Below are positions 1 through 64,000 of a stretch of DNA of 64,000 bases, in pieces. The notes under the pieces were generated by a model. It made no database searches and had not been told where the DNA came from. It was given only the letters and a program-made list of their open reading frames with translations. The first letter of the stretch is position 1, and each line of letters begins with the position of its first letter. This DNA is from Hexactinellida sp. DTS-2022 (lineage: Eukaryota; Porifera; Hexactinellida): contig JAPNXP010000002.1 in NCBI GenBank assembly GCA_028753945.1, positions 6,262,001 to 6,326,000 on the forward strand, read 5' to 3'. Made by a program: the position numbers and the translations under genes.

Positions 1-264
1 TCGTCGCCAGTGTAGTATACCTTAGTTCCCTAAAGTAAATGTAATCGTAGACGTACGAATAATGGTATATGCAAATAATACTACAGTAGAAATCTCTAAT
101 ATAGAAGCTAATCGAAATCCTATAAATACTAACTAAAGTGATACTGTCATCTAGTAAGGAATATTCTAGAATACTAAAGCGATACTACAACCTTTGTCTA
201 GAAAACACCTAAAATTATGGATGATAATTTATTTCTTGTTTATAATAAACATTCTTTGTTCGTA

Positions 265-524
265 GCATAATTCCCCGAATAAGCGTCCAGGTGCTTATTG
301 TTTTCGTGGGCCAAAATTATCCTGAAATTTTGTGAAAAATCCGGAATATAATATTAGGTTGGTTTTAATGGTTTCCACCAAGGTATACCTACCGAAATTG
401 CCAAAATCAATGGAATTACATTATTGTGATCAACTAATGTATATAAATATTATCATACTAAGGTCATTTTTATTGAGCCGGCGCTTATTCAAGCCCCCGG
501 CACTCATTCGGGGAAATACGGTAT
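265..524. mobile_element. MITE-like element with CCCCGAATAAGCG terminal inverted repeats
   Basis: An inverted repeat bounds this ~260-bp segment. The left arm (about 265-305) reads ATTCCCCGAATAAGCG and the right arm (about 478-524) reads, on the other strand, ATTTCCCCGAATGAGTG, both followed by a related CCGG/CTTATT stretch. TA dinucleotides sit at the outer edges, which would fit a Tc1/mariner or pogo-type non-autonomous element. The reading frame inside it (332-544) has no recognisable domain and is probably chance. Boundaries are approximate. Confidence 0.5.
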
Positions 525-643
525 ACAAACGTTTAGTAACTTAACCAATTTGAGTACCAAATTACCCATGATACAAACAATATAAATGAATAAGCATTCG
601 CATTAGAAAGTGTTCTTCTCTTCAACTACTAATCTATATTTCG

Positions 644-721
644 AAACAAAACAAAACAAAACAAAACAAATAAAACAAAGCAAAGCAAAGCAAAGCAAAA
701 CAAAACAAAACAAAGCAAAAC
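644..721. repeat. Pentanucleotide microsatellite (CAAAA/CAAAG)n
   Basis: About 15 units of a 5-base repeat alternate between CAAAA and CAAAG, with one TAAAA interruption. It is simple sequence with no coding potential. Confidence 0.95.
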
Positions 722-1046
722 ACTAATATAATCATGGCATGGAAATATAATTGGAAATGCAAGTCAAGTGCTGTTTCGAAGAGCGGACCTTGCGCATCTT
801 CTCAAAAATCGTTCATTATGGAATTTTGAACGTTTGGAATGTCAGAAAGTCAGCTTATTGATTCTAATTTGGAAATAGAGTCCATATTGAAGAGAAGATG
901 CACAATTTCGCAGAAAAAAGAAATATCCACCGACTCTACTGCCTTTTCGAAGTTATTATACACTAAGCAGCCAAAAGTATTTGAACAATAGGAATTTTAT
1001 TGCACAGACAATACTGGCCTGGTAACTTATTAACGGCTATCTTAAA
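722..1046. other. No recognised feature
   Basis: AT-rich sequence without a credible reading frame. The only structure noticed is a short inverted match, GCATCTTCTC near 795 against GAGAAGATGC near 893, which could form a weak hairpin. Confidence 0.5.
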
Positions 1047-1118
1047 TAAGATTAATCAATATTAAACAGAATTTTTTTGTTAGGGGTCATGCAGCCTAAT
1101 CGAAGGAGACGCGAAGCC
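1047..1118 (-). repeat. Repeat G, copy 1 (TTAA-abutting end fragment)
   Basis: On the minus strand this begins GGCTTCGCGTCTCCTTCG immediately next to TTAA (1119-1122) and continues through GACCCCTAAC and AAACAGAATTT. A second copy starts at 12278, again directly beside TTAA. It is probably one end of a TTAA-targeting non-autonomous transposon. The opposite end was not located. The sequence just outside the TTAA (ATTCTAGTTCG...CACGCGTGTTTCTG) also recurs beside F copy 1 at 2750. Confidence 0.5.
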
Positions 1119-1206
1119 TTAAAATTCTAGTTCGTCGACAGCACGCGTGTTTCTGTTTGGTACTCAATATATTTTAACATGATGTCTTGAATATAAACCT
1201 CTGGGC

Positions 1207-1915
1207 GAATGTTGGCGCAAACTCACTTTGGCCTTTTTGTTCATTTTTTGCAAAATTTCGTCATAATAGGTTTTAATATTTTAAAAAAAAGCAAAAATAC
1301 CAAATTTTTTATTTGTAGACCGATTTTAGTAAAAAATTTCTGGATCTATATACTACATATATAGAGTAGTGTTTAATGCAATAAACTGTAAAATGAGTGT
1401 ATTTTGCTTCATATATATTTATTTGGTTTCAGATATTGATTAGCCCTAATCCTCTTCTCCCGTATAGTTTATGAGTAGATCTGTGATTTGACGGGTTGTA
1501 TAAGCATTTCGATGCATTCTTCACATTTTATGACCTAATCGTGACGAAAAACAATGAAAATCCAAAAAAAGAGGGGGTTTTTGACCGAATTTTTTTTAAA
1601 CATTTAAAAAAAAATATTTCTAAATTTGATAGAGCTTATACAACCCGACAAATCACAGATATATTCATGAACTATACGATAGAATAACATTCAACTTGAT
1701 ATATTGTATATACACTTGTGTGGGAATGTTGGCGCAAACCCTCTCGGGTATAGGAATTTAACATTAGCGAAATCTAAAAATTCAAAAATATAAAAAGTAT
1801 TTGTAAAATGGAAATTTCAATGGTTGTTTCATTATATACTATGTATAAGTGTTCTACAGTAAAACAATGGATAAGCTGAGACGATATTTTTTTGAGGATA
1901 TTGATTACCCTTAAT
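1207..1915. repeat. Hairpin core flanked by diverged direct repeats
   Basis: The 16-base string GAATGTTGGCGCAAAC occurs at 1207-1222 and again at 1724-1739. Each occurrence is followed after roughly 200 bases by a second shared string (ATATTGATTA near 1433 and 1899), so two diverged direct copies of about 200 bp flank the middle. The middle holds a long inverted repeat with arms at 1461-1505 and 1634-1679 (GTATAGTTTATGAGTAGATC in the left arm). A MITE inserted into, or flanked by, a duplicated repeat is the simplest reading. No coding potential was seen. Confidence 0.55.
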
Positions 1916-2025
1916 TCGTATAATCAATTCTTAAAGTTCAGGATTCTAATTCGCAGTTCGTCAGAAATCCAGCTTCAATTTACTCTCAACTGATTCTACT
2001 TAATTTATTCAATTCTTCAAGTTAA

Positions 2026-2745
2026 GGTTAAATTACCCCACGGGAATGAAATCTCTTGTATTAATCTGTAATTGTTAGAAATAGATCAAGGTACGATACA
2101 AAGCAATAAACAAAAAAGAAAATGTCTCAATATATTATACTTTTTATTTTTTGTCGGTTTCAATATTTGGCTAATACAAATCTCCCATAGGGCGATTTCA
2201 AAAAGTGGTGGTCGATATTATAGTGTAATTTGGCAATGCGGCCATCAATGTTTGTTATCAGAATCAATATTGAAAGATTATAAGCGTACGGAGTTGGTAG
2301 TCGGTTTACATTTTTGAATTATGACTCTGAAATTATTTTTCAAACATTTTATCAAATATCTCATAAAAAACATGACCTTTTTAATGATTTCTTTAGTTCA
2401 AAAGGTCGCAACTTTTTTTATTTAGATCAAATCAAAATTCTAAACCAGTCACCTACAGCATATAACGATGATCTATGTGATATATCGCACATAATATGTC
2501 TTTAGCTAATAATGATCTTGAGATCGACACACTTATCAGGTGGAGTCTGAAGAAATCCCCCTATGGGACTTTTGTATTACCATAAAACTGCACGCCCCAT
2601 AAAATCGAATTTATTCAAAATAATTCGATTTCGTTTTCAGTTTCGATATAGCTATAATGTCTTCTATTATATATGTGAAAATTAAACATCTTACTTCAAA
2701 ACGAAATTTATGTGTTTTTTTACATGAATCTGCCGTAATTTAACC
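2026..2745 (+). mobile_element. Non-autonomous TTAA element, family F, copy 1
   Basis: This 720-bp element has 11-bp perfect terminal inverted repeats, GGTTAAATTAC, and is flanked on both sides by TTAA (2022-2025 and 2746-2749). Copies of nearly the same length lie at 12939-13666 and, inverted, at 21895-22614. TTAA target duplication with a GG-starting repeat is known for piggyBac and Kolobok superfamilies; the sequence alone does not decide between them. Short reading frames inside (2072-2317, 2314-2505) show no transposase domain and are not conserved as frames in the other copies. Confidence 0.85.
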
Positions 2746-2989
2746 TTAAGATTCTAGTTCGTATTCAGCACGCGTGTTTCTGTTTGGTACTCAATTTATT
2801 CAAATTTTATTCATAAAGCTCATATTTTTTGTGTTCATTTCTCTCAACTCTACTTATTAACTGCTGATCTACACTAGGTGATTTCTTCTAAAAACATCAG
2901 AGTAGATCAACAGAAAATATTTTTTCTGTGGAACTTTTGAGTCGATTTATTGGAAATATTGTATTATTTTATAAGAATCATGTTAGGAT

Positions 2990-3179
2990 TTGTCCATTCC
3001 CCCCATTTATGGAGGTTGTTTTGTATGGAGATAAAAACTCCTTGAAATTTATGGTCCCCCATTCCCCACTTCCCCGCTTATAGAGGTTCATTTGTATGGA
3101 TATATACGAATATGGTAAAAAAATTCCCCACTTATGGAGGTTCCCCATTTATAGAGACCCCACTTATAGAGGTTGCACT
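2990..3179. repeat. Pogo-like MITE fragment with repeated CCCC-TTAT-GAGGTT motifs
   Basis: Several variants of CCCCACTTATGGAGGTT occur at 2997-3020, 3062-3090, 3124-3145 and 3145-3175. The segment ends in AGAGGTTGCACTGTAA, the kind of CACTG-TA end seen on the pogo-like MITEs elsewhere in this window. The matching left end was not found, so it looks truncated. The rest of 2750-3408 shows no gene. Confidence 0.45.
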
Positions 3180-3408
3180 GTAACCGCAAGTTCCAAAAAA
3201 TCTTTTGTATATTCAAAGTAACTAGAGTTAAAAACGCAACCTGTGTGAGGGTGTATTGGAATGATAATTTCTCAACAGCGAGGATATTCGTGCATCCATG
3301 TCTGAAAGGTAAAAATTTTTGTACTTTTTCCCACCTCCACTGTCCTGATCATATGATGAAGATATTTGTTGTTACTGAAAATGCTTGCATTTATTGCAAA
3401 TAAATGTA

Positions 3409-3841
3409 CAGTGCATATTGGATATAGTGATAATGGTGATACATCTGATTTGTGGCCAAATTATCACTACATCCAATATATCACTATATCCAATATATCA
3501 CTATACCCAATATATCACTATATCCACTGTATAACCGCATCTAATATATGAGTGTATACATTGTCAATACATATATTCTGAAAAGAAAAATCAAATTCCT
3601 TATCAAATTCAATTGGTAACGGTATTTATACTTTAAAATATGAAATTATGGGGTCCAAGGAAGGTCAAAAATCCAATATTCTTGTGCAATCTGTACACAA
3701 ATTATCACCATATCCAATAATGATATCACTATAACCAATAAAAATTTTAAGGGATTTGCTCGGAACGCACCTAAAGCTGCAAAATTATCATTATATCCAA
3801 TATATCACTATATCCATGATCACTATATCTATTATGTACTG
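3409..3841. mobile_element. Pogo-type MITE with TA target site, rich in ATATCACTATATCC
   Basis: The left end is TA then CAGTGCATATTGGATATAGT. The right end read on the other strand is TA then CAGTACATAATAGATATAGT. Between them, ATATCACTATATCC-type units are repeated (3462-3530, 3696-3740, 3786-3825). An internal CCACTG-TA at 3523-3530 suggests either a shorter element of about 120 bp or a nested or duplicated copy. It is a non-coding, non-autonomous element. Confidence 0.65.
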
Positions 3842-4139
3842 TATAAGTTTCCCTATGAATTTCAGGCTTATAGGATTAATAGATTTCTACTTAAAATTCT
3901 CAGAAGTCATAATTTCTGTGTTTTGAGATAATTACGTTTGAAGTTTTGTTGACATTTTGGCAAATATATCCTCAATAAGAAGGTGTTTCAAACTTGTTCT
4001 GGGATCATCAGTTAATCAAATTATCGTTAGCTTAATAAAATAAAACTATTATTAGCTCTAATTAATCGAATTCTAAGCAAAACGATGCCAAATTATCATA
4101 GTCCGGGTGCTATTCGGACATCTTTTCCCGGAAATAATC

Positions 4140-4622
4140 CAGGAATATCGTCGTGATTAATGTCATGGTATGTCTACTATGTCTACGCTAGCTGGGATAC
4201 AGCAAGTATAAACTAAATATATATGAAAATTGATTTGAAATATGATATTGCCAAATAATCAGTAGATAATGAATAAGTAGAGAAAAATATATGCAGATCA
4301 GGGATTCGAACCCATGATTAACTGAATGATGGCCATATATGCTAACCACTGAGATATATGTGCTTATTAATGTTGGTTTATATAATTGAAGTATTTAAGT
4401 GGACGATATATTTCATAAAAGTATCAAAGAATGTAAATTTCGATATTGAAAGTGCTAAATCATCAATAATGATGTCATAAAATTGACATTCTGAATACTT
4501 TGGAGAAATTTTTCAAAAAATTTCACTTCTCACAATTTCCATGATATATTACATTCATTTCAAAATAAAACTCGCTTTTGAATTTTAACTCTAAAACACA
4601 GAATTTTCCTCCGAGGCATCCC
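4140..4622 (-). mobile_element. Diverged family E element (E4), carrying a tRNA-like sequence
   Basis: This segment aligns by eye over about 480 bp with the minus-strand family E copies: shared stretches include the GGGATACAG region, the tRNA-like block, the CATCAATAATGA(T/C)GTCA block, the TTTTTCAAAAAATTTCACTT block, and a final CCGAGGCATCCCTAACC that matches the E terminus CCGAAGCATCCTTAAC. It is much more diverged than E1-E3. The far end is not defined. Confidence 0.6.
4290..4362 (-). ncRNA. tRNA-like sequence with Pol III A and B boxes (SINE-like head)
   Basis: On the minus strand this contains TATCTCAGTGGTTAGCATA, which matches the tRNA A-box consensus apart from one position. About 35 bases further on is GGGTTCGAATCCC, a perfect B box (GGTTCGANTCC) with a 3-bp stem around TTCGAAT. 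The acceptor and D stems do not pair well, so it is unlikely to be a working tRNA. A tRNA-derived SINE head or a captured tRNA is more likely. Copies E1-E3 keep the A-box half (ATCTCAGTGATTAGCATA at about 7090) but have lost the B box. It lies inside a family E element. Confidence 0.6.
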
Positions 4623-5479
4623 TAACCAAATATCCTAAAAAGTTATTATTTAGTTTAAAACCTTCTTATGGCTATTTCCAAAGTGAAATTTTAAACAATC
4701 ATATATACAAAAGCTAGAGGCAGGCAAGTGGAGCATTTCACTTTTCTGCCACGTCATCATCACAAATTTTGAAAATTTCTTTTTTTTGATTGAGATCGAT
4801 AGAGTATACAAAATCATCTCTAAATCCGTATTTACACGAAATTTGAATGATTTTATCGACCACTTTTCCAAATGTCACTTTTGAGAATCTGGGAAGTGAA
4901 GGGTTAATTAATAGTACTAAATATCACAAATAAATGGAGTTTGATCATAAATGTTTTCTTTGAATCCTTTGAATTATATTATATTATGTAGATATTTTTA
5001 GAATAAGCATTTGGCTCTCCATAGGCGGTAGCATAGTTCTAAGTAGTATGGATTCATACTCAAATGTTATACTACATACTTCATTAGGCGTATCTAAGAT
5101 CTTCCGAGTTAGTTGAAATTATTTGGAGTGATGAATTTCGAATTACGATTTTAGTTTTCATTTTTTCGGGATTTCTTTACAATTTGTCCATTTTATGATC
5201 GATTTCTATCAATTAGAGAATATAAGCATACACCCTGAGGTCTTTTTTCCGAATAATAGAAATCGGCTCGGTTATTCTATAGAACTATCATTAGTAAGGT
5301 TGTGTTTCATTTTTAGAACCTTCAACCACTCTAGTGTCTTCTCTAGAATCAACCCCGTCTACGTCACTTTGTGAGAATACTTTTCCCCAAAAATAATCAA
5401 ATATTGGGAGACAAAAATTATGAAGTGATGAAGTGATGCGCAAAATTATATTGAATCATTCCTAATTTGACCATTTACC
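4623..5479. other. No recognised feature
   Basis: AT-rich sequence. The 73-residue frame at 4650-4871 on the minus strand has no recognisable motif. Nothing else was supported. Confidence 0.5.
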
Positions 5480-5870
5480 TTGAAATGTATTACTGATATT
5501 GCTAGGAGGTGATAGCTAAGCTCTAGCTTATTTTTTAATTTGAAGTTTAATGTGACATCTCAGAAATCACACCACCATATATGGAACCATTTGGATAATG
5601 GTCTCACTTGATCTTCCAATGAGTTTATAATTGGATATTGATGTGATTAGTTGGTTAGAGCTAAGCACTAGAGTTTATACTTTAGGAGAGAGGAAATTTG
5701 CCTCGTCATCAAAAATGGGGACATTACATGCCCATATATGGATCATTTTGAAAACGGTGGGAGTTAGAGTAAAAAAATTTATGGACTAATAGGAAGTCGG
5801 GTATTGCGAACATTTTGAGACTTATTATTGATTATTAATGCTCGGGTTATTGAGATAAAAAAAACGTACC
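5480..5870. repeat. Decayed family K relative (K3)
   Basis: Patches match the K elements at 16412 and 24192: ACCACCATATATGG, GAGCTAAGC, CGTCATCAAAAATGGG(G/C)ACAT and CCATATATGG follow in the same order as in K2 around 24820-25090. Similarity is patchy, so this is an old copy. No terminal repeats or TTAA flanks were identified. Confidence 0.45.
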
Positions 5871-6221
5871 TTGGAATGAGATTATGGGCGATATACTTTC
5901 AAATTATACCTTTTTAATATTGTTTTTTGATCAATTGTTGATTATTTTTGTCAGAGAATACATGGAAAGTGTAATTGAGAATATCTATGATTCCATTATT
6001 TGGGAATAATGTGATTGTTGTCATTGAAAACGGTGAAAACTATGGACAACTCTACAAAAAGGGTCATATCTCTGAAAATTTTGGTGGAAAAGTCTCAAAA
6101 CCAAGTGCAAACTATATATATTGTCAGTCTCTACTATTTGACAAAAGTTAAAAAAATTCTGTATAATTATATTTTCTTCAGAAATTGATAGTTTTTGATG
6201 CGTACGATACCGTTAACAAAA
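5871..6221. other. No recognised feature
   Basis: AT-rich spacer between the K-like remnant and the 116-bp tandem repeat. No credible coding or structural signal. Confidence 0.5.
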
Positions 6222-6588
6222 AATTTGTTTGATTTATTAAATATTGATCCACACATCAACAGGCACTACCTTCCAGGCGGAGGAGCAGAGTGTTCACTTA
6301 GTGTATTGCTTGTCTTAGCACACTTTGGTTTAACTGAAATTTGTTTTATTTATTTAATATTGAGCCACACATCAACAAGCTTTACCGTCCAGGCGGAGGA
6401 GCAGAGTGTTCACTTAGTGTATTGCTTGTCTTAGTTCACTTTGTTTAACTTAAAAATGTTTTATTTATTAAATATTGATCCACACATCAACAGGCACTAC
6501 CCTCCAGGCGGAGGAGCAGAGTGTTCACTTAGTGTATTGCTTGTCTTAGCAAACTTTGGTTTAACTTAAATTTGTTTTATTTATTTAA
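6222..6588. repeat. Three-copy ~116-bp tandem repeat with a conserved GC-richer core
   Basis: Three tandem units have cores starting at 6273, 6389 and 6504 (spacing 116 and 115). The core CCAGGCGGAGGAGCAGAG and the following TGTTCACTTAGTGTATTGCT are identical in all three, while the AT-rich linker varies. The 79-residue frame 6195-6434 only reflects the repeat. Function unknown. Confidence 0.8.
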
Positions 6589-6820
6589 CTTTGTGACCCC
6601 TTAATGCCTATTCCAGATATCAGGAAACTTAGTGTAATATCTCAAAAGAACTCGTACAATATCTGAAGTCTAGTTTGAAAACCACAAAAACATCATAATT
6701 TATATTGTGTGAACTACTATTGTAAATTGAATAGTATTACGTACATCTTAGAATTAAATTTTATAAATAGATTTTCCTAGGTTTATGAGTACTTGACAAA
6801 AACAATGGAAACCTTTTTAA

Positions 6821-8079
6821 GGATGCTTCGGTTGAAATTTTAGGTTTTTTATGACAAAATTGAAATGCGAGTTTACACTGTGAAATGAAGCTAATGTATC
6901 ATAAAATAATGTGAGTAGTGAAATTTTTTGAAAAAATATTCTGCAAAGTCTTCAAAACGTACATTTGGTGACGTCATTATTGATGATGTAGCTTTTTTAT
7001 TTTCTCAATTGACATTCCTTGGTTATATATGTACTATATTGTGCACTTATATACATTATGTATATAAACTAACATTAATATGCACAAATATCTCAGTGAT
7101 TAGCATATATTGCCAAAACCAGTTGATAATGGGATAGAAATTCTGATTTGCATATTTTGTTATATTATTTTATGCATCATCAACAGATTAATTGACTATA
7201 TTATATAATTCAACTCAATTGTCATATATATTAGTATATTCATACTGTATCCCAACTAGTGTAGACATATTATGCATATTAGAGCATTAATCACTACGTC
7301 AGCCATGATTTAATCGCTGATAATGATGTCCCAAAAGAAAACGGACTCCATTAATATGACAGAAACTTGCATATAATTCGATTTAATCAAGTCGTTTGTT
7401 TACTATGATGTTCCAATACATATTAGTATATAGTATGAAAATTATCTAGTATATTGTAACTAAATCCAGTGGTAATACGGACAAATTTAATGACACATAT
7501 GCATTTGACATTCAAAAAACTTCAGCCTTCAATTACTCAATTATAGTTTTTTTGACATATCCCGAATTTTATCTAATAAACTTAACAAGGGATTGCTTTC
7601 AAAAATTCAGATATAGTTCTTAATAGTATAAAGATCATTTTGCAAGCTCATTGAAGCAAACTAACGATTAGTGTCTGAGTTGAGACCAAGCAACGAGCAA
7701 AAATACCACTTTCTGGCCGCTTTTTTGACTAATTTTAGGAGTCGTATGTTAAGAACTGGTTAAACTTGGGATAGGCGTATGGTGAGCTAAGCAAATGTTG
7801 TGCTAATAGTACTGATCAATAATACAAATTTTTGGAGCGATATCGAATATACTTTCTAAGATTTAATTCAGTGAAATCAAGTTAAACAGTATTACACCTA
7901 TGGGGAGGCATTTCCTAAAGAATTCAATGCCACTTGAAAAATAGTTTGAACTTAGATATGCTGTATACATTTTAAGCTTAGTTATGCAATTACAGAGCAG
8001 ATTGGAGAATTACACATCAATATCTACAGAGACGCAAAAACCACCCATACCGCTAATACATTTTTCACCCTAAGCATCC
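6821..8079 (+). mobile_element. Non-autonomous TTAA element, family E, copy 1 (complete)
   Basis: A 1259-bp element with imperfect terminal inverted repeats: GGATGCTTCGGTTGAAA on the left, and GGATGCTTAGGGTGAAA read from the right end. TTAA flanks it on both sides (6817-6820 and 8080-8083). E2 at 16304-19609, once its inserted K element is subtracted, is 1258 bp. No transposase frame is present, so mobilisation would need an enzyme in trans. TTAA flanks suggest the piggyBac or Kolobok type. A degenerate tRNA-like block lies near 7083-7150. The frames 6928-7137 and 8024-8317 look like chance frames. Confidence 0.88.
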
Positions 8080-8147
8080 TTAAATCAATTTGATAATATT
8101 TGTTTTGTTCCCTAATTCCTGTGGATAATCCACTGTGACGTGCACTG

Positions 8148-9880
8148 ATGGATCTCACGGTGCCAGGACGTAACCACAACAAGCGAGCGTTGGATAAATT
8201 AAAGATTGCACCCACGAAGTAGCACGATCTTGCTGCTTCGCAAGTTCGATCTCGAGAGAATACTGTACCTTCAAACATTCCCGGAGCGTATAAGTGTGAT
8301 GTGAGTTTTGACGCCACTTGGCACCGTAGAGGAAACTATTCCAATCAGTGATTCGGGGCAGCAATCGATATCGTTAGCAATAAGGTCTGGACTACAAATT
8401 AAACCAAATGATATGCACGAAATGTCTGTGCTGGCCGACTGAAAGACGCGCTTGTGAACCAGATGATTATGAAGCATTCTGGTCTTAACCAAGGTTGCAA
8501 CCGAATAGTTGACCAAATAGTTGTTTCCCGATTAACTGAGAATCGTTCGGATTCCCAAATTCAGGTTTATTGTTTTTTGTGAACCCTGATGTATTTAGCT
8601 CAACAAATAAGAGCATTTGGCCTACCTGAAGATAATATTTTGCTGATCTGATTTTAGTATTCGGTTGACCAAATAGTATTATTCGGTTGACCGAATAGTA
8701 CAATTTGTCAACCTATACTAACCTAGATTCAACAAAATATCATTATCAGGTGAAGCAAATACTTGTACTTGTAGAAATGAATATATATTCTGTCCAAAAT
8801 GACAAATAATACTGGGTTTCGGTAAGCGACCGATTCTTAGCTAATCGGCAAGGAACTATTCGGTTGCAACCTTAGCCTTAACATAAATCCAATTGTTCTG
8901 CTAATTTCTCCGGATCAAGCCAGTCGATGGAAGGATCAGCCGTTGTTGAAATCAGGAAGCGGTCCGTCGAACGAAATCAGATTGTCTATTCAACTCATAT
9001 AGGAGACGGCGATTCCTCTTCCTTCAAGAATCTCATGAATTCTAACCCGTTGAAGGAATTGAGACTGTCCGGAAAGAAGAGTGCCTCGGACAAGAAAGAA
9101 ACACCTAAAGAAAAAATCCAAAACCTTTGATAAATAACCCTTAGGCAAGGTGGAGCGTATCGGACAGCTGTACTTACTTGTAGTATACCAGAATCGCGGA
9201 AATACTCCTGGAGAATTTCAAAATGCGCTTTTGAAAAAATCTTCTAGAGAACATTGTGGAAAATCACGCTTCCTTCCCTTATTCACTAGATACTGGTGCT
9301 ATTAGCAGAAAGCACGTGCGTCCAACTTTGACGATCCTTCGATTATTTTTGCTCCTCTCCGCGAAACGTACCTAGCAGAGTCCGAATATGGACGGGGGAA
9401 AGAGGTCTTCTCGTCCTTCGCTTCATTCTCCATGTGTGGAGCACTAACCATGGGCCAGAAACAAAATGCTAATGAATCCCTGCACTCTATCATATGGCAC
9501 AATTCCCCTAAAGCTAAATATGTCGGTCAGAAATCTATTGAAGCCTCTACTTCGCTCGCCATATCTAACTTCAACAAGGGGGAAATGGTTCTTGCGTCCG
9601 TACTCGTTGCGATGTCCATTTCCGCTTCAAATTCGACAATTCTACATCTCTCCAGAAGCGAACAAGCGGGAAATTGCAAGGGAGAGAGAGCCATTTTGGA
9701 GTCGCAGAAAAGATGGAGACGGCAACTGACCACTCGTTCTATAGCTGCTGAAACGTCTCGTAAGCGACGTTCAAAGACTGTTCCGGCTTCTACATACAAA
9801 GCTGGGAAGTTCGGAACTAACCTCTCCAATCGTGAGAATGGTACTGGCGAAGTTTTCGACACTCCGTGTGACATATGTAA
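8148..9880 (+). pseudogene. Decayed Mutator-like transposase
   Basis: Remnant of a DDE transposase of the Mutator-like group common in invertebrates. In one frame from 8148, GAYKCDVSFDATWHRRG gives the first catalytic D (8310-8312), with stop codons at 8220 and just after 8330. A frame change leads to CTKCLCWPTE and AFWS. After a MITE insertion (8490-8874) it resumes with NFSGSSQSMEG and THIGDGDSSSF (second D at about 9005-9013). A shifted frame then carries NANESLHSIIW (E at 9474-9476) and the family tail FNKG...YKAG. Several frameshifts and stops make it non-functional. Family motifs are recognised from general knowledge, not from a search. The 250-residue frame 9432-10184 is a chimera of this tail with antisense hAT sequence. 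Confidence 0.82.
8490..8874. mobile_element. 385-bp hAT-type MITE inserted in the Mutator-like transposase
   Basis: Terminal inverted repeats are AAGGTTGCAACCGAATAG on each end (only the outermost base differs). The flanking 8 bases are GTCTTAAC (8482-8489) and GCCTTAAC (8875-8882), a 7-of-8 match, which fits the 8-bp target duplication of hAT elements. Removing the insert and one duplication rejoins the transposase motifs on either side. Internally it has repeated GGTTGACC(A/G)AATAGT units. Short frames within it (8485-8703) are chance. Confidence 0.88.
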
Positions 9881-9886
9881 TTTCCG

Positions 9887-11556
9887 TCAGTGTCCTATTG
9901 GACGTGCCCGCACCGGCTTGGCATACACCTGTGCGCGCCACAGGTACTTCCTTTGCTTCTTCTTTGTAGGCTCCTGCATAACAAGATCCTCGTTCAACTC
10001 TTTAGAGTCCTCAAGCTGCATCAGAACATTATTCACTTCATCGACACGCTTGGCAACGTACGCAGCTTGTGTGAGCTTCTCGATTATACCTTCGTCTGCG
10101 CCACAAATGAAGCTGTTCGTGGGTCCAACGCACACGCCAGCTTGTAGTAGACATCAAAGCACTTGTCCTCTATCTTCTTCTTAACTAACTCGTCCATTTC
10201 TGTGTCCATGCTAGTCCAATCCTGCTCTATTTTCGTGAGTTCGTAGTGCATACCGTGTTGGCTGGGGGGCAAAGTACTCGCCGTGCCATCATCGGACTGC
10301 GCATCAAATGTAAACAGCATCAGAGGCTCCATGGTATCAATCAATTCGGCAATCACGTTGGACTGGAAACGGCTGAGGTGAAAGGATGTCGAATTCAGAT
10401 CTTTGAGAACACCCTTCTTCTCCGCTTCGAGAACACTCTCAAGCATGCTGTACTTACCCGTCCAACGAGTGTCGCCAGGTGCTTTAACATTGCACTGGAA
10501 CTCTCGAAGGTGATCCAAATCCACATGTGACTTCCTAATGCTCCCCACCATATTGCGCACATGCTTCACTACCTTGTCAACATCATTGCGACTCTTGGAT
10601 CGGAAATCTACAATTGCACGCTGCAGAGAATGGCAGATGCACTTGAAGTGTGTGGTAAGTATACCCTCCTCGCGCAACTGGTGGATCAAGTTGTCATTCT
10701 CGCAGGTCATCAGTTTGCCGATCGCTTCCACTGCCTCCTTCATGTCCTTCTCAGGGATGCTGAAGTTCTCTCCATTTTCCTCGTCAGGCTCACCTTCAAC
10801 GTCATCAAGAACTTGATAGATTGCCGCCTCATCATCGCTGAACACTTCTGGCACATCATCAAAGGCCATATCTTTGCGGAAAGACTTCATCATGTTACGC
10901 GCGCCATCGGTGCCACGTGTGATATAACCCATACTGCTCTAGGAAGAAATCGCGGAACCACTTGCTTATGTTCACTGCAGTGTGCCTGAACGTTACTTTC
11001 GTGCACTTGAGCAGGTACCACTTCTTCTCGCCATGGTCAAACCCCATGACACCCATGAATGACTCCATGCGGTGGTTCGTCCACGAATCCAACGTAATGG
11101 TGATGTATCTTGCGTTCAAGATATCCTTCTTGACACTCTCCTCATACTAATTCTTACGGTTGATGAAGTGGCTTCGAAGAGTCTGCACACACAAGGGCTT
11201 GTAGCCGTGGACCACCCGCTCCATGAACTTACGGAAACCCTGCAGACGCACAAAACATATAGGCAGCTCACAATCGCTTATCAAATCCTCCACCCACTGG
11301 TCGATCTCTCTTTTCTTAGCTGGGTTTATCTCCCTATCTTTCTTCGGGATGAACGCGATTTGGTGAGCTTACTCTGTACAGAGTTGTAATCAATCTCCGT
11401 CTTCTCCTCCTCATACAACTTCTCATAGACCTCATTACACTCATTTTTCGACTTCAGATGACAAGGAGGTTGCTCCAGCTGGACTGGTCGCACTGGCGCT
11501 CCTGGAGACACACCTTGCACTTATATAAATTGGGCCTGGCTCGACGCTCTCAAAGA
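9887..11556 (-). pseudogene. Decayed hAT-family transposase, C-terminus missing
   Basis: Minus-strand remnant read from about 11556 to 9887. In order: a BED-type zinc-finger remnant split across frames (CKVCLQE, then CHLKSKNEC), ELPICFVRLQGFRKFM, then YITITLDSWTNHRMESF with the first catalytic D (11087-11089). After a frameshift comes ITRGTDGARNMMKSF with the second D (10906-10908), CICHSLQRAI, DTRWTGKYSMLES and CALDPRT. A further frameshift near 10130 leads to a lysine-rich end at 9887. The hAT C-terminal dimerisation region with its catalytic E was not found, so the copy is truncated as well as frameshifted. In-frame stop near 11150. No terminal repeats identified. It lies tail-to-tail with the Mutator-like remnant. 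Confidence 0.85.
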
Positions 11557-11971
11557 ACATGAAGTACTAATTCAGAAACTTACGCGCGCTCATCATTATT
11601 GAGCTGTATAGTTGGCTAAGTGGCCTGGATGTAGACTAGATAATTCATAAATAAAAGAAGAAGGCCTAGAGGGGAGATACGTTGCAACTTGCAAGGGTCC
11701 CGTAAATTAAATTAGATAGGAACCACATGGTGTATAGTGCCAAAAACCTCTATCAGTTGTATCCATCAAAACACCATTCGGAATGTCAGATGCATTTGTA
11801 AAATAAGCGTAGTTTATCGAAAAAGAACTTTTTGCATTATTTAGGTGTTTCTCCTAAATCGGTCTAACATTACAGTCAGACGGACAAATATCTACAAAAC
11901 ACTATCAATACATGTTGAATAGCTTGAAACTACCCTTGCACAAAATTGAAATATAATATACATTGGTTATA
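11557..11971. other. No recognised feature
   Basis: Spacer between the hAT remnant and a pogo-like MITE. No convincing gene, repeat or terminal inverted repeat of the hAT element was found. Confidence 0.5.
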
Positions 11972-12145
11972 CTGTCAACTCCCGTTACATCGAAGCCGGA
12001 TATAACGAAATACCGCTTATATCGAAATGTAATATTTTCCCCAGAGTACTAAATGCATTTATTTTCTTTCGCATATAACGATTACACGCTTATACTTGAA
12101 GGAATATACAGGTCATTTGGACTTCGATATAATGGGAGTTGACTG
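11972..12145. mobile_element. Pogo/Tigger-like MITE
   Basis: Ends are inverted copies: CTGTCAACTCCCGTTACATC on the left and, read from the right, CAGTCAACTCCCATTATATC. TA dinucleotides lie on both sides. Internal CTTATA-CGA variants repeat the terminal motif. Length about 174 bp, non-coding. Confidence 0.75.
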
Positions 12146-12182
12146 TATTGGAATTAATAATTCAATCTATTCGAAGAAAAAG

Positions 12183-12277
12183 TCTTAGTTTAAGATTCTA
12201 ATTCGTAGTTTATCAGCTATCCAAGTTCAGTTTGGTCTCAATTTATTCTACTTCCTTTATTCAATAATTCAAGTTAA
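12183..12277. repeat. Shared flank repeat R (host of TTAA insertions)
   Basis: About 95 bases, from TTTAAGATTCTAATTCG to TTCAAGTTAA, match the sequence directly left of F copy 1 (about 1925-2025). Both end in the TTAA at which an element (G or F) begins. It may be an older repeat that was hit repeatedly, or the outer part of a larger element. Confidence 0.5.
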
Positions 12278-12351
12278 GGCTTCGCGTCCCCTTCGATAGG
12301 CTGCACGACCCCTAACAAAAAATTTCTGTTTAATATTGATTAATCGTATTC
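12278..12351 (+). repeat. Repeat G, copy 2
   Basis: Starts GGCTTCGCGTCCCCTTCG directly after TTAA (12274-12277). It matches the minus strand of 1047-1118 over about 70 bases. It is then interrupted or replaced by the long palindrome that follows. Confidence 0.5.
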
Positions 12352-12942
12352 AACATATTAGCTATATTATTGTAACAGAGAGCTTGTCTCTAGCTATCCT
12401 ACTTTTCTTATTTCAGCAATTATTGTGAAATTGGAACCAAAATGCTTCTATGAGAATACAATATTGAAATCAAATCAGGTGATTTGTATACATCGTAACT
12501 CTATTTGTTGAAATGAGTTGATTTGAAGTCGATTTGAGCCTATACTAATTTAGTCCATATTAGTTTACATTGCGTGACAGACTTCGATTAGCGATATAAT
12601 CTTTGAAACCAATAGGAATGCTCGAGTAATTTCGAAATGTCATGATAATCAAAAAATTCCAACTAGTCACTCCCGTAGTATTGAAAGTAAATATGAATTC
12701 AACTAAGGGAGTCTGTCACGCAATGTGCAATAGTATGTACTAAGTTAGTAAAGGCTCAAATCAACTTCAAATCAAAGCATTTCAACTAATTGAGCTATGA
12801 TGTATACAAATCACCTGATTTATTTTCAGTATTGTTTTCTCATAGAAGCATTTTGGTTCCAATTACACAATAATTGCACAAATAAGAAAAGTAGGATAGC
12901 TAGAGACAAGCTCTCTGTTACAATAATATAGCTAATATGTTA
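12352..12942. mobile_element. Foldback element P (591-bp near-palindrome)
   Basis: The left arm begins AACATATTAGCTATATTATT and the right arm ends in its exact complement. Arms of roughly 240 bp each (12352-12590 and 12711-12942) surround a ~120-bp centre, with arm identity falling towards the centre. No coding potential. A single arm of the same family lies at 14252-14385, showing that this is a dispersed family. The right end merges with the start of F copy 2 at GTTAAATTAC. Confidence 0.8.
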
Positions 12943-13666
12943 AATTACCCCAGGTGAATGAAATTTCTTGTATTCATCAGTAATTGTGAGAAATAGATCT
13001 CTATACGATACAAAGCAATAAACCAAAATAAAATGTTCTAACTATTATACATTTTATCTTTTGTCGGTTTCAAAATTTGGCTAATACAAATCTCCCATAG
13101 GGCGATTTCCAAAAGTGGCGGTCGATATTAATTATATTATGCGGTATTTTGGAAATGCGGCCATCAATGTTTGTTATCGGTATCAATATTGATAGATTCT
13201 ATGCGTACGGAGTTGGTAGTCGGTTATATTTTTGAATTATGACTCCGAAATGTATTTTTTCAGACATTTATCAAATATCGCATAAAAACATGACTTTTAA
13301 AATCATTTTTTGAGTTCAAAAGGACGCAAATTTTTTTTATTTAGTTCAAATCAAAATTCTAAACCTGCCATCAACCGCCCATAACGATGATCTATGTGAT
13401 ATATCGCACAGAATTGTCTTTAGCTAATAATGATCTTGCAAACCACACACTTATCAGGTGGAGTCTGAAGAAATCTCCTATGGGACTTTTGTATTAGCAG
13501 AAAACTGGAAGCCCCATAAAATCGAAATTATAGAAGTTAATTTGATTTCCATTTTCAGTTTGAAACTAGGAAATAATGGTTCTATCATATATTTGAAAAT
13601 CAAACTCCTAAGTTCAAAACGAAATTTATTTGTTTTTATGCAAGAAGTTGCCGTGATTTATTAACC
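12939..13666 (+). mobile_element. Family F element, copy 2 (left end damaged)
   Basis: Aligned with F copy 1 along its full length. The right end is GGTTAATAAATCACGGC on the minus strand, next to TTAA (13667-13670). The left terminal repeat has lost its first base or so where it meets the palindrome P. The 68-residue frame 13458-13664 has no recognisable domain and is not shared by the other copies. Confidence 0.8.
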
Positions 13667-13670
13667 TTAA

Positions 13671-14251
13671 ACTTTCTATGATAAATAATCTGTTTTTACA
13701 TTTTATCCCAAGTTCACTTTATTTTTTCGTAATTATTTTTTCATAATTTAGTACTTAAATTTGTTTTAATTATTAAAAAATTTCTATTATGATGAAGTTT
13801 GTTAAAAAATCAAGGAAGGCACTCTACATATAGTTTACAGTATTTCTGGTTAGAAATATCGCAATTTGAAAATTACAACTATTTTCCTGAAAAATTAACA
13901 CAGTAAACCTTAACTTATTAACGGCTATCTGAACGACTCTGAAATGACAATAAATATCTTAATATAGATATACATTACAAAATTTTGTGATTTCAATTCA
14001 ATTTAGCAAGTATCCATGAAGTGGCACAATTTTTTCTGCCACGTGCCACTTGTGGCATAAGTGGCACAATGGAAATGTCGCCGTATTAAACTAGAAAATT
14101 TCGATTGATTTGAAATTATGCCGTTAGTGCAATTTAACCATGTGGAATTTAAATCTGATATCAGAATTAATATATTCTCATTGCAACTTATTGATGATAA
14201 TTCATTATTTTGTTAGCTAATTATATATTTAATAATGATATATTTATTTTG
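13671..14251. other. Spacer with a GTGGCA-rich palindromic patch
   Basis: No gene. At 14019-14072, GTGGCACAAT, TGCCACGTGCCACTTGTGGC and AAGTGGCACAAT form a small cluster of direct and inverted copies. The string AACTTATTAACGGCTATCT at about 13914 recurs at 1025. Confidence 0.5.
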
Positions 14252-14385
14252 ACATATTAGCTGTCAATATAACAAAGTGCTTGTCTCTTGCTATACTACA
14301 TTTCTTAATTCAGCAATTTATGTGTAATTTGAACCAAATGCTTCTATGAGGAAATATTAACTGAAATACGGCGATTTGTATATGT
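14252..14385 (+). repeat. Single arm of foldback family P
   Basis: Runs from ACATATTAGCTGTCAATATA to GATTTGTATATGTCG and matches the left arm of the palindrome at 12352-12500 with scattered differences. No partner arm is present nearby. Confidence 0.65.
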
Positions 14386-14386
14386 C

Positions 14387-14490
14387 GCAGGCGAAATTGA
14401 GTACCAGGCGAGATTGAGTCTCAATTTCGCCTGAAACTCAATTTCGCCTGCGAGTGTCAAGCGAGATTGAGTACCAGGCGAAATGGAGTC
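14387..14490. repeat. Cluster of six direct and inverted CAGGCGAAATTGAGT motifs
   Basis: Six 15-base copies, two of them inverted: forward at 14388, 14405, 14458 and 14475, reverse (ACTCAATTTCGCCTG) at about 14419 and 14435. Variants differ at one or two bases. The cluster can fold into alternative hairpins. Function unknown. Confidence 0.8.
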
Positions 14491-14879
14491 ATAATACTTA
14501 TAGAAAATTTTGAACTAAATATTATGGGTTGTTAAAAATTGATTATATCCCAGATCTAATCCAGTTATTCGTTCACTTCCAAATGTTAATACTAGGTAAT
14601 TAAGTATGCTGAATGCGAATTTGACACTCACAAATTTCTATTATGTCTATTTATTGTTGTTATTTACAATATAGGTAAAAAAATTAAGGAATATTCCAAA
14701 TTAACATAGAGACTAGCGGTTATTTTAAGTAATTGCATAGTATACTAAATACGAATTTAGTCTAGAATTAACTACATATGTACTAGCAAATAAGTGCTGT
14801 TTGTTGTTAAAGAGACACTTAGTGACACTTGTATTTGAGATACATACTAATTTCTAAGCCACTTACTAAGTTACTAATT
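14491..14879. other. No recognised feature
   Basis: AT-rich spacer with no credible reading frame or repeat. Confidence 0.5.
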
Positions 14880-15016
14880 GGCGTCGTTACTCGCCCGGGT
14901 GCCCGGAAATGTCCTGGCGGCCCGGAAGGGTTGCCCTTATGCTACTAATACTATACCCGGAGTTTCCCCGGAATTTCCTGGCTGCCCGAAGGATTGACCT
15001 TTGCATTTACGACGCC
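14880..15016. mobile_element. Small CCCGG-rich element with GGCGTCGT inverted ends
   Basis: Bounded by GGCGTCGTTA on the left and TTTACGACGCC on the right. Inside are two tandem copies of a GC-rich unit (14901-14942 and 14966-15004) sharing CCCGGAA(A/T)(G)T..CCTGGC.GCCCG. This 137-bp block is much richer in GC than its surroundings. It is likely a tiny MITE. No target duplication was resolved. Confidence 0.45.
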
Positions 15017-16303
15017 TATGCACTTACTGTATAGCGTCAGGAGGGAGGTGTCGACCCCACCCTCAAGTCAGGGGAGAGTATCTTGTTGTTCTCAATATTT
15101 TATTCAATGGTAAATTCTGGGGTTATGGTTACGATTCAATTTCTCGCCACGGTTAGCCAGTCAACCGCCCATGCTGATCACCACAGTAGAACATTATTTA
15201 CACTACATAATTAGTAAGGTTCAGCTTTGTTTTTATTCCTTAGTATCCTTACTACTGCTACATTTCGTCCTTCAGAAAATATTAAATCAAGGCTGAATTC
15301 GGTTAACCGCCGCTAATACCGGTTAACTGTTACGGATTTTAGTGATCAGTTAACCGATATATTAATATTACAATTAACAATTAGAAGTACAAATTATTGG
15401 ATAACAGTGTGAATTTGCACGCATTTTGTTCAGAATATAATAATTGTTTATCTTATTTAGACTTATTACCCATAGTCACAGATATATTTTGGTGACAACA
15501 CAGTGTAGAAGTAACCTGAAGTGATAAACTTGTACCGCAGTTAATTGTACTAATAGAGTACTTGGCTAAAAGAATGTGTTTTTCGTTACTACAATTTAGA
15601 TATTTTCTGAGAAATGTCTATATATTTTGTTATAACTTTCAGTGCCGGTTAACCGTAGTGTGAAGATAATCGTAACCGTGGCCTCAAAATGGTTAACCAA
15701 CCCCACCCTTAACTATAGTTTATACACGGCTGGATTTGTTAACCAGCTGGCTAGCGGTTGCATATTTCGTTAACCAGTTAGCCGGCCTGTTGATAGTCAG
15801 CAGCTAGCAGTATTATTTGGAAATTATCTTACAGTACATCCTCGCTAGTCCGAACAGGAGATCCAACGTATATTACAATGGAATCCTAAATTAATAAGTC
15901 TCAGACAATAAATTAGGTAGTATACTACATGTTTAGATGGATTAAAATGCTTTGGACAAGTTTGATCCAAATTATCGGAATCTCATTTTAGAGGCCAATA
16001 GAAAATGTATTACTTCACTAATCGGAACAGAAATTTTTAAATCGGAATACCTCTGTTGGGATTAGCGAGGAAGTACAGAATAAATTATTAAAATATCTGA
16101 ATTTTGTTGAAAATGATGATCATAAATCCATTTCTCATCACTACAATGACCCATTATATATTTTCTGTAACTACACTGTTTCTAACTTGCCCAAATTGCG
16201 AAATGTATTAGTTAATGACTACTTATGGAGTAATACTTTATAATACTGAGTAAACAAAACGAATAAACAAAACGAATACTAATTGTAGCCTCAGAACGGT
16301 TAA

Positions 16304-19300
16304 GGATGCTTAGGGTGAAAAATCTATTAGCGGTATGGGTGATTTTTGCGTCTCTGTAGATATTGATGTGTAATTCTCCAATCTGCTCTGTAATTGCATA
16401 ACTAAGCTTAAGGGTTATCTGTATTGATATTCGGGCGTTCACGGTGAATCTCAGAATTGCATAATTTACTACTAGGAATACTCTAGATGAGATAGAGATT
16501 GACTTCTATGATTTTTATTTTCTTAATTTTCAATCAAGATGGTGTTTTTTAATAAAATAAGACGTCGACTTCCTTATATGGGCATGACATTTTTTCAAAA
16601 ATTGTTGAATCTTTTTGAATTTTTGAACATATTATTATGAGACTATTTCCTCTCAGTAATAATTTTTATTTTATTTATTTTTGCAGAAGAAACGATGCTA
16701 AAGGGCATTTTTTCAAAATAATCATAAAACGCAGTCGTGCACTAAACTATAGTTATAAAATGTTAGAAGAAAAAAATTTCAAATCTAGTCCAAGGGTCTG
16801 AGGATGTATCATGTGTTACCCCAGAGAAATTTTTTGACTTTCTGATTATTATTTTTGGTTTTATAAGCATTCTAAGGCTGCGGCCCACGAATTTTTCCGA
16901 ATTTCAACATCAAAAGAGGTGATAAAATTCTACACTGCCATATATTGTTCCCAAAATTAAAAATTTCGGAATCTACAGGTCAAAATATACAGGTTCACGT
17001 CAAAAAGTTCAGGAATATGTCAAAAATTAGGAAATTAGGGGCATAAAAGAATATGAAGGGTATGCAAGTACCCGGTGATCATATATTAATGTGGGAAATT
17101 GGACAGCAGAATAATTCTGTTATTCTTCATAAAAATGCGCCAGCTTCTTATCTATGCGTGGCATTTGTTTTCAACACTTTTACAATAATATATCATGAGT
17201 TATGACCAATTTATGACTATGGTTTTGTCTGTTTTGTCATATTTTCACACCTCAAGGCCCTCAAATATACAATAATGTATTATATAAAACACCAATTTGG
17301 TAATACAAATATGGAAATAGCATTTGCGCACAAAATGAGACGTTACACAACACGATCCAATCATTATTCGATAAGTTATGGACTTTTGGGCCACAGAAGG
17401 GGGCAAAAAATCTGACATTTCACACCTGTTGATATTTCAGAAACGCTTTGAGATAAAATGATCATAGGCATTAGAAAATACTGTAAATACCTGACTTGCC
17501 ATACGTTTATAATACATTTTAGGACTCTAGGTGTCACACTTTTTAACATGACCATATATGGTAATTTTATGTGCCCAATTTTGATGACGAAGCAAATTTT
17601 GTAACTCTTGATCTCTGTACAGCAGAGACTAGCTCTAAAATTCTAGTCACATCATGATTCTATTTCTTACTCATTGGATAAACTTTTGGGATTATATTAT
17701 AATTCGAATGATGTGTTCTGATTTCAAATGCCCAAATATGGTGGTGTCAAAGTGGCAATATGTTAAAAAGCTGACAAAAATCCAACTTCTGATCCAAATG
17801 AGATAAAGCTTAGCTCTAAATTGCTAAAAATAGTCTAATTCAATTTCAAATGACATTATCTATTTTATGCAGTTTAGGAACTCCTTTTCCTCGCACTTTC
17901 ATATTCTGGACTCAGCCACTTCGACACAAATTAATTAAATGCTAATTATGAAGGTGTAAAAAAAGACCATTTGGGCATATGGATGTAAAAAAGAGAATTT
18001 TTATTCTAGAAAGTCAAACTTTTTTTTAAAATGCTCAGTATATGTAGGCGCATGTTTTAAAAGCGGGCAGTTTTGGCAATATAATACAAAAAAATTGAAT
18101 TAGTATACTTTTAATGAAAAATAGTGGGGTTTTTTTGACCAATTTCACAAAAATGACAATAACATAGAGTAGATTAAAGAAAAAGCATATTTCGGTTCGA
18201 TTTAAAACATTGAGTATTGACTCAGGTATATTTTATAATTGACATGTTTCGCGCTAAAAACTAACATAAAAAATTTTTTTTAATATTTGGCTAGTATGGA
18301 TTAGGCCTATATTGACATTGTCTAGTTCATAACTAAGGATATATACATAGTAGAACTCTAATATTTTCAGGGATATCTTAGATATATTAGTACTATCCAA
18401 AAACGCAATAAAAACATTAGGTCGTCGGGTGTCAAAATATCAGTACAGAGCACCCTTAAAATGTATACAGCATATCTAAGTTCAAACTATTTTTCAAGTG
18501 GCATTAAATTCTTTAGGAAATGCCTCCCCATAGGGGTAATACTGTTTAACTAGATTTCACTGAATTAAATCTTAGAAAGTATATTCGATATCGCTCCAAA
18601 AATTTGTATTATTGATCAGTACTATTAGCACAACATTTGCTTAGCTCACCATACGCCTATCCCAAGTTTAACCAGTTCTTAACATACGACTCCTAAAATT
18701 CGTCAAAAAAGCGGCCAGAAAGTGGTATTTTTGCTCGTTGCTTGGTCTCAACTCAGACACTAATCGTTAGTTTGCTTCAATGAGCTTGCAAAATGATCTT
18801 TATACTATTAAGAACTATATCTGAATTTTTGAAAGCAATCCCTTGTTAAGTTTATTAGATAAAATTCGGGATATGTCACAAAAACTATAATTGAGTAATT
18901 GAAGGCTGAAGTTTTTTGAATGTGAAATGAATATGTGTCATTAAATTTGTCCGTATTACCACTGGATTCAGTTACAATATACTAGATAATTTTCATACTA
19001 TATACTAATATGTATTGGAACATCATAGTAAACAAACGACTTGATTAAATCGAATTATATGCAAGTTTCTGTCATATTAATGGAGTCCGTTTTCTTTTGG
19101 GACATCATTATCAGCGATTAAATCATGGCTGACGTAGTGATTAATGCTCTAATATGCATAATATGTCTACACTAGTTGGGATACAGTATGAATATACTAA
19201 TATATATGACAATTCAGTTGAATTATATAATATAGTCAATTAATCTGTTGATGATGCATAAAATAATATAACAAAATATGCAAATCAGAATTTCTATCCC

Positions 19301-19609
19301 ATTATCAACTGGTTTTGGCAATATATGCTAATCACTGAGATATTTGTGCATATTAATGTTAGTTTATATACATAATGTATATAAGTGCACAATATATACA
19401 TATATAACCAAGGAATGTCAATTGAGAAAATAAAAAAGCTACATCATCAATAATGACGTCACCAAATGTACGTTTTGAGGACTTTGCAGAATATTTTTTC
19501 AAAAAATTTCACTTCTCACATAATTTTATGATACATTAGCTTCATTTCACAGTGTAAACTCGCATTTCAATTTTGTCATAAAAAACCTAAAATTTCAACC
19601 GAAGCATCC
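16304..19609 (-). mobile_element. Family E element, copy 2 (interrupted by K1)
   Basis: Minus-strand copy of E flanked by TTAA on both sides (16300-16303, 19610-19613) with the same GGATGCTT terminal repeats as E1. Total length is 3306 bp. Subtracting K1 (2044 bp) and one TTAA gives 1258 bp, one base from E1, which supports the boundaries. It is inserted into the outer element T. The frame 16212-16442 spans the boundary and is not a gene. Confidence 0.88.
16412..18455 (-). mobile_element. Non-autonomous TTAA element, family K, copy 1 (complete)
   Basis: 2044 bp, flanked by TTAA (16408-16411 and 18456-18459) inside E2. The ends are GGGTTATCTGTATTGATATT on the left and, read from the right, GGGTGCTCTGTACTGATATT. 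The corresponding E1 site near 7973 is uninterrupted, so this is a clean insertion. It matches K2 (24192 onward) very closely. No reading frame of transposase size exists on either strand. The interior has several CC(A/T)6GG-like palindromes (for example CCATATATGG). Confidence 0.87.
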
Positions 19610-19861
19610 TTAACAACCCCACCCTTGGTTTATAAGAATTTACTACATACATATGGAATTGCATATATTTAAGATTACCATATTCTAACAAAATTAATAT
19701 AATTTAAATTAGTGTTTTATATGCGCAATTACATTGATATTATTTAACTAGATTAACAGAGCGGTTAACTACTCAATTAAATCTGTAACAGTTAACCAAT
19801 ATTAGCAGCTGTTAAGCGGTCACCCGGCTAACCGAATTTAGTCTAGACCTGTGAATTGAGT

Positions 19862-20100
19862 CTAGTCTGTAGGTATCGTTTCGCCCCTCATAATATTATT
19901 TGGGGTGGCCGTTAATAGACAGCCGGGACCCCGGATCAAAACCTCTTGAATAAGAGGGTTACGAGATAGCAAAACAATTATTGAACTACCAGAATTACAA
20001 CTGGTGGATAACCTTATCCTAAAGAATGCACTACTGTTAGCCCGCTTATGGTCTCGCGGGCTACCAAATCCGGCAGTGCTTAAGCAGACCACAATAATAT
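19862..20100. other. GC-richer unexplained island
   Basis: This block is less AT-rich than its surroundings and contains AGCCGGGACCCCGG, CCTCTTGAATAAGAGG and AGCCCGCTTATGGTCTCGCGGGCT, the last two being clear hairpins. A 76-residue frame covers it on the minus strand (19862-20092) without a recognisable domain. It could be a remnant of a structured RNA or of a retroelement. I do not recognise it. A short (GT)n run follows at about 20130-20150. Confidence 0.4.
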
Positions 20101-21612
20101 ATATATTAAAAGCACAATAGTTCTTTGTGAGTGTGTGTGTGTGTGAGTAGGTATGTGTTTGTCCTGATTACATTAAAGTAATTCGGAGATAAAAAACGCA
20201 TCTCTATTTGAGATAAAAACTAACTAGAGGCCTGCATTTGTCCGGCTCCGTATGTCGGCATTTGTCAAAAATTCCAAATATCAAATGTTTAGAATTTTCC
20301 GACTACTTTGTCTCTATGTTTATGCTGGCATTTCTCCGACTGTTTATTAAGTATCGCAATGTGAGTATTCAATAACAGTTGTAATTTATTTATGTTTTCA
20401 CTCAACACAATTTTTGTTGATACATGTACTTTTCAGATCTTGTGTTTTATTTAAAGATGATATATTGGCTAATAATAGAATACGTATAATAAATATATTA
20501 ATGCTATTTAGTAATTGATATTTAAATTAACATGGATTTTACTTTGGCTCAATATAAATAATATCGCTGTTCAAAATATAGAACATATGAAGGTCACAAG
20601 TTGTTTGTATCCAAAAGAAAGATAATCAATGTACTAGGCTAGTGCTCTTTTTAGCTAAGTTCAGACAAGAATGTAATCATATTAGTTAGCTTTCACAGTC
20701 AATATGTGTTACTGTGCTATTTCTTTTTCAGTCGTTACATAGCACCTTTTTTATAGAAAGTGCTCCTGAATTAACATTTAACAAGGCCTCTTAGTGTGTA
20801 AGAGGTTTTCTGCTGAGCACCCATTAGGATCGCTGGCTATACTTACTCCTACGCACTTGACACCCACTATAGTTAGGGCTGACTTCGCACCTGTCCAAAG
20901 ATTATATTACTTAGTGAAAGTAGAATGTAATGAAGCTTCTAAATAATTTTTATTATCAATTATATAATTTATATTACATATAATTACAATACACATTTAT
21001 TGTTTGTTTGAAGGTACGAGAAACGAAATAACTTTCAGACCCTGTAGACATGCAAATTGGTGTAGATTGCAGAATTAAATTAAATAACTTGGATTAACAT
21101 TCGTATTTGTCATTCACCAATTCAGAGCAGTTTCGAAATAATATCATTTAGAAGTTCCTTCATTCCCACACACTGACCTTGAGTTTGAGATTTTCTGATT
21201 AATTCCCAATCCCATTCTGAATGGACTGGGATTAATCTTAAAATCTTTTAAACTATAATTTCCATAGGGATTTGGCCCCATCTCTGGTTGCATATTATAA
21301 CAATTGTTATTTTTAGACTATTTTCCAATATTGAGAAAGTAGTCTGAAAAATGTCAACATCTTAGATTCGGAGAATTCCCACATACGGAGTTTGACGTAG
21401 TCTCGGAATGGGATTAGTAGGGCCCATAGGTTAGTCCATTACGGTGACATTGGGAGGCCATTGCACATTGGTGATTCAATTGGCAAACTTTTGTATGTCC
21501 ATGGCCCTACCAACCATACCAGAGCCTACGCCTTTGTATTGTTAATTTATAGATGCACATTTAAACACATTTACTACATAATTAGAAGGTAATTACTCAT
21601 TTACTCACTATA
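20101..21612. other. No recognised gene; short (GT)n run only
   Basis: Apart from a GTGTGTGTGTGTGTGAG microsatellite near 20131, no gene, terminal repeats or tandem array were recognised. Confidence 0.5.
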
Positions 21613-21721
21613 CATTCTCAACTGAGTGATATTGATAAGCTGATTTAACAGCAAAACCAGCTATTAAACCAACTAACAACACAACCAGCTTATCAATAAA
21701 CTCAACATTAATTTGAGAATG
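21613..21721. repeat. Imperfect 109-bp hairpin
   Basis: CATTCTCAACTGAGTGATATTGATAAGCTG at the left is matched in reverse by CAGCTTATCAATAAACTCAA...TTTGAGAATG at the right. The loop carries AACCAGCTATTAAACCAACT. It is a small MITE or a structured segment. Confidence 0.6.
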
Positions 21722-21894
21722 TGTCGCGATTAATTATGTTCTGTTTATGGTGAATGTATTGAAAATTATATATATTGGAGAGTAAACTGGTGGCTTGAGT
21801 TAAATGGTTTGAATTCGCGAGTAGATTAGGATAAATATTTATTAGGAGGCAATACGAGCCTACAGTATAATCTCGTTCGCTTTTGCTAGGGAAT

Positions 21895-22614
21895 ACTTAA
21901 ATTACGGCAGATTCACCCAAAAAAACACATGAATTTAGTTTTGAAGGTGGGAGTTTGAATTTCACATATATGATGGAAGACATTATAGCTATATCGAAAC
22001 TGAAAACGAAATCAAATTATCTTCTATAAATTCGAAATTATTGGGCTTGCAGTATTATCTAATACAAAAGTCCCATAGGGGGATTTTTTCAGACTCCACC
22101 TGATAAGTGTGTGGTTTGCAAGATCATTATTTGCTAAAGACCTGTACTGTGTGATCTATCAGATAGATCATCGTTATGGGCGGTTGGTGGGCGGTTTACA
22201 ATTTTGATAAGATCTAAATAAAAAATATTGCGACCTTTTGAAACCAAAAAATGAATAAAAAGGTCATTATCTTTATGCGAAATTTGATTAAATGCTTGAT
22301 AAAAAAAATTCCAAGTCATAATTCAAAAATGTAAACCGTCTACCAACTCCTTACGCTTATAATCTTTAAATATTGATTCTGATAACAAACATTGATGGCC
22401 GCTTTGCCAAATTACCGCATAATATCTACCACCACTTTTGGAAATCGCCCTATGGGAGATTTGTATTAGCCAAATTTTGAAACCGACAAAAAATAAAAAG
22501 TATAATAGATAGGGACATTTTCTTTTTGGTTTATTGATTTGTATCGTATAGGTATATATTTCTCACAATTACAGATTAAGACAAGAACTTTCATTCACGT
22601 GGGGTAATTTAACC
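21895..22614 (-). mobile_element. Family F element, copy 3
   Basis: Inverted 720-bp copy of F. The end at 22614 is GGTTAAATTACCCC on the minus strand, beside TTAA (22615-22618). The end at 21895 reads ACTTAAATTACGGC, with two changes in the terminal repeat. No coding potential is shared with the other copies. Confidence 0.82.
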
Positions 22615-22761
22615 TTAAGTGCCAGATGTCTTAGATTAACACATATTCGGAGACAGAGGCGTTCGGATGAAAGTAAAAGGTGCTTAATGAATCTTGCACT
22701 TATTATAATTATTTACTTGCCCATTTATTGTGTTTCTCAGTATTTGGTGTATAACCTACAG

Positions 22762-23197
22762 CAGAGTGGACCATGGGTCGATGGGTCATGGGTCATGGGT
22801 CAGGTGGGTCACCTAAATCGATGGGTCAGATGGGTCATGGGTCACGGCTCTGTGACCCATGACCCATTTGGAATTTCGATGTTCGTCCAGTTATAGTAAG
22901 AATCAAATTAACCCAGAAACATTACAGGGTATTTCTTTGGTATTAGAAGTCTGCCAGAATTAATTGATTGGCAAGCACCATACATTTATTATAAGTCGGA
23001 TTGTGTTACATAATGTTTAGATATTAAAAATTAGATATTAAAAAATGTCAATGGGTATACGATGGGTCAAAGCGTTACTTGATGGGTCAATGGGTCACTC
23101 GATGGGTCATGGGTCAATGGGTCAATGGGTCATGGGTCACTAATGCGATGGGTCAGATGGGTCATGGGTCACCAATGTTGACCCATGGTCCACTCTG
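22762..23197. mobile_element. 436-bp hAT-type MITE packed with GGGTCA motifs
   Basis: Perfect terminal inverted repeats CAGAGTGGACCATGGGTC, and a perfect 8-bp target duplication ACCTACAG at 22754-22761 and 23198-23205, place the ends exactly. Both sub-terminal regions hold long runs of ATGGGTCA units, many spaced by a single base (GGGTCATGGGTCA), plus inverted copies (TGACCCATGACCCAT at about 22851). The centre is AT-rich and unique. No coding potential. Confidence 0.93.
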
Positions 23198-23391
23198 ACC
23201 TACAGACCCCATCAAATCTCCCTGAATTAATGTGATTTTTGTGAGATGTTCGCTCTCTTTGACCTCTACGGGAGTTATACCTGTATGGACCTCTTTATAG
23301 TTTGTTTCCTTCCATCTGTTTTGATATTATTTGAATTGATTAGCAATTTCTCCATCACCAGATAGGCAAAATCCCTCTATTTGACAATTAA

Positions 23392-24191
23392 GGATGCTTC
23401 GGGTGAGATTTTTGGTCTTTTAGTGACAAAATTGAAATTCGAGTTTATTCTGTGAAATGATGCTAATATATCATTAAAATATGTGAGAAGTGAATTTCTT
23501 TGAAAAAATATTCTACAAAGTCTTCAAAATGTCAATTTGTGAACGTCATTGATGATGATGTAGCTTTTTTATTTTCTCAATTGGCATTCCTCGTTTTATA
23601 TGTACCTTATCTTGCACTTATATACTTTGTGTATATAAACTAACATTAATATGCACAAATATCTCAGTGATTAGCATATATTGCCAAAACGAGTTGATAA
23701 TGGGCTAGAAATTCTGATCTGCATATTTTTTTAATTTTTGTATGCATCATCAACAGATTAATTGACTATATTATATTATTCAACTCAATTGTCATATATA
23801 TTAGTTTATTCATACTATATCCCAACTAGTATAGACTTATTATACATATTGGAGCATTAATCACTACGTAAGCCATGATTTAATCACTGATAATGATGTC
23901 CCAAAAGAAAGCGGACTCCATTAATACGACAGAAACTTGCATAGAATTCGATTTATCAAGTAGTTTGTTTACTATGATGTTTCAATCCATATTTAGTATA
24001 GAGTATCAAACTTATCTAGTATATTTAAACTAAATCCTGTTGTAATACGGACAAATTTAATAGACATATGCATTTCACAATCAAAAACTTCAGCCTTCAA
24101 TTAATCAATTGTGGTTTTTTAAACATATCCCGAATTTTATCTAATAAAGTTCATGAGGGATTGCTTTCAAAAATTCAGAGATAGTTCTTAA
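23392..24191 (+). mobile_element. Family E element, copy 3, 5' part only
   Basis: Begins GGATGCTTCGGGTGAGA after TTAA (23388-23391) and follows E1 to the TTAA at 24188-24191, where K2 begins. The corresponding site in E1 is TTCTTAATAG near 7618. The remaining E sequence (about 460 bp in E1) does not reappear before the satellite or the gap. Confidence 0.85.
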
Positions 24192-25895
24192 GGGTGCTCT
24201 GTACTGATATTTTGACACCCGACGACCTAATGTTTTTATTGCGTTTTTGGATAGTACTAATATATCTAAGATATCCCTGAAAATATTAGAGTTCTACTAT
24301 GTATATATCCTTAGTTATGAACTAGACAATGTCAATATAGGCCTAATCCATACTAGCCAAATATTTACAAAAAATTTTTATGTTAGTTTTTAGCGCGAAA
24401 CATGTCAATTATAAAATATACCTGAGTCAATACTCAATGTTTTAAATCGAACCGAAATATGCTTTTTCTTTAATCTACTCTATGTTATTGTCATTTTTGT
24501 GAAATTGGTCAAAAAAAACCCACTATTTTTCATTAAAAGTATACTAATTCAATTTTTTTGTATTATATTGCCAAAACTGCCCGCTTTTAAAACATGCGCC
24601 TACATATACTGAGCATTTTAAAAAAAAGTTTGACTTTCTAGAATAAAAATTCTCTTTTTTACATCCATATGCCCAAATGGTCTTTTTTTACACCTTCATA
24701 ATTAGCATTTAATTAATTTGTGTCGAAGTGGCTGAGTCCAGAATATGAAAGTGCGAGGAAAAGGAGTTCCTAAACTGCATAAAATAGATAATGTCATTTG
24801 AAATTGAATTATACTATTTTTAGAAATTTAGAGCTAAGCTCTATCTCATTTGGATCAGAAGTTGGATTTTTGTCAGCTTTTTAACATATTGCCACTTTGA
24901 CACCACCATATTTGGGCATTTGAAATCAGAACACATCATTCGAATTATAATATAATCCCAAAAGTTTATCCAATGAGTAAGAAATAGTATCATGATGTGA
25001 CTAGAATTTTAGAGCTAGTCTCTGCTGTCCAGAGATCAAGAGTTACAAAATTTGCTTCGTCATCAAAATTGGGCACATCAAATTACCATATATGGTCATG
25101 TTAAAAAGTGTGACACCTAGAGTCCTAAAATGTATTATAAACGTATAGAAAGTCAGGTATTTACAGTATTTTCTAATGCCTATGATCATTTTATCTCAAA
25201 GCGTTTCTGAAATATCAACAGGTGTGAAATGTCAGATTTTTTGCCCCCTTCTGTGGCCCAAAAGTCCATAACTTATCGAATAATGATTGGATCGTGTTGT
25301 GTAACGTCTCATTTTGTGCGCAAATGCTATTTCCATATTTGTATTACCAAATTGGTGTTTTATATAATACTTTATTGTATATTTGAGGGCCTTGAGGTGT
25401 GAAAATATGACAAAACAGACAAAACCATAGTCATAAATTGGTCATAACTCATGATATATTATTGTAAAAGTGTTGAAAACAAATGCTACGCATAGATAAG
25501 AAGCTGGCGCATTTTTATGAAGAATAACAGAAATATACTGCTGTCCAATTTCCCACAGTAATATATGATCACCGGGTACTTGCATACCCTTCATATTCTT
25601 TTATGCCCCTAATTTCCTAATTTTTGACATATTCCTGAACCTTTTGACGTGAACCTGTATATTTTGACCTGTAGATTCCGAAATTTTTAATTTTGGGAAC
25701 AATATATGGCAGTGTAGAATTTTATCACCTCTTTTGATGTTGAAATTCGGAAAAATTCGTGGGCCGCAGCCTTAGAATGCTTATAAAACCAAAAATAATA
25801 ATCAGAAAGTCAAAAAATTTCTCTGGGGTAACACATGATGCATCCTCAGACCCTTGAACTAGAATTGAAAAATTTTTCTTCTAACATTTTATTAC
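24192..25895 (+). mobile_element. Family K element, copy 2, truncated
   Basis: Starts GGGTGCTCTGTACTGATATT at the TTAA within E3 and runs almost base-for-base against the reverse of K1 down to TTCTAACATTTTAT. There K1 continues for another ~330 bp but K2 changes to three ATTACGAAAAT units (25896-25935) and then the 381-bp satellite. The K insertion site in E3 differs from that in E2, so the two K insertions are independent. Confidence 0.85.
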
Positions 25896-25953
25896 GAAAA
25901 TGTTTTTATTACGAAAATTTTATTACGAAAATGTGGAGTAAAATCAATAGCTT

Positions 25954-28900
25954 TTAATCCATAGTTAATTTCATTTGTAAATAAGTTAATTCTTTGCTCC
26001 ATAAGTAAGTAAATTAAATCATTCTAAGCTAGGTTTTACAGCTGTTAACCATACTACATAATTTAAGCTTCATTTTTCTCTATTCTTAAGATAACAATTA
26101 GATTCTTCCCAGTTTTTTCTCCATAGTACACAATTTAGATATTTTTAGCTCGTTGTTTTGTTGATTTTAAGTTAATTAGTGAGATTTAGTTCTTTATTGC
26201 TATTGTAGTTTGTTATGTTGGAGAGTTAGGTTTTATTGTTGGTTATCTTTAGTTCTACTCACTTTAAATTAATTAGGTAGCTGTTCAGGGTTTTAATATT
26301 CCATCTTTAGACAATTTGTTAGCAGTTTAGTTCTTTAATCCATAGTTAATTTCATTTGTAAATAAGTTAATTCTTTGCTCCATAAGTAAGTAAATTAAAT
26401 CATTCTAAGCTAGGTTTTACAGCTGTTAACCATACTACATAATTTAAGCTTCATTTTTCTCTATTCTTAAGATAACAATTAGATTCTTCCCAGTTTTTTC
26501 TCCATAGTACACAATTTAGATATTTTTAGCTCGTTGTTTTGTTGATTTTAAGTTAATTAGTGAGATTTAGTTCTTTATTGCTATTGTAGTTTGTTATGTT
26601 GGAGAGTTAGGTTTTATTGTTGGTTATCTTTAGTTCTACTCACTTTAAATTAATTAGGTAGCTGTTCAGGGTTTTAATATTCCATCTTTAGACAATTTGT
26701 TAGCAGTTTAGTTCTTTAATCCATAGTTAATTTCATTTGTAAATAAGTTAATTCTTTGCTCCATAAGTAAGTAAATTAAATCATTCTAAGCTAGGTTTTA
26801 CAGCTGTTAACCATACTACATAATTTAAGCTTCATTTTTCTCTATTCTTAAGATAACAATTAGATTCTTCCCAGTTTTTTCTCCATAGTACACAATTTAG
26901 ATATTTTTAGCTCGTTGTTTTGTTGATTTTAAGTTAATTAGTGAGATTTAGTTCTTTATTGCTATTGTAGTTTGTTATGTTGGAGAGTTAGGTTTTATTG
27001 TTGGTTATCTTTAGTTCTACTCACTTTAAATTAATTAGGTAGCTGTTCAGGGTTTTAATATTCCATCTTTAGACAATTTGTTAGCAGTTTAGTTCTTTAA
27101 TCCATAGTTAATTTCATTTGTAAATAAGTTAATTCTTTGCTCCATAAGTAAGTAAATTAAATCATTCTAAGCTAGGTTTTACAGCTGTTAACCATACTAC
27201 ATAATTTAAGCTTCATTTTTCTCTATTCTTAAGATAACAATTAGATTCTTCCCAGTTTTTTCTCCATAGTACACAATTTAGATATTTTTAGCTCGTTGTT
27301 TTGTTGATTTTAAGTTAATTAGTGAGATTTAGTTCTTTATTGCTATTGTAGTTTGTTATGTTGGAGAGTTAGGTTTTATTGTTGGTTATCTTTAGTTCTA
27401 CTCACTTTAAATTAATTAGGTAGCTGTTCAGGGTTTTAATATTCCATCTTTAGACAATTTGTTAGCAGTTTAGTTCTTTAATCCATAGTTAATTTCATTT
27501 GTAAATAAGTTAATTCTTTGCTCCATAAGTAAGTAAATTAAATCATTCTAAGCTAGGTTTTACAGCTGTTAACCATACTACATAATTTAAGCTTCATTTT
27601 TCTCTATTCTTAAGATAACAATTAGATTCTTCCCAGTTTTTTCTCCATAGTACACAATTTAGATATTTTTAGCTCGTTGTTTTGTTGATTTTAAGTTAAT
27701 TAGTGAGATTTAGTTCTTTATTGCTATTGTAGTTTGTTATGTTGGAGAGTTAGGTTTTATTGTTGGTTATCTTTAGTTCTACTCACTTTAAATTAATTAG
27801 GTAGCTGTTCAGGGTTTTAATATTCCATCTTTAGACAATTTGTTAGCAGTTTAGTTCTTTAATCCATAGTTAATTTCATTTGTAAATAAGTTAATTCTTT
27901 GCTCCATAAGTAAGTAAATTAAATCATTCTAAGCTAGGTTTTACAGCTGTTAACCATACTACATAATTTAAGCTTCATTTTTCTCTATTCTTAAGATAAC
28001 AATTAGATTCTTCCCAGTTTTTTCTCCATAGTACACAATTTAGATATTTTTAGCTCGTTGTTTTGTTGATTTTAAGTTAATTAGTGAGATTTAGTTCTTT
28101 ATTGCTATTGTAGTTTGTTATGTTGGAGAGTTAGGTTTTATTGTTGGTTATCTTTAGTTCTACTCACTTTAAATTAATTAGGTAGCTGTTCAGGGTTTTA
28201 ATATTCCATCTTTAGACAATTTGTTAGCAGTTTAGTTCTTTAATCCATAGTTAATTTCATTTGTAAATAAGTTAATTCTTTGCTCCATAAGTAAGTAAAT
28301 TAAATCATTCTAAGCTAGGTTTTACAGCTGTTAACCATACTACATAATTTAAGCTTCATTTTTCTCTATTCTTAAGATAACAATTAGATTCTTCCCAGTT
28401 TTTTCTCCATAGTACACAATTTAGATATTTTTAGCTCGTTGTTTTGTTGATTTTAAGTTAATTAGTGAGATTTAGTTCTTTATTGCTATTGTAGTTTGTT
28501 ATGTTGGAGAGTTAGGTTTTATTGTTGGTTATCTTTAGTTCTACTCACTTTAAATTAATTAGGTAGCTGTTCAGGGTTTTAATATTCCATCTTTAGACAA
28601 TTTGTTAGCAGTTTAGTTCTTTAATCCATAGTTAATTTCATTTGTAAATAAGTTAATTCTTTGCTCCATAAGTAAGTAAATTAAATCATTCTAAGCTAGG
28701 TTTTACAGCTGTTAACCATACTACATAATTTAAGCTTCATTTTTCTCTATTCTTAAGATAACAATTAGATTCTTCCCAGTTTTTTCTCCATAGTACACAA
28801 TTTAGATATTTTTAGCTCGTTGTTTTGTTGATTTTAAGTTAATTAGTGAGATTTAGTTCTTTATTGCTATTGTAGTTTGTTATGTTGGAGAGTTAGGTTT

Positions 28901-31900
28901 TATTGTTGGTTATCTTTAGTTCTACTCACTTTAAATTAATTAGGTAGCTGTTCAGGGTTTTAATATTCCATCTTTAGACAATTTGTTAGCAGTTTAGTTC
29001 TTTAATCCATAGTTAATTTCATTTGTAAATAAGTTAATTCTTTGCTCCATAAGTAAGTAAATTAAATCATTCTAAGCTAGGTTTTACAGCTGTTAACCAT
29101 ACTACATAATTTAAGCTTCATTTTTCTCTATTCTTAAGATAACAATTAGATTCTTCCCAGTTTTTTCTCCATAGTACACAATTTAGATATTTTTAGCTCG
29201 TTGTTTTGTTGATTTTAAGTTAATTAGTGAGATTTAGTTCTTTATTGCTATTGTAGTTTGTTATGTTGGAGAGTTAGGTTTTATTGTTGGTTATCTTTAG
29301 TTCTACTCACTTTAAATTAATTAGGTAGCTGTTCAGGGTTTTAATATTCCATCTTTAGACAATTTGTTAGCAGTTTAGTTCTTTAATCCATAGTTAATTT
29401 CATTTGTAAATAAGTTAATTCTTTGCTCCATAAGTAAGTAAATTAAATCATTCTAAGCTAGGTTTTACAGCTGTTAACCATACTACATAATTTAAGCTTC
29501 ATTTTTCTCTATTCTTAAGATAACAATTAGATTCTTCCCAGTTTTTTCTCCATAGTACACAATTTAGATATTTTTAGCTCGTTGTTTTGTTGATTTTAAG
29601 TTAATTAGTGAGATTTAGTTCTTTATTGCTATTGTAGTTTGTTATGTTGGAGAGTTAGGTTTTATTGTTGGTTATCTTTAGTTCTACTCACTTTAAATTA
29701 ATTAGGTAGCTGTTCAGGGTTTTAATATTCCATCTTTAGACAATTTGTTAGCAGTTTAGTTCTTTAATCCATAGTTAATTTCATTTGTAAATAAGTTAAT
29801 TCTTTGCTCCATAAGTAAGTAAATTAAATCATTCTAAGCTAGGTTTTACAGCTGTTAACCATACTACATAATTTAAGCTTCATTTTTCTCTATTCTTAAG
29901 ATAACAATTAGATTCTTCCCAGTTTTTTCTCCATAGTACACAATTTAGATATTTTTAGCTCGTTGTTTTGTTGATTTTAAGTTAATTAGTGAGATTTAGT
30001 TCTTTATTGCTATTGTAGTTTGTTATGTTGGAGAGTTAGGTTTTATTGTTGGTTATCTTTAGTTCTACTCACTTTAAATTAATTAGGTAGCTGTTCAGGG
30101 TTTTAATATTCCATCTTTAGACAATTTGTTAGCAGTTTAGTTCTTTAATCCATAGTTAATTTCATTTGTAAATAAGTTAATTCTTTGCTCCATAAGTAAG
30201 TAAATTAAATCATTCTAAGCTAGGTTTTACAGCTGTTAACCATACTACATAATTTAAGCTTCATTTTTCTCTATTCTTAAGATAACAATTAGATTCTTCC
30301 CAGTTTTTTCTCCATAGTACACAATTTAGATATTTTTAGCTCGTTGTTTTGTTGATTTTAAGTTAATTAGTGAGATTTAGTTCTTTATTGCTATTGTAGT
30401 TTGTTATGTTGGAGAGTTAGGTTTTATTGTTGGTTATCTTTAGTTCTACTCACTTTAAATTAATTAGGTAGCTGTTCAGGGTTTTAATATTCCATCTTTA
30501 GACAATTTGTTAGCAGTTTAGTTCTTTAATCCATAGTTAATTTCATTTGTAAATAAGTTAATTCTTTGCTCCATAAGTAAGTAAATTAAATCATTCTAAG
30601 CTAGGTTTTACAGCTGTTAACCATACTACATAATTTAAGCTTCATTTTTCTCTATTCTTAAGATAACAATTAGATTCTTCCCAGTTTTTTCTCCATAGTA
30701 CACAATTTAGATATTTTTAGCTCGTTGTTTTGTTGATTTTAAGTTAATTAGTGAGATTTAGTTCTTTATTGCTATTGTAGTTTGTTATGTTGGAGAGTTA
30801 GGTTTTATTGTTGGTTATCTTTAGTTCTACTCACTTTAAATTAATTAGGTAGCTGTTCAGGGTTTTAATATTCCATCTTTAGACAATTTGTTAGCAGTTT
30901 AGTTCTTTAATCCATAGTTAATTTCATTTGTAAATAAGTTAATTCTTTGCTCCATAAGTAAGTAAATTAAATCATTCTAAGCTAGGTTTTACAGCTGTTA
31001 ACCATACTACATAATTTAAGCTTCATTTTTCTCTATTCTTAAGATAACAATTAGATTCTTCCCAGTTTTTTCTCCATAGTACACAATTTAGATATTTTTA
31101 GCTCGTTGTTTTGTTGATTTTAAGTTAATTAGTGAGATTTAGTTCTTTATTGCTATTGTAGTTTGTTATGTTGGAGAGTTAGGTTTTATTGTTGGTTATC
31201 TTTAGTTCTACTCACTTTAAATTAATTAGGTAGCTGTTCAGGGTTTTAATATTCCATCTTTAGACAATTTGTTAGCAGTTTAGTTCTTTAATCCATAGTT
31301 AATTTCATTTGTAAATAAGTTAATTCTTTGCTCCATAAGTAAGTAAATTAAATCATTCTAAGCTAGGTTTTACAGCTGTTAACCATACTACATAATTTAA
31401 GCTTCATTTTTCTCTATTCTTAAGATAACAATTAGATTCTTCCCAGTTTTTTCTCCATAGTACACAATTTAGATATTTTTAGCTCGTTGTTTTGTTGATT
31501 TTAAGTTAATTAGTGAGATTTAGTTCTTTATTGCTATTGTAGTTTGTTATGTTGGAGAGTTAGGTTTTATTGTTGGTTATCTTTAGTTCTACTCACTTTA
31601 AATTAATTAGGTAGCTGTTCAGGGTTTTAATATTCCATCTTTAGACAATTTGTTAGCAGTTTAGTTCTTTAATCCATAGTTAATTTCATTTGTAAATAAG
31701 TTAATTCTTTGCTCCATAAGTAAGTAAATTAAATCATTCTAAGCTAGGTTTTACAGCTGTTAACCATACTACATAATTTAAGCTTCATTTTTCTCTATTC
31801 TTAAGATAACAATTAGATTCTTCCCAGTTTTTTCTCCATAGTACACAATTTAGATATTTTTAGCTCGTTGTTTTGTTGATTTTAAGTTAATTAGTGAGAT

Positions 31901-32403
31901 TTAGTTCTTTATTGCTATTGTAGTTTGTTATGTTGGAGAGTTAGGTTTTATTGTTGGTTATCTTTAGTTCTACTCACTTTAAATTAATTAGGTAGCTGTT
32001 CAGGGTTTTAATATTCCATCTTTAGACAATTTGTTAGCAGTTTAGTTCTTTAATCCATAGTTAATTTCATTTGTAAATAAGTTAATTCTTTGCTCCATAA
32101 GTAAGTAAATTAAATCATTCTAAGCTAGGTTTTACAGCTGTTAACCATACTACATAATTTAAGCTTCATTTTTCTCTATTCTTAAGATAACAATTAGATT
32201 CTTCCCAGTTTTTTCTCCATAGTGCACAATTTAGATATTTTTAGCTCGTTGTTTTGTTGATTTTAAGTTAATTAGTGAGATTTAGTTCTTTATTGCTATT
32301 GTAGTTTGTTATGTTGGAGAGTTAGGTTTTATTGTTGGTTATCTTTAGTTCTACTCACTTTAAATTAATTAGGTAGCTGTTCAGGGTTTTAATATTCCAT
32401 CTT
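25954..32403. repeat. Satellite S1: 381-bp tandem array, about 17 near-identical units
   Basis: Unit phase marks (CCATAGTTAATTTCATTTG) recur at 25959, 26340, 26721 and so on, every 381 bases. By eye the units are identical except for one A-to-G change at about 32224 in the last one. AT-rich, with no reading frame. The array ends in the sequence gap, so its true length is unknown. The homogeneity suggests recent amplification or strong gene conversion. Confidence 0.97.
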
Positions 32404-32503
32404 NNNNNNNNNNNNNNNNNNNNNNNNNNNNNNNNNNNNNNNNNNNNNNNNNNNNNNNNNNNNNNNNNNNNNNNNNNNNNNNNNNNNNNNNNNNNNNNNN
32501 NNN
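32404..32503. other. Assembly gap (100 N)
   Basis: Exactly 100 N between satellites S1 and S2, a conventional placeholder for a gap of unknown size. Confidence 0.99.
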
Positions 32504-35500
32504 TCATTTTGGTAGTTTTTGACAGTCAATGCATACAAAAATTGTTTTTTCTCGATTTAGGCTCTTAAATGAATGTAAATTGAGTGAATTGAGTTTAAGT
32601 GGCACTGATGGGACACTTTTGACAATAAATACTTATTATCATCTTAAGAAACAACTGGAAAAATCCTTAAAATTAAAGTCATCATTTGGTAGTTTTTGAC
32701 AGTCACTGCACAAAAAAATAGTTTTTCTCGATATTAGGATATTTAATGAATGTTCTTCGAGTGAGTGAAGTTACTGTGGCACAGTTAGTTCACTTTTGAC
32801 GACAAATACTTATTATCATCAAAAAAAACAACTTGAAACGTCCTTAAACCATTGAAATATCAATTTGGAAGTTTTTGACAGGCATTGCACACAAAAATAG
32901 TTTTTTCGATATTATGCTCTTAAATGAATGTAGATTGAGTGAATTTAATTTCAGTGGCACTGTTAGGACACCTTTGAGATAAATACTTCTTTTCATCTTA
33001 AGAAACAACTGGAAAATCTTTAAACCATTAACCTAACAATTTCGAAGTTTTTGAGAGTCATTGCACAAAGAAATTGGATTTTCTCGATATTAGGCTAATT
33101 AAATGAATGTAAATTGAGTGAATTGTGTTTCTATGGCACTGTTTGGACACCTTTGACGACAGATATTTCATATCAACAAAAGAAAGAACATGAAACGTCC
33201 TCAAACCATTAATATATCAATTTGGAAGTTTTTGACAGTCATTGGACTCAAAAATAATTTTCTCGATTATTATTTTAAATGAATGTTAATTAATTGAGTG
33301 GAGTTTCAGTATCACTGTAAGTACACTTTTGACGACAAATACTTCTTATCATCAAAAGAAACAACTGGAAAAGTCCTTAAACCAATAATTTATCAATTTG
33401 GGAGTTTTGACAGTCATTGCACACAAAAATTAGATTTTCTCGATATTAGGCCCTTAAATAAATGTAAATTGAGTGAATTGAGTTTCAATGGCCCTGTTTG
33501 GACACTTTTGACTATAGGTACTTCATATCATCACAAGAAACAACTGGAAACGTCCTTAATACTCCAATTTATCAATTTGGGTGTTTTTGACAGTCATTGC
33601 ACACCAAATTAGTTTTTCTCGATATTAGCCGATTAAATGAATGTCAATTGAGTGAATTGAGTTTCAATGGCCATGTTTGGACACATTTGACGATAAATAC
33701 TCATATCATTAAAAGAAACAACTGGAAACGTCCATAAAGCATGAATATATCAATTTGGAAATTTTGACAGTCATTGGACACAAATATAATTTTTCTCGAT
33801 TTCTGAATTTTAAATGAATGTTAATTAATTGAGTGGAGTTACAGTGGCACTGTTAGTACACTTTTGACGACAAATACTTCTTATCATCAAAAGAAACAAC
33901 TGGAAACGTTCTTAAATCATTATTTTATCATTTTGGGAGTTTTTGACAGTCATTGCACATAAAGATAGTTTTTCTCGATATTAGGCTCTTAAATAAATGT
34001 AAATTGAGTGATTCGAGTTTCAGTGGCTCTGTTAGGACACCTTTGGCGATAATTACTTCATATCATCTTAAGAAACAACTGGAAAAATCCTTAAAACTTA
34101 AATTTTTCATTTGGTAGTTTTTGACAGTCACTGCACCCAAAAAATAGTTTTTCGCGATATTAGGATATTAAATGAATGTTCTTCGAGTGAGTGAAGTTAC
34201 TGTGGCACTGTTAGTTCACTTTTGACGACAAATACTTATTATCATCAAAAGAAACAACTTGAAACGTCCTTAAACCATTGAAATATCAACTTGGAAGTTT
34301 TTGACAGGCATTGCACACAAAAATAGTTTTTTCGATATTATGCTCTTAAATGAATGTAGATTGAGTGAATTTAATTTCAGTGGCACTGTTAGGACACCTT
34401 TGAGATAAATACTTCTTTTCATCTTAAGAAACAACTGGAAAATCTTTAAACCATTAACCTAACAATTTCGAAGTTTTTGAGAGTCATTGCACAAAGAAAT
34501 TGGATTTTCTCGATATTAGGCTAATTAAATGAATGTAAATTGAGTGAATTGTGTTTCTATGGCACTGTTTGGACACCTTTGACGACAGATATTTCATATC
34601 AACAAAAGAAAGAACATGAAACGTCCTCAAACCATTGATATATCAATTTGGAAGTTTTTGACAGTCATTGGACACAAAGATTGGTTTTTCTCGTTATTTG
34701 TCTCTTAAATTAATGTAAATTGAGTGAGTGGTGTTTCAGTAGCACTGTCAGGACACCTTTGATGATAAATACTTATTTTCATCTTAAGAAACAACTGGAA
34801 ACGTTCGTAAATCATTAATTTAACATTTTGAGAGTTTTGGACAGTCATTGCACACAAAGATTGGTTTTTCTCGATTTTAGGCTCTTAAATGAATGTTAAT
34901 TGAGTTAGTGGAGTTTCACTGGCACTGTTGGGACTAAACATGATGAATCCTTCATATCATCAAAAGAAACAACTGGAAACGTCCTTAAACGATTAATTTA
35001 TAATTTTGGGAGTTTTTGAGAGTCATTGCACACAGAAATTGGTTTTTCGCGTATATGAGGCTCTAAAATGAATTCAAATTGAGAGAGTGGAGTTTCAATG
35101 GCACTGTTACTACACATTTGAAGACAAAAACTTAATATCATCAAAAGAAACAACTGGAATATACTTAAACCATTAATTTATCAATTTGGAGGTTTTTGAC
35201 AGTCATTCCACACAAAAATAGTTTTACTCGACATTAGGATCTTGAATGAAGGTTAATTGAGTGAATGGAGTTTCATTTTGCACTGTTAGGACACCTTTAA
35301 CGATAAATACTTCTTATCATCATTATAAACAACTGGAAACATCCTAAAACCATTAATTTATCAATTTGGAAGTTTTTGACAGTAATTGCACACAAAAATA
35401 GTTTTTCTCGATATTATCCTCTAAAATGAATGTTAATTGAGTGAGTGGAGTTTCACTGGCACTGTTCGGGCTTTTCATGATAAATCCTTAATATCATCAA

Positions 35501-37305
35501 AAGAAACAACTGGAAACGTCATTAAACCATAAATTTATCAATTTTGGAGTTTTTGACAGTCATTGCACAAATAAGTTCGTTTTTCTCGATATTAGGATCT
35601 TAAAAGAATGTAAATAGAGTTAGTGGAGTTCAGTGGCACTGTTAGGACACTTTTGATGATCAATACTTCATATCATCAAAGGATACAACTGGTAACGTAC
35701 TTAAACCATTAATCTATGAATTTGGGAGTTTTTGATAGTCATTGCAACAAAAATTCGTTTTTCTGGATATTAGACTTTTGAATGAATGTTAATTGATTGA
35801 ATGGAGTTTCAGTGGCACTGTTAGAACACATTTGACGATAAATACTTCTTATCATCAAAAGAAACAACTGTAAACATCCTTAAGGACGTTTCCAGTTGTT
35901 TCTTTTAATGATAATAAGTATTTGTCGTCAAAAGTGTACTAACAGTGTCACTGAAACTCCACTCACTCAATTAACATTCATTTGAGAACCTAATATCGAG
36001 AAAAACTATTTTTGTGTGCCATGACTGTCAAAAACTTCCAAATTGATAAATTAATGGTTTATTGACGTTTCCAGTTGTTTCTTTTGATGACATGAAGTAT
36101 TTATCGTCGATAGTGTCCAAACAGTGCCATCGAAACTGAATTCACTCAATTTACAATCATTTAATTTGCCTAATAACGGCGAAAAACCAATTTTTGTGGC
36201 AATGACTGTCAAAAACTCCAAATATGATAAATTAATGGTTTAACGACGTTACCAGATGTTTCTTTTCATGATAATAAGTATTGACGTCGAATGTGTATTA
36301 ACAGTGCTACTGAAACTCCACTCTCTCATATTGCATTGATTTAAGAGCCTAATTTTCGAGAAATACCACTTTTTGTGTGCATTAATGATTTAAGGATTTT
36401 CCTGTTGTTTCTTAAGATGATAAGAAGTATTTATCCCAAAAGTGTCCTAACAGTGCCACTGAAACTCAATTCACTCAATTTACATTAATTTAATTAGCGT
36501 AATATCGAGAAAAACCAATTGGTGTGCAATGACTGTCTAAAACTCCCAAATTGATAAATTAATGGTTTAACGACCCTTCCAGTTTTTTATTTTGATGATA
36601 ATAATTATTTGGGCCAAAGGTGTACTAACTGTGCCACTGAAACTCCACTCACTAAATTAACATTCATTTATGAGCCATAATATCGGGAAAAACTATTTTT
36701 CTGTGCAATGACTGTCAAAAACTTCCAAATTGATAAATCAATGTTTACGGACGTTTCCATTTGTTTCTTTTAATGATAAGAAGTATTTGTCGTCAAAGGT
36801 GCACTAACAGTGCCAATGAAACTCCACTCACTCAATTAACATTAATTTGAGATCCTAATATCGTGAAAAATTATTTTTGTGTCCAACTCCCTTGACTGTC
36901 AAAAAGTTCCAAATTGATAAATTAGAGTTTTAAGGACGTTTCCAGTTGATACTTTTGATGATATGAAGTATTTATAGTCAAAAGTGTACATACAGAGCCA
37001 TTGAAACTCAATTCACTCAATTTACATTCATTTTATCAGCCTAATATCGAGCAACCCCCATTTTTGAGTGCAAATCACTATCAAACTCCCAAATTGATAA
37101 ATTAATGGTTTAAGGACTTTTCCAGGAGTTTCTTTTGATTAAATGAAGTATTTGGGCCATATTTTGATGATCAATACTTCATATCATCTTAGGATACAAC
37201 TCGTAACGTACTTAAACCATTAATTTATGAATTTGGGAGTTTTTGAAAGTCATTGCAAACAAAAACTCGTTTTTCTGGATATTAGGCTTTTGAATGAATG
37301 CATGA
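32504..37305. repeat. Satellite S2: ~178-bp divergent tandem array with an internal inversion
   Basis: Units carry TTTTTGACAGTCATTGCAC, TTTCTCGATATTAGG, AATGAATGTAAATTGAGTGA, CAGTGGCACTGTTAGGACAC and AAAAGAAACAACTGGAAACG in fixed order, spaced about 178 bp. Orientation is forward from 32504 to about 35881 (about 19 units), reversed from there to about 37155 (about 7 units), then forward to 37305. Individual units are well diverged, but a block near 32690-33270 recurs near 34116-34690, 1426 bp away, which is eight units. The frame 33298-33612 is incidental. Confidence 0.93.
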
Positions 37306-38524
37306 ACTACTATAGATAAGGACTGGAAATGACTATAAAAATTGGACCATGGACGAACTAGAAGTGCATTCGATATTTTTGCCTATTACAATAGGTTATG
37401 AACTTTACACATAAATTATGTTGTTTTTAGCTGGATTCGACACTAAAAATGGACTGGAAATGCATTTTAAGTGTCTAGATTTAAGGTATTATTAATGACC
37501 CATAAACATTGAAACTATATTTGAGTATATATATTTGTTTTTGTATTATGTGTATGAATGTAAATTTTGTACGGGATTTTGTAAGCGATAATTGTTACCC
37601 AATTCTTTTATGCATTTACTCCTTATTTCTTCACTTTTTCTATATTTAACTAGTTTATATGAGTCAAACGCGTTGTTATGCTTAGCACACGTTCTGTATT
37701 TGGAAGACAAATTACAGAGATTACCTTAGTACCACTGTTTTCAGATTGCCGAAGTTTCACGTGATATCAAAGCCAAATGGAGTAGAGCTCTCCATGGACT
37801 GATATCTCCAAGACTACAAATATTATTTGTATCCACAACCTTAGAGCGGAAGAATACATTACTTCCTCAAGTTCCACACCCAACTTGTCCAGAAAGAGCT
37901 CTATATATTGTTTGATTTGGGCACAATAAAGTTGATAAGAAACAATTGGCTAAACTTGGACATTGAATCATTGATGTTACATTACTCTATCCTTCACTCA
38001 TTTGACTACTAAACTGAATGAAGCTAAGTTTAATGATATTGATTATTGTACAAAGAAGAACGACTTTCTACTATAAAGTAAGCTCATTACCTTAGTAATG
38101 TATGTTGGTCCACAAGTTTAGTTCTGAAATTTATCTAGCACTTGGCGTATTCAACGATAAATATCCCTCTTAAGGAGATAGAGGCTCAGAAATTAGAAAC
38201 AATTGGTTTACAAAATCTAAATTTCGGAAAATGCTCTAACTAATAATTTTTATTGATCAACACAATAACAATAAATTTTAAGTGATATTTTCTCAAAAAG
38301 TCAACATATATTGCCAGGTTCGTGCTTTGTTTAAAAGATACCACAAAATAATGTGTGGTTATATATCCATGGTTCAAGACCCATAAGCATTTTTAAATAA
38401 CCACAAATGTTAAATATGATCTTGGAATATGGTATGATTTTTTGTTATTATTTATTTTAATTATGGGTTTTCTATAATTAATAAATTTGCGTAGGTAGGT
38501 TCTAAGTTAATTAAATCAACAATA
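37306..38524. other. No recognised feature
   Basis: Unique-looking AT-rich sequence. Some stretches at 37740-37960 have a more mixed composition, but no frame or motif was recognisable. Confidence 0.45.
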
Positions 38525-38604
38525 CAGTCAACTCCGCTTAATGGAGCCACCGGTTAATCGGGTCAAACTGGTCCCGAGGTGGCTCTATTAAGCGGAGTAG
38601 ACTG
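38525..38604. mobile_element. 80-bp pogo-like MITE
   Basis: TA, then CAGTCAACTCCGCTTAATGG on the left, and the inverted CAGTCTACTCCGCTTAATAG from the right, then TA. The near-perfect hairpin has arms of about 35 bp (GGAGCCACC/GGTGGCTC inside). Confidence 0.85.
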
Positions 38605-38692
38605 TATATTAATGTAATGGTATTTTGGATAGCAAGAATGGCTAGGAATAGATGAAGCTTGGTGCAAATGAAAGTACGTATACAGTAGAGCC

Positions 38693-38869
38693 TCTGAACA
38701 ACGGACACCTTGGGACCGGAACCGTTGTCCGTTATTTAGAGGTTGTCCGCTATTTAGAGGTTGATTTTCTATTAGACATATGCTAAATAAATAAATCCGT
38801 GCCACGAAGGTTGTCCGTTATTTAGAGGTTGTCCGCTATTTGGAGTGTCCGTTATGGGAGGCTCCACTG
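38693..38869. mobile_element. 177-bp pogo-like MITE with GTCCGTTATTTAGAGG repeats
   Basis: TA dinucleotides flank CAGTAGAGCCTC on the left and its partner CAGTGGAGCCTC read from the right. Inside, TTGTCCG(C/T)TATTTAGAGG occurs four times in direct order. Non-coding. The minus-strand frame 38563-38805 crosses both MITEs and is incidental. Confidence 0.8.
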
Positions 38870-38939
38870 TATAGGGGTTTCTATAGACAAATAGTCTCCA
38901 CAAGAAGTGCATCGCATTACGGTATTAAATAATGAAATT

Positions 38940-39102
38940 ACTTATAGAGCTCTAGTAGAGTTCAGTTTTACAGTATGTGTATTCAGGCACTGAGGAAGGT
39001 CAGTTTTTCCCCAAGCTTTGAAATTGACCTTTAGAAAGTAAGCCTGAGCTTTTAGTATGGGAAAAAATCTGAACTCTACAAAGCTCAGCTTTTATAAGCA
39101 TT
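38940..39102. repeat. Inverted-repeat element, ~160 bp
   Basis: CTTATAGAGCTCTAGTAGAG with TTCAGTTTT on the left is mirrored by AAAATCTGAACTCTAC and GAGCTCAGCTTTTATAAG-like sequence on the right. Probably a MITE. The target site was not resolved. Confidence 0.5.
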
Positions 39103-39719
39103 CTCTTAAATAATACATCAAAAGTATTATAAAAGCACAATCGTAATTAATTTAGCACTTTTATGTTTATAAATGGAACTAAAACCTGAAAGTGATAAAT
39201 CAATGTTATAGATAATTAATAAACAAATTTGTGAAATAACTGACTACTTACTCACTTTGTAGGTAGTCTAGGTAATAAATAAACAAGGTAGAGTGAAACT
39301 ATGCAATACGTGTTACATTCTTGTAAACCAAACAAATCAGATCACCCGTTTAAAAATAATAGGAAACATTATAGCTGATAAATTAATAAAATAAGTGTCT
39401 ACAAATGATGCATTTTAAGTGTGCATTATAGAAATACTGTAATCTAATTGTTAGATTTGAAGTTCAGGCATCTTGTTAGTTATTTGTGTTCTGTCTGTCT
39501 AGCCACACATTTCTAACATTCCATTGTGTTATTTGATATCAAATTATTATCAATCAATACAATAACTTCTCCACATCCCAAAGTTAGGGATCCACTTGTA
39601 CGTTTCTTAGCGATATTTAATTTTATATTTGGAGTTGGTATATTATTACACAGCTTTAATATCTAGAAAATTATCTGTTCAAATTAGCATAAATATCCAA
39701 ATTATTTATTCTGTCCTTA
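39103..39719. other. No recognised feature
   Basis: AT-rich sequence without gene-like frames or repeats. Confidence 0.5.
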
Positions 39720-40337
39720 TCTATACTATTAATAGAGCAGTGTCTGTGTGTGTGTCGGTGTCCGCAACCGATCTCAAATCGCATTTTGATTGGCCCAATT
39801 CAAACACTAATATTTATCTCCTAATATGTAATGTTGACATTCATTTTTTGAATAAATACCACATTCGGAAACAAAAATCATTTTGTTAAACATTCAATGG
39901 AATCTTCTACAAACCCGGGAAACTCATCGAAAACCTAAGGCAATGTGTGCCATAAAGCTTTTATGGCGCAATAAAATGTTGAAAAGAAAAACACGCCTTA
40001 ATCCCGAAGTTCGTGCAGCTGATAATGTCTCAGATAGGGAGCAACATATGCGCATGCGAAACCAAAAAAACTAGTAGAAAAGGCGAATCACTGTAATATC
40101 GTGACCATTTGTCACCATATCTCAAAGAGGTGGTGAAATTTTGTAATTATAATTTAAAAAATTCCGATGTTTGTAAACATTGCACATCTTTTGGTATCGG
40201 TCTCGACTTTCTACGACCACTGGTTCATACCGATCGGCTGCGGACACACAGACAATACTCTTTTAATAGTATAGATATCAAATGTATCATTAAAATATTT
40301 CCATATTACGTCAGCAAAGCGACAGGCAATTGACTAG
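39720..40337 (+). mobile_element. Non-autonomous Helitron/Helentron-type element
   Basis: Starts TCTATACTATTAATAGAG after an A and ends in CTAG before a T, fitting the TC...CTRR ends and A/T insertion site of Helitrons. An inverted copy of the 5' end (GTATAGATATC, read back as GATATCTATACTATTAAAAG) lies at about 40245-40279, upstream of the CTAG end, the asymmetric arrangement reported for Helentron/Helitron2 types. A basic frame fragment (39883-40074) may be the decayed start of a Helitron protein, but no Rep or helicase motif is visible. The size (618 bp) is far too small for an autonomous copy. Confidence 0.62.
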
Positions 40338-40429
40338 TTTATATAAACCGATAACTAGGATCTACGGATATAAATACACAACTAGGGGTCTCAAGAACGT
40401 CATATAATTTGAAAAGGAACATGCTTGAA

Positions 40430-40515
40430 ATATAAGCGAGGGCCGCAGGCCCGAGTACAAGTTGTAAGGACGCGCGTAGCTTAGAGCAGACGAGCAGCTT
40501 GTACTAATAAATATT
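40430..40515. other. GC-rich hairpin patch
   Basis: GGGCCGCAGGCCCG is a self-complementary GC stem. AGTACAAG and CTTGTACT then enclose a 40-base loop containing GGACGCGCGTAGC. It stands out from the AT-rich surroundings. Possibly a transposon end. Not recognised. Confidence 0.4.
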
Positions 40516-40540
40516 TGTGGTTGGGATCTCCAAACTAGTT

Positions 40541-40725
40541 TCAATAATCCAATAAAACTTGAGCATATTTGGAATAATCCAATAAAACTTGAGAATATTT
40601 GGAATAATCCAATAAAACTAGAGAATATTTGGAATCATCCAATAAAACTTGAGTATATTTGCAATAATCCAATAAAACTGGAGTTATTTGCAATAATCGA
40701 ATAAAACTGGAGTATATTTACAAAT
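40541..40725. repeat. 30-bp tandem repeat, about six copies
   Basis: AATAATCCAATAAAACTTGA followed by G(A/C/T)ATATTTGG repeats about six times with small changes, then decays into GGAGTAT(A/T)TTT-like sequence. Confidence 0.9.
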
Positions 40726-40909
40726 CAGTGGAGTATTGTTGAGTATATTTGGAAACTTTGAAAAAACTGAGCATTTTGGAATTTTCCCATAATAGTATAT
40801 ACTATATATATATGATATCACATATTTGCCCAACCCCGTAAATTTGTTTCCAGGTAAACCTAAAGTACTAAATGTGTGTGAAACTCTGGGATAAATATAA
40901 GGGAGTTTA

Positions 40910-41476
40910 TTATTTATTTTTATAAAAAAATAAAACACAAAATAGAAGGGGGTATATAAGAAAAACAACGATTAATAACAAGTTCTGATGGAACTTTAGA
41001 TTATCTACCTCCCTGCGCAAATTGAAAACTTGGTTATTGGTGCGATCCAATTTGTCCCTCACAATGAACATTTCCTTCCTGGTATCCGTCCTCTCTATAC
41101 GATTTTCCTCGACTTCGGAGGCGAATTTACGGGCCGAAAAAGACATTTGTTGTGTGGAAGGTTGTGTGGAAGGTTGTGAGGAAGGTTGTGTGGAAGGTTG
41201 TGTGGAAGGTTGTGTGGAAGGTTGTGAGGAAGGTTGCGAGGAAGGTTGTGTGGAAGGTTGTGTGGAAGGTTGTGTGGAAGGTTGTGAGGAAGGTTGTGTG
41301 GAAGGTTGTGAGGAAGGTTGTGTGGAAGGTTGTGTGGAAGGTTGTGTGGAAGGTTGTGAGGAAGGTTGTGTGGAAGGTTGTGTGGAAGGTTGTGTGGAAA
41401 GTGGTGTGGAAGGCATAATGAAAAAGGTTTGAATATTCTCTTTATATAACATTTTCATTCCAGATCGGAAAGTCAC
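40910..41476 (-). CDS. Putative small tail-anchored protein with (S-T/S-Q-P) repeats
   Basis: An uninterrupted 188-codon frame. Residues 24-107 are about 21 units of Ser-Thr-Gln-Pro or Ser-Ser-Gln-Pro, encoded by a 12-bp DNA repeat. Then comes a charged, coiled-coil-like region (SARKFASEVEENRIERTDTR to NLRREVDNLKFH, residues ~112-160) and one C-terminal hydrophobic segment (LLLIVVFLIYPLLFCVLFF) ending KNK, which fits a tail-anchored membrane protein. A TATA-like TTTATATAA at about 41500 would start transcription between Met1 and Met21, so Met21 (41414-41416) is the likelier start. An AATAAA overlaps the stop codon. I recognise no family. It could be a real lineage-specific gene, or a frame kept open by repeat structure. 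The downstream non-repeat half argues for a gene. Confidence 0.55.
   Translation of the reverse strand: MTFRSGMKMLYKENIQTFFIMPSTPLSTQPSTQPSTQPSSQPSTQPSTQPSTQPSSQPSTQPSSQPSTQPSTQPSTQPSSQPSSQPSTQPSTQPSTQPSSQPSTQPSTQQMSFSARKFASEVEENRIERTDTRKEMFIVRDKLDRTNNQVFNLRREVDNLKFHQNLLLIVVFLIYPLLFCVLFFYKNK
41153..41412. repeat. 12-bp coding minisatellite (GGTTGTGTGGAA)n
   Basis: About 21 units of GGTTGTGTGGAA or GGTTGTGAGGAA, often three of the first to one of the second. Because 12 is divisible by 3 it stays open in several frames, which accounts for the Cys/Glu-rich and Lys/Val-rich frames on the plus strand. Those are shadows. Copy-number change would add or remove four residues of the minus-strand protein. 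Confidence 0.95.
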
Positions 41477-41705
41477 GATTTCATAGCCGAATTGAGAAGA
41501 TTATATAAACTTCCTGTCACATGTAGTTATTGATTCTTGAAAATTAACCTAAATATCTTTTGATGTATTCGGTTGTTATATGCTCTAATCACGATTTCAT
41601 AGCCGAATTGAGAAGAGAATTTATATTTCCTGTCATGTGATTCATGAAAATTTCAAGCAAACGTAAATATCTTTAGTTGATTTCGGTTGCTATAAGCTCC
41701 AATAA
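41474..41705 (-). promoter_or_regulatory. Tandem 116-bp duplication upstream of the repeat protein
   Basis: CACGATTTCATAGCCGAATT begins at 41474 and again at 41590. Each copy includes a TATA-like AT-rich element and TTTCCTGTCA(C/T)(A/G)TG. The duplication lies where the promoter of the minus-strand frame should be. A regulatory role is inferred from position only. Confidence 0.5.
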
Positions 41706-41999
41706 TTATTACAAATGGGATCGTAATGGTGATTACACCATAAGCCCGTTGACCCGTTGAAAGCTAACTTCTGGGTAGAATTTGAATTTTCATCAATTTG
41801 TTTACCTAATTTAGGTAAACAACAACAACAAATATTCATATTATAAATTTATAATTGCGAAATTCGAAAACAGCATACTTATTTACCTATTATAATTATC
41901 ATTTGTTTACCAATTAAAACTTTGAAAGTTAGTTTATATCTCAAATATAAATACGGTTTCTATTCCCCATCACTTTAATACAATCCGGACACACACACA

Positions 42000-42200
42000 A
42001 ACAAACACACAACGAGATTTAATAATACGAGCCCTTCGGGGTCGGTCGCTTTGCGACGGATCACTCTCTCACAAAGGCCGCTTCGCGAACTTTGTTCGTT
42101 CGTGGTGGACATTATGAAATACAAATAACGGCAGCCTTGCGGCCTTACCCACCGTGAGGTAAAACAGAATAGAAAAAACCCCTCACAGACGGGATGGGAG
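42000..42200. other. Cluster of GC-rich short hairpins
   Basis: Several compact palindromes sit in AT-rich DNA: GCCCTTCGGGGTC, GGTCGCTTTGCGACGG, GGCCGCTTCGCG, GAACTTTGTTCGTTC and GGCAGCCTTGCGGCC, followed by TTACCCACCGTGAGGTAA. The 98-residue minus frame (41975-42271) has no recognised motif. The regular series suggests a transposon end or a structured RNA. Unidentified. A short (CA)n run precedes it (41988-42010). Confidence 0.5.
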
Positions 42201-42376
42201 TGTGCTCCTTCTGATTGCACTTCCCCAATGTTTAATTTAACTAGAATTTCAATATTCAAATTACATTTCATCTTAGTGTAATAGAATTTATTAATGTTTG
42301 AATTAATTAAAGATTAATTACTTGGAAATGATCGAAAAGTAAAGATTTCAAAGTATAGTCGACTTTAATAAATAAC

Positions 42377-42508
42377 ACATAAAAACGACTAAACTAATAA
42401 ATCTAACGAAACAAACTAATACATAAAAACGACTAAACTAATAAATCTAACGAAACAAACTAATACATAAAAACGACTAAACTAATAAATCTAACGAAAC
42501 AAACACAC
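42377..42508. repeat. 44-bp tandem repeat, three copies
   Basis: ACATAAAAACGACTAAACTA starts at 42377, 42421 and 42465. The three units are essentially identical. Confidence 0.93.
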
Positions 42509-42649
42509 TGCATAAAAACTAAATTAATGATAAATATGTGTAGTTTAGTCCTCCTTAACAATAGGGTGTCCAACCATATCGATAATATCCTCTCTATAAA
42601 CAAAACAGAAAATAAATATAAAATCCTAATTTACTAATAATAAATACAT

Positions 42650-42815
42650 TAGCAGTTTAGAACCTCATTAGTATGAACAAGGTTAATACGAAAACTATCA
42701 GTCCTTTAAAGCCTTTTCAATACAAATGATATTCGTTAATACGAATTCCGGATAAGGCGTACGTATTTTGACAGTTTACTAGTGTTCTTACTAACGAAGT
42801 TCCAGCGTAGGTATA
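42650..42815. mobile_element. Probable pogo-like MITE
   Basis: GAACCTCATTAGTATGAACA on the left and, read from the right, GAACTTCGTTAGTAAGAACA match at 16 of 20 positions. Internal GTTAATACGAA units resemble pogo-like sub-terminal motifs. Edges are approximate. Confidence 0.5.
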
Positions 42816-43327
42816 TAAAATAGCAAGCTTACATTGTAGCCACGTCCCCGGGGCTGGTAGTATCTTGGCTATAAACCGAAAAAAAAACAATTCAAAAAAT
42901 AAGGATAAATATATTTTTACCATTCTTACTTAATTATATTTCCTCAAAGAATAAATTATTAAACATCAAAAGTATGTAACTGGATAACTTACAGTGTTTT
43001 GGTCCCCACTATTACACTGAGTAGACCCATTTCACAGTGGCTCAAATTGGCAATAATGGCGGAATAGGTATTTTGGTGCATGCTAGCGATATATAATGTA
43101 TTATTGGCCTATATATTATCGACCAAACCAATTCATTTGACATTATCAAAATTTGTCTGTGGCTTCTATTTTGACATATAATGACGTCACAACCGACTAC
43201 CATATTTGGTATTATTTACTTACTGAATAGGTTTCAGCATAGATTATGTAATTACCTAATTCCAATAGCACGCTATTGTTATGAATAATACTATGATCAA
43301 TTTCCACTTGAACATACATCACAAATC

Positions 43328-45599
43328 CTATTCTAATATGAATGAATTCACTAACAAATCATCTTCACTTAGGCTAACTACATTTAATTTGTTATTTGTT
43401 TTTTCAGCCAACTTTCTGTAACTTGAAAGTATAGGGCCACTTTGGCTTACAAGACTAAGAAAAATATCTTTGATATTGTCTTGAAAATTAAACTTCCTTG
43501 AAAGTCTCTCCCTATACCTCCTCACATATTTGTTCAGCGATTCAATTCTTTCTTCTGAAATAATTTCAGACCACATCCGTTGCTATGTACAGCAATTAGT
43601 TCGACTGAATGTGCTAGCAGCTTATGCAAAGACGGTGTGATGCTGACCCAGGGAAATTCTTTCAGTATATACTGATAAGTTTCGTTACAAAAATTATCAA
43701 GTTTAAGGGTGTCGAGTTTTGAGCTGCTATTATACAAGCGCAAGATAACAGAAATATTTTTCTGAATTAAAGCCATTGAAGATTTGTCCTCTGGTAACAA
43801 AGAAGAAGTTGCCCATCTTATGAAATCCTTTTCATTATGAAAACAGGATCGCGCTATATTTCCAGTGGAACTAGTTCCACCATCACATGAAGGGATATTT
43901 ATATGTATACCAGTTTTCTCCAATAATAGAGTGCGCATTCTTTTCATAGACTGGTGTATCTTTGCAGATGTAGGAGACCACTTTCTTTGTCCTGCATCTA
44001 AATGCTAAATTAGTAACATGAACCACCTAAACACACAGAGGTAGCTATGCAATGGTGAGGCAGATAGGATGTTAATATTTGACATTGGAAGATGAGTTAA
44101 GCCATATCTCATCTCGGAAGGAAGCTTCAAAAATTCTTCTTCATTAACATCGTTGAAAATGTCGATTGCATCTTTCACATGCCTATTTATAGGATAGCCA
44201 CACTCAACCAACTCCATGTCTTTAAGTTGCTCTCGGGTTGCTGTACATAGCTGACAAGATGCACCTCCAGCTCCACTTAAAAAACCGGACATTTTACCGT
44301 CGAACATAGTTCTCTTCACTTTGACGTCTAAACCAATTGTTTCCAGGATATGAGTATCTGGGTTAATCAATTTATCCATTAAGTAATGAACATTCTCCAG
44401 ATTTTCCTTCTGAGCAACTAATGCGGCAGGGCCGTAAACACCAAAATCAAAGTGGTCAGGTTTATCTGGCCAACCTGACCGAGTGGTGCCATATTGGGAA
44501 AATTCAACAACCAAAAGTGGTCAGGTTGAAACCTGACCAACCTGACCAGTGGCTACGGCCCTGTGCTATTGGCATTGTTACAAAGGGTGAATTTGGAGAA
44601 GGATTTGTCCAAATTTCGTTTCCTGTTTTGTCGACTAAAGACAAGGCTTTAAATGCAAAAAGGATAAAAGATTTGGTCGAGAGATTCGAATTAGTTGGTG
44701 CCTGGTTATAGATTCGATGAGATCCTGAGCCGTCTAAGCCATCAGCTATGGTTAATTTAATCGGAAACTGAAATTCTTGAGGGACAGGGTTGAGTGCTAA
44801 CAATCGTTCAGTAGTGATACTAACCAACTTTGAATATGGTATGCCGACACCAATTGCAACTCCATCTTCATTGTGTAACATTTCCATACAATTAGCTGAA
44901 GCTATGTCATTTCTGTGTGCAGCAACTCTTGCATACCCAGGAAATCGTATTTCTTCGGACTTGCAAATACGGCGTAGGTTAGTGTATTTTTTCTTTCCTA
45001 TTTCGAGATCAGATAGGCCGCTTTCTCTAATGGAAAATCTTTCGTTTGGTTCCCTACATTTCCACTTGCAATTTCTTTGGGAATTTTAGCAGACTCCCTA
45101 TCATAACTTACATTGGAAATAGATTGTAATGCAAGAGCTGCGATAGTCTTAGGGTCTGTATTCTCCCTATCAGCAAGAAAAGAAATGTGATCTAATAATA
45201 CAGATAAATGTGTTCTAACTGATTGAAATGTGAGTTCTGAAATTGGTTTCCTACTGTCACTTGAACGAGATTCTACGGATGAAATAGAATTCAACATTTC
45301 ACAATCAGATTTACGTTTTTTGGAAGGGTTACTAGCTGCGGGATGATAGAAAGACATCTCTTCCCATGTGGTTAGGTTAGGTCATTATTTCGGACAAATT
45401 CTCTACGAACACCTACCAAATCCTTAAATTTCTTGTTCAGGAGTGTGTATTCAGATTCGGGTAAATCAAACAATTCTAGGATATTTCGAGTTGCTTTACG
45501 ACAATTATCTTCGCAATTTTGAAGAAAACCTCTAGCTTCCTGATTATTCATAATATGAAATAAATGATAAATAGAATGGTGTACTTTAGTTACAAGCAA
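43328..45599 (-). pseudogene. Decayed RAG1-like/Transib transposase
   Basis: Minus-strand frames 45599-45372, 45357-44998, about 45045-44504, 44514-43534 and 43576-43328 join into one protein of roughly 700 residues. Landmarks in order: RESGLSDLEIGKKKYTNLRR, IADGLDGSGSHRIYNQ (candidate first D, 44741-44743, or the D three residues on), IWTNPSPNS, KRTMFDGKMSG (second D, 44299-44301), GAGGASCQLCTAT (CxxC), GGTSSTGNIARSCF, TPSLHKLLAH, SEERIESLNKYVRRYRER (E, 43541-43543). The GAGG-xC-xLCTA form resembles RAG1-like proteins. Damage: a break near 45365, a frameshift near 45045, a MITE at 44425-44563, an in-frame TAG at 44005-44007 and a frameshift near 43560. Catalytic positions survive, so decay seems moderate. 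Confidence 0.87.
44425..44563. mobile_element. 139-bp MITE inside the RAG1-like coding region
   Basis: Ends are CAGGGCCGTA on the left (44427) and the inverted CAGGGCCGTAGCC from the right, with internal TGGTCAGGTT and AACCTGACCA palindromes. TGC occurs at both sides (44422-44424, 44564-44566), a possible 3-bp target duplication. Element plus one TGC is 142 bp, which is exactly the frame offset between the two flanking transposase frames. Confidence 0.75.
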
Positions 45600-46458
45600 G
45601 ATCTAAGTTAGAAATGTAAACAAATTCTGAATGAAATATATATACGTATATTGGGAAGATTAATGAATTCATATGATTGCGTATTATAATATTGATTACT
45701 GCATAACAACAATTTGTAGCGATCGCTAGGCAACGCATGCACCATATAGCAATTTACTAAAATTAATCACTAATTAATGTGCCAAATCATTGTATACACA
45801 TGTTTTATATTAGTAATGAATATCAACTGTATTTCTAAGCTTGATCCGTTAATAAAAAGTGACAACCAATAATGAGTGATAATATGGGGTTACGGGTACA
45901 CAACGAAAATCGGTGACACCCATAATGATATTTGAAAATAATACTTTAGTCATCTTTCGTCACTCTGAAATGGTATTATTTTCATATTAGGATATCCAAT
46001 GAATCATTTCATAATAAAAAGCTTTTGGTCCAGGATAGTCCAATATAACTTTCTGATATTTAGAATACGCAATCATCATATTTTATCTTCGGAGAATCCT
46101 TATGAATGAATACGTATAATTACAAAGCTAATTTTAACACACGAACCTGGAAAGAACTAGAAATGAAATTCAGAATTAGATGAGTCAATTCAAATGAAAT
46201 GGAGTTCATAAGATCCAGTTATAATTGAAATTCAGATGATTTTATCTTGACTCATTTTTTGAGAATTATTTTAGAAATCTTGTTATCATTTTACAGCCAC
46301 ACTCGAATTGCTAGTGTATTACAACCAATCATAATATTAACAATACAGTTCTGAATTATTGGGGTTTCAATATTGCTCTTCACGATTTTGGAATCAATTC
46401 ATAGATTTGAGAGGATCATAAAAATTCCTATTCAGCCATATATTCCCACTGTGCATTT

Positions 46459-47544
46459 TTCTATAAACCCAATTAAATCTATAATTTACATATTTTCAGA
46501 AATATAAAAGAAACTAGACTATCCCCAGGGCTATTTTTCTGGATACCTTTTTGGAGGTTGGCTGTACTCCACCGCAATTGGTCGTCGTATACATTTAAGT
46601 CTAGAGAAAGTGTACTCCTAATCGGTATAATAATTGATTTCAATGATATTTATTTAAAGTTAGATCTACATACTTTAAATGTATTGAATGCTAAAAGATT
46701 GACAGAATGGTAAATAGAAATCGATTAGAGGGTGGATACTGGAAAGAGGCTGAAAAGGATTTAATGGGGCGTCTGGGACGCTATAATAATTTGTCATTCC
46801 AGTATTACAAACTTAAGTGACTTGCTACAAGAGGAACAGAATTAAAATTACCTAACATTTCCCTGAATAAGAGTGAAGAAGAAATAAGAATGAAGAAGCG
46901 ATGGCATTGTATTTCATGAAATGGTCTTCAGTGCTGATTCACTGCTGAACAGCTTCAGAAGCGGATTGCTCACCTTGAGGGTCTACAAGGTTAGAGTATA
47001 TAACATTATTATGTTATAATCATATTCCTAACTGAGTAACAGTACAGTATATGTTGTATTTTTATTTATACATTAATTTTTGGTATAGTTTTGAAAAAAT
47101 ATATATGCTACATACATATTTTATGAACTCAAAGTCCTAATATACTAGTTTTACCCTTCCGAGTTGGGAGGGGGAGTCTGAAGGACAGTTAAGCAGTTCT
47201 GCTATTTAGTTACGGATAATACATGATAATACATTATACCCATTGATCAATACCGTTGGGAAGTACAACAATTCAAATTTTTAGACAGAGTTTATCATTA
47301 TTGTATACCAAGCGTAAGCGAATCGCAGATATATAAATTCACTAATATATACTTTCCCTCAATAGGTTACTTGAAATTTGAAAGTTGTATGTTGCAAACC
47401 GGCCAAAATGGCGAACTGTTTTAAGGTACCAGGGAGGTTATAAATAATACTCAACCTTTAAATAAGTACATATTGCATTATTGTATCATGGTTAATAACA
47501 AGTAACAAATTTACACCTGCAAAACTCGGTTGAAACTTTTTATT
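46459..47544. other. Spacer with a possible decayed coding fragment at 46690-47000
   Basis: Mostly featureless. At 46690-47000 on the plus strand, stretches read like charged, coiled-coil protein (KEAEKDLMGRLGRYNN, NKSEEEIRMKKRWH, TAEQLQKRIAHLEGLQG) broken by stops. This could be a pseudogene fragment or an isolated exon. I recognise no family and confidence is low. Confidence 0.3.
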
Positions 47545-50500
47545 TAATGTTCTGGAATAAATAGAACAACAATGACTACAAGTGATATAACAAGTCACAA
47601 ACAGAATTCAATTTATTGATGTATTAAAGAGTTCAAACATTTGACAAAGGAACAGATAACTTCAGGGAAAAGTGCAGAATATGTAACTTGTAGAGCAATC
47701 AGACAATTCAAAATAGACTTCCGGATAAATAGACAGCAATAACTACAAGTGTTACAACGAGTCACTAAACGAGTTTGAATTTATTGATGTATCAAAGAGT
47801 TCAAACATTTGACAAAGTAACAGATAACTTCAGAAAAAACTGCAGAATATGTAACTTGCAGAACAATCAGACAATTCACAACAGACTTGCGGATAAATAG
47901 ACAAAAATTACTACAAGTGTTATAACGAGTCACTGCCGGTATACAGTATATTGATGTATCAAAGAGTTCAAACATTTCACAAAGGAACTGATAACTTCAG
48001 GGAAAGTGCAGAATATGTAACTTGCAGAACAATCAGACAATTCACAACAGACTTCCGGATAAATAGACAAAAATTACTTCTAGTGTTATAACGAGTCACT
48101 GCCGGTATACAGTTTATTGTTGTATCAAAGAGTTCAAACATATGACAAAGGAATAGATAACTTCAGGGAAAAGTGCAGAATATATAACTTGTAGAACAAA
48201 CAGAGAATTCACAAAGACTTCCGGATAAATAGACAAAAATTACTACTAGTGTTATAACGAGTCACTGCCGGTATACAGTTTATTGATGTATCAAAGAGTT
48301 CAAACATATGACAAAGGAATAGATAACTTCAGGGAAAAGTGCAGAATATATAACTTGTAGAACAAACAGAGAATTCACAAAGACTTCCGGATAAATAGAC
48401 AACAATTACAACAAGTGTTACAACGAGTTACTGAACAGAATTCAATTTATTGATGTATCAAAGAGTTCAAACATTTGACAAAGCAACAGATAACTTCAGG
48501 GAAAAGTGCAGAATATGTAACTTGTAGAACAAACAGAGAATTCACAAAGACTTCCGGATAAATAGACAACAATTACAACAAGTGGTATAACGAGTTACTG
48601 AACAGAATTCAATTTATTGATGTATCAAAGAATTCAAAAATTTCATATAGGAACAGATAATTTCAGAAAAAACTGCAGAATATGTAACTTGCAGAACAAT
48701 CAGACAATTCACAACAGACTTCCGGATAAATAGACAAAAATTACTACTAGTGTTATAACGAGTCACTGCCGGTATACAGTTTATTGATGTATCAAAGAGT
48801 TCAAACATATGACAAAGGAATAGATAACTTCAGGGAAAAGTGCAGAATATATAACTTGTAGAACAAACAGAGAATTCACAAAACCTTCCGGATAAATAGA
48901 CAAAAATTACTACTAGTGTTATAACGAGTCACTGCCGGTATACAGTTTATTGATGTATCAAAGAGTTCAAACATATGACAAAGGAATAGATAACTTCAGG
49001 GAAAAGTGCAGAATATATAACTTGTAGAACAAACAGAGAATTCACAAAGACTTCCGGATAAATAGACAACAATTACTACTAGTGTTATAACGAGTCACTG
49101 CCGGTATACAGTTTATTGATGTATCAAAGAGTTCAAACATATGACAAAGGAATAGATAACTTCAGGGAAAAGTGCAGAATATATAACTTGTAGAACAAAC
49201 AGAGAATTCACAAAGACTTCCGGATAAATAGACAACAATTACAACAAGTGTTACAACGAGTTACTGAACAGAATTCAATTTATTGATGTATCAAAGAATT
49301 CAAACATTTCACAAAGGAACAGATAACTTCAGAAAAAACTGCAGAATATGTATCTTGCAGAACAATCAGACAATTCACAACAGACTTCCGGATAAATAGA
49401 CAACAATTACAACAAGTGGTATAACGAGTTACTGAACAGAATTCAATTTATTGATGTATCAAAGAATTCAAACATTTCACAAAGGAACAGATAACTTCAG
49501 AAAAAACTGCAGAATATGTAACTTGCAGAACAATCAGACAATTCACAACAGACTTCCGGATAAATAGACAAAAATTACTACTAGTGTTATAACGAGTCAC
49601 TGCCGGTATACAGTTTATTGATGTATCAAAGAGTTCAAACATATGACAAAGGAATAGATAACTTCAGAGAAAAGTGCAGAATATATAACTTGTAGAACAA
49701 ACAGAGAATTCACAAAGACTTCCGGATAAATAGACAAAAATTACTACTAGTGTTATAACGAGTCACTGCCGGTATACAGTTTATTGATGTATCAAAGAGT
49801 TCAAACATATGACAAAGGAATAGATAACTTCAGGGAAAAGTGCAGAATATATAACTTGTAGAACAAACAGAGAATTCACAAAGACTTCCGGATAAATAGA
49901 CAAAAATTACTACTAGTGTTATAACGAGTCACTGCCGGTATACAGTTTATTGATGTATCAAAGAGTTCAAACATATGACAAAGGAATAGATAACTTCAGG
50001 GAAAAGTGCAGAATATATAACTTGTAGAACAAACAGAGAATTCACAAAGACTTCCGGATAAATAGACAAAAATTACAACAAGTGTTACAACGAGTTACTG
50101 AACAGAATTCAATTTATTGATGTATCAAAGAATTCAAACATTTCACAAAGGAACAGATAACTTCAGAAAAAACTGCAGAATATGTATCTTGCAGAACAAT
50201 CAGACAATTCACAACAGACTTCCGGATAAATAGACAAAAATTACTACTAGTGTTATAACGAGTCACTGCCGGTATACAGTTTATTGATGTATCAAAGAGT
50301 TCAAACATATGACAAAGGAATAGATAACTTCAGGAAAAGTGCAGAATATGTAACTTGTAGACCAATCAGACAATTCACAAAGACTTCCGGATAAATAGAC
50401 AAAAATTACTACTAGTGTTATAACGAGTCACTGCCGGTATACAGTTTATTGATGTATCAAAGAGTTCAAACATATGACAAAGGAATAGATAACTTCAGGG

Positions 50501-53500
50501 AAAAGTGCAGAATATATAACTTGTAGAACAAACAGAGAATTCACAAAGACTTCCGGATAAATAGACAACAATTACAACAAGTGGTATAACGAGTTTCTGA
50601 ACAGAATTCAATTTATTGATGTATCAAAGAATTCAAACATTTCACAAAGGAACAGATAACTTCAGAAAAAACTGCAGAATATGTATCTTGCAGAAGAATC
50701 AGACAATTCACAACAGACTTCCGGATAAATAGACAAAAATTACTTCTAGTGTTATAACGAGTCACTGCCGGTATACAGTTTATTGATGTATCAAGGAGTT
50801 CAAACATATGACAAAGAAATAGATAACTTCAGGAAAAGTGCAGAATATGTAACTTGTAGACCAATCAGACAATTCACAATTGACTTCAGGATAAATAGAC
50901 AACAATTACTACAAGTGTTATAACGAGTCACTAAACGGAATTCAGTTTATTGATGTATCAAAGAGTTCAAACATTTTACAAAGGAACAGATACCTTCAGG
51001 GAAAAGTGCATAATATGAAATTTGCAGAACAATCAGACAATTCACAATAGACTTCCGAAATAAATAGACAACAATTACTACAAGTGTTACAACGAGTCAC
51101 TAAACGGGTTTGAATTTATTGATGTATCAAAGAGTTCAAACATTTGACAAAGCAACAGATAACTTCAGGGAAAAGTGCAGAATATGTAACTTGTAGAACA
51201 AACAGAGAATTCACAAAGACTTCCGGATAAATAGACAACAATTACAACAAGTGGTATAACGAGTTACTGAACAGAATTCAATTTATTGATGTATTAAAGA
51301 ATTCAAACATTTCACAAAGGAACAGATAACTTCAGAAAAAACTGCAGAATATGTAACTTGCAGAACAATCAGACAATTCACAACAGACTTCCGGATAAAT
51401 AGACAAAAATTACTACTAGTGTTATAACGAGTCACTGCCGGTATACAGTTTATTGATGTATCAAAGAGTTCAAACATATGACAAAGGAATAGATAACTTC
51501 AGGGAAAAGTGCAGAATATGTATCTTGCAGAACAAACAGAGAATTCACAAAGACTTCCGGATAAATAGACAACAATTACAACAAGTGTTACAACGAGTTA
51601 CTGAACAGAATTCAATTTATTGATGTATCAAAGAATTCAAACATTTCGCAAAGGAACAGATAACTTCAGAAAAAACTGCAGAATATGTATCTTGCCGAAC
51701 AATCAGACAATTCACAACAGACTTCCGGATAAATAGACAAAAATTACTACTAGTGTTATAACGAGTCACTGCCGGTATAAAGTTTATTGATGTATCAAAG
51801 ATTTCAAACATATGACAAAGGAATAGATAACTTCAGGAAAAGTGCAGAATATGTAACTTGTAGACCAATCAGACAATTCACAATTGACTTCAGGATAAAT
51901 AGACAACAATTACTACAAGTGTTATAACGAGTCACTAAACGGAATTCAGTTTATTGATGTATCAAAGAGTTCAAACATTTTACAAAGGAACAGATACCTT
52001 CAGGGAAAAGTGCAGAATATGTAACTTGTAGAACAAACAGAGAATTCACAAAGACTTCCGGATAAATAAACAACAATTACAACAAGTGTTACACAGTGTT
52101 TGCCAGAAAAGACCACCCCGGAAAAAACCCCCTGGAAAAAACCGGAAAAAACCGGTTTTTTCCACCCCGGAAAAGGGCAGTAAATTTGGAAAAAACCACT
52201 TATGACCATATATGGCCACACTGCATGCCAATTCATGGTCAGCTTCTATATGCAAGAGACAGATTTTCTAAAGATACCAAATAATCATTTAAAAGTAATC
52301 TAACCGTGTGAAAAATATCAAATTGTGGAATAAACATTTATTTACTATAGACAGTAAAATAGTATCCGCACTGTCACCGAAATATAATAATAATGCGAGG
52401 CCAGTAAATAGAAAAAGGCAGAAAAGTCCAGAAAAGGGCGGTTTTTTCTGGAAAAAACCGGTTTTTTCCACCTGCCCCGGGCTTTTCTAGAAAAGGGCGG
52501 TTTTTTCCGAACACTGGTGTTAGAACGAGTTACTGAACGGAATTCAATTTATTGATGTATCAAAGAATTCAAACATTTCACAAAGGAACAGATAACTTCA
52601 GAAAAAACTGCAGAATATGTATCTTGCAGAACAATCAGACAATTCACAATAGACTTCCGAAATAAATAGACAACAATTACTACAAGTGTTACAACGAGTC
52701 AGTAAACGGGTTTGAATTTATTGATGTATCAAAGAGTTCAAACATTTGACAAAGTAACAGATAACTTCAGGGAAAAGTGCAGAATATGTAACTTGTAGAA
52801 CAAACAGAGAATTCACAAAGACTTCCGGATAAATAGACAACAATTACAACAAGTGGTATAACGAGTTACTGAACAGAATTCAATTTATTGATGTATCAAA
52901 GAATTCAAACATTTCACAAAGGAACAGATAACTTCAGAAAAAACTGCAGAATATGTAACTTGCAGAACAATCAGACAATTCACAACAGACTTCCGGATAA
53001 ATAGACAAAAATTACTACTAGTGTTATAACGAGTCACTGCCGGTATACAGTTTATTGATGTATCAAAGAGTTCAAACATATGACAAAGGAATAGATAACT
53101 TCAGGGAAAAGTGCAGAATATATAACTTGTAGAACAAACAGAGAATTCACAAAGATTTCCGGATAAATAGACAAAAATTACTACTAGTGTTATAACGAGT
53201 CACTGCCGGTATACAGTTTATTGATGTATCAAAGAGTTCAAACATATGACAAAGGAATAGATAACTTCAGGGAAAAGTGCAGAATATATAACTTGTAGAA
53301 CAAACAGAGAATTCACAAAGACTTCCGGATAAATAGACAACAATTACAACAAGTGGTATAACGAGTTTCTGAACAGAATTCAATTTATTGATGTATCAAA
53401 GAATTCAAACATTTCACAAAGGAACAGATAACTTCAGAAAAAACTGCAGAATATGTATCTTGCAGAACAATCAGACAATTCACAACAGACTTCCGGATAA

Positions 53501-56500
53501 ATAGACAAAAATTACTTCTAGTGTTATAACGAGTCACTGCCGGTATACAGTTTATTGATGTATCAAGGAGTTCAAACATATGACAAAGAAATAGATAACT
53601 TCAGGAAAAGTGCAGAATATGTAACTTGTAGACCAATCAGACAATTCACAATTGACTTCAGGATAAATAGACAACAATTACTACAAGTGTTATAACGAGT
53701 CACTAAACGGAATTCAGTTTATTGATGTATCAAAGAGTTCAAACATTTTACAAAGGAACAGATACCTTCATGGAAAAGTGCATAATATGAAATTTGCAGA
53801 ACAATCAGACAATTCACAATAGACTTCCGAAATAAATAGACAACAATTACTACAAGTGTTACAACGAGTCACTAAACGGGTTTGAATTTATTGATGTATC
53901 AAAGAGTTCAAACATTTGACAAAGTAACAGATAACTTCAGAAAAAACTGCAGAATATGTATCTTGCAGAACAATCAGACAATTCACAATAGACTTCCGAA
54001 ATAAATAGACAACAATTACTACAAGTGTTACAACGAGTCACTAAACGGGTTTGAATTTATTAATGTATCAAAGAGTTCAAACATTTGACAAAGCAACAGA
54101 TAACTTCAGGGAAAAGTGCAGAATATGTAACTTGTAGAACAAACGGAGAATTCACAAAGACTTCCGGATAAATAGACAACAATTACAACAAGTGGTATAA
54201 CGAGTTACTGAACAGAATTCAATTTATTGATGTATCAAAGAATTCAAACATTTCACAAAGGAACAGATAACTTCAGAAAAAACTGCAGAATATGTAACTT
54301 GCAGAACAATCAGACAATTCACAACAGACTTCCTGGTTAAATAGACAAAAATTACTACTAGTGTTATAACGAGTCACTGCCGGTATACACTTTATTGATG
54401 TATCAAAGAGTTCAAACATTTGACAAAGCAACAGATAACTTCAGGGAAAAGTGCAGAATATGTAACTTGTAGAACAAACAGACAATTCACAATTGACTTC
54501 AGGATAAATAGACAACAATTAAAACAAGTGTTACAACGAGTCACTACCGGAATTCAGTTTATTGATGTATCAAAGAGTTCAAACATTTGACAAAGGAACA
54601 AATAACTTCAGTAAAACTGCAGAATATGTAACTTGTAGAACAATAGACAATTCACTATAGACTTCAGGATAAATAGACAACAATTAATACAAGTGGTACA
54701 ACGAGTTAGTAAACGGAAATCAATTTATTGATGTATCAACGAGTTCAAACATTTCACAAAGGAACAGATAACTTCAGGGAAAAGTGCAGAATATGAAACT
54801 TGCAGAACAATCAGGCAATTCACAAAGACTTCCGGATAAATAGACAAAAATTACTACTAGTGTTATAACGAGTCACTGCCGGTATACAGTTTATTGATGT
54901 ATCAAAGAGTTCAAACATATGACAAAGGAATAGATAACTTCAGGGAAAAGTGCAGAATATATAACTTGTAGAACAAACAGAGAATTCACAAAGACTTCCG
55001 GATAAATAGACAACAATTACAACAAGTGGTATAACGAGTTTCTGAACAGAATTCAATTTATTGATGTATCAAAGAATTCAAACATTTCACAAAGGAACAG
55101 ATAACTTCAGAAAAAACTGCAGAATATGTATCTTGCAGAACAATCAGACAATTCACAACAGACTTCCGGATAAATAGACAAAAATTACTACTAGTGTTAT
55201 AACGAGTCACTGCCGGTATACAGTTTATTGATGTATCAAGGAGTTCAAACATATGACAAAGAAATAGATAACTTCAGGAAAAGTGCAGAATATGTAACTT
55301 GTAGACCAATCAGACAATTCACAATTGACTTCAGGATAAATAGACAACAATTACTACAAGTGTTATAACGAGTCACTAAACGGAATTCAGTTTATTGATG
55401 TATCAAAGAGTTCAAACATTTTACAAAGCAACAGATAACTTCAGGGAAAAGTGCATAATATGAAATTTGCAGAACAATCAGACAATTCACAATAGACTTC
55501 CGAAATAAATAGACAACAATTACTACAAGTGTTACAACGAGTCACTAAACGGGTTTGAATTTATTGATGTATCAAAGAGTTCAAACATTTGACAAAGTAA
55601 CAGATAACTTCAGAAAAAACTGCAGAATATGTATCTTGCAGAACAATCAGACAATTCACAATAGACTTCCGAAATAAATAGACAACAATTACTACAAGTG
55701 TTACAACGAGTCACTAAACGGGTTTGAATTTATTAATGTATCAAAGAGTTCAAACATTTGACAAAGCAACAGATAACTTCAGGGAAAAGTGCAGAATATG
55801 TAACTTGTAGAACAAACGGAGAATTCACAAAGACTTCCGGATAAATAGACAACAATTACAACAAGTGGTATAACGAGTTACTGAACAGAATTCAATTTAT
55901 TGATGTATCAAAGAATTCAAACATTTCACAAAGGAACAGATAACTTCAGAAAAAACTGCAGAATATGTAACTTGCAGAACAATCAGACAATTCACAACAG
56001 ACTTCCGGATAAATAGACAACAATTACTACTAGTGTTATAACGAGTCACTGCCGGTATACACTTTATTGATGTATCAAAGAGTTCAAACATTTGACAAAG
56101 CAACAGATAACTTCAGGGAAAAGTGCAGAATATGTAACTTGTAGAACAAACAGACAATTCACAATTGACTTCAGGATAAATAGACAACAATTAAAACAAG
56201 TGTTACAACGAGGCACTACCGGAATTCAGTTTATTGATGTATCAAAGAGTTCAAACATTTGACAAAGGAACAGATAACTTCAGTAAACTGCAGAATATGT
56301 AACTTGTAGAACAATAGACAATTCACTATAGACTTCAGGATAAATAGACAACAATTAATACAAGTGGTACAACGAGTTAGTAAACGGAAATCAATTTATT
56401 GATGTATCAACGAGTTCAAACATTTCACAAAGGAACAGAGAACTTCAGGGAAAAGTGCAGAATATGTAACTTGTAGAGCAATCAGACAATTCAAAATAGA

Positions 56501-59500
56501 CTTCCGGATAAATAGACAAAAATTACTACAAGTGGTACAACGAGTTAGTAAACGGAAATCAATTTATTGATGTATCAACGAGTTCAAACATTTCACAAAG
56601 GAACAGATAACTTCAGGGAAAAGTGCAGAATATGAAACTTGCAGAACAATCAGGCAATTCACAAAGACTTCCGGATAAATAGACAAAAATTACTACTAGT
56701 GTTATAACGAGTCACTGCCGGTATACAGTTTATTGATGTATCAAAGAGTTCAAACATATGACAAAGAAATAGATAACTTCAGGAAAAGTGCAGAATATGT
56801 AACTTGTAGAACAAACAGAGAATTCACAAAGACTTCCGGATAAATAGACAACAATTACAACAAGTGGTATAACGAGTTTCTGAACAGAATTCAATTTATT
56901 GATGTATCAAAGAATTCAAACATTTCACAAAGGAACAGATAACTTCAGAAAAAACTGCAGAATATGTATCTTGCAGAACAATCAGACAATTCACAACAGA
57001 CTTCCGGATAAATAGACAAAAATTACTACTAGTGTTATAACGAGTCACTGCCGGTATACAGTTTATTGATGTATCAAGGAGTTCAAACATATGACAAAGA
57101 AATAGATAACTTCAGGAAAAGTGCAGAATATATAACTTGTAGAACAAACAGAGAATTCACAAAGACTTCCGGATAAATAGACAACAATTACAACAAGTGG
57201 TATAACGAGTTTCTGAACAGAATTCAATTTATTGATGTATCAAAGAATTCAAACATTTCACAAAGGAACAGATAACTTCAGAAAAAACTGCAGAATATGT
57301 ATCTTGCAGAACAATCAGACAATTCACAACAGACTTCCGGATAAATAGACAAAAATTACTACTAGTGTTATAACGAGTCACTGCCGGTATACAGTTTATT
57401 AATGTATCAAAGAGTTCAAACATATGACAAAGGAATAGATAACTTCAGGGAAAAGTGCAGAATATATAACTTGTAGAACAAACAGAGAATTCACAAAGAC
57501 TTCCGGATAAATAGACAACAATTACAACAAGTGGTATAACGAGTTTCTGAACAGAATTCAATTTATTGATGTATCAAAGAATTCAAACATTTCACAAAGG
57601 AACAGATAACTTCAGAAAAAACTGCAGAATATGTATCTTGCAGAACAATCAGACAATTCACAACAGACTTCCGGATAAATAGACAAAAATTACTACTAGT
57701 GTTATAACGAGTCACTGCCGGTATACAGTTTATTGATGTATCAAGGAGTTCAAACATATGACAAAGAAATAGATAACTTCAGGAAAAGTGCAGAATATGT
57801 AACTTGTAGACCAATCAGACAATTCACAATTGACTTCAGGATAAATAGACAACAATTACTACAAGTGTTATAACGAGTCACTAAACGGAATTCAGTTTAT
57901 TGATGTATCAAAGAGTTCAAACATTTTACAAAGCAACAGATAACTTCAGGGAAAAGTGCATAATATGAAATTTGCAGAACAATCAGACAATTCACAATAG
58001 ACTTCCGAAATAAATAGACAACAATTACTACAAGTGTTACAACGAGTCACTAAACGGGTTTGAATTTATTGATGTATCAAAGAGTTCAAACATTTGACAA
58101 AGTAACAGATAACTTCAGAAAAAACTGCAGAATATGTATCTTGCAGAACAATCAGACAATTCACAACAGACTTCCGGATAAATAGACAAAAATTACTACT
58201 AGTGTTATAACGAGTCACTGCCGGTATACAGTTTATTGATGTATCAAAGAGTTCAAACATATGACAAAGGAATAGATAACTTCAGGGAAAAGTGCAGAAT
58301 ATATAACTTGTAGAACAAACAGAGAATTCACAAAGACTTCCGGATAAATAGACAAAAATTACTACTAGTGTTATAACGAGTCACTGCCGGTATACAGTTT
58401 ATTGATGTATCAAAGAGTTCAAACATATGACAAAGGAATAGATAACTTCAGGGAAAAGTGCAGAATATATAACTTGTAGAACAAACAGAGAATTCACAAA
58501 GACTTCCGGATAAATAGACAACAATTACAACAAGTGGTATAACGAGTTTCTGAACAGAATTCAATTTATTGATGTATCAAAGAATTCAAACATTTCACAA
58601 AGGAACAGATAACTTCAGAAAAAACTGCAGAATATGTATCTTGCAGAACAATCAGACAATTCACAACAGACTTCCGGATAAATAGACAAAAATTACTTCT
58701 AGTGTTTTAACGAGTCACTGCCGGTATACAGTTTATTGATGTATCAAGGAGTTCAAACATATGACAAAGAAATAGATAACTTCAGGAAAGTGCAGAATAT
58801 GTAACTTGTAGACCAATCAGACAATTCACAATTGACTTCAGGATAAATAGACAACAATTACTACAAGTGTTATAACGAGTCACTAAACGGAATTCAGTTT
58901 ATTGATGTATCAAAGAGTTCAAACATTTTACAAAGGAACAGATACCTTCAGGGAAAAGTGCATAATATGAAATTTGCAGAACAATCAGACAATTCACAAT
59001 AGACTTCCGAAATAAATAGACAACAATTACTACAAGTGTTACAACGAGTCACTAAACGGGTTTGAATTTATTGATGTATCAAAGAGTTCAAACATTTGAC
59101 AAAGTAACAGATAACTTCAGAAAAAACTGCAGAATATGTATCTTGCAGAACAATCAGACAATTCACAATAGACTTCCGAAATAAATAGACAACAATTACT
59201 ACAAGTGTTACAACGAGTCACTAAACGGGTTTGAATTTATTAATGTATCAAAGAGTTCAAACATTTGACAAAGCAACAGATAACTTCAGGGAAAAGTGCA
59301 GAATATGTAACTTGTAGAACAAACGGAGAATTCACAAAGACTTCCGGATAAATAGACAACAATTACAACAAGTGGTATAACGAGTTACTGAACAGAATTC
59401 AATTTATTGATGTATCAAAGAATTCAAACATTTGACAAAGCAACAGATAACTTCAGGGAAAAGTGCAGAATATGTAACTTGTAGAACAAACAGACAATTC

Positions 59501-62500
59501 ACAATTGACTTCAGGATAAATAGACAACAATTAAAACAAGTGTTACAACGAGTCACTACCGGAATTCAGTTTATTGATGTATCAAAGAGTTCAAACATTT
59601 GACAAAGGAACAGATACCTTCAGGGAAAAGTGGATAATATGAAATTTGCAGAACAATCAGACAATTCACAATAGACTTCCGAAATAAATAGACAACAATT
59701 ACTACAAGTGTTACAACGAGTCACTAAACGGGTTTGAATTTATTGATGTATCAAAGAGTTCAAACATTTGACAAAGTAACAGATAACTTCAGAAAAAACT
59801 GCAGAATATGTATCTTGCAGAACAATCAGACAATTCACAATAGACTTCCGAAATAAATAGACAACAATTACTACAAGTGTTACAACGAGTCACTAAACGG
59901 GTTTGAATTTATTAATGTATCAAAGAGTTCAAACATTTGACAAAGCAACAGATAACTTCAGGGAAAAGTGCAGAATATGTAACTTGTAGAACAAACGGAG
60001 AATTCACAAAGACTTCCGGATAAATAGACAACAATTACAACAAGTGGTATAACGAGTTACTGAACAGAATTCAATTTATTGATGTATCAAAGAATTCAAA
60101 CATTTGACAAAGCAACAGATAACTTCAGGGAAAAGTGCAGAATATGTAACTTGTAGAACAAACAGACAATTCACAATTGACTTCAGGATAAATAGACAAC
60201 AATTAAAACAAGTGTTACAACGAGTCACTACCGGAATTCAGTTTATTGATGTATCAAAGAGTTCAAACATTTGACAAAGGAACAGATACCTTCAGAGAAA
60301 AGTGCATAATATGAAATTTGCAGAACAATCAGACAATTCACAATAGACTTCCGAAATAAATAGACAACAATTACTACAAGTGTTACAACGAGTCACTAAA
60401 CGGGTTTGAATTTATTGATGTATCAAAGAGTTCAAACATTTGACAAAGTAACAGATAACTTCAGAAAAAACTGCAGAATATGTATCTTGCAGAACAATCA
60501 GACAATTCACAATAGACTTCCGAAATAAATAGACAACAATTACTACAAGTGTTACAACGAGTCACTAAACGGGTTTGAATTTATTGATGTATGAAAGAGT
60601 TCAAACATTTGACAAAGCAACAGATAACTTCAGGGAAAAGTGCAGAATATGTAACTTGTAGAACAAACAGAAAATTCACAAAGACTTCCGGATAAATAGA
60701 CAACAATTACTACTAGTGTTATAACGAGTCACTGCCGGTATACACTTTATTGATGTATCAAAGAGTTCAAACATATGACAAAGGAACAGATAACTTCAGG
60801 AAAGTGCAGAATATGTAACTTGTAGACCAATCAGACAATTCACAATTGACTTCAGGATAAATAGACAACAATTAAAACAAGTGTTATAACGAGTCACTGC
60901 CGGTATACAGTTTATTGATGTATCAAAGAGTTCAAACATATGACAAAGGAATAGATAACTTCAGGGAAAAGTGCAGAATATATAACTTGTAGAACAAACA
61001 GAGAATTCACAACAGACTTCCGGATAAATAGACAAAAATTACAACAAGTGTTACAACGAGTTACTGAACAGAATTCAATTTATTGATGTATCAAAGAATT
61101 CAAACATTTCACAAAGGAACAGATAACTTCAGAAAAAACTGCAGAATATGTAACTTGCAGAACAATCAGACAATTCACAACAGACTTCCGGATAAATAGA
61201 CAACAATTAAAACAAGTGTTATAACGAGTCACTACCGGAATTCAGTTTATTGATGTATCAAAGAGTTCAAACATTTGACAAAGGAACAGATAACTTCAGT
61301 AAAACTGCAGAATATGTAACTTGCAGAACAATCAGACAATTCACAACAGACTTCCGGATAAATAGACAACAATTAAAACAAGTGTTATAACGAGTCACTA
61401 CCGGAATTCAGTTTATTGATGTATCAAAGAGTTCAAACATTTGACAAAGGAACAGATAACTTCAGTAAAACTGCAGAATATGAAACTTGCAGAACAATAG
61501 ACAATTCACTATAGACTTCCGGATAAATAGACAACAATTAATACAAGTGGTACAACGAGTTAGTAAACGGAAATCAATTTATTGATGTATCAACGAGTTC
61601 AAACATTTCACACTGGAACAGATAACTTCAGAAAAAACTGCAGAATATGTATCTTGCAGAACAATCAGACAATTCACAACATACTTCCGGAAAATAGACA
61701 AAAATACTTCTAGTGTTATAACGAGTCACTGCCGGTATACAGTTTATTGATGTATCAAAGAGTTCAAACATTTTACAAAGGAACAGATACCTTCAGGGAA
61801 AAGTGCATAATATGAAATTTGCAGAACAATCAGACAATTCACAATAGACTTCCGAAATAAATAGACAACAATTACTACAAGTGTTAATACGTGTCACTAA
61901 ACGGGTTTGAATTTATTGATGTATCAAAGAGTTCAAACATTTGACAAAGCAACAGATAACTTCAGGGAAAAGTGCATAATATGAAATTTGCAGAACAATC
62001 AGACAATTCACAATAGACTTCCGAAATAAATAGACAACAATTACTACAAGTGTTACAACGAGTCACTAAACGGGTTTGAATTTATTGATGTATCAAAGAG
62101 TTCAAACATTTGACAAAGTAACAGATAACTTCAGAAAAAACTGCAGAATATGTATCTTGCAGAACAATCAGACAATTCACAACAGACTTCCGGATAAATA
62201 GACAAAAATTACTACTAGTGTTATAACGAGTCACTGCCGGTATACAGTTTATTGATGTATCAAAGAGTTCAAACATATGACAAAGGAATAGATAACTTCA
62301 GGGAAAAGTGCAGAATATATAACTTGTAGAACAAACAGAGAATTCACAAAGACTTCCGGATAAATAGACAACAATTACAACAAGTGGTATAACGAGTTTC
62401 TGAACAGAATTCAATTTATTGATGTATCAAAGAATTCAAACATTTCACAAAGGAACAGATAACTTCAGAAAAAACTGCAGAATATGTATCTTGCAGAACA

Positions 62501-64000
62501 ATCAGACAATTCACAACAGACTTCCGGATAAATAGACAAAAATTACTTCTAGTGTTATAACGAGTCACTGCCGGTATACAGTTTATTGATGTATCAAGGA
62601 GTTCAAACATATGACAAAGAAATAGATAACTTCAGGAAAAGTGCAGAATATGTAACTTGTAGACCAATCAGACAATTCACAATTGACTTCAGGATAAATA
62701 GACAACAATTACTACAAGTGTTATAACGAGTCACTAAACGGAATTCAGTTTATTGATGTATCAAAGAGTTCAAACATTTTACAAAGGAACAGATACCTTC
62801 AGGGAAAAGTGCATAATATGAAATTTGCAGAACAATCAGACAATTCACAATAGACTTCCGAAATAAATAGACAACAATTACTACAAGTGTTACAACGAGT
62901 CACTAAACGGGTTTGAATTTATTGATGTATCAAAGAGTTCAAACATTTGACAAAGTAACAGATAACTTCAGAAAAAACTGCAGAATATGTATCTTGCAGA
63001 ACAATCAGACAATTCACAATAGACTTCCGAAATAAATAGACAACAATTACTACAAGTGTTACAACGAGTCACTAAACGGGTTTGAATTTATTAATGTATC
63101 AAAGAGTTCAAACATTTAACAAAGCAACAGATAACTTCAGGGAAAAGTGCAGAATATGTAACTTGTAGAACAAACGGAGAATTCACAATAGACTTCCGGA
63201 TAAATAGACAACAATTACAACAAGTGGTATAACGAGTTAATGAACAGAATTCAATTTATTGATGTATCAAAGAATTCAAACATTTGACAAAGCAACAGAT
63301 AACTTCAGGGAAAAGTGCAGAATATGTAACTTGTAGAACAAACAGACAATTCACAATTGACTTCAGGATAAATAGACAACAATTAAAACAAGTGTTACAA
63401 CGAGTCACTACCGGAATTCAGTTTATTGATGTATCAAAGAGTTCAAACATTTGACAAAGGAACAGATACCTTCAGAGAAAAGTGCATAATATGAAATTTG
63501 CAGAACAATCAGACAATTCAAAATAGACTTCCGAAATAAATAGACAACAATTACTACAAGTGTTACAACGAGTCACTAAACGGGTTTGAATTTATTGATG
63601 TATCAAAGAGTTCAAACATTTGACAAAGTAACAGATAACTTCAGAAAAAACTGCAGAATATGTATCTTGCAGAACAATCAGACAATTCACAATAGACTTC
63701 CGAAATAAATAGACAACAATTACTACAAGTGTTACAACGAGTCACTAAACGGGTTTGAATTTATTGATGTATGAAAGAGTTCAAACATTTGACAAAGCAA
63801 CAGATAACTTCAGAAAAAACTGCAGAATATGTATCTTGTAGAACAAACAGAAAATTCACAAAGACTTCCGGATAAATAGACAACAATTACAACAAGTGGT
63901 ATAACGAGTTACTGAACAGAATTCAATTTATTGATGTATCAAAGAATTCAAACATTTCACAAAGGAGCAGATAACTTCAGAAAAAACTGCAGAATATGTA
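47545..64000. repeat. Satellite S3: ~167-bp tandem array, roughly 95 units, running off the window
   Basis: Units contain TTTATTGATGTATCAAAGAG, TTCAAACAT, ACAGATAACTTCAGGGAAAA, TGCAGAATATGTAACTTG, CAATTCACA, GACTTCCGGATAAATAGACA and GTTATAACGAGTCACT in one orientation throughout. Spacing is 166-168 bp. Several unit types alternate, recognisable by the bases after CGAGT(C/T): CACTGCCGGTATACAG, TACTGAACAGAATTC, CACTAAACGGGTTTG and CACTAAACGGAATTC. Blocks of about ten units recur (see findings). The many 64-residue minus-strand frames are longer than one unit and are a by-product of the repeat. Confidence 0.97.
52094..52516. mobile_element. 423-bp hAT-type MITE inserted in satellite S3
   Basis: Ends are CAGTGTTTGCCAGAAAAG on the left and CAGTGTTCGGAAAAAACC read from the right. 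Flanks are GTGTTACA (52086-52093) and GTGTTAGA (52517-52524), a 7-of-8 duplication; uninterrupted units read GTGTTACAACGAG here. The interior carries repeated GGAAAAAACCGGTTTTTTCC palindromes and AAAAGGGCGGTTTTTTC near both ends. No transposase. The frames 52000-52490 are incidental. Confidence 0.9.

Follow-up and report, generated by a model that had tools for sequence, protein, structure and literature searches.

The Transib superfamily is the origin of the antibody-gene (V(D)J) recombinase, and the locus described here bears on whether the asymmetric V(D)J signals needed RAG2 or came ready-made from a transposon. It lies in a stretch of 64,000 nucleotides from the glass sponge Hexactinellida sp. 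DTS-2022 (assembly GCA_028753945.1, contig JAPNXP010000002.1, positions 6,262,001 to 6,326,000), hereafter called the window. A preliminary description had noticed there a transposon with recombination-signal-like ends and had suggested that this copy may be an informative intermediate on the way to RAG1. We are nearly certain that the segment at 43033-46453 is a Transib-superfamily transposon of the cut-and-paste kind, decayed yet complete at both termini, for which we propose a mechanism below.

The claim that the element runs from end to end was borne out by our analysis, since CACAGTGG reads inward at both 43033 and 46453 and the ends are exact. The RSS-type heptamer CACAGTG is contained in CACAGTGG at both tips, and CATTT is duplicated exactly, immediately outside both termini. 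The window copy has, in other words, the CAC-starting, RSS-heptamer-like ends and the 5-bp target-site duplication of a Transib. We further checked the ends on other copies in the host genome, using as query the element with 600 bp of window flank per side. Eight of the 17 sister loci fetched give matches that begin at 43033, one (L016) gives a match from 43030, and in five the matches finish at 46452-46454, coinciding with the two termini within 3 bp; at none of the 17 did homology continue beyond the element into either flank. Genome copies with ends elsewhere, which would have counted against the preliminary description, were therefore not seen: sister homology ends at 43033 and 46453. The preliminary description made no mention of the 139-bp insertion, of the bipartite and asymmetric make-up of the ends, of the conserved inner block at one of them or of the flanks common to three identical copies, all of which are presented here.

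Table 1. Coordinates of the transposon and its parts in the window
Feature	Positions	Strand	Remarks
Whole Transib-superfamily element	43033-46453	-	3421 bp; transposase gene on the minus strand
Target-site duplication, left	43028-43032		CATTT, exact
3'-end tip	43033-43040	+	CACAGTGG, including heptamer CACAGTG; C-terminal side of transposase
Second block, 3' end	43056-43074	+	ATGGCGGAATAGGTATTTT; 24-42 bp from tip, GAATAG core from 30
Inner block, 3' end	43096-43122	+	ATGTATTATTnGnnTATnGGTTATCnA with 2 mismatches
Palindrome	43182-43189		TGACGTCA; 150 bp from 3' tip
Transposase piece 6	43328-43582	-	Catalytic Glu in SEERIESLNK; C-terminus LLVNSFILE
Transposase piece 5	43534-44004	-	CDGGTSSTGNIAR motif
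Transposase piece 4	44005-44424	-	Second catalytic Asp in TMFDGKM; zinc motif GAGGASCQLCTA; equivalent of RAG1 alpha11-12
Inserted 139-bp element	44425-44563		Inverted ends CAGGGCCGTA/TACGGCCCTG; TGC duplication on flanks
Transposase piece 3	44565-45085	-	First catalytic Asp in ADGLDGSG
Transposase piece 2	44998-45381	-	Equivalent, by eye, of the relatives' RAG1 nonamer-binding-domain region at about 45094-45252
Transposase piece 1	45372-45602	-	N-terminal, MNNQEAR...
Second block, 5' end	46421-46439	-	ATGGCTGAATAGGAATTTT; 15-33 bp from tip, GAATAG core from 21
5'-end tip	46446-46453	-	CACAGTGG, reading inward; N-terminal side of transposase
Target-site duplication, right	46454-46458		CATTT, exact

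The element holds one minus-strand transposase gene, which we found broken into six pieces in changing frames, rather than the five segments counted before, and further interrupted by the 139-bp insertion. The latter is missing from the sister copies, whose alignments jump from query position 1392 to 1532. The three acidic catalytic residues proposed earlier are present in three separate pieces and align with those of HzTransib, amphioxus RAG1L and RAG1, the RAG1 residues being D600, D708 and E962 according to PMC6941560. The motif previously read in the coding remnant was likewise found, as GAGGASCQLCTA. The window copy has whole ends but cannot encode a whole transposase, and it could be mobile at most by means of a relative's enzyme. 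Elsewhere in the window, a GC-rich stretch (44%) with long frames at 9306-10938 resembles, by eye, a hAT-type transposase, while a 12-bp tandem repeat at 41149-41413 lies within a minus-strand frame of 196 aa that contains STQP-type repeats. No Rfam match was found within the window. EF2 of the host genome scores about 1465 bits against its best PDB chains (7oya, 9b0s and 4v6w, from animals) and 1244 against that of yeast, which makes an animal host likely; COX1 was not found in the assembly, and 400-bp samples of six contig ends are free of simple telomere repeats.

Searched with 156 aa of the window transposase, the 112-Mb host genome revealed a large population of relatives, of which we scored 150 of 439 candidate places, so that the counts are lower bounds. 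Uninterrupted frames of 711-757 aa occur in 13 of these 150 matches and frames of 616-665 aa in six more. All 13 intact-frame loci were fetched and fall into several families, each represented by one to three fetched copies. In nine of the 13 the fetched stretch contains the two tips together with a 5-bp duplication, and in the other four (L071, L073, L079 and L081) a single tip. PMC4411706 gives 'one or at most a few' intact copies per host as typical of autonomous Transibs, a number that the host total exceeds. One profile scan each of a bacterial and a viral contig collection returned 41 and 31 pattern stretches, respectively, and zero relatives.

We then surveyed 29 loci for CACNNTG tips and a duplication, and both were found in 11, with every duplication matching at five of five bases; five loci were passed over for want of a frame, and the rest lack one or both tips or, like L084 and L019, have both tips but no matching duplication. 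Together with the window copy this gives 12 elements, whose duplications read CATTT (window), CATTT, CTGTT, CATTA, GGTTA, CAGTA, GACGG, TAGTA, GGGCA, AAATG, GTCTC and CGATG. CACAGTGG stands at both tips in 12 of 12, in a set that had been selected by its CACNNTG tips. Across 3.08 kb, L072 and L077 have 99.1% identity; they differ in contig, flanks and duplication (CATTT vs TAGTA), and such near-identity at different sites with unrelated flanks shows a recent jump among the relatives. We also observed that a different Transib element of 3512 bp (L012:2012-5523, with a CGATG duplication) separates the two parts of a window-family copy.

The two ends of each element were compared with each other beyond position 12, at offsets from -20 to +20 and with 1000 shuffles. 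In 10 of the 12 elements the best block common to both ends lies 9 or 10 bp deeper at one end, which amounts to nine of 11 families because L072 and L077 are one family. The window copy has ends made asymmetric by an offset of 9 bp, and none of its 1000 shuffles was equally good. The shuffle P does not exceed 0.002 in seven families; for L072 it is 0.037 and for L075 0.16, and the remaining two of the 11 families, L076 (P 0.26) and L080 (P 0.23), do not display the offset. Under a stricter score, the L075 offset ties with another and the L072 offset comes second to the tip match itself. In eight of the 11 families the distance from the tip to the hexamer RADTAG, picked after the sequences had been inspected, is 20-21 bp at the 5' end and 30-31 bp at the 3' end, which places it 12-13 bp and 22-23 bp after the heptamer, respectively; of the other three, L020 carries the hexamer at its 3' end alone, and L076 and L080 at neither end.

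The offset corresponds to about one helical turn, as in the 12/23 signals of V(D)J recombination, with which the elements also have the CACAGTG heptamer in common. The consensus nonamer of those signals is ACAAAAACC. In the window copy no nonamer was found 12 or 23 bp from the heptamer, where we see instead a different block, with its GAATAG core at 13 and 22 bp; unlike the nonamer, the block varies among families, and one end carries an extra inner block. The ends of an algal RAGL element are described as 4/13 (PMC9435367), an offset that is likewise close to one helical turn.

This inner block, ATGTATTATTnGnnTATnGGTTATCnA, stands 63-64 bp from the 3' tip with zero to three mismatches in 10 of the 12 elements, the exceptions being L012 (five mismatches) and L020 (first ten bases exact, remainder out of register), while the 5' ends match it with 8-10 mismatches at best. 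The mean information at positions 61-90 is 1.0 bit per column, compared with 0.62 and 0.58 alongside. In the genome, the tip plus the first ten bases of the inner block occur 96 times, against zero for the reversed-pattern control, and the inner block with up to two mismatches occurs 194 times, against three in the control. Our guess is that it is a recognition site marking the 3' end. Further in, the palindrome TGACGTCA is placed 148-150 bp from the 3' tip in seven of 11 families; L037 and L074 have a second one 158 bp deeper, and L040 has it at the 5' end too.

We propose that the catalytic core of the transposase would bind the CACAGTG heptamer and that its RAG1-like nonamer-binding domain would bind the second, family-specific block. 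One short-spaced end would then be paired with one long-spaced end, cutting would take place at the heptamers, and the element would integrate elsewhere, at a target opened with a 5-bp stagger. In this scheme, how the DNA is cut, how two unlike ends come to be paired and how the nonamer-like domain recognises the block are all modelled on HzTransib and RAG. It is possible, and we put it forward tentatively, that in this RAG2-less population a nonamer-binding domain of RAG1 type enforces a 12/23-like pairing between unlike ends, with the block co-evolving with this domain in each family and the inner 3' block distinguishing the ends. The families are related by descent, so the nine out of 11 are not independent events, and this common ancestry, together with the existence of symmetric-ended Transibs noted in PMC8355894, would fit an offset that is inherited and has no role in unlike-end pairing. 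We regard the latter as rather unlikely, given that the block changes from family to family while its two occurrences in any one element match each other at the same offset, and that it beats at least 98% of the 1000 shuffles in seven of the 11 families.

Several traits of the transposase resemble those of RAG1. The stretch between the zinc CxxC and the next His motif counts 65 residues in the window copy and 65-66 in 19 of 20 genome copies including it (the twentieth, L020, is truncated). Mouse RAG1 has 64 residues there and amphioxus RAG1L 60, as against 30 for HzTransib, 13 of which are deduced from the chain numbering. The stretch comprises the alpha11-12 region, the RAG2-binding stretch, which is present in Subgroup I and bacterial Transibs and not in Subgroup II (Tao et al. 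2022, PMC9435367); the window copy has this region, a trait of Subgroup I. A profile built from 12 segments upstream of the core and run against 177,635 PDB sequences found as its best match the RAG1 nonamer-binding domain 3gna, at an E of 0.003 that is weak in absolute terms, and 16 of the 18 PDB matches listed were RAG1. A nonamer-like domain has been reported in both Transib subgroups (PMC9435367). On the other hand, the CTT1 tail of Subgroup I (Cys-Cys-Gly-His-Cys) is absent from the last piece of the window copy. Eight of the 13 intact relatives possess this motif; among these 13 and the window copy, it is lacking in the window family, L037, L040, L076 and L081 and is unclear in L073. A short C-terminal peptide resembling LLVNSLL was seen in L037, L040, L047, L048, L071, L074-L079 and the window copy, with or without the CTT1 motif.

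The length of the zinc-domain stretch, the CTT1-type Cys/His tail of those eight relatives and the asymmetry of the ends would all suit a RAG1-like (RAGL) transposon that has lost its RAG2 and belongs, as one of the branches, to the RAG1L clan instead of to the Transibs. We consider this very improbable. When a profile of nine relatives was compared with all PDB sequences, HzTransib was matched at 7.6e-44, amphioxus RAG1L at 1.5e-19 and RAG1 from 1.5e-13 (1, 1 and 16 of the 18 matches listed, respectively), which places HzTransib 24 orders of magnitude above RAG1L. These matches fall within the Transib/RAG1 group, and the catalytic columns, those of the window copy included, agree with a DDE core related to that group. 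Moreover, in a tree of 426 columns relating the genome copies to three references (HzTransib, RAG1L and RAG1), small, unrooted and with long reference branches, RAG1L and RAG1 pair at 100/100 and stand with HzTransib apart from the genome copies at 98.8/99. Neither profile nor tree put the transposase inside the RAG1 clan. The same tree unites the window copy and L020, L021 and L025 at 100/100, and adds L037 and L040 to them at 99.5/99.

The same traits have, besides, been published for RAG2-less Subgroup I Transibs (PMC9435367), and the absence of a visible RAG2 partner, already remarked upon, was upheld. In nine intact elements with both ends, a second ATG-started frame never exceeded 97 aa, a scan of unspliced frames that leaves a spliced gene possible; as far as these frames go, the elements have a single transposase gene and no RAG2L partner of the kind found within RAGL elements. 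A Pfam RAG2 search of the genome gave zero matches, as did its control.

The assignment of the window copy to the Transibs can be made, by sequence comparison, through its relatives. Pfam RAG1 matched none of its six pieces, and of two pieces compared with the PDB one matched HzTransib no better than weakly (E 0.16), and the second picked up an unrelated enzyme. Among relatives, Pfam RAG1 gave one match, below the cut-off, with three proteins, two past the cut-off with four, and matches at E 0.01 or better for eight of nine.

The host genome contains three 100% identical copies of the element, on C11, C12 and C18, besides many older ones. That these reflect a recent jump of the element itself, as their number and identity on three contigs might suggest, is scarcely credible, as the identity spans window 41533-47953, with 1.5 kb of flank per side and the duplication included, and the block lies next to satellite arrays. 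On C12 and C18 the identity further extends to 300-bp samples for window 40001 and 52001, but not to those for 301, 15301 and 30301. At the sites expected for the latter three samples, C18 gave no match or 55 bp and C12 had 84-89% satellite matches elsewhere; samples for window 63001 match satellite at other positions. Since the copies have their flanks in common, they represent a duplicated block and no transposition, and we read it as a pericentromere-like duplication or an assembly duplication. The adjoining arrays are a 381-bp satellite at 25953-32403 (99% matches), 179-bp satellites at 32504-37154 and a satellite of about 167 bp (alternatively 334 bp) that fills the right end of the window, 47557-64000.

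Considering the known systems, HzTransib has one gene and heptamer-type tips. Its catalytic core and motifs (PDB 6pqn and five further entries) are alike by sequence; it differs in the shorter zinc-domain stretch, and the solved chain aligns only downstream of the nonamer-like region. ProtoRAG with its BbRAG1L (PDB 6b40) is similar in the core by sequence, in its zinc-domain stretch and in its 5-bp duplications, whereas its CTT motif is matched by only part of the relatives, its RAG2 gene was not seen in the elements here and the profile match is weaker. The population as a whole is close to the published Subgroup I Transibs, resembling them in the lack of RAG2, the asymmetric ends, the alpha11-12 stretch and the nonamer-like domain, and in part of the relatives also in CTT1, the trait that the window family does not share. 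The inner block of the 3' end goes unmentioned in the main text of PMC9435367.

The preliminary description stands in so far as it saw a Transib-superfamily transposon, running from end to end, that has RSS-type heptamers and no RAG2 in sight; the idea that the window copy is an informative intermediate is not supported. This is a dead copy, its match to HzTransib is far above those to RAG1L and RAG1, and RSS-like tips with 5-bp duplications are normal for a Transib. The idea has substance at the level of the population, whose members combine the zinc-domain stretch, the nonamer-domain-like region and asymmetric ends. Tao et al. 2022 (PMC9435367) had described these traits in the Subgroup I Transibs of other hosts, and suggest that this subgroup may consist of intermediates.

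Altogether, the window copy is ordinary, and what is unusual is the population to which it belongs, large and intact in part, with a RAG1-like architecture, unequal ends and no visible RAG2. PMC8355894 names some Transibs as the only systems apart from RAG in which a 12/23 asymmetry is known. The many RAG2-less transposases with matched pairs of ends found here, several of them with whole frames, open the question to direct assay. If 12/23-like pairing does take place in this population, the 12/23 rule would predate RAG2.
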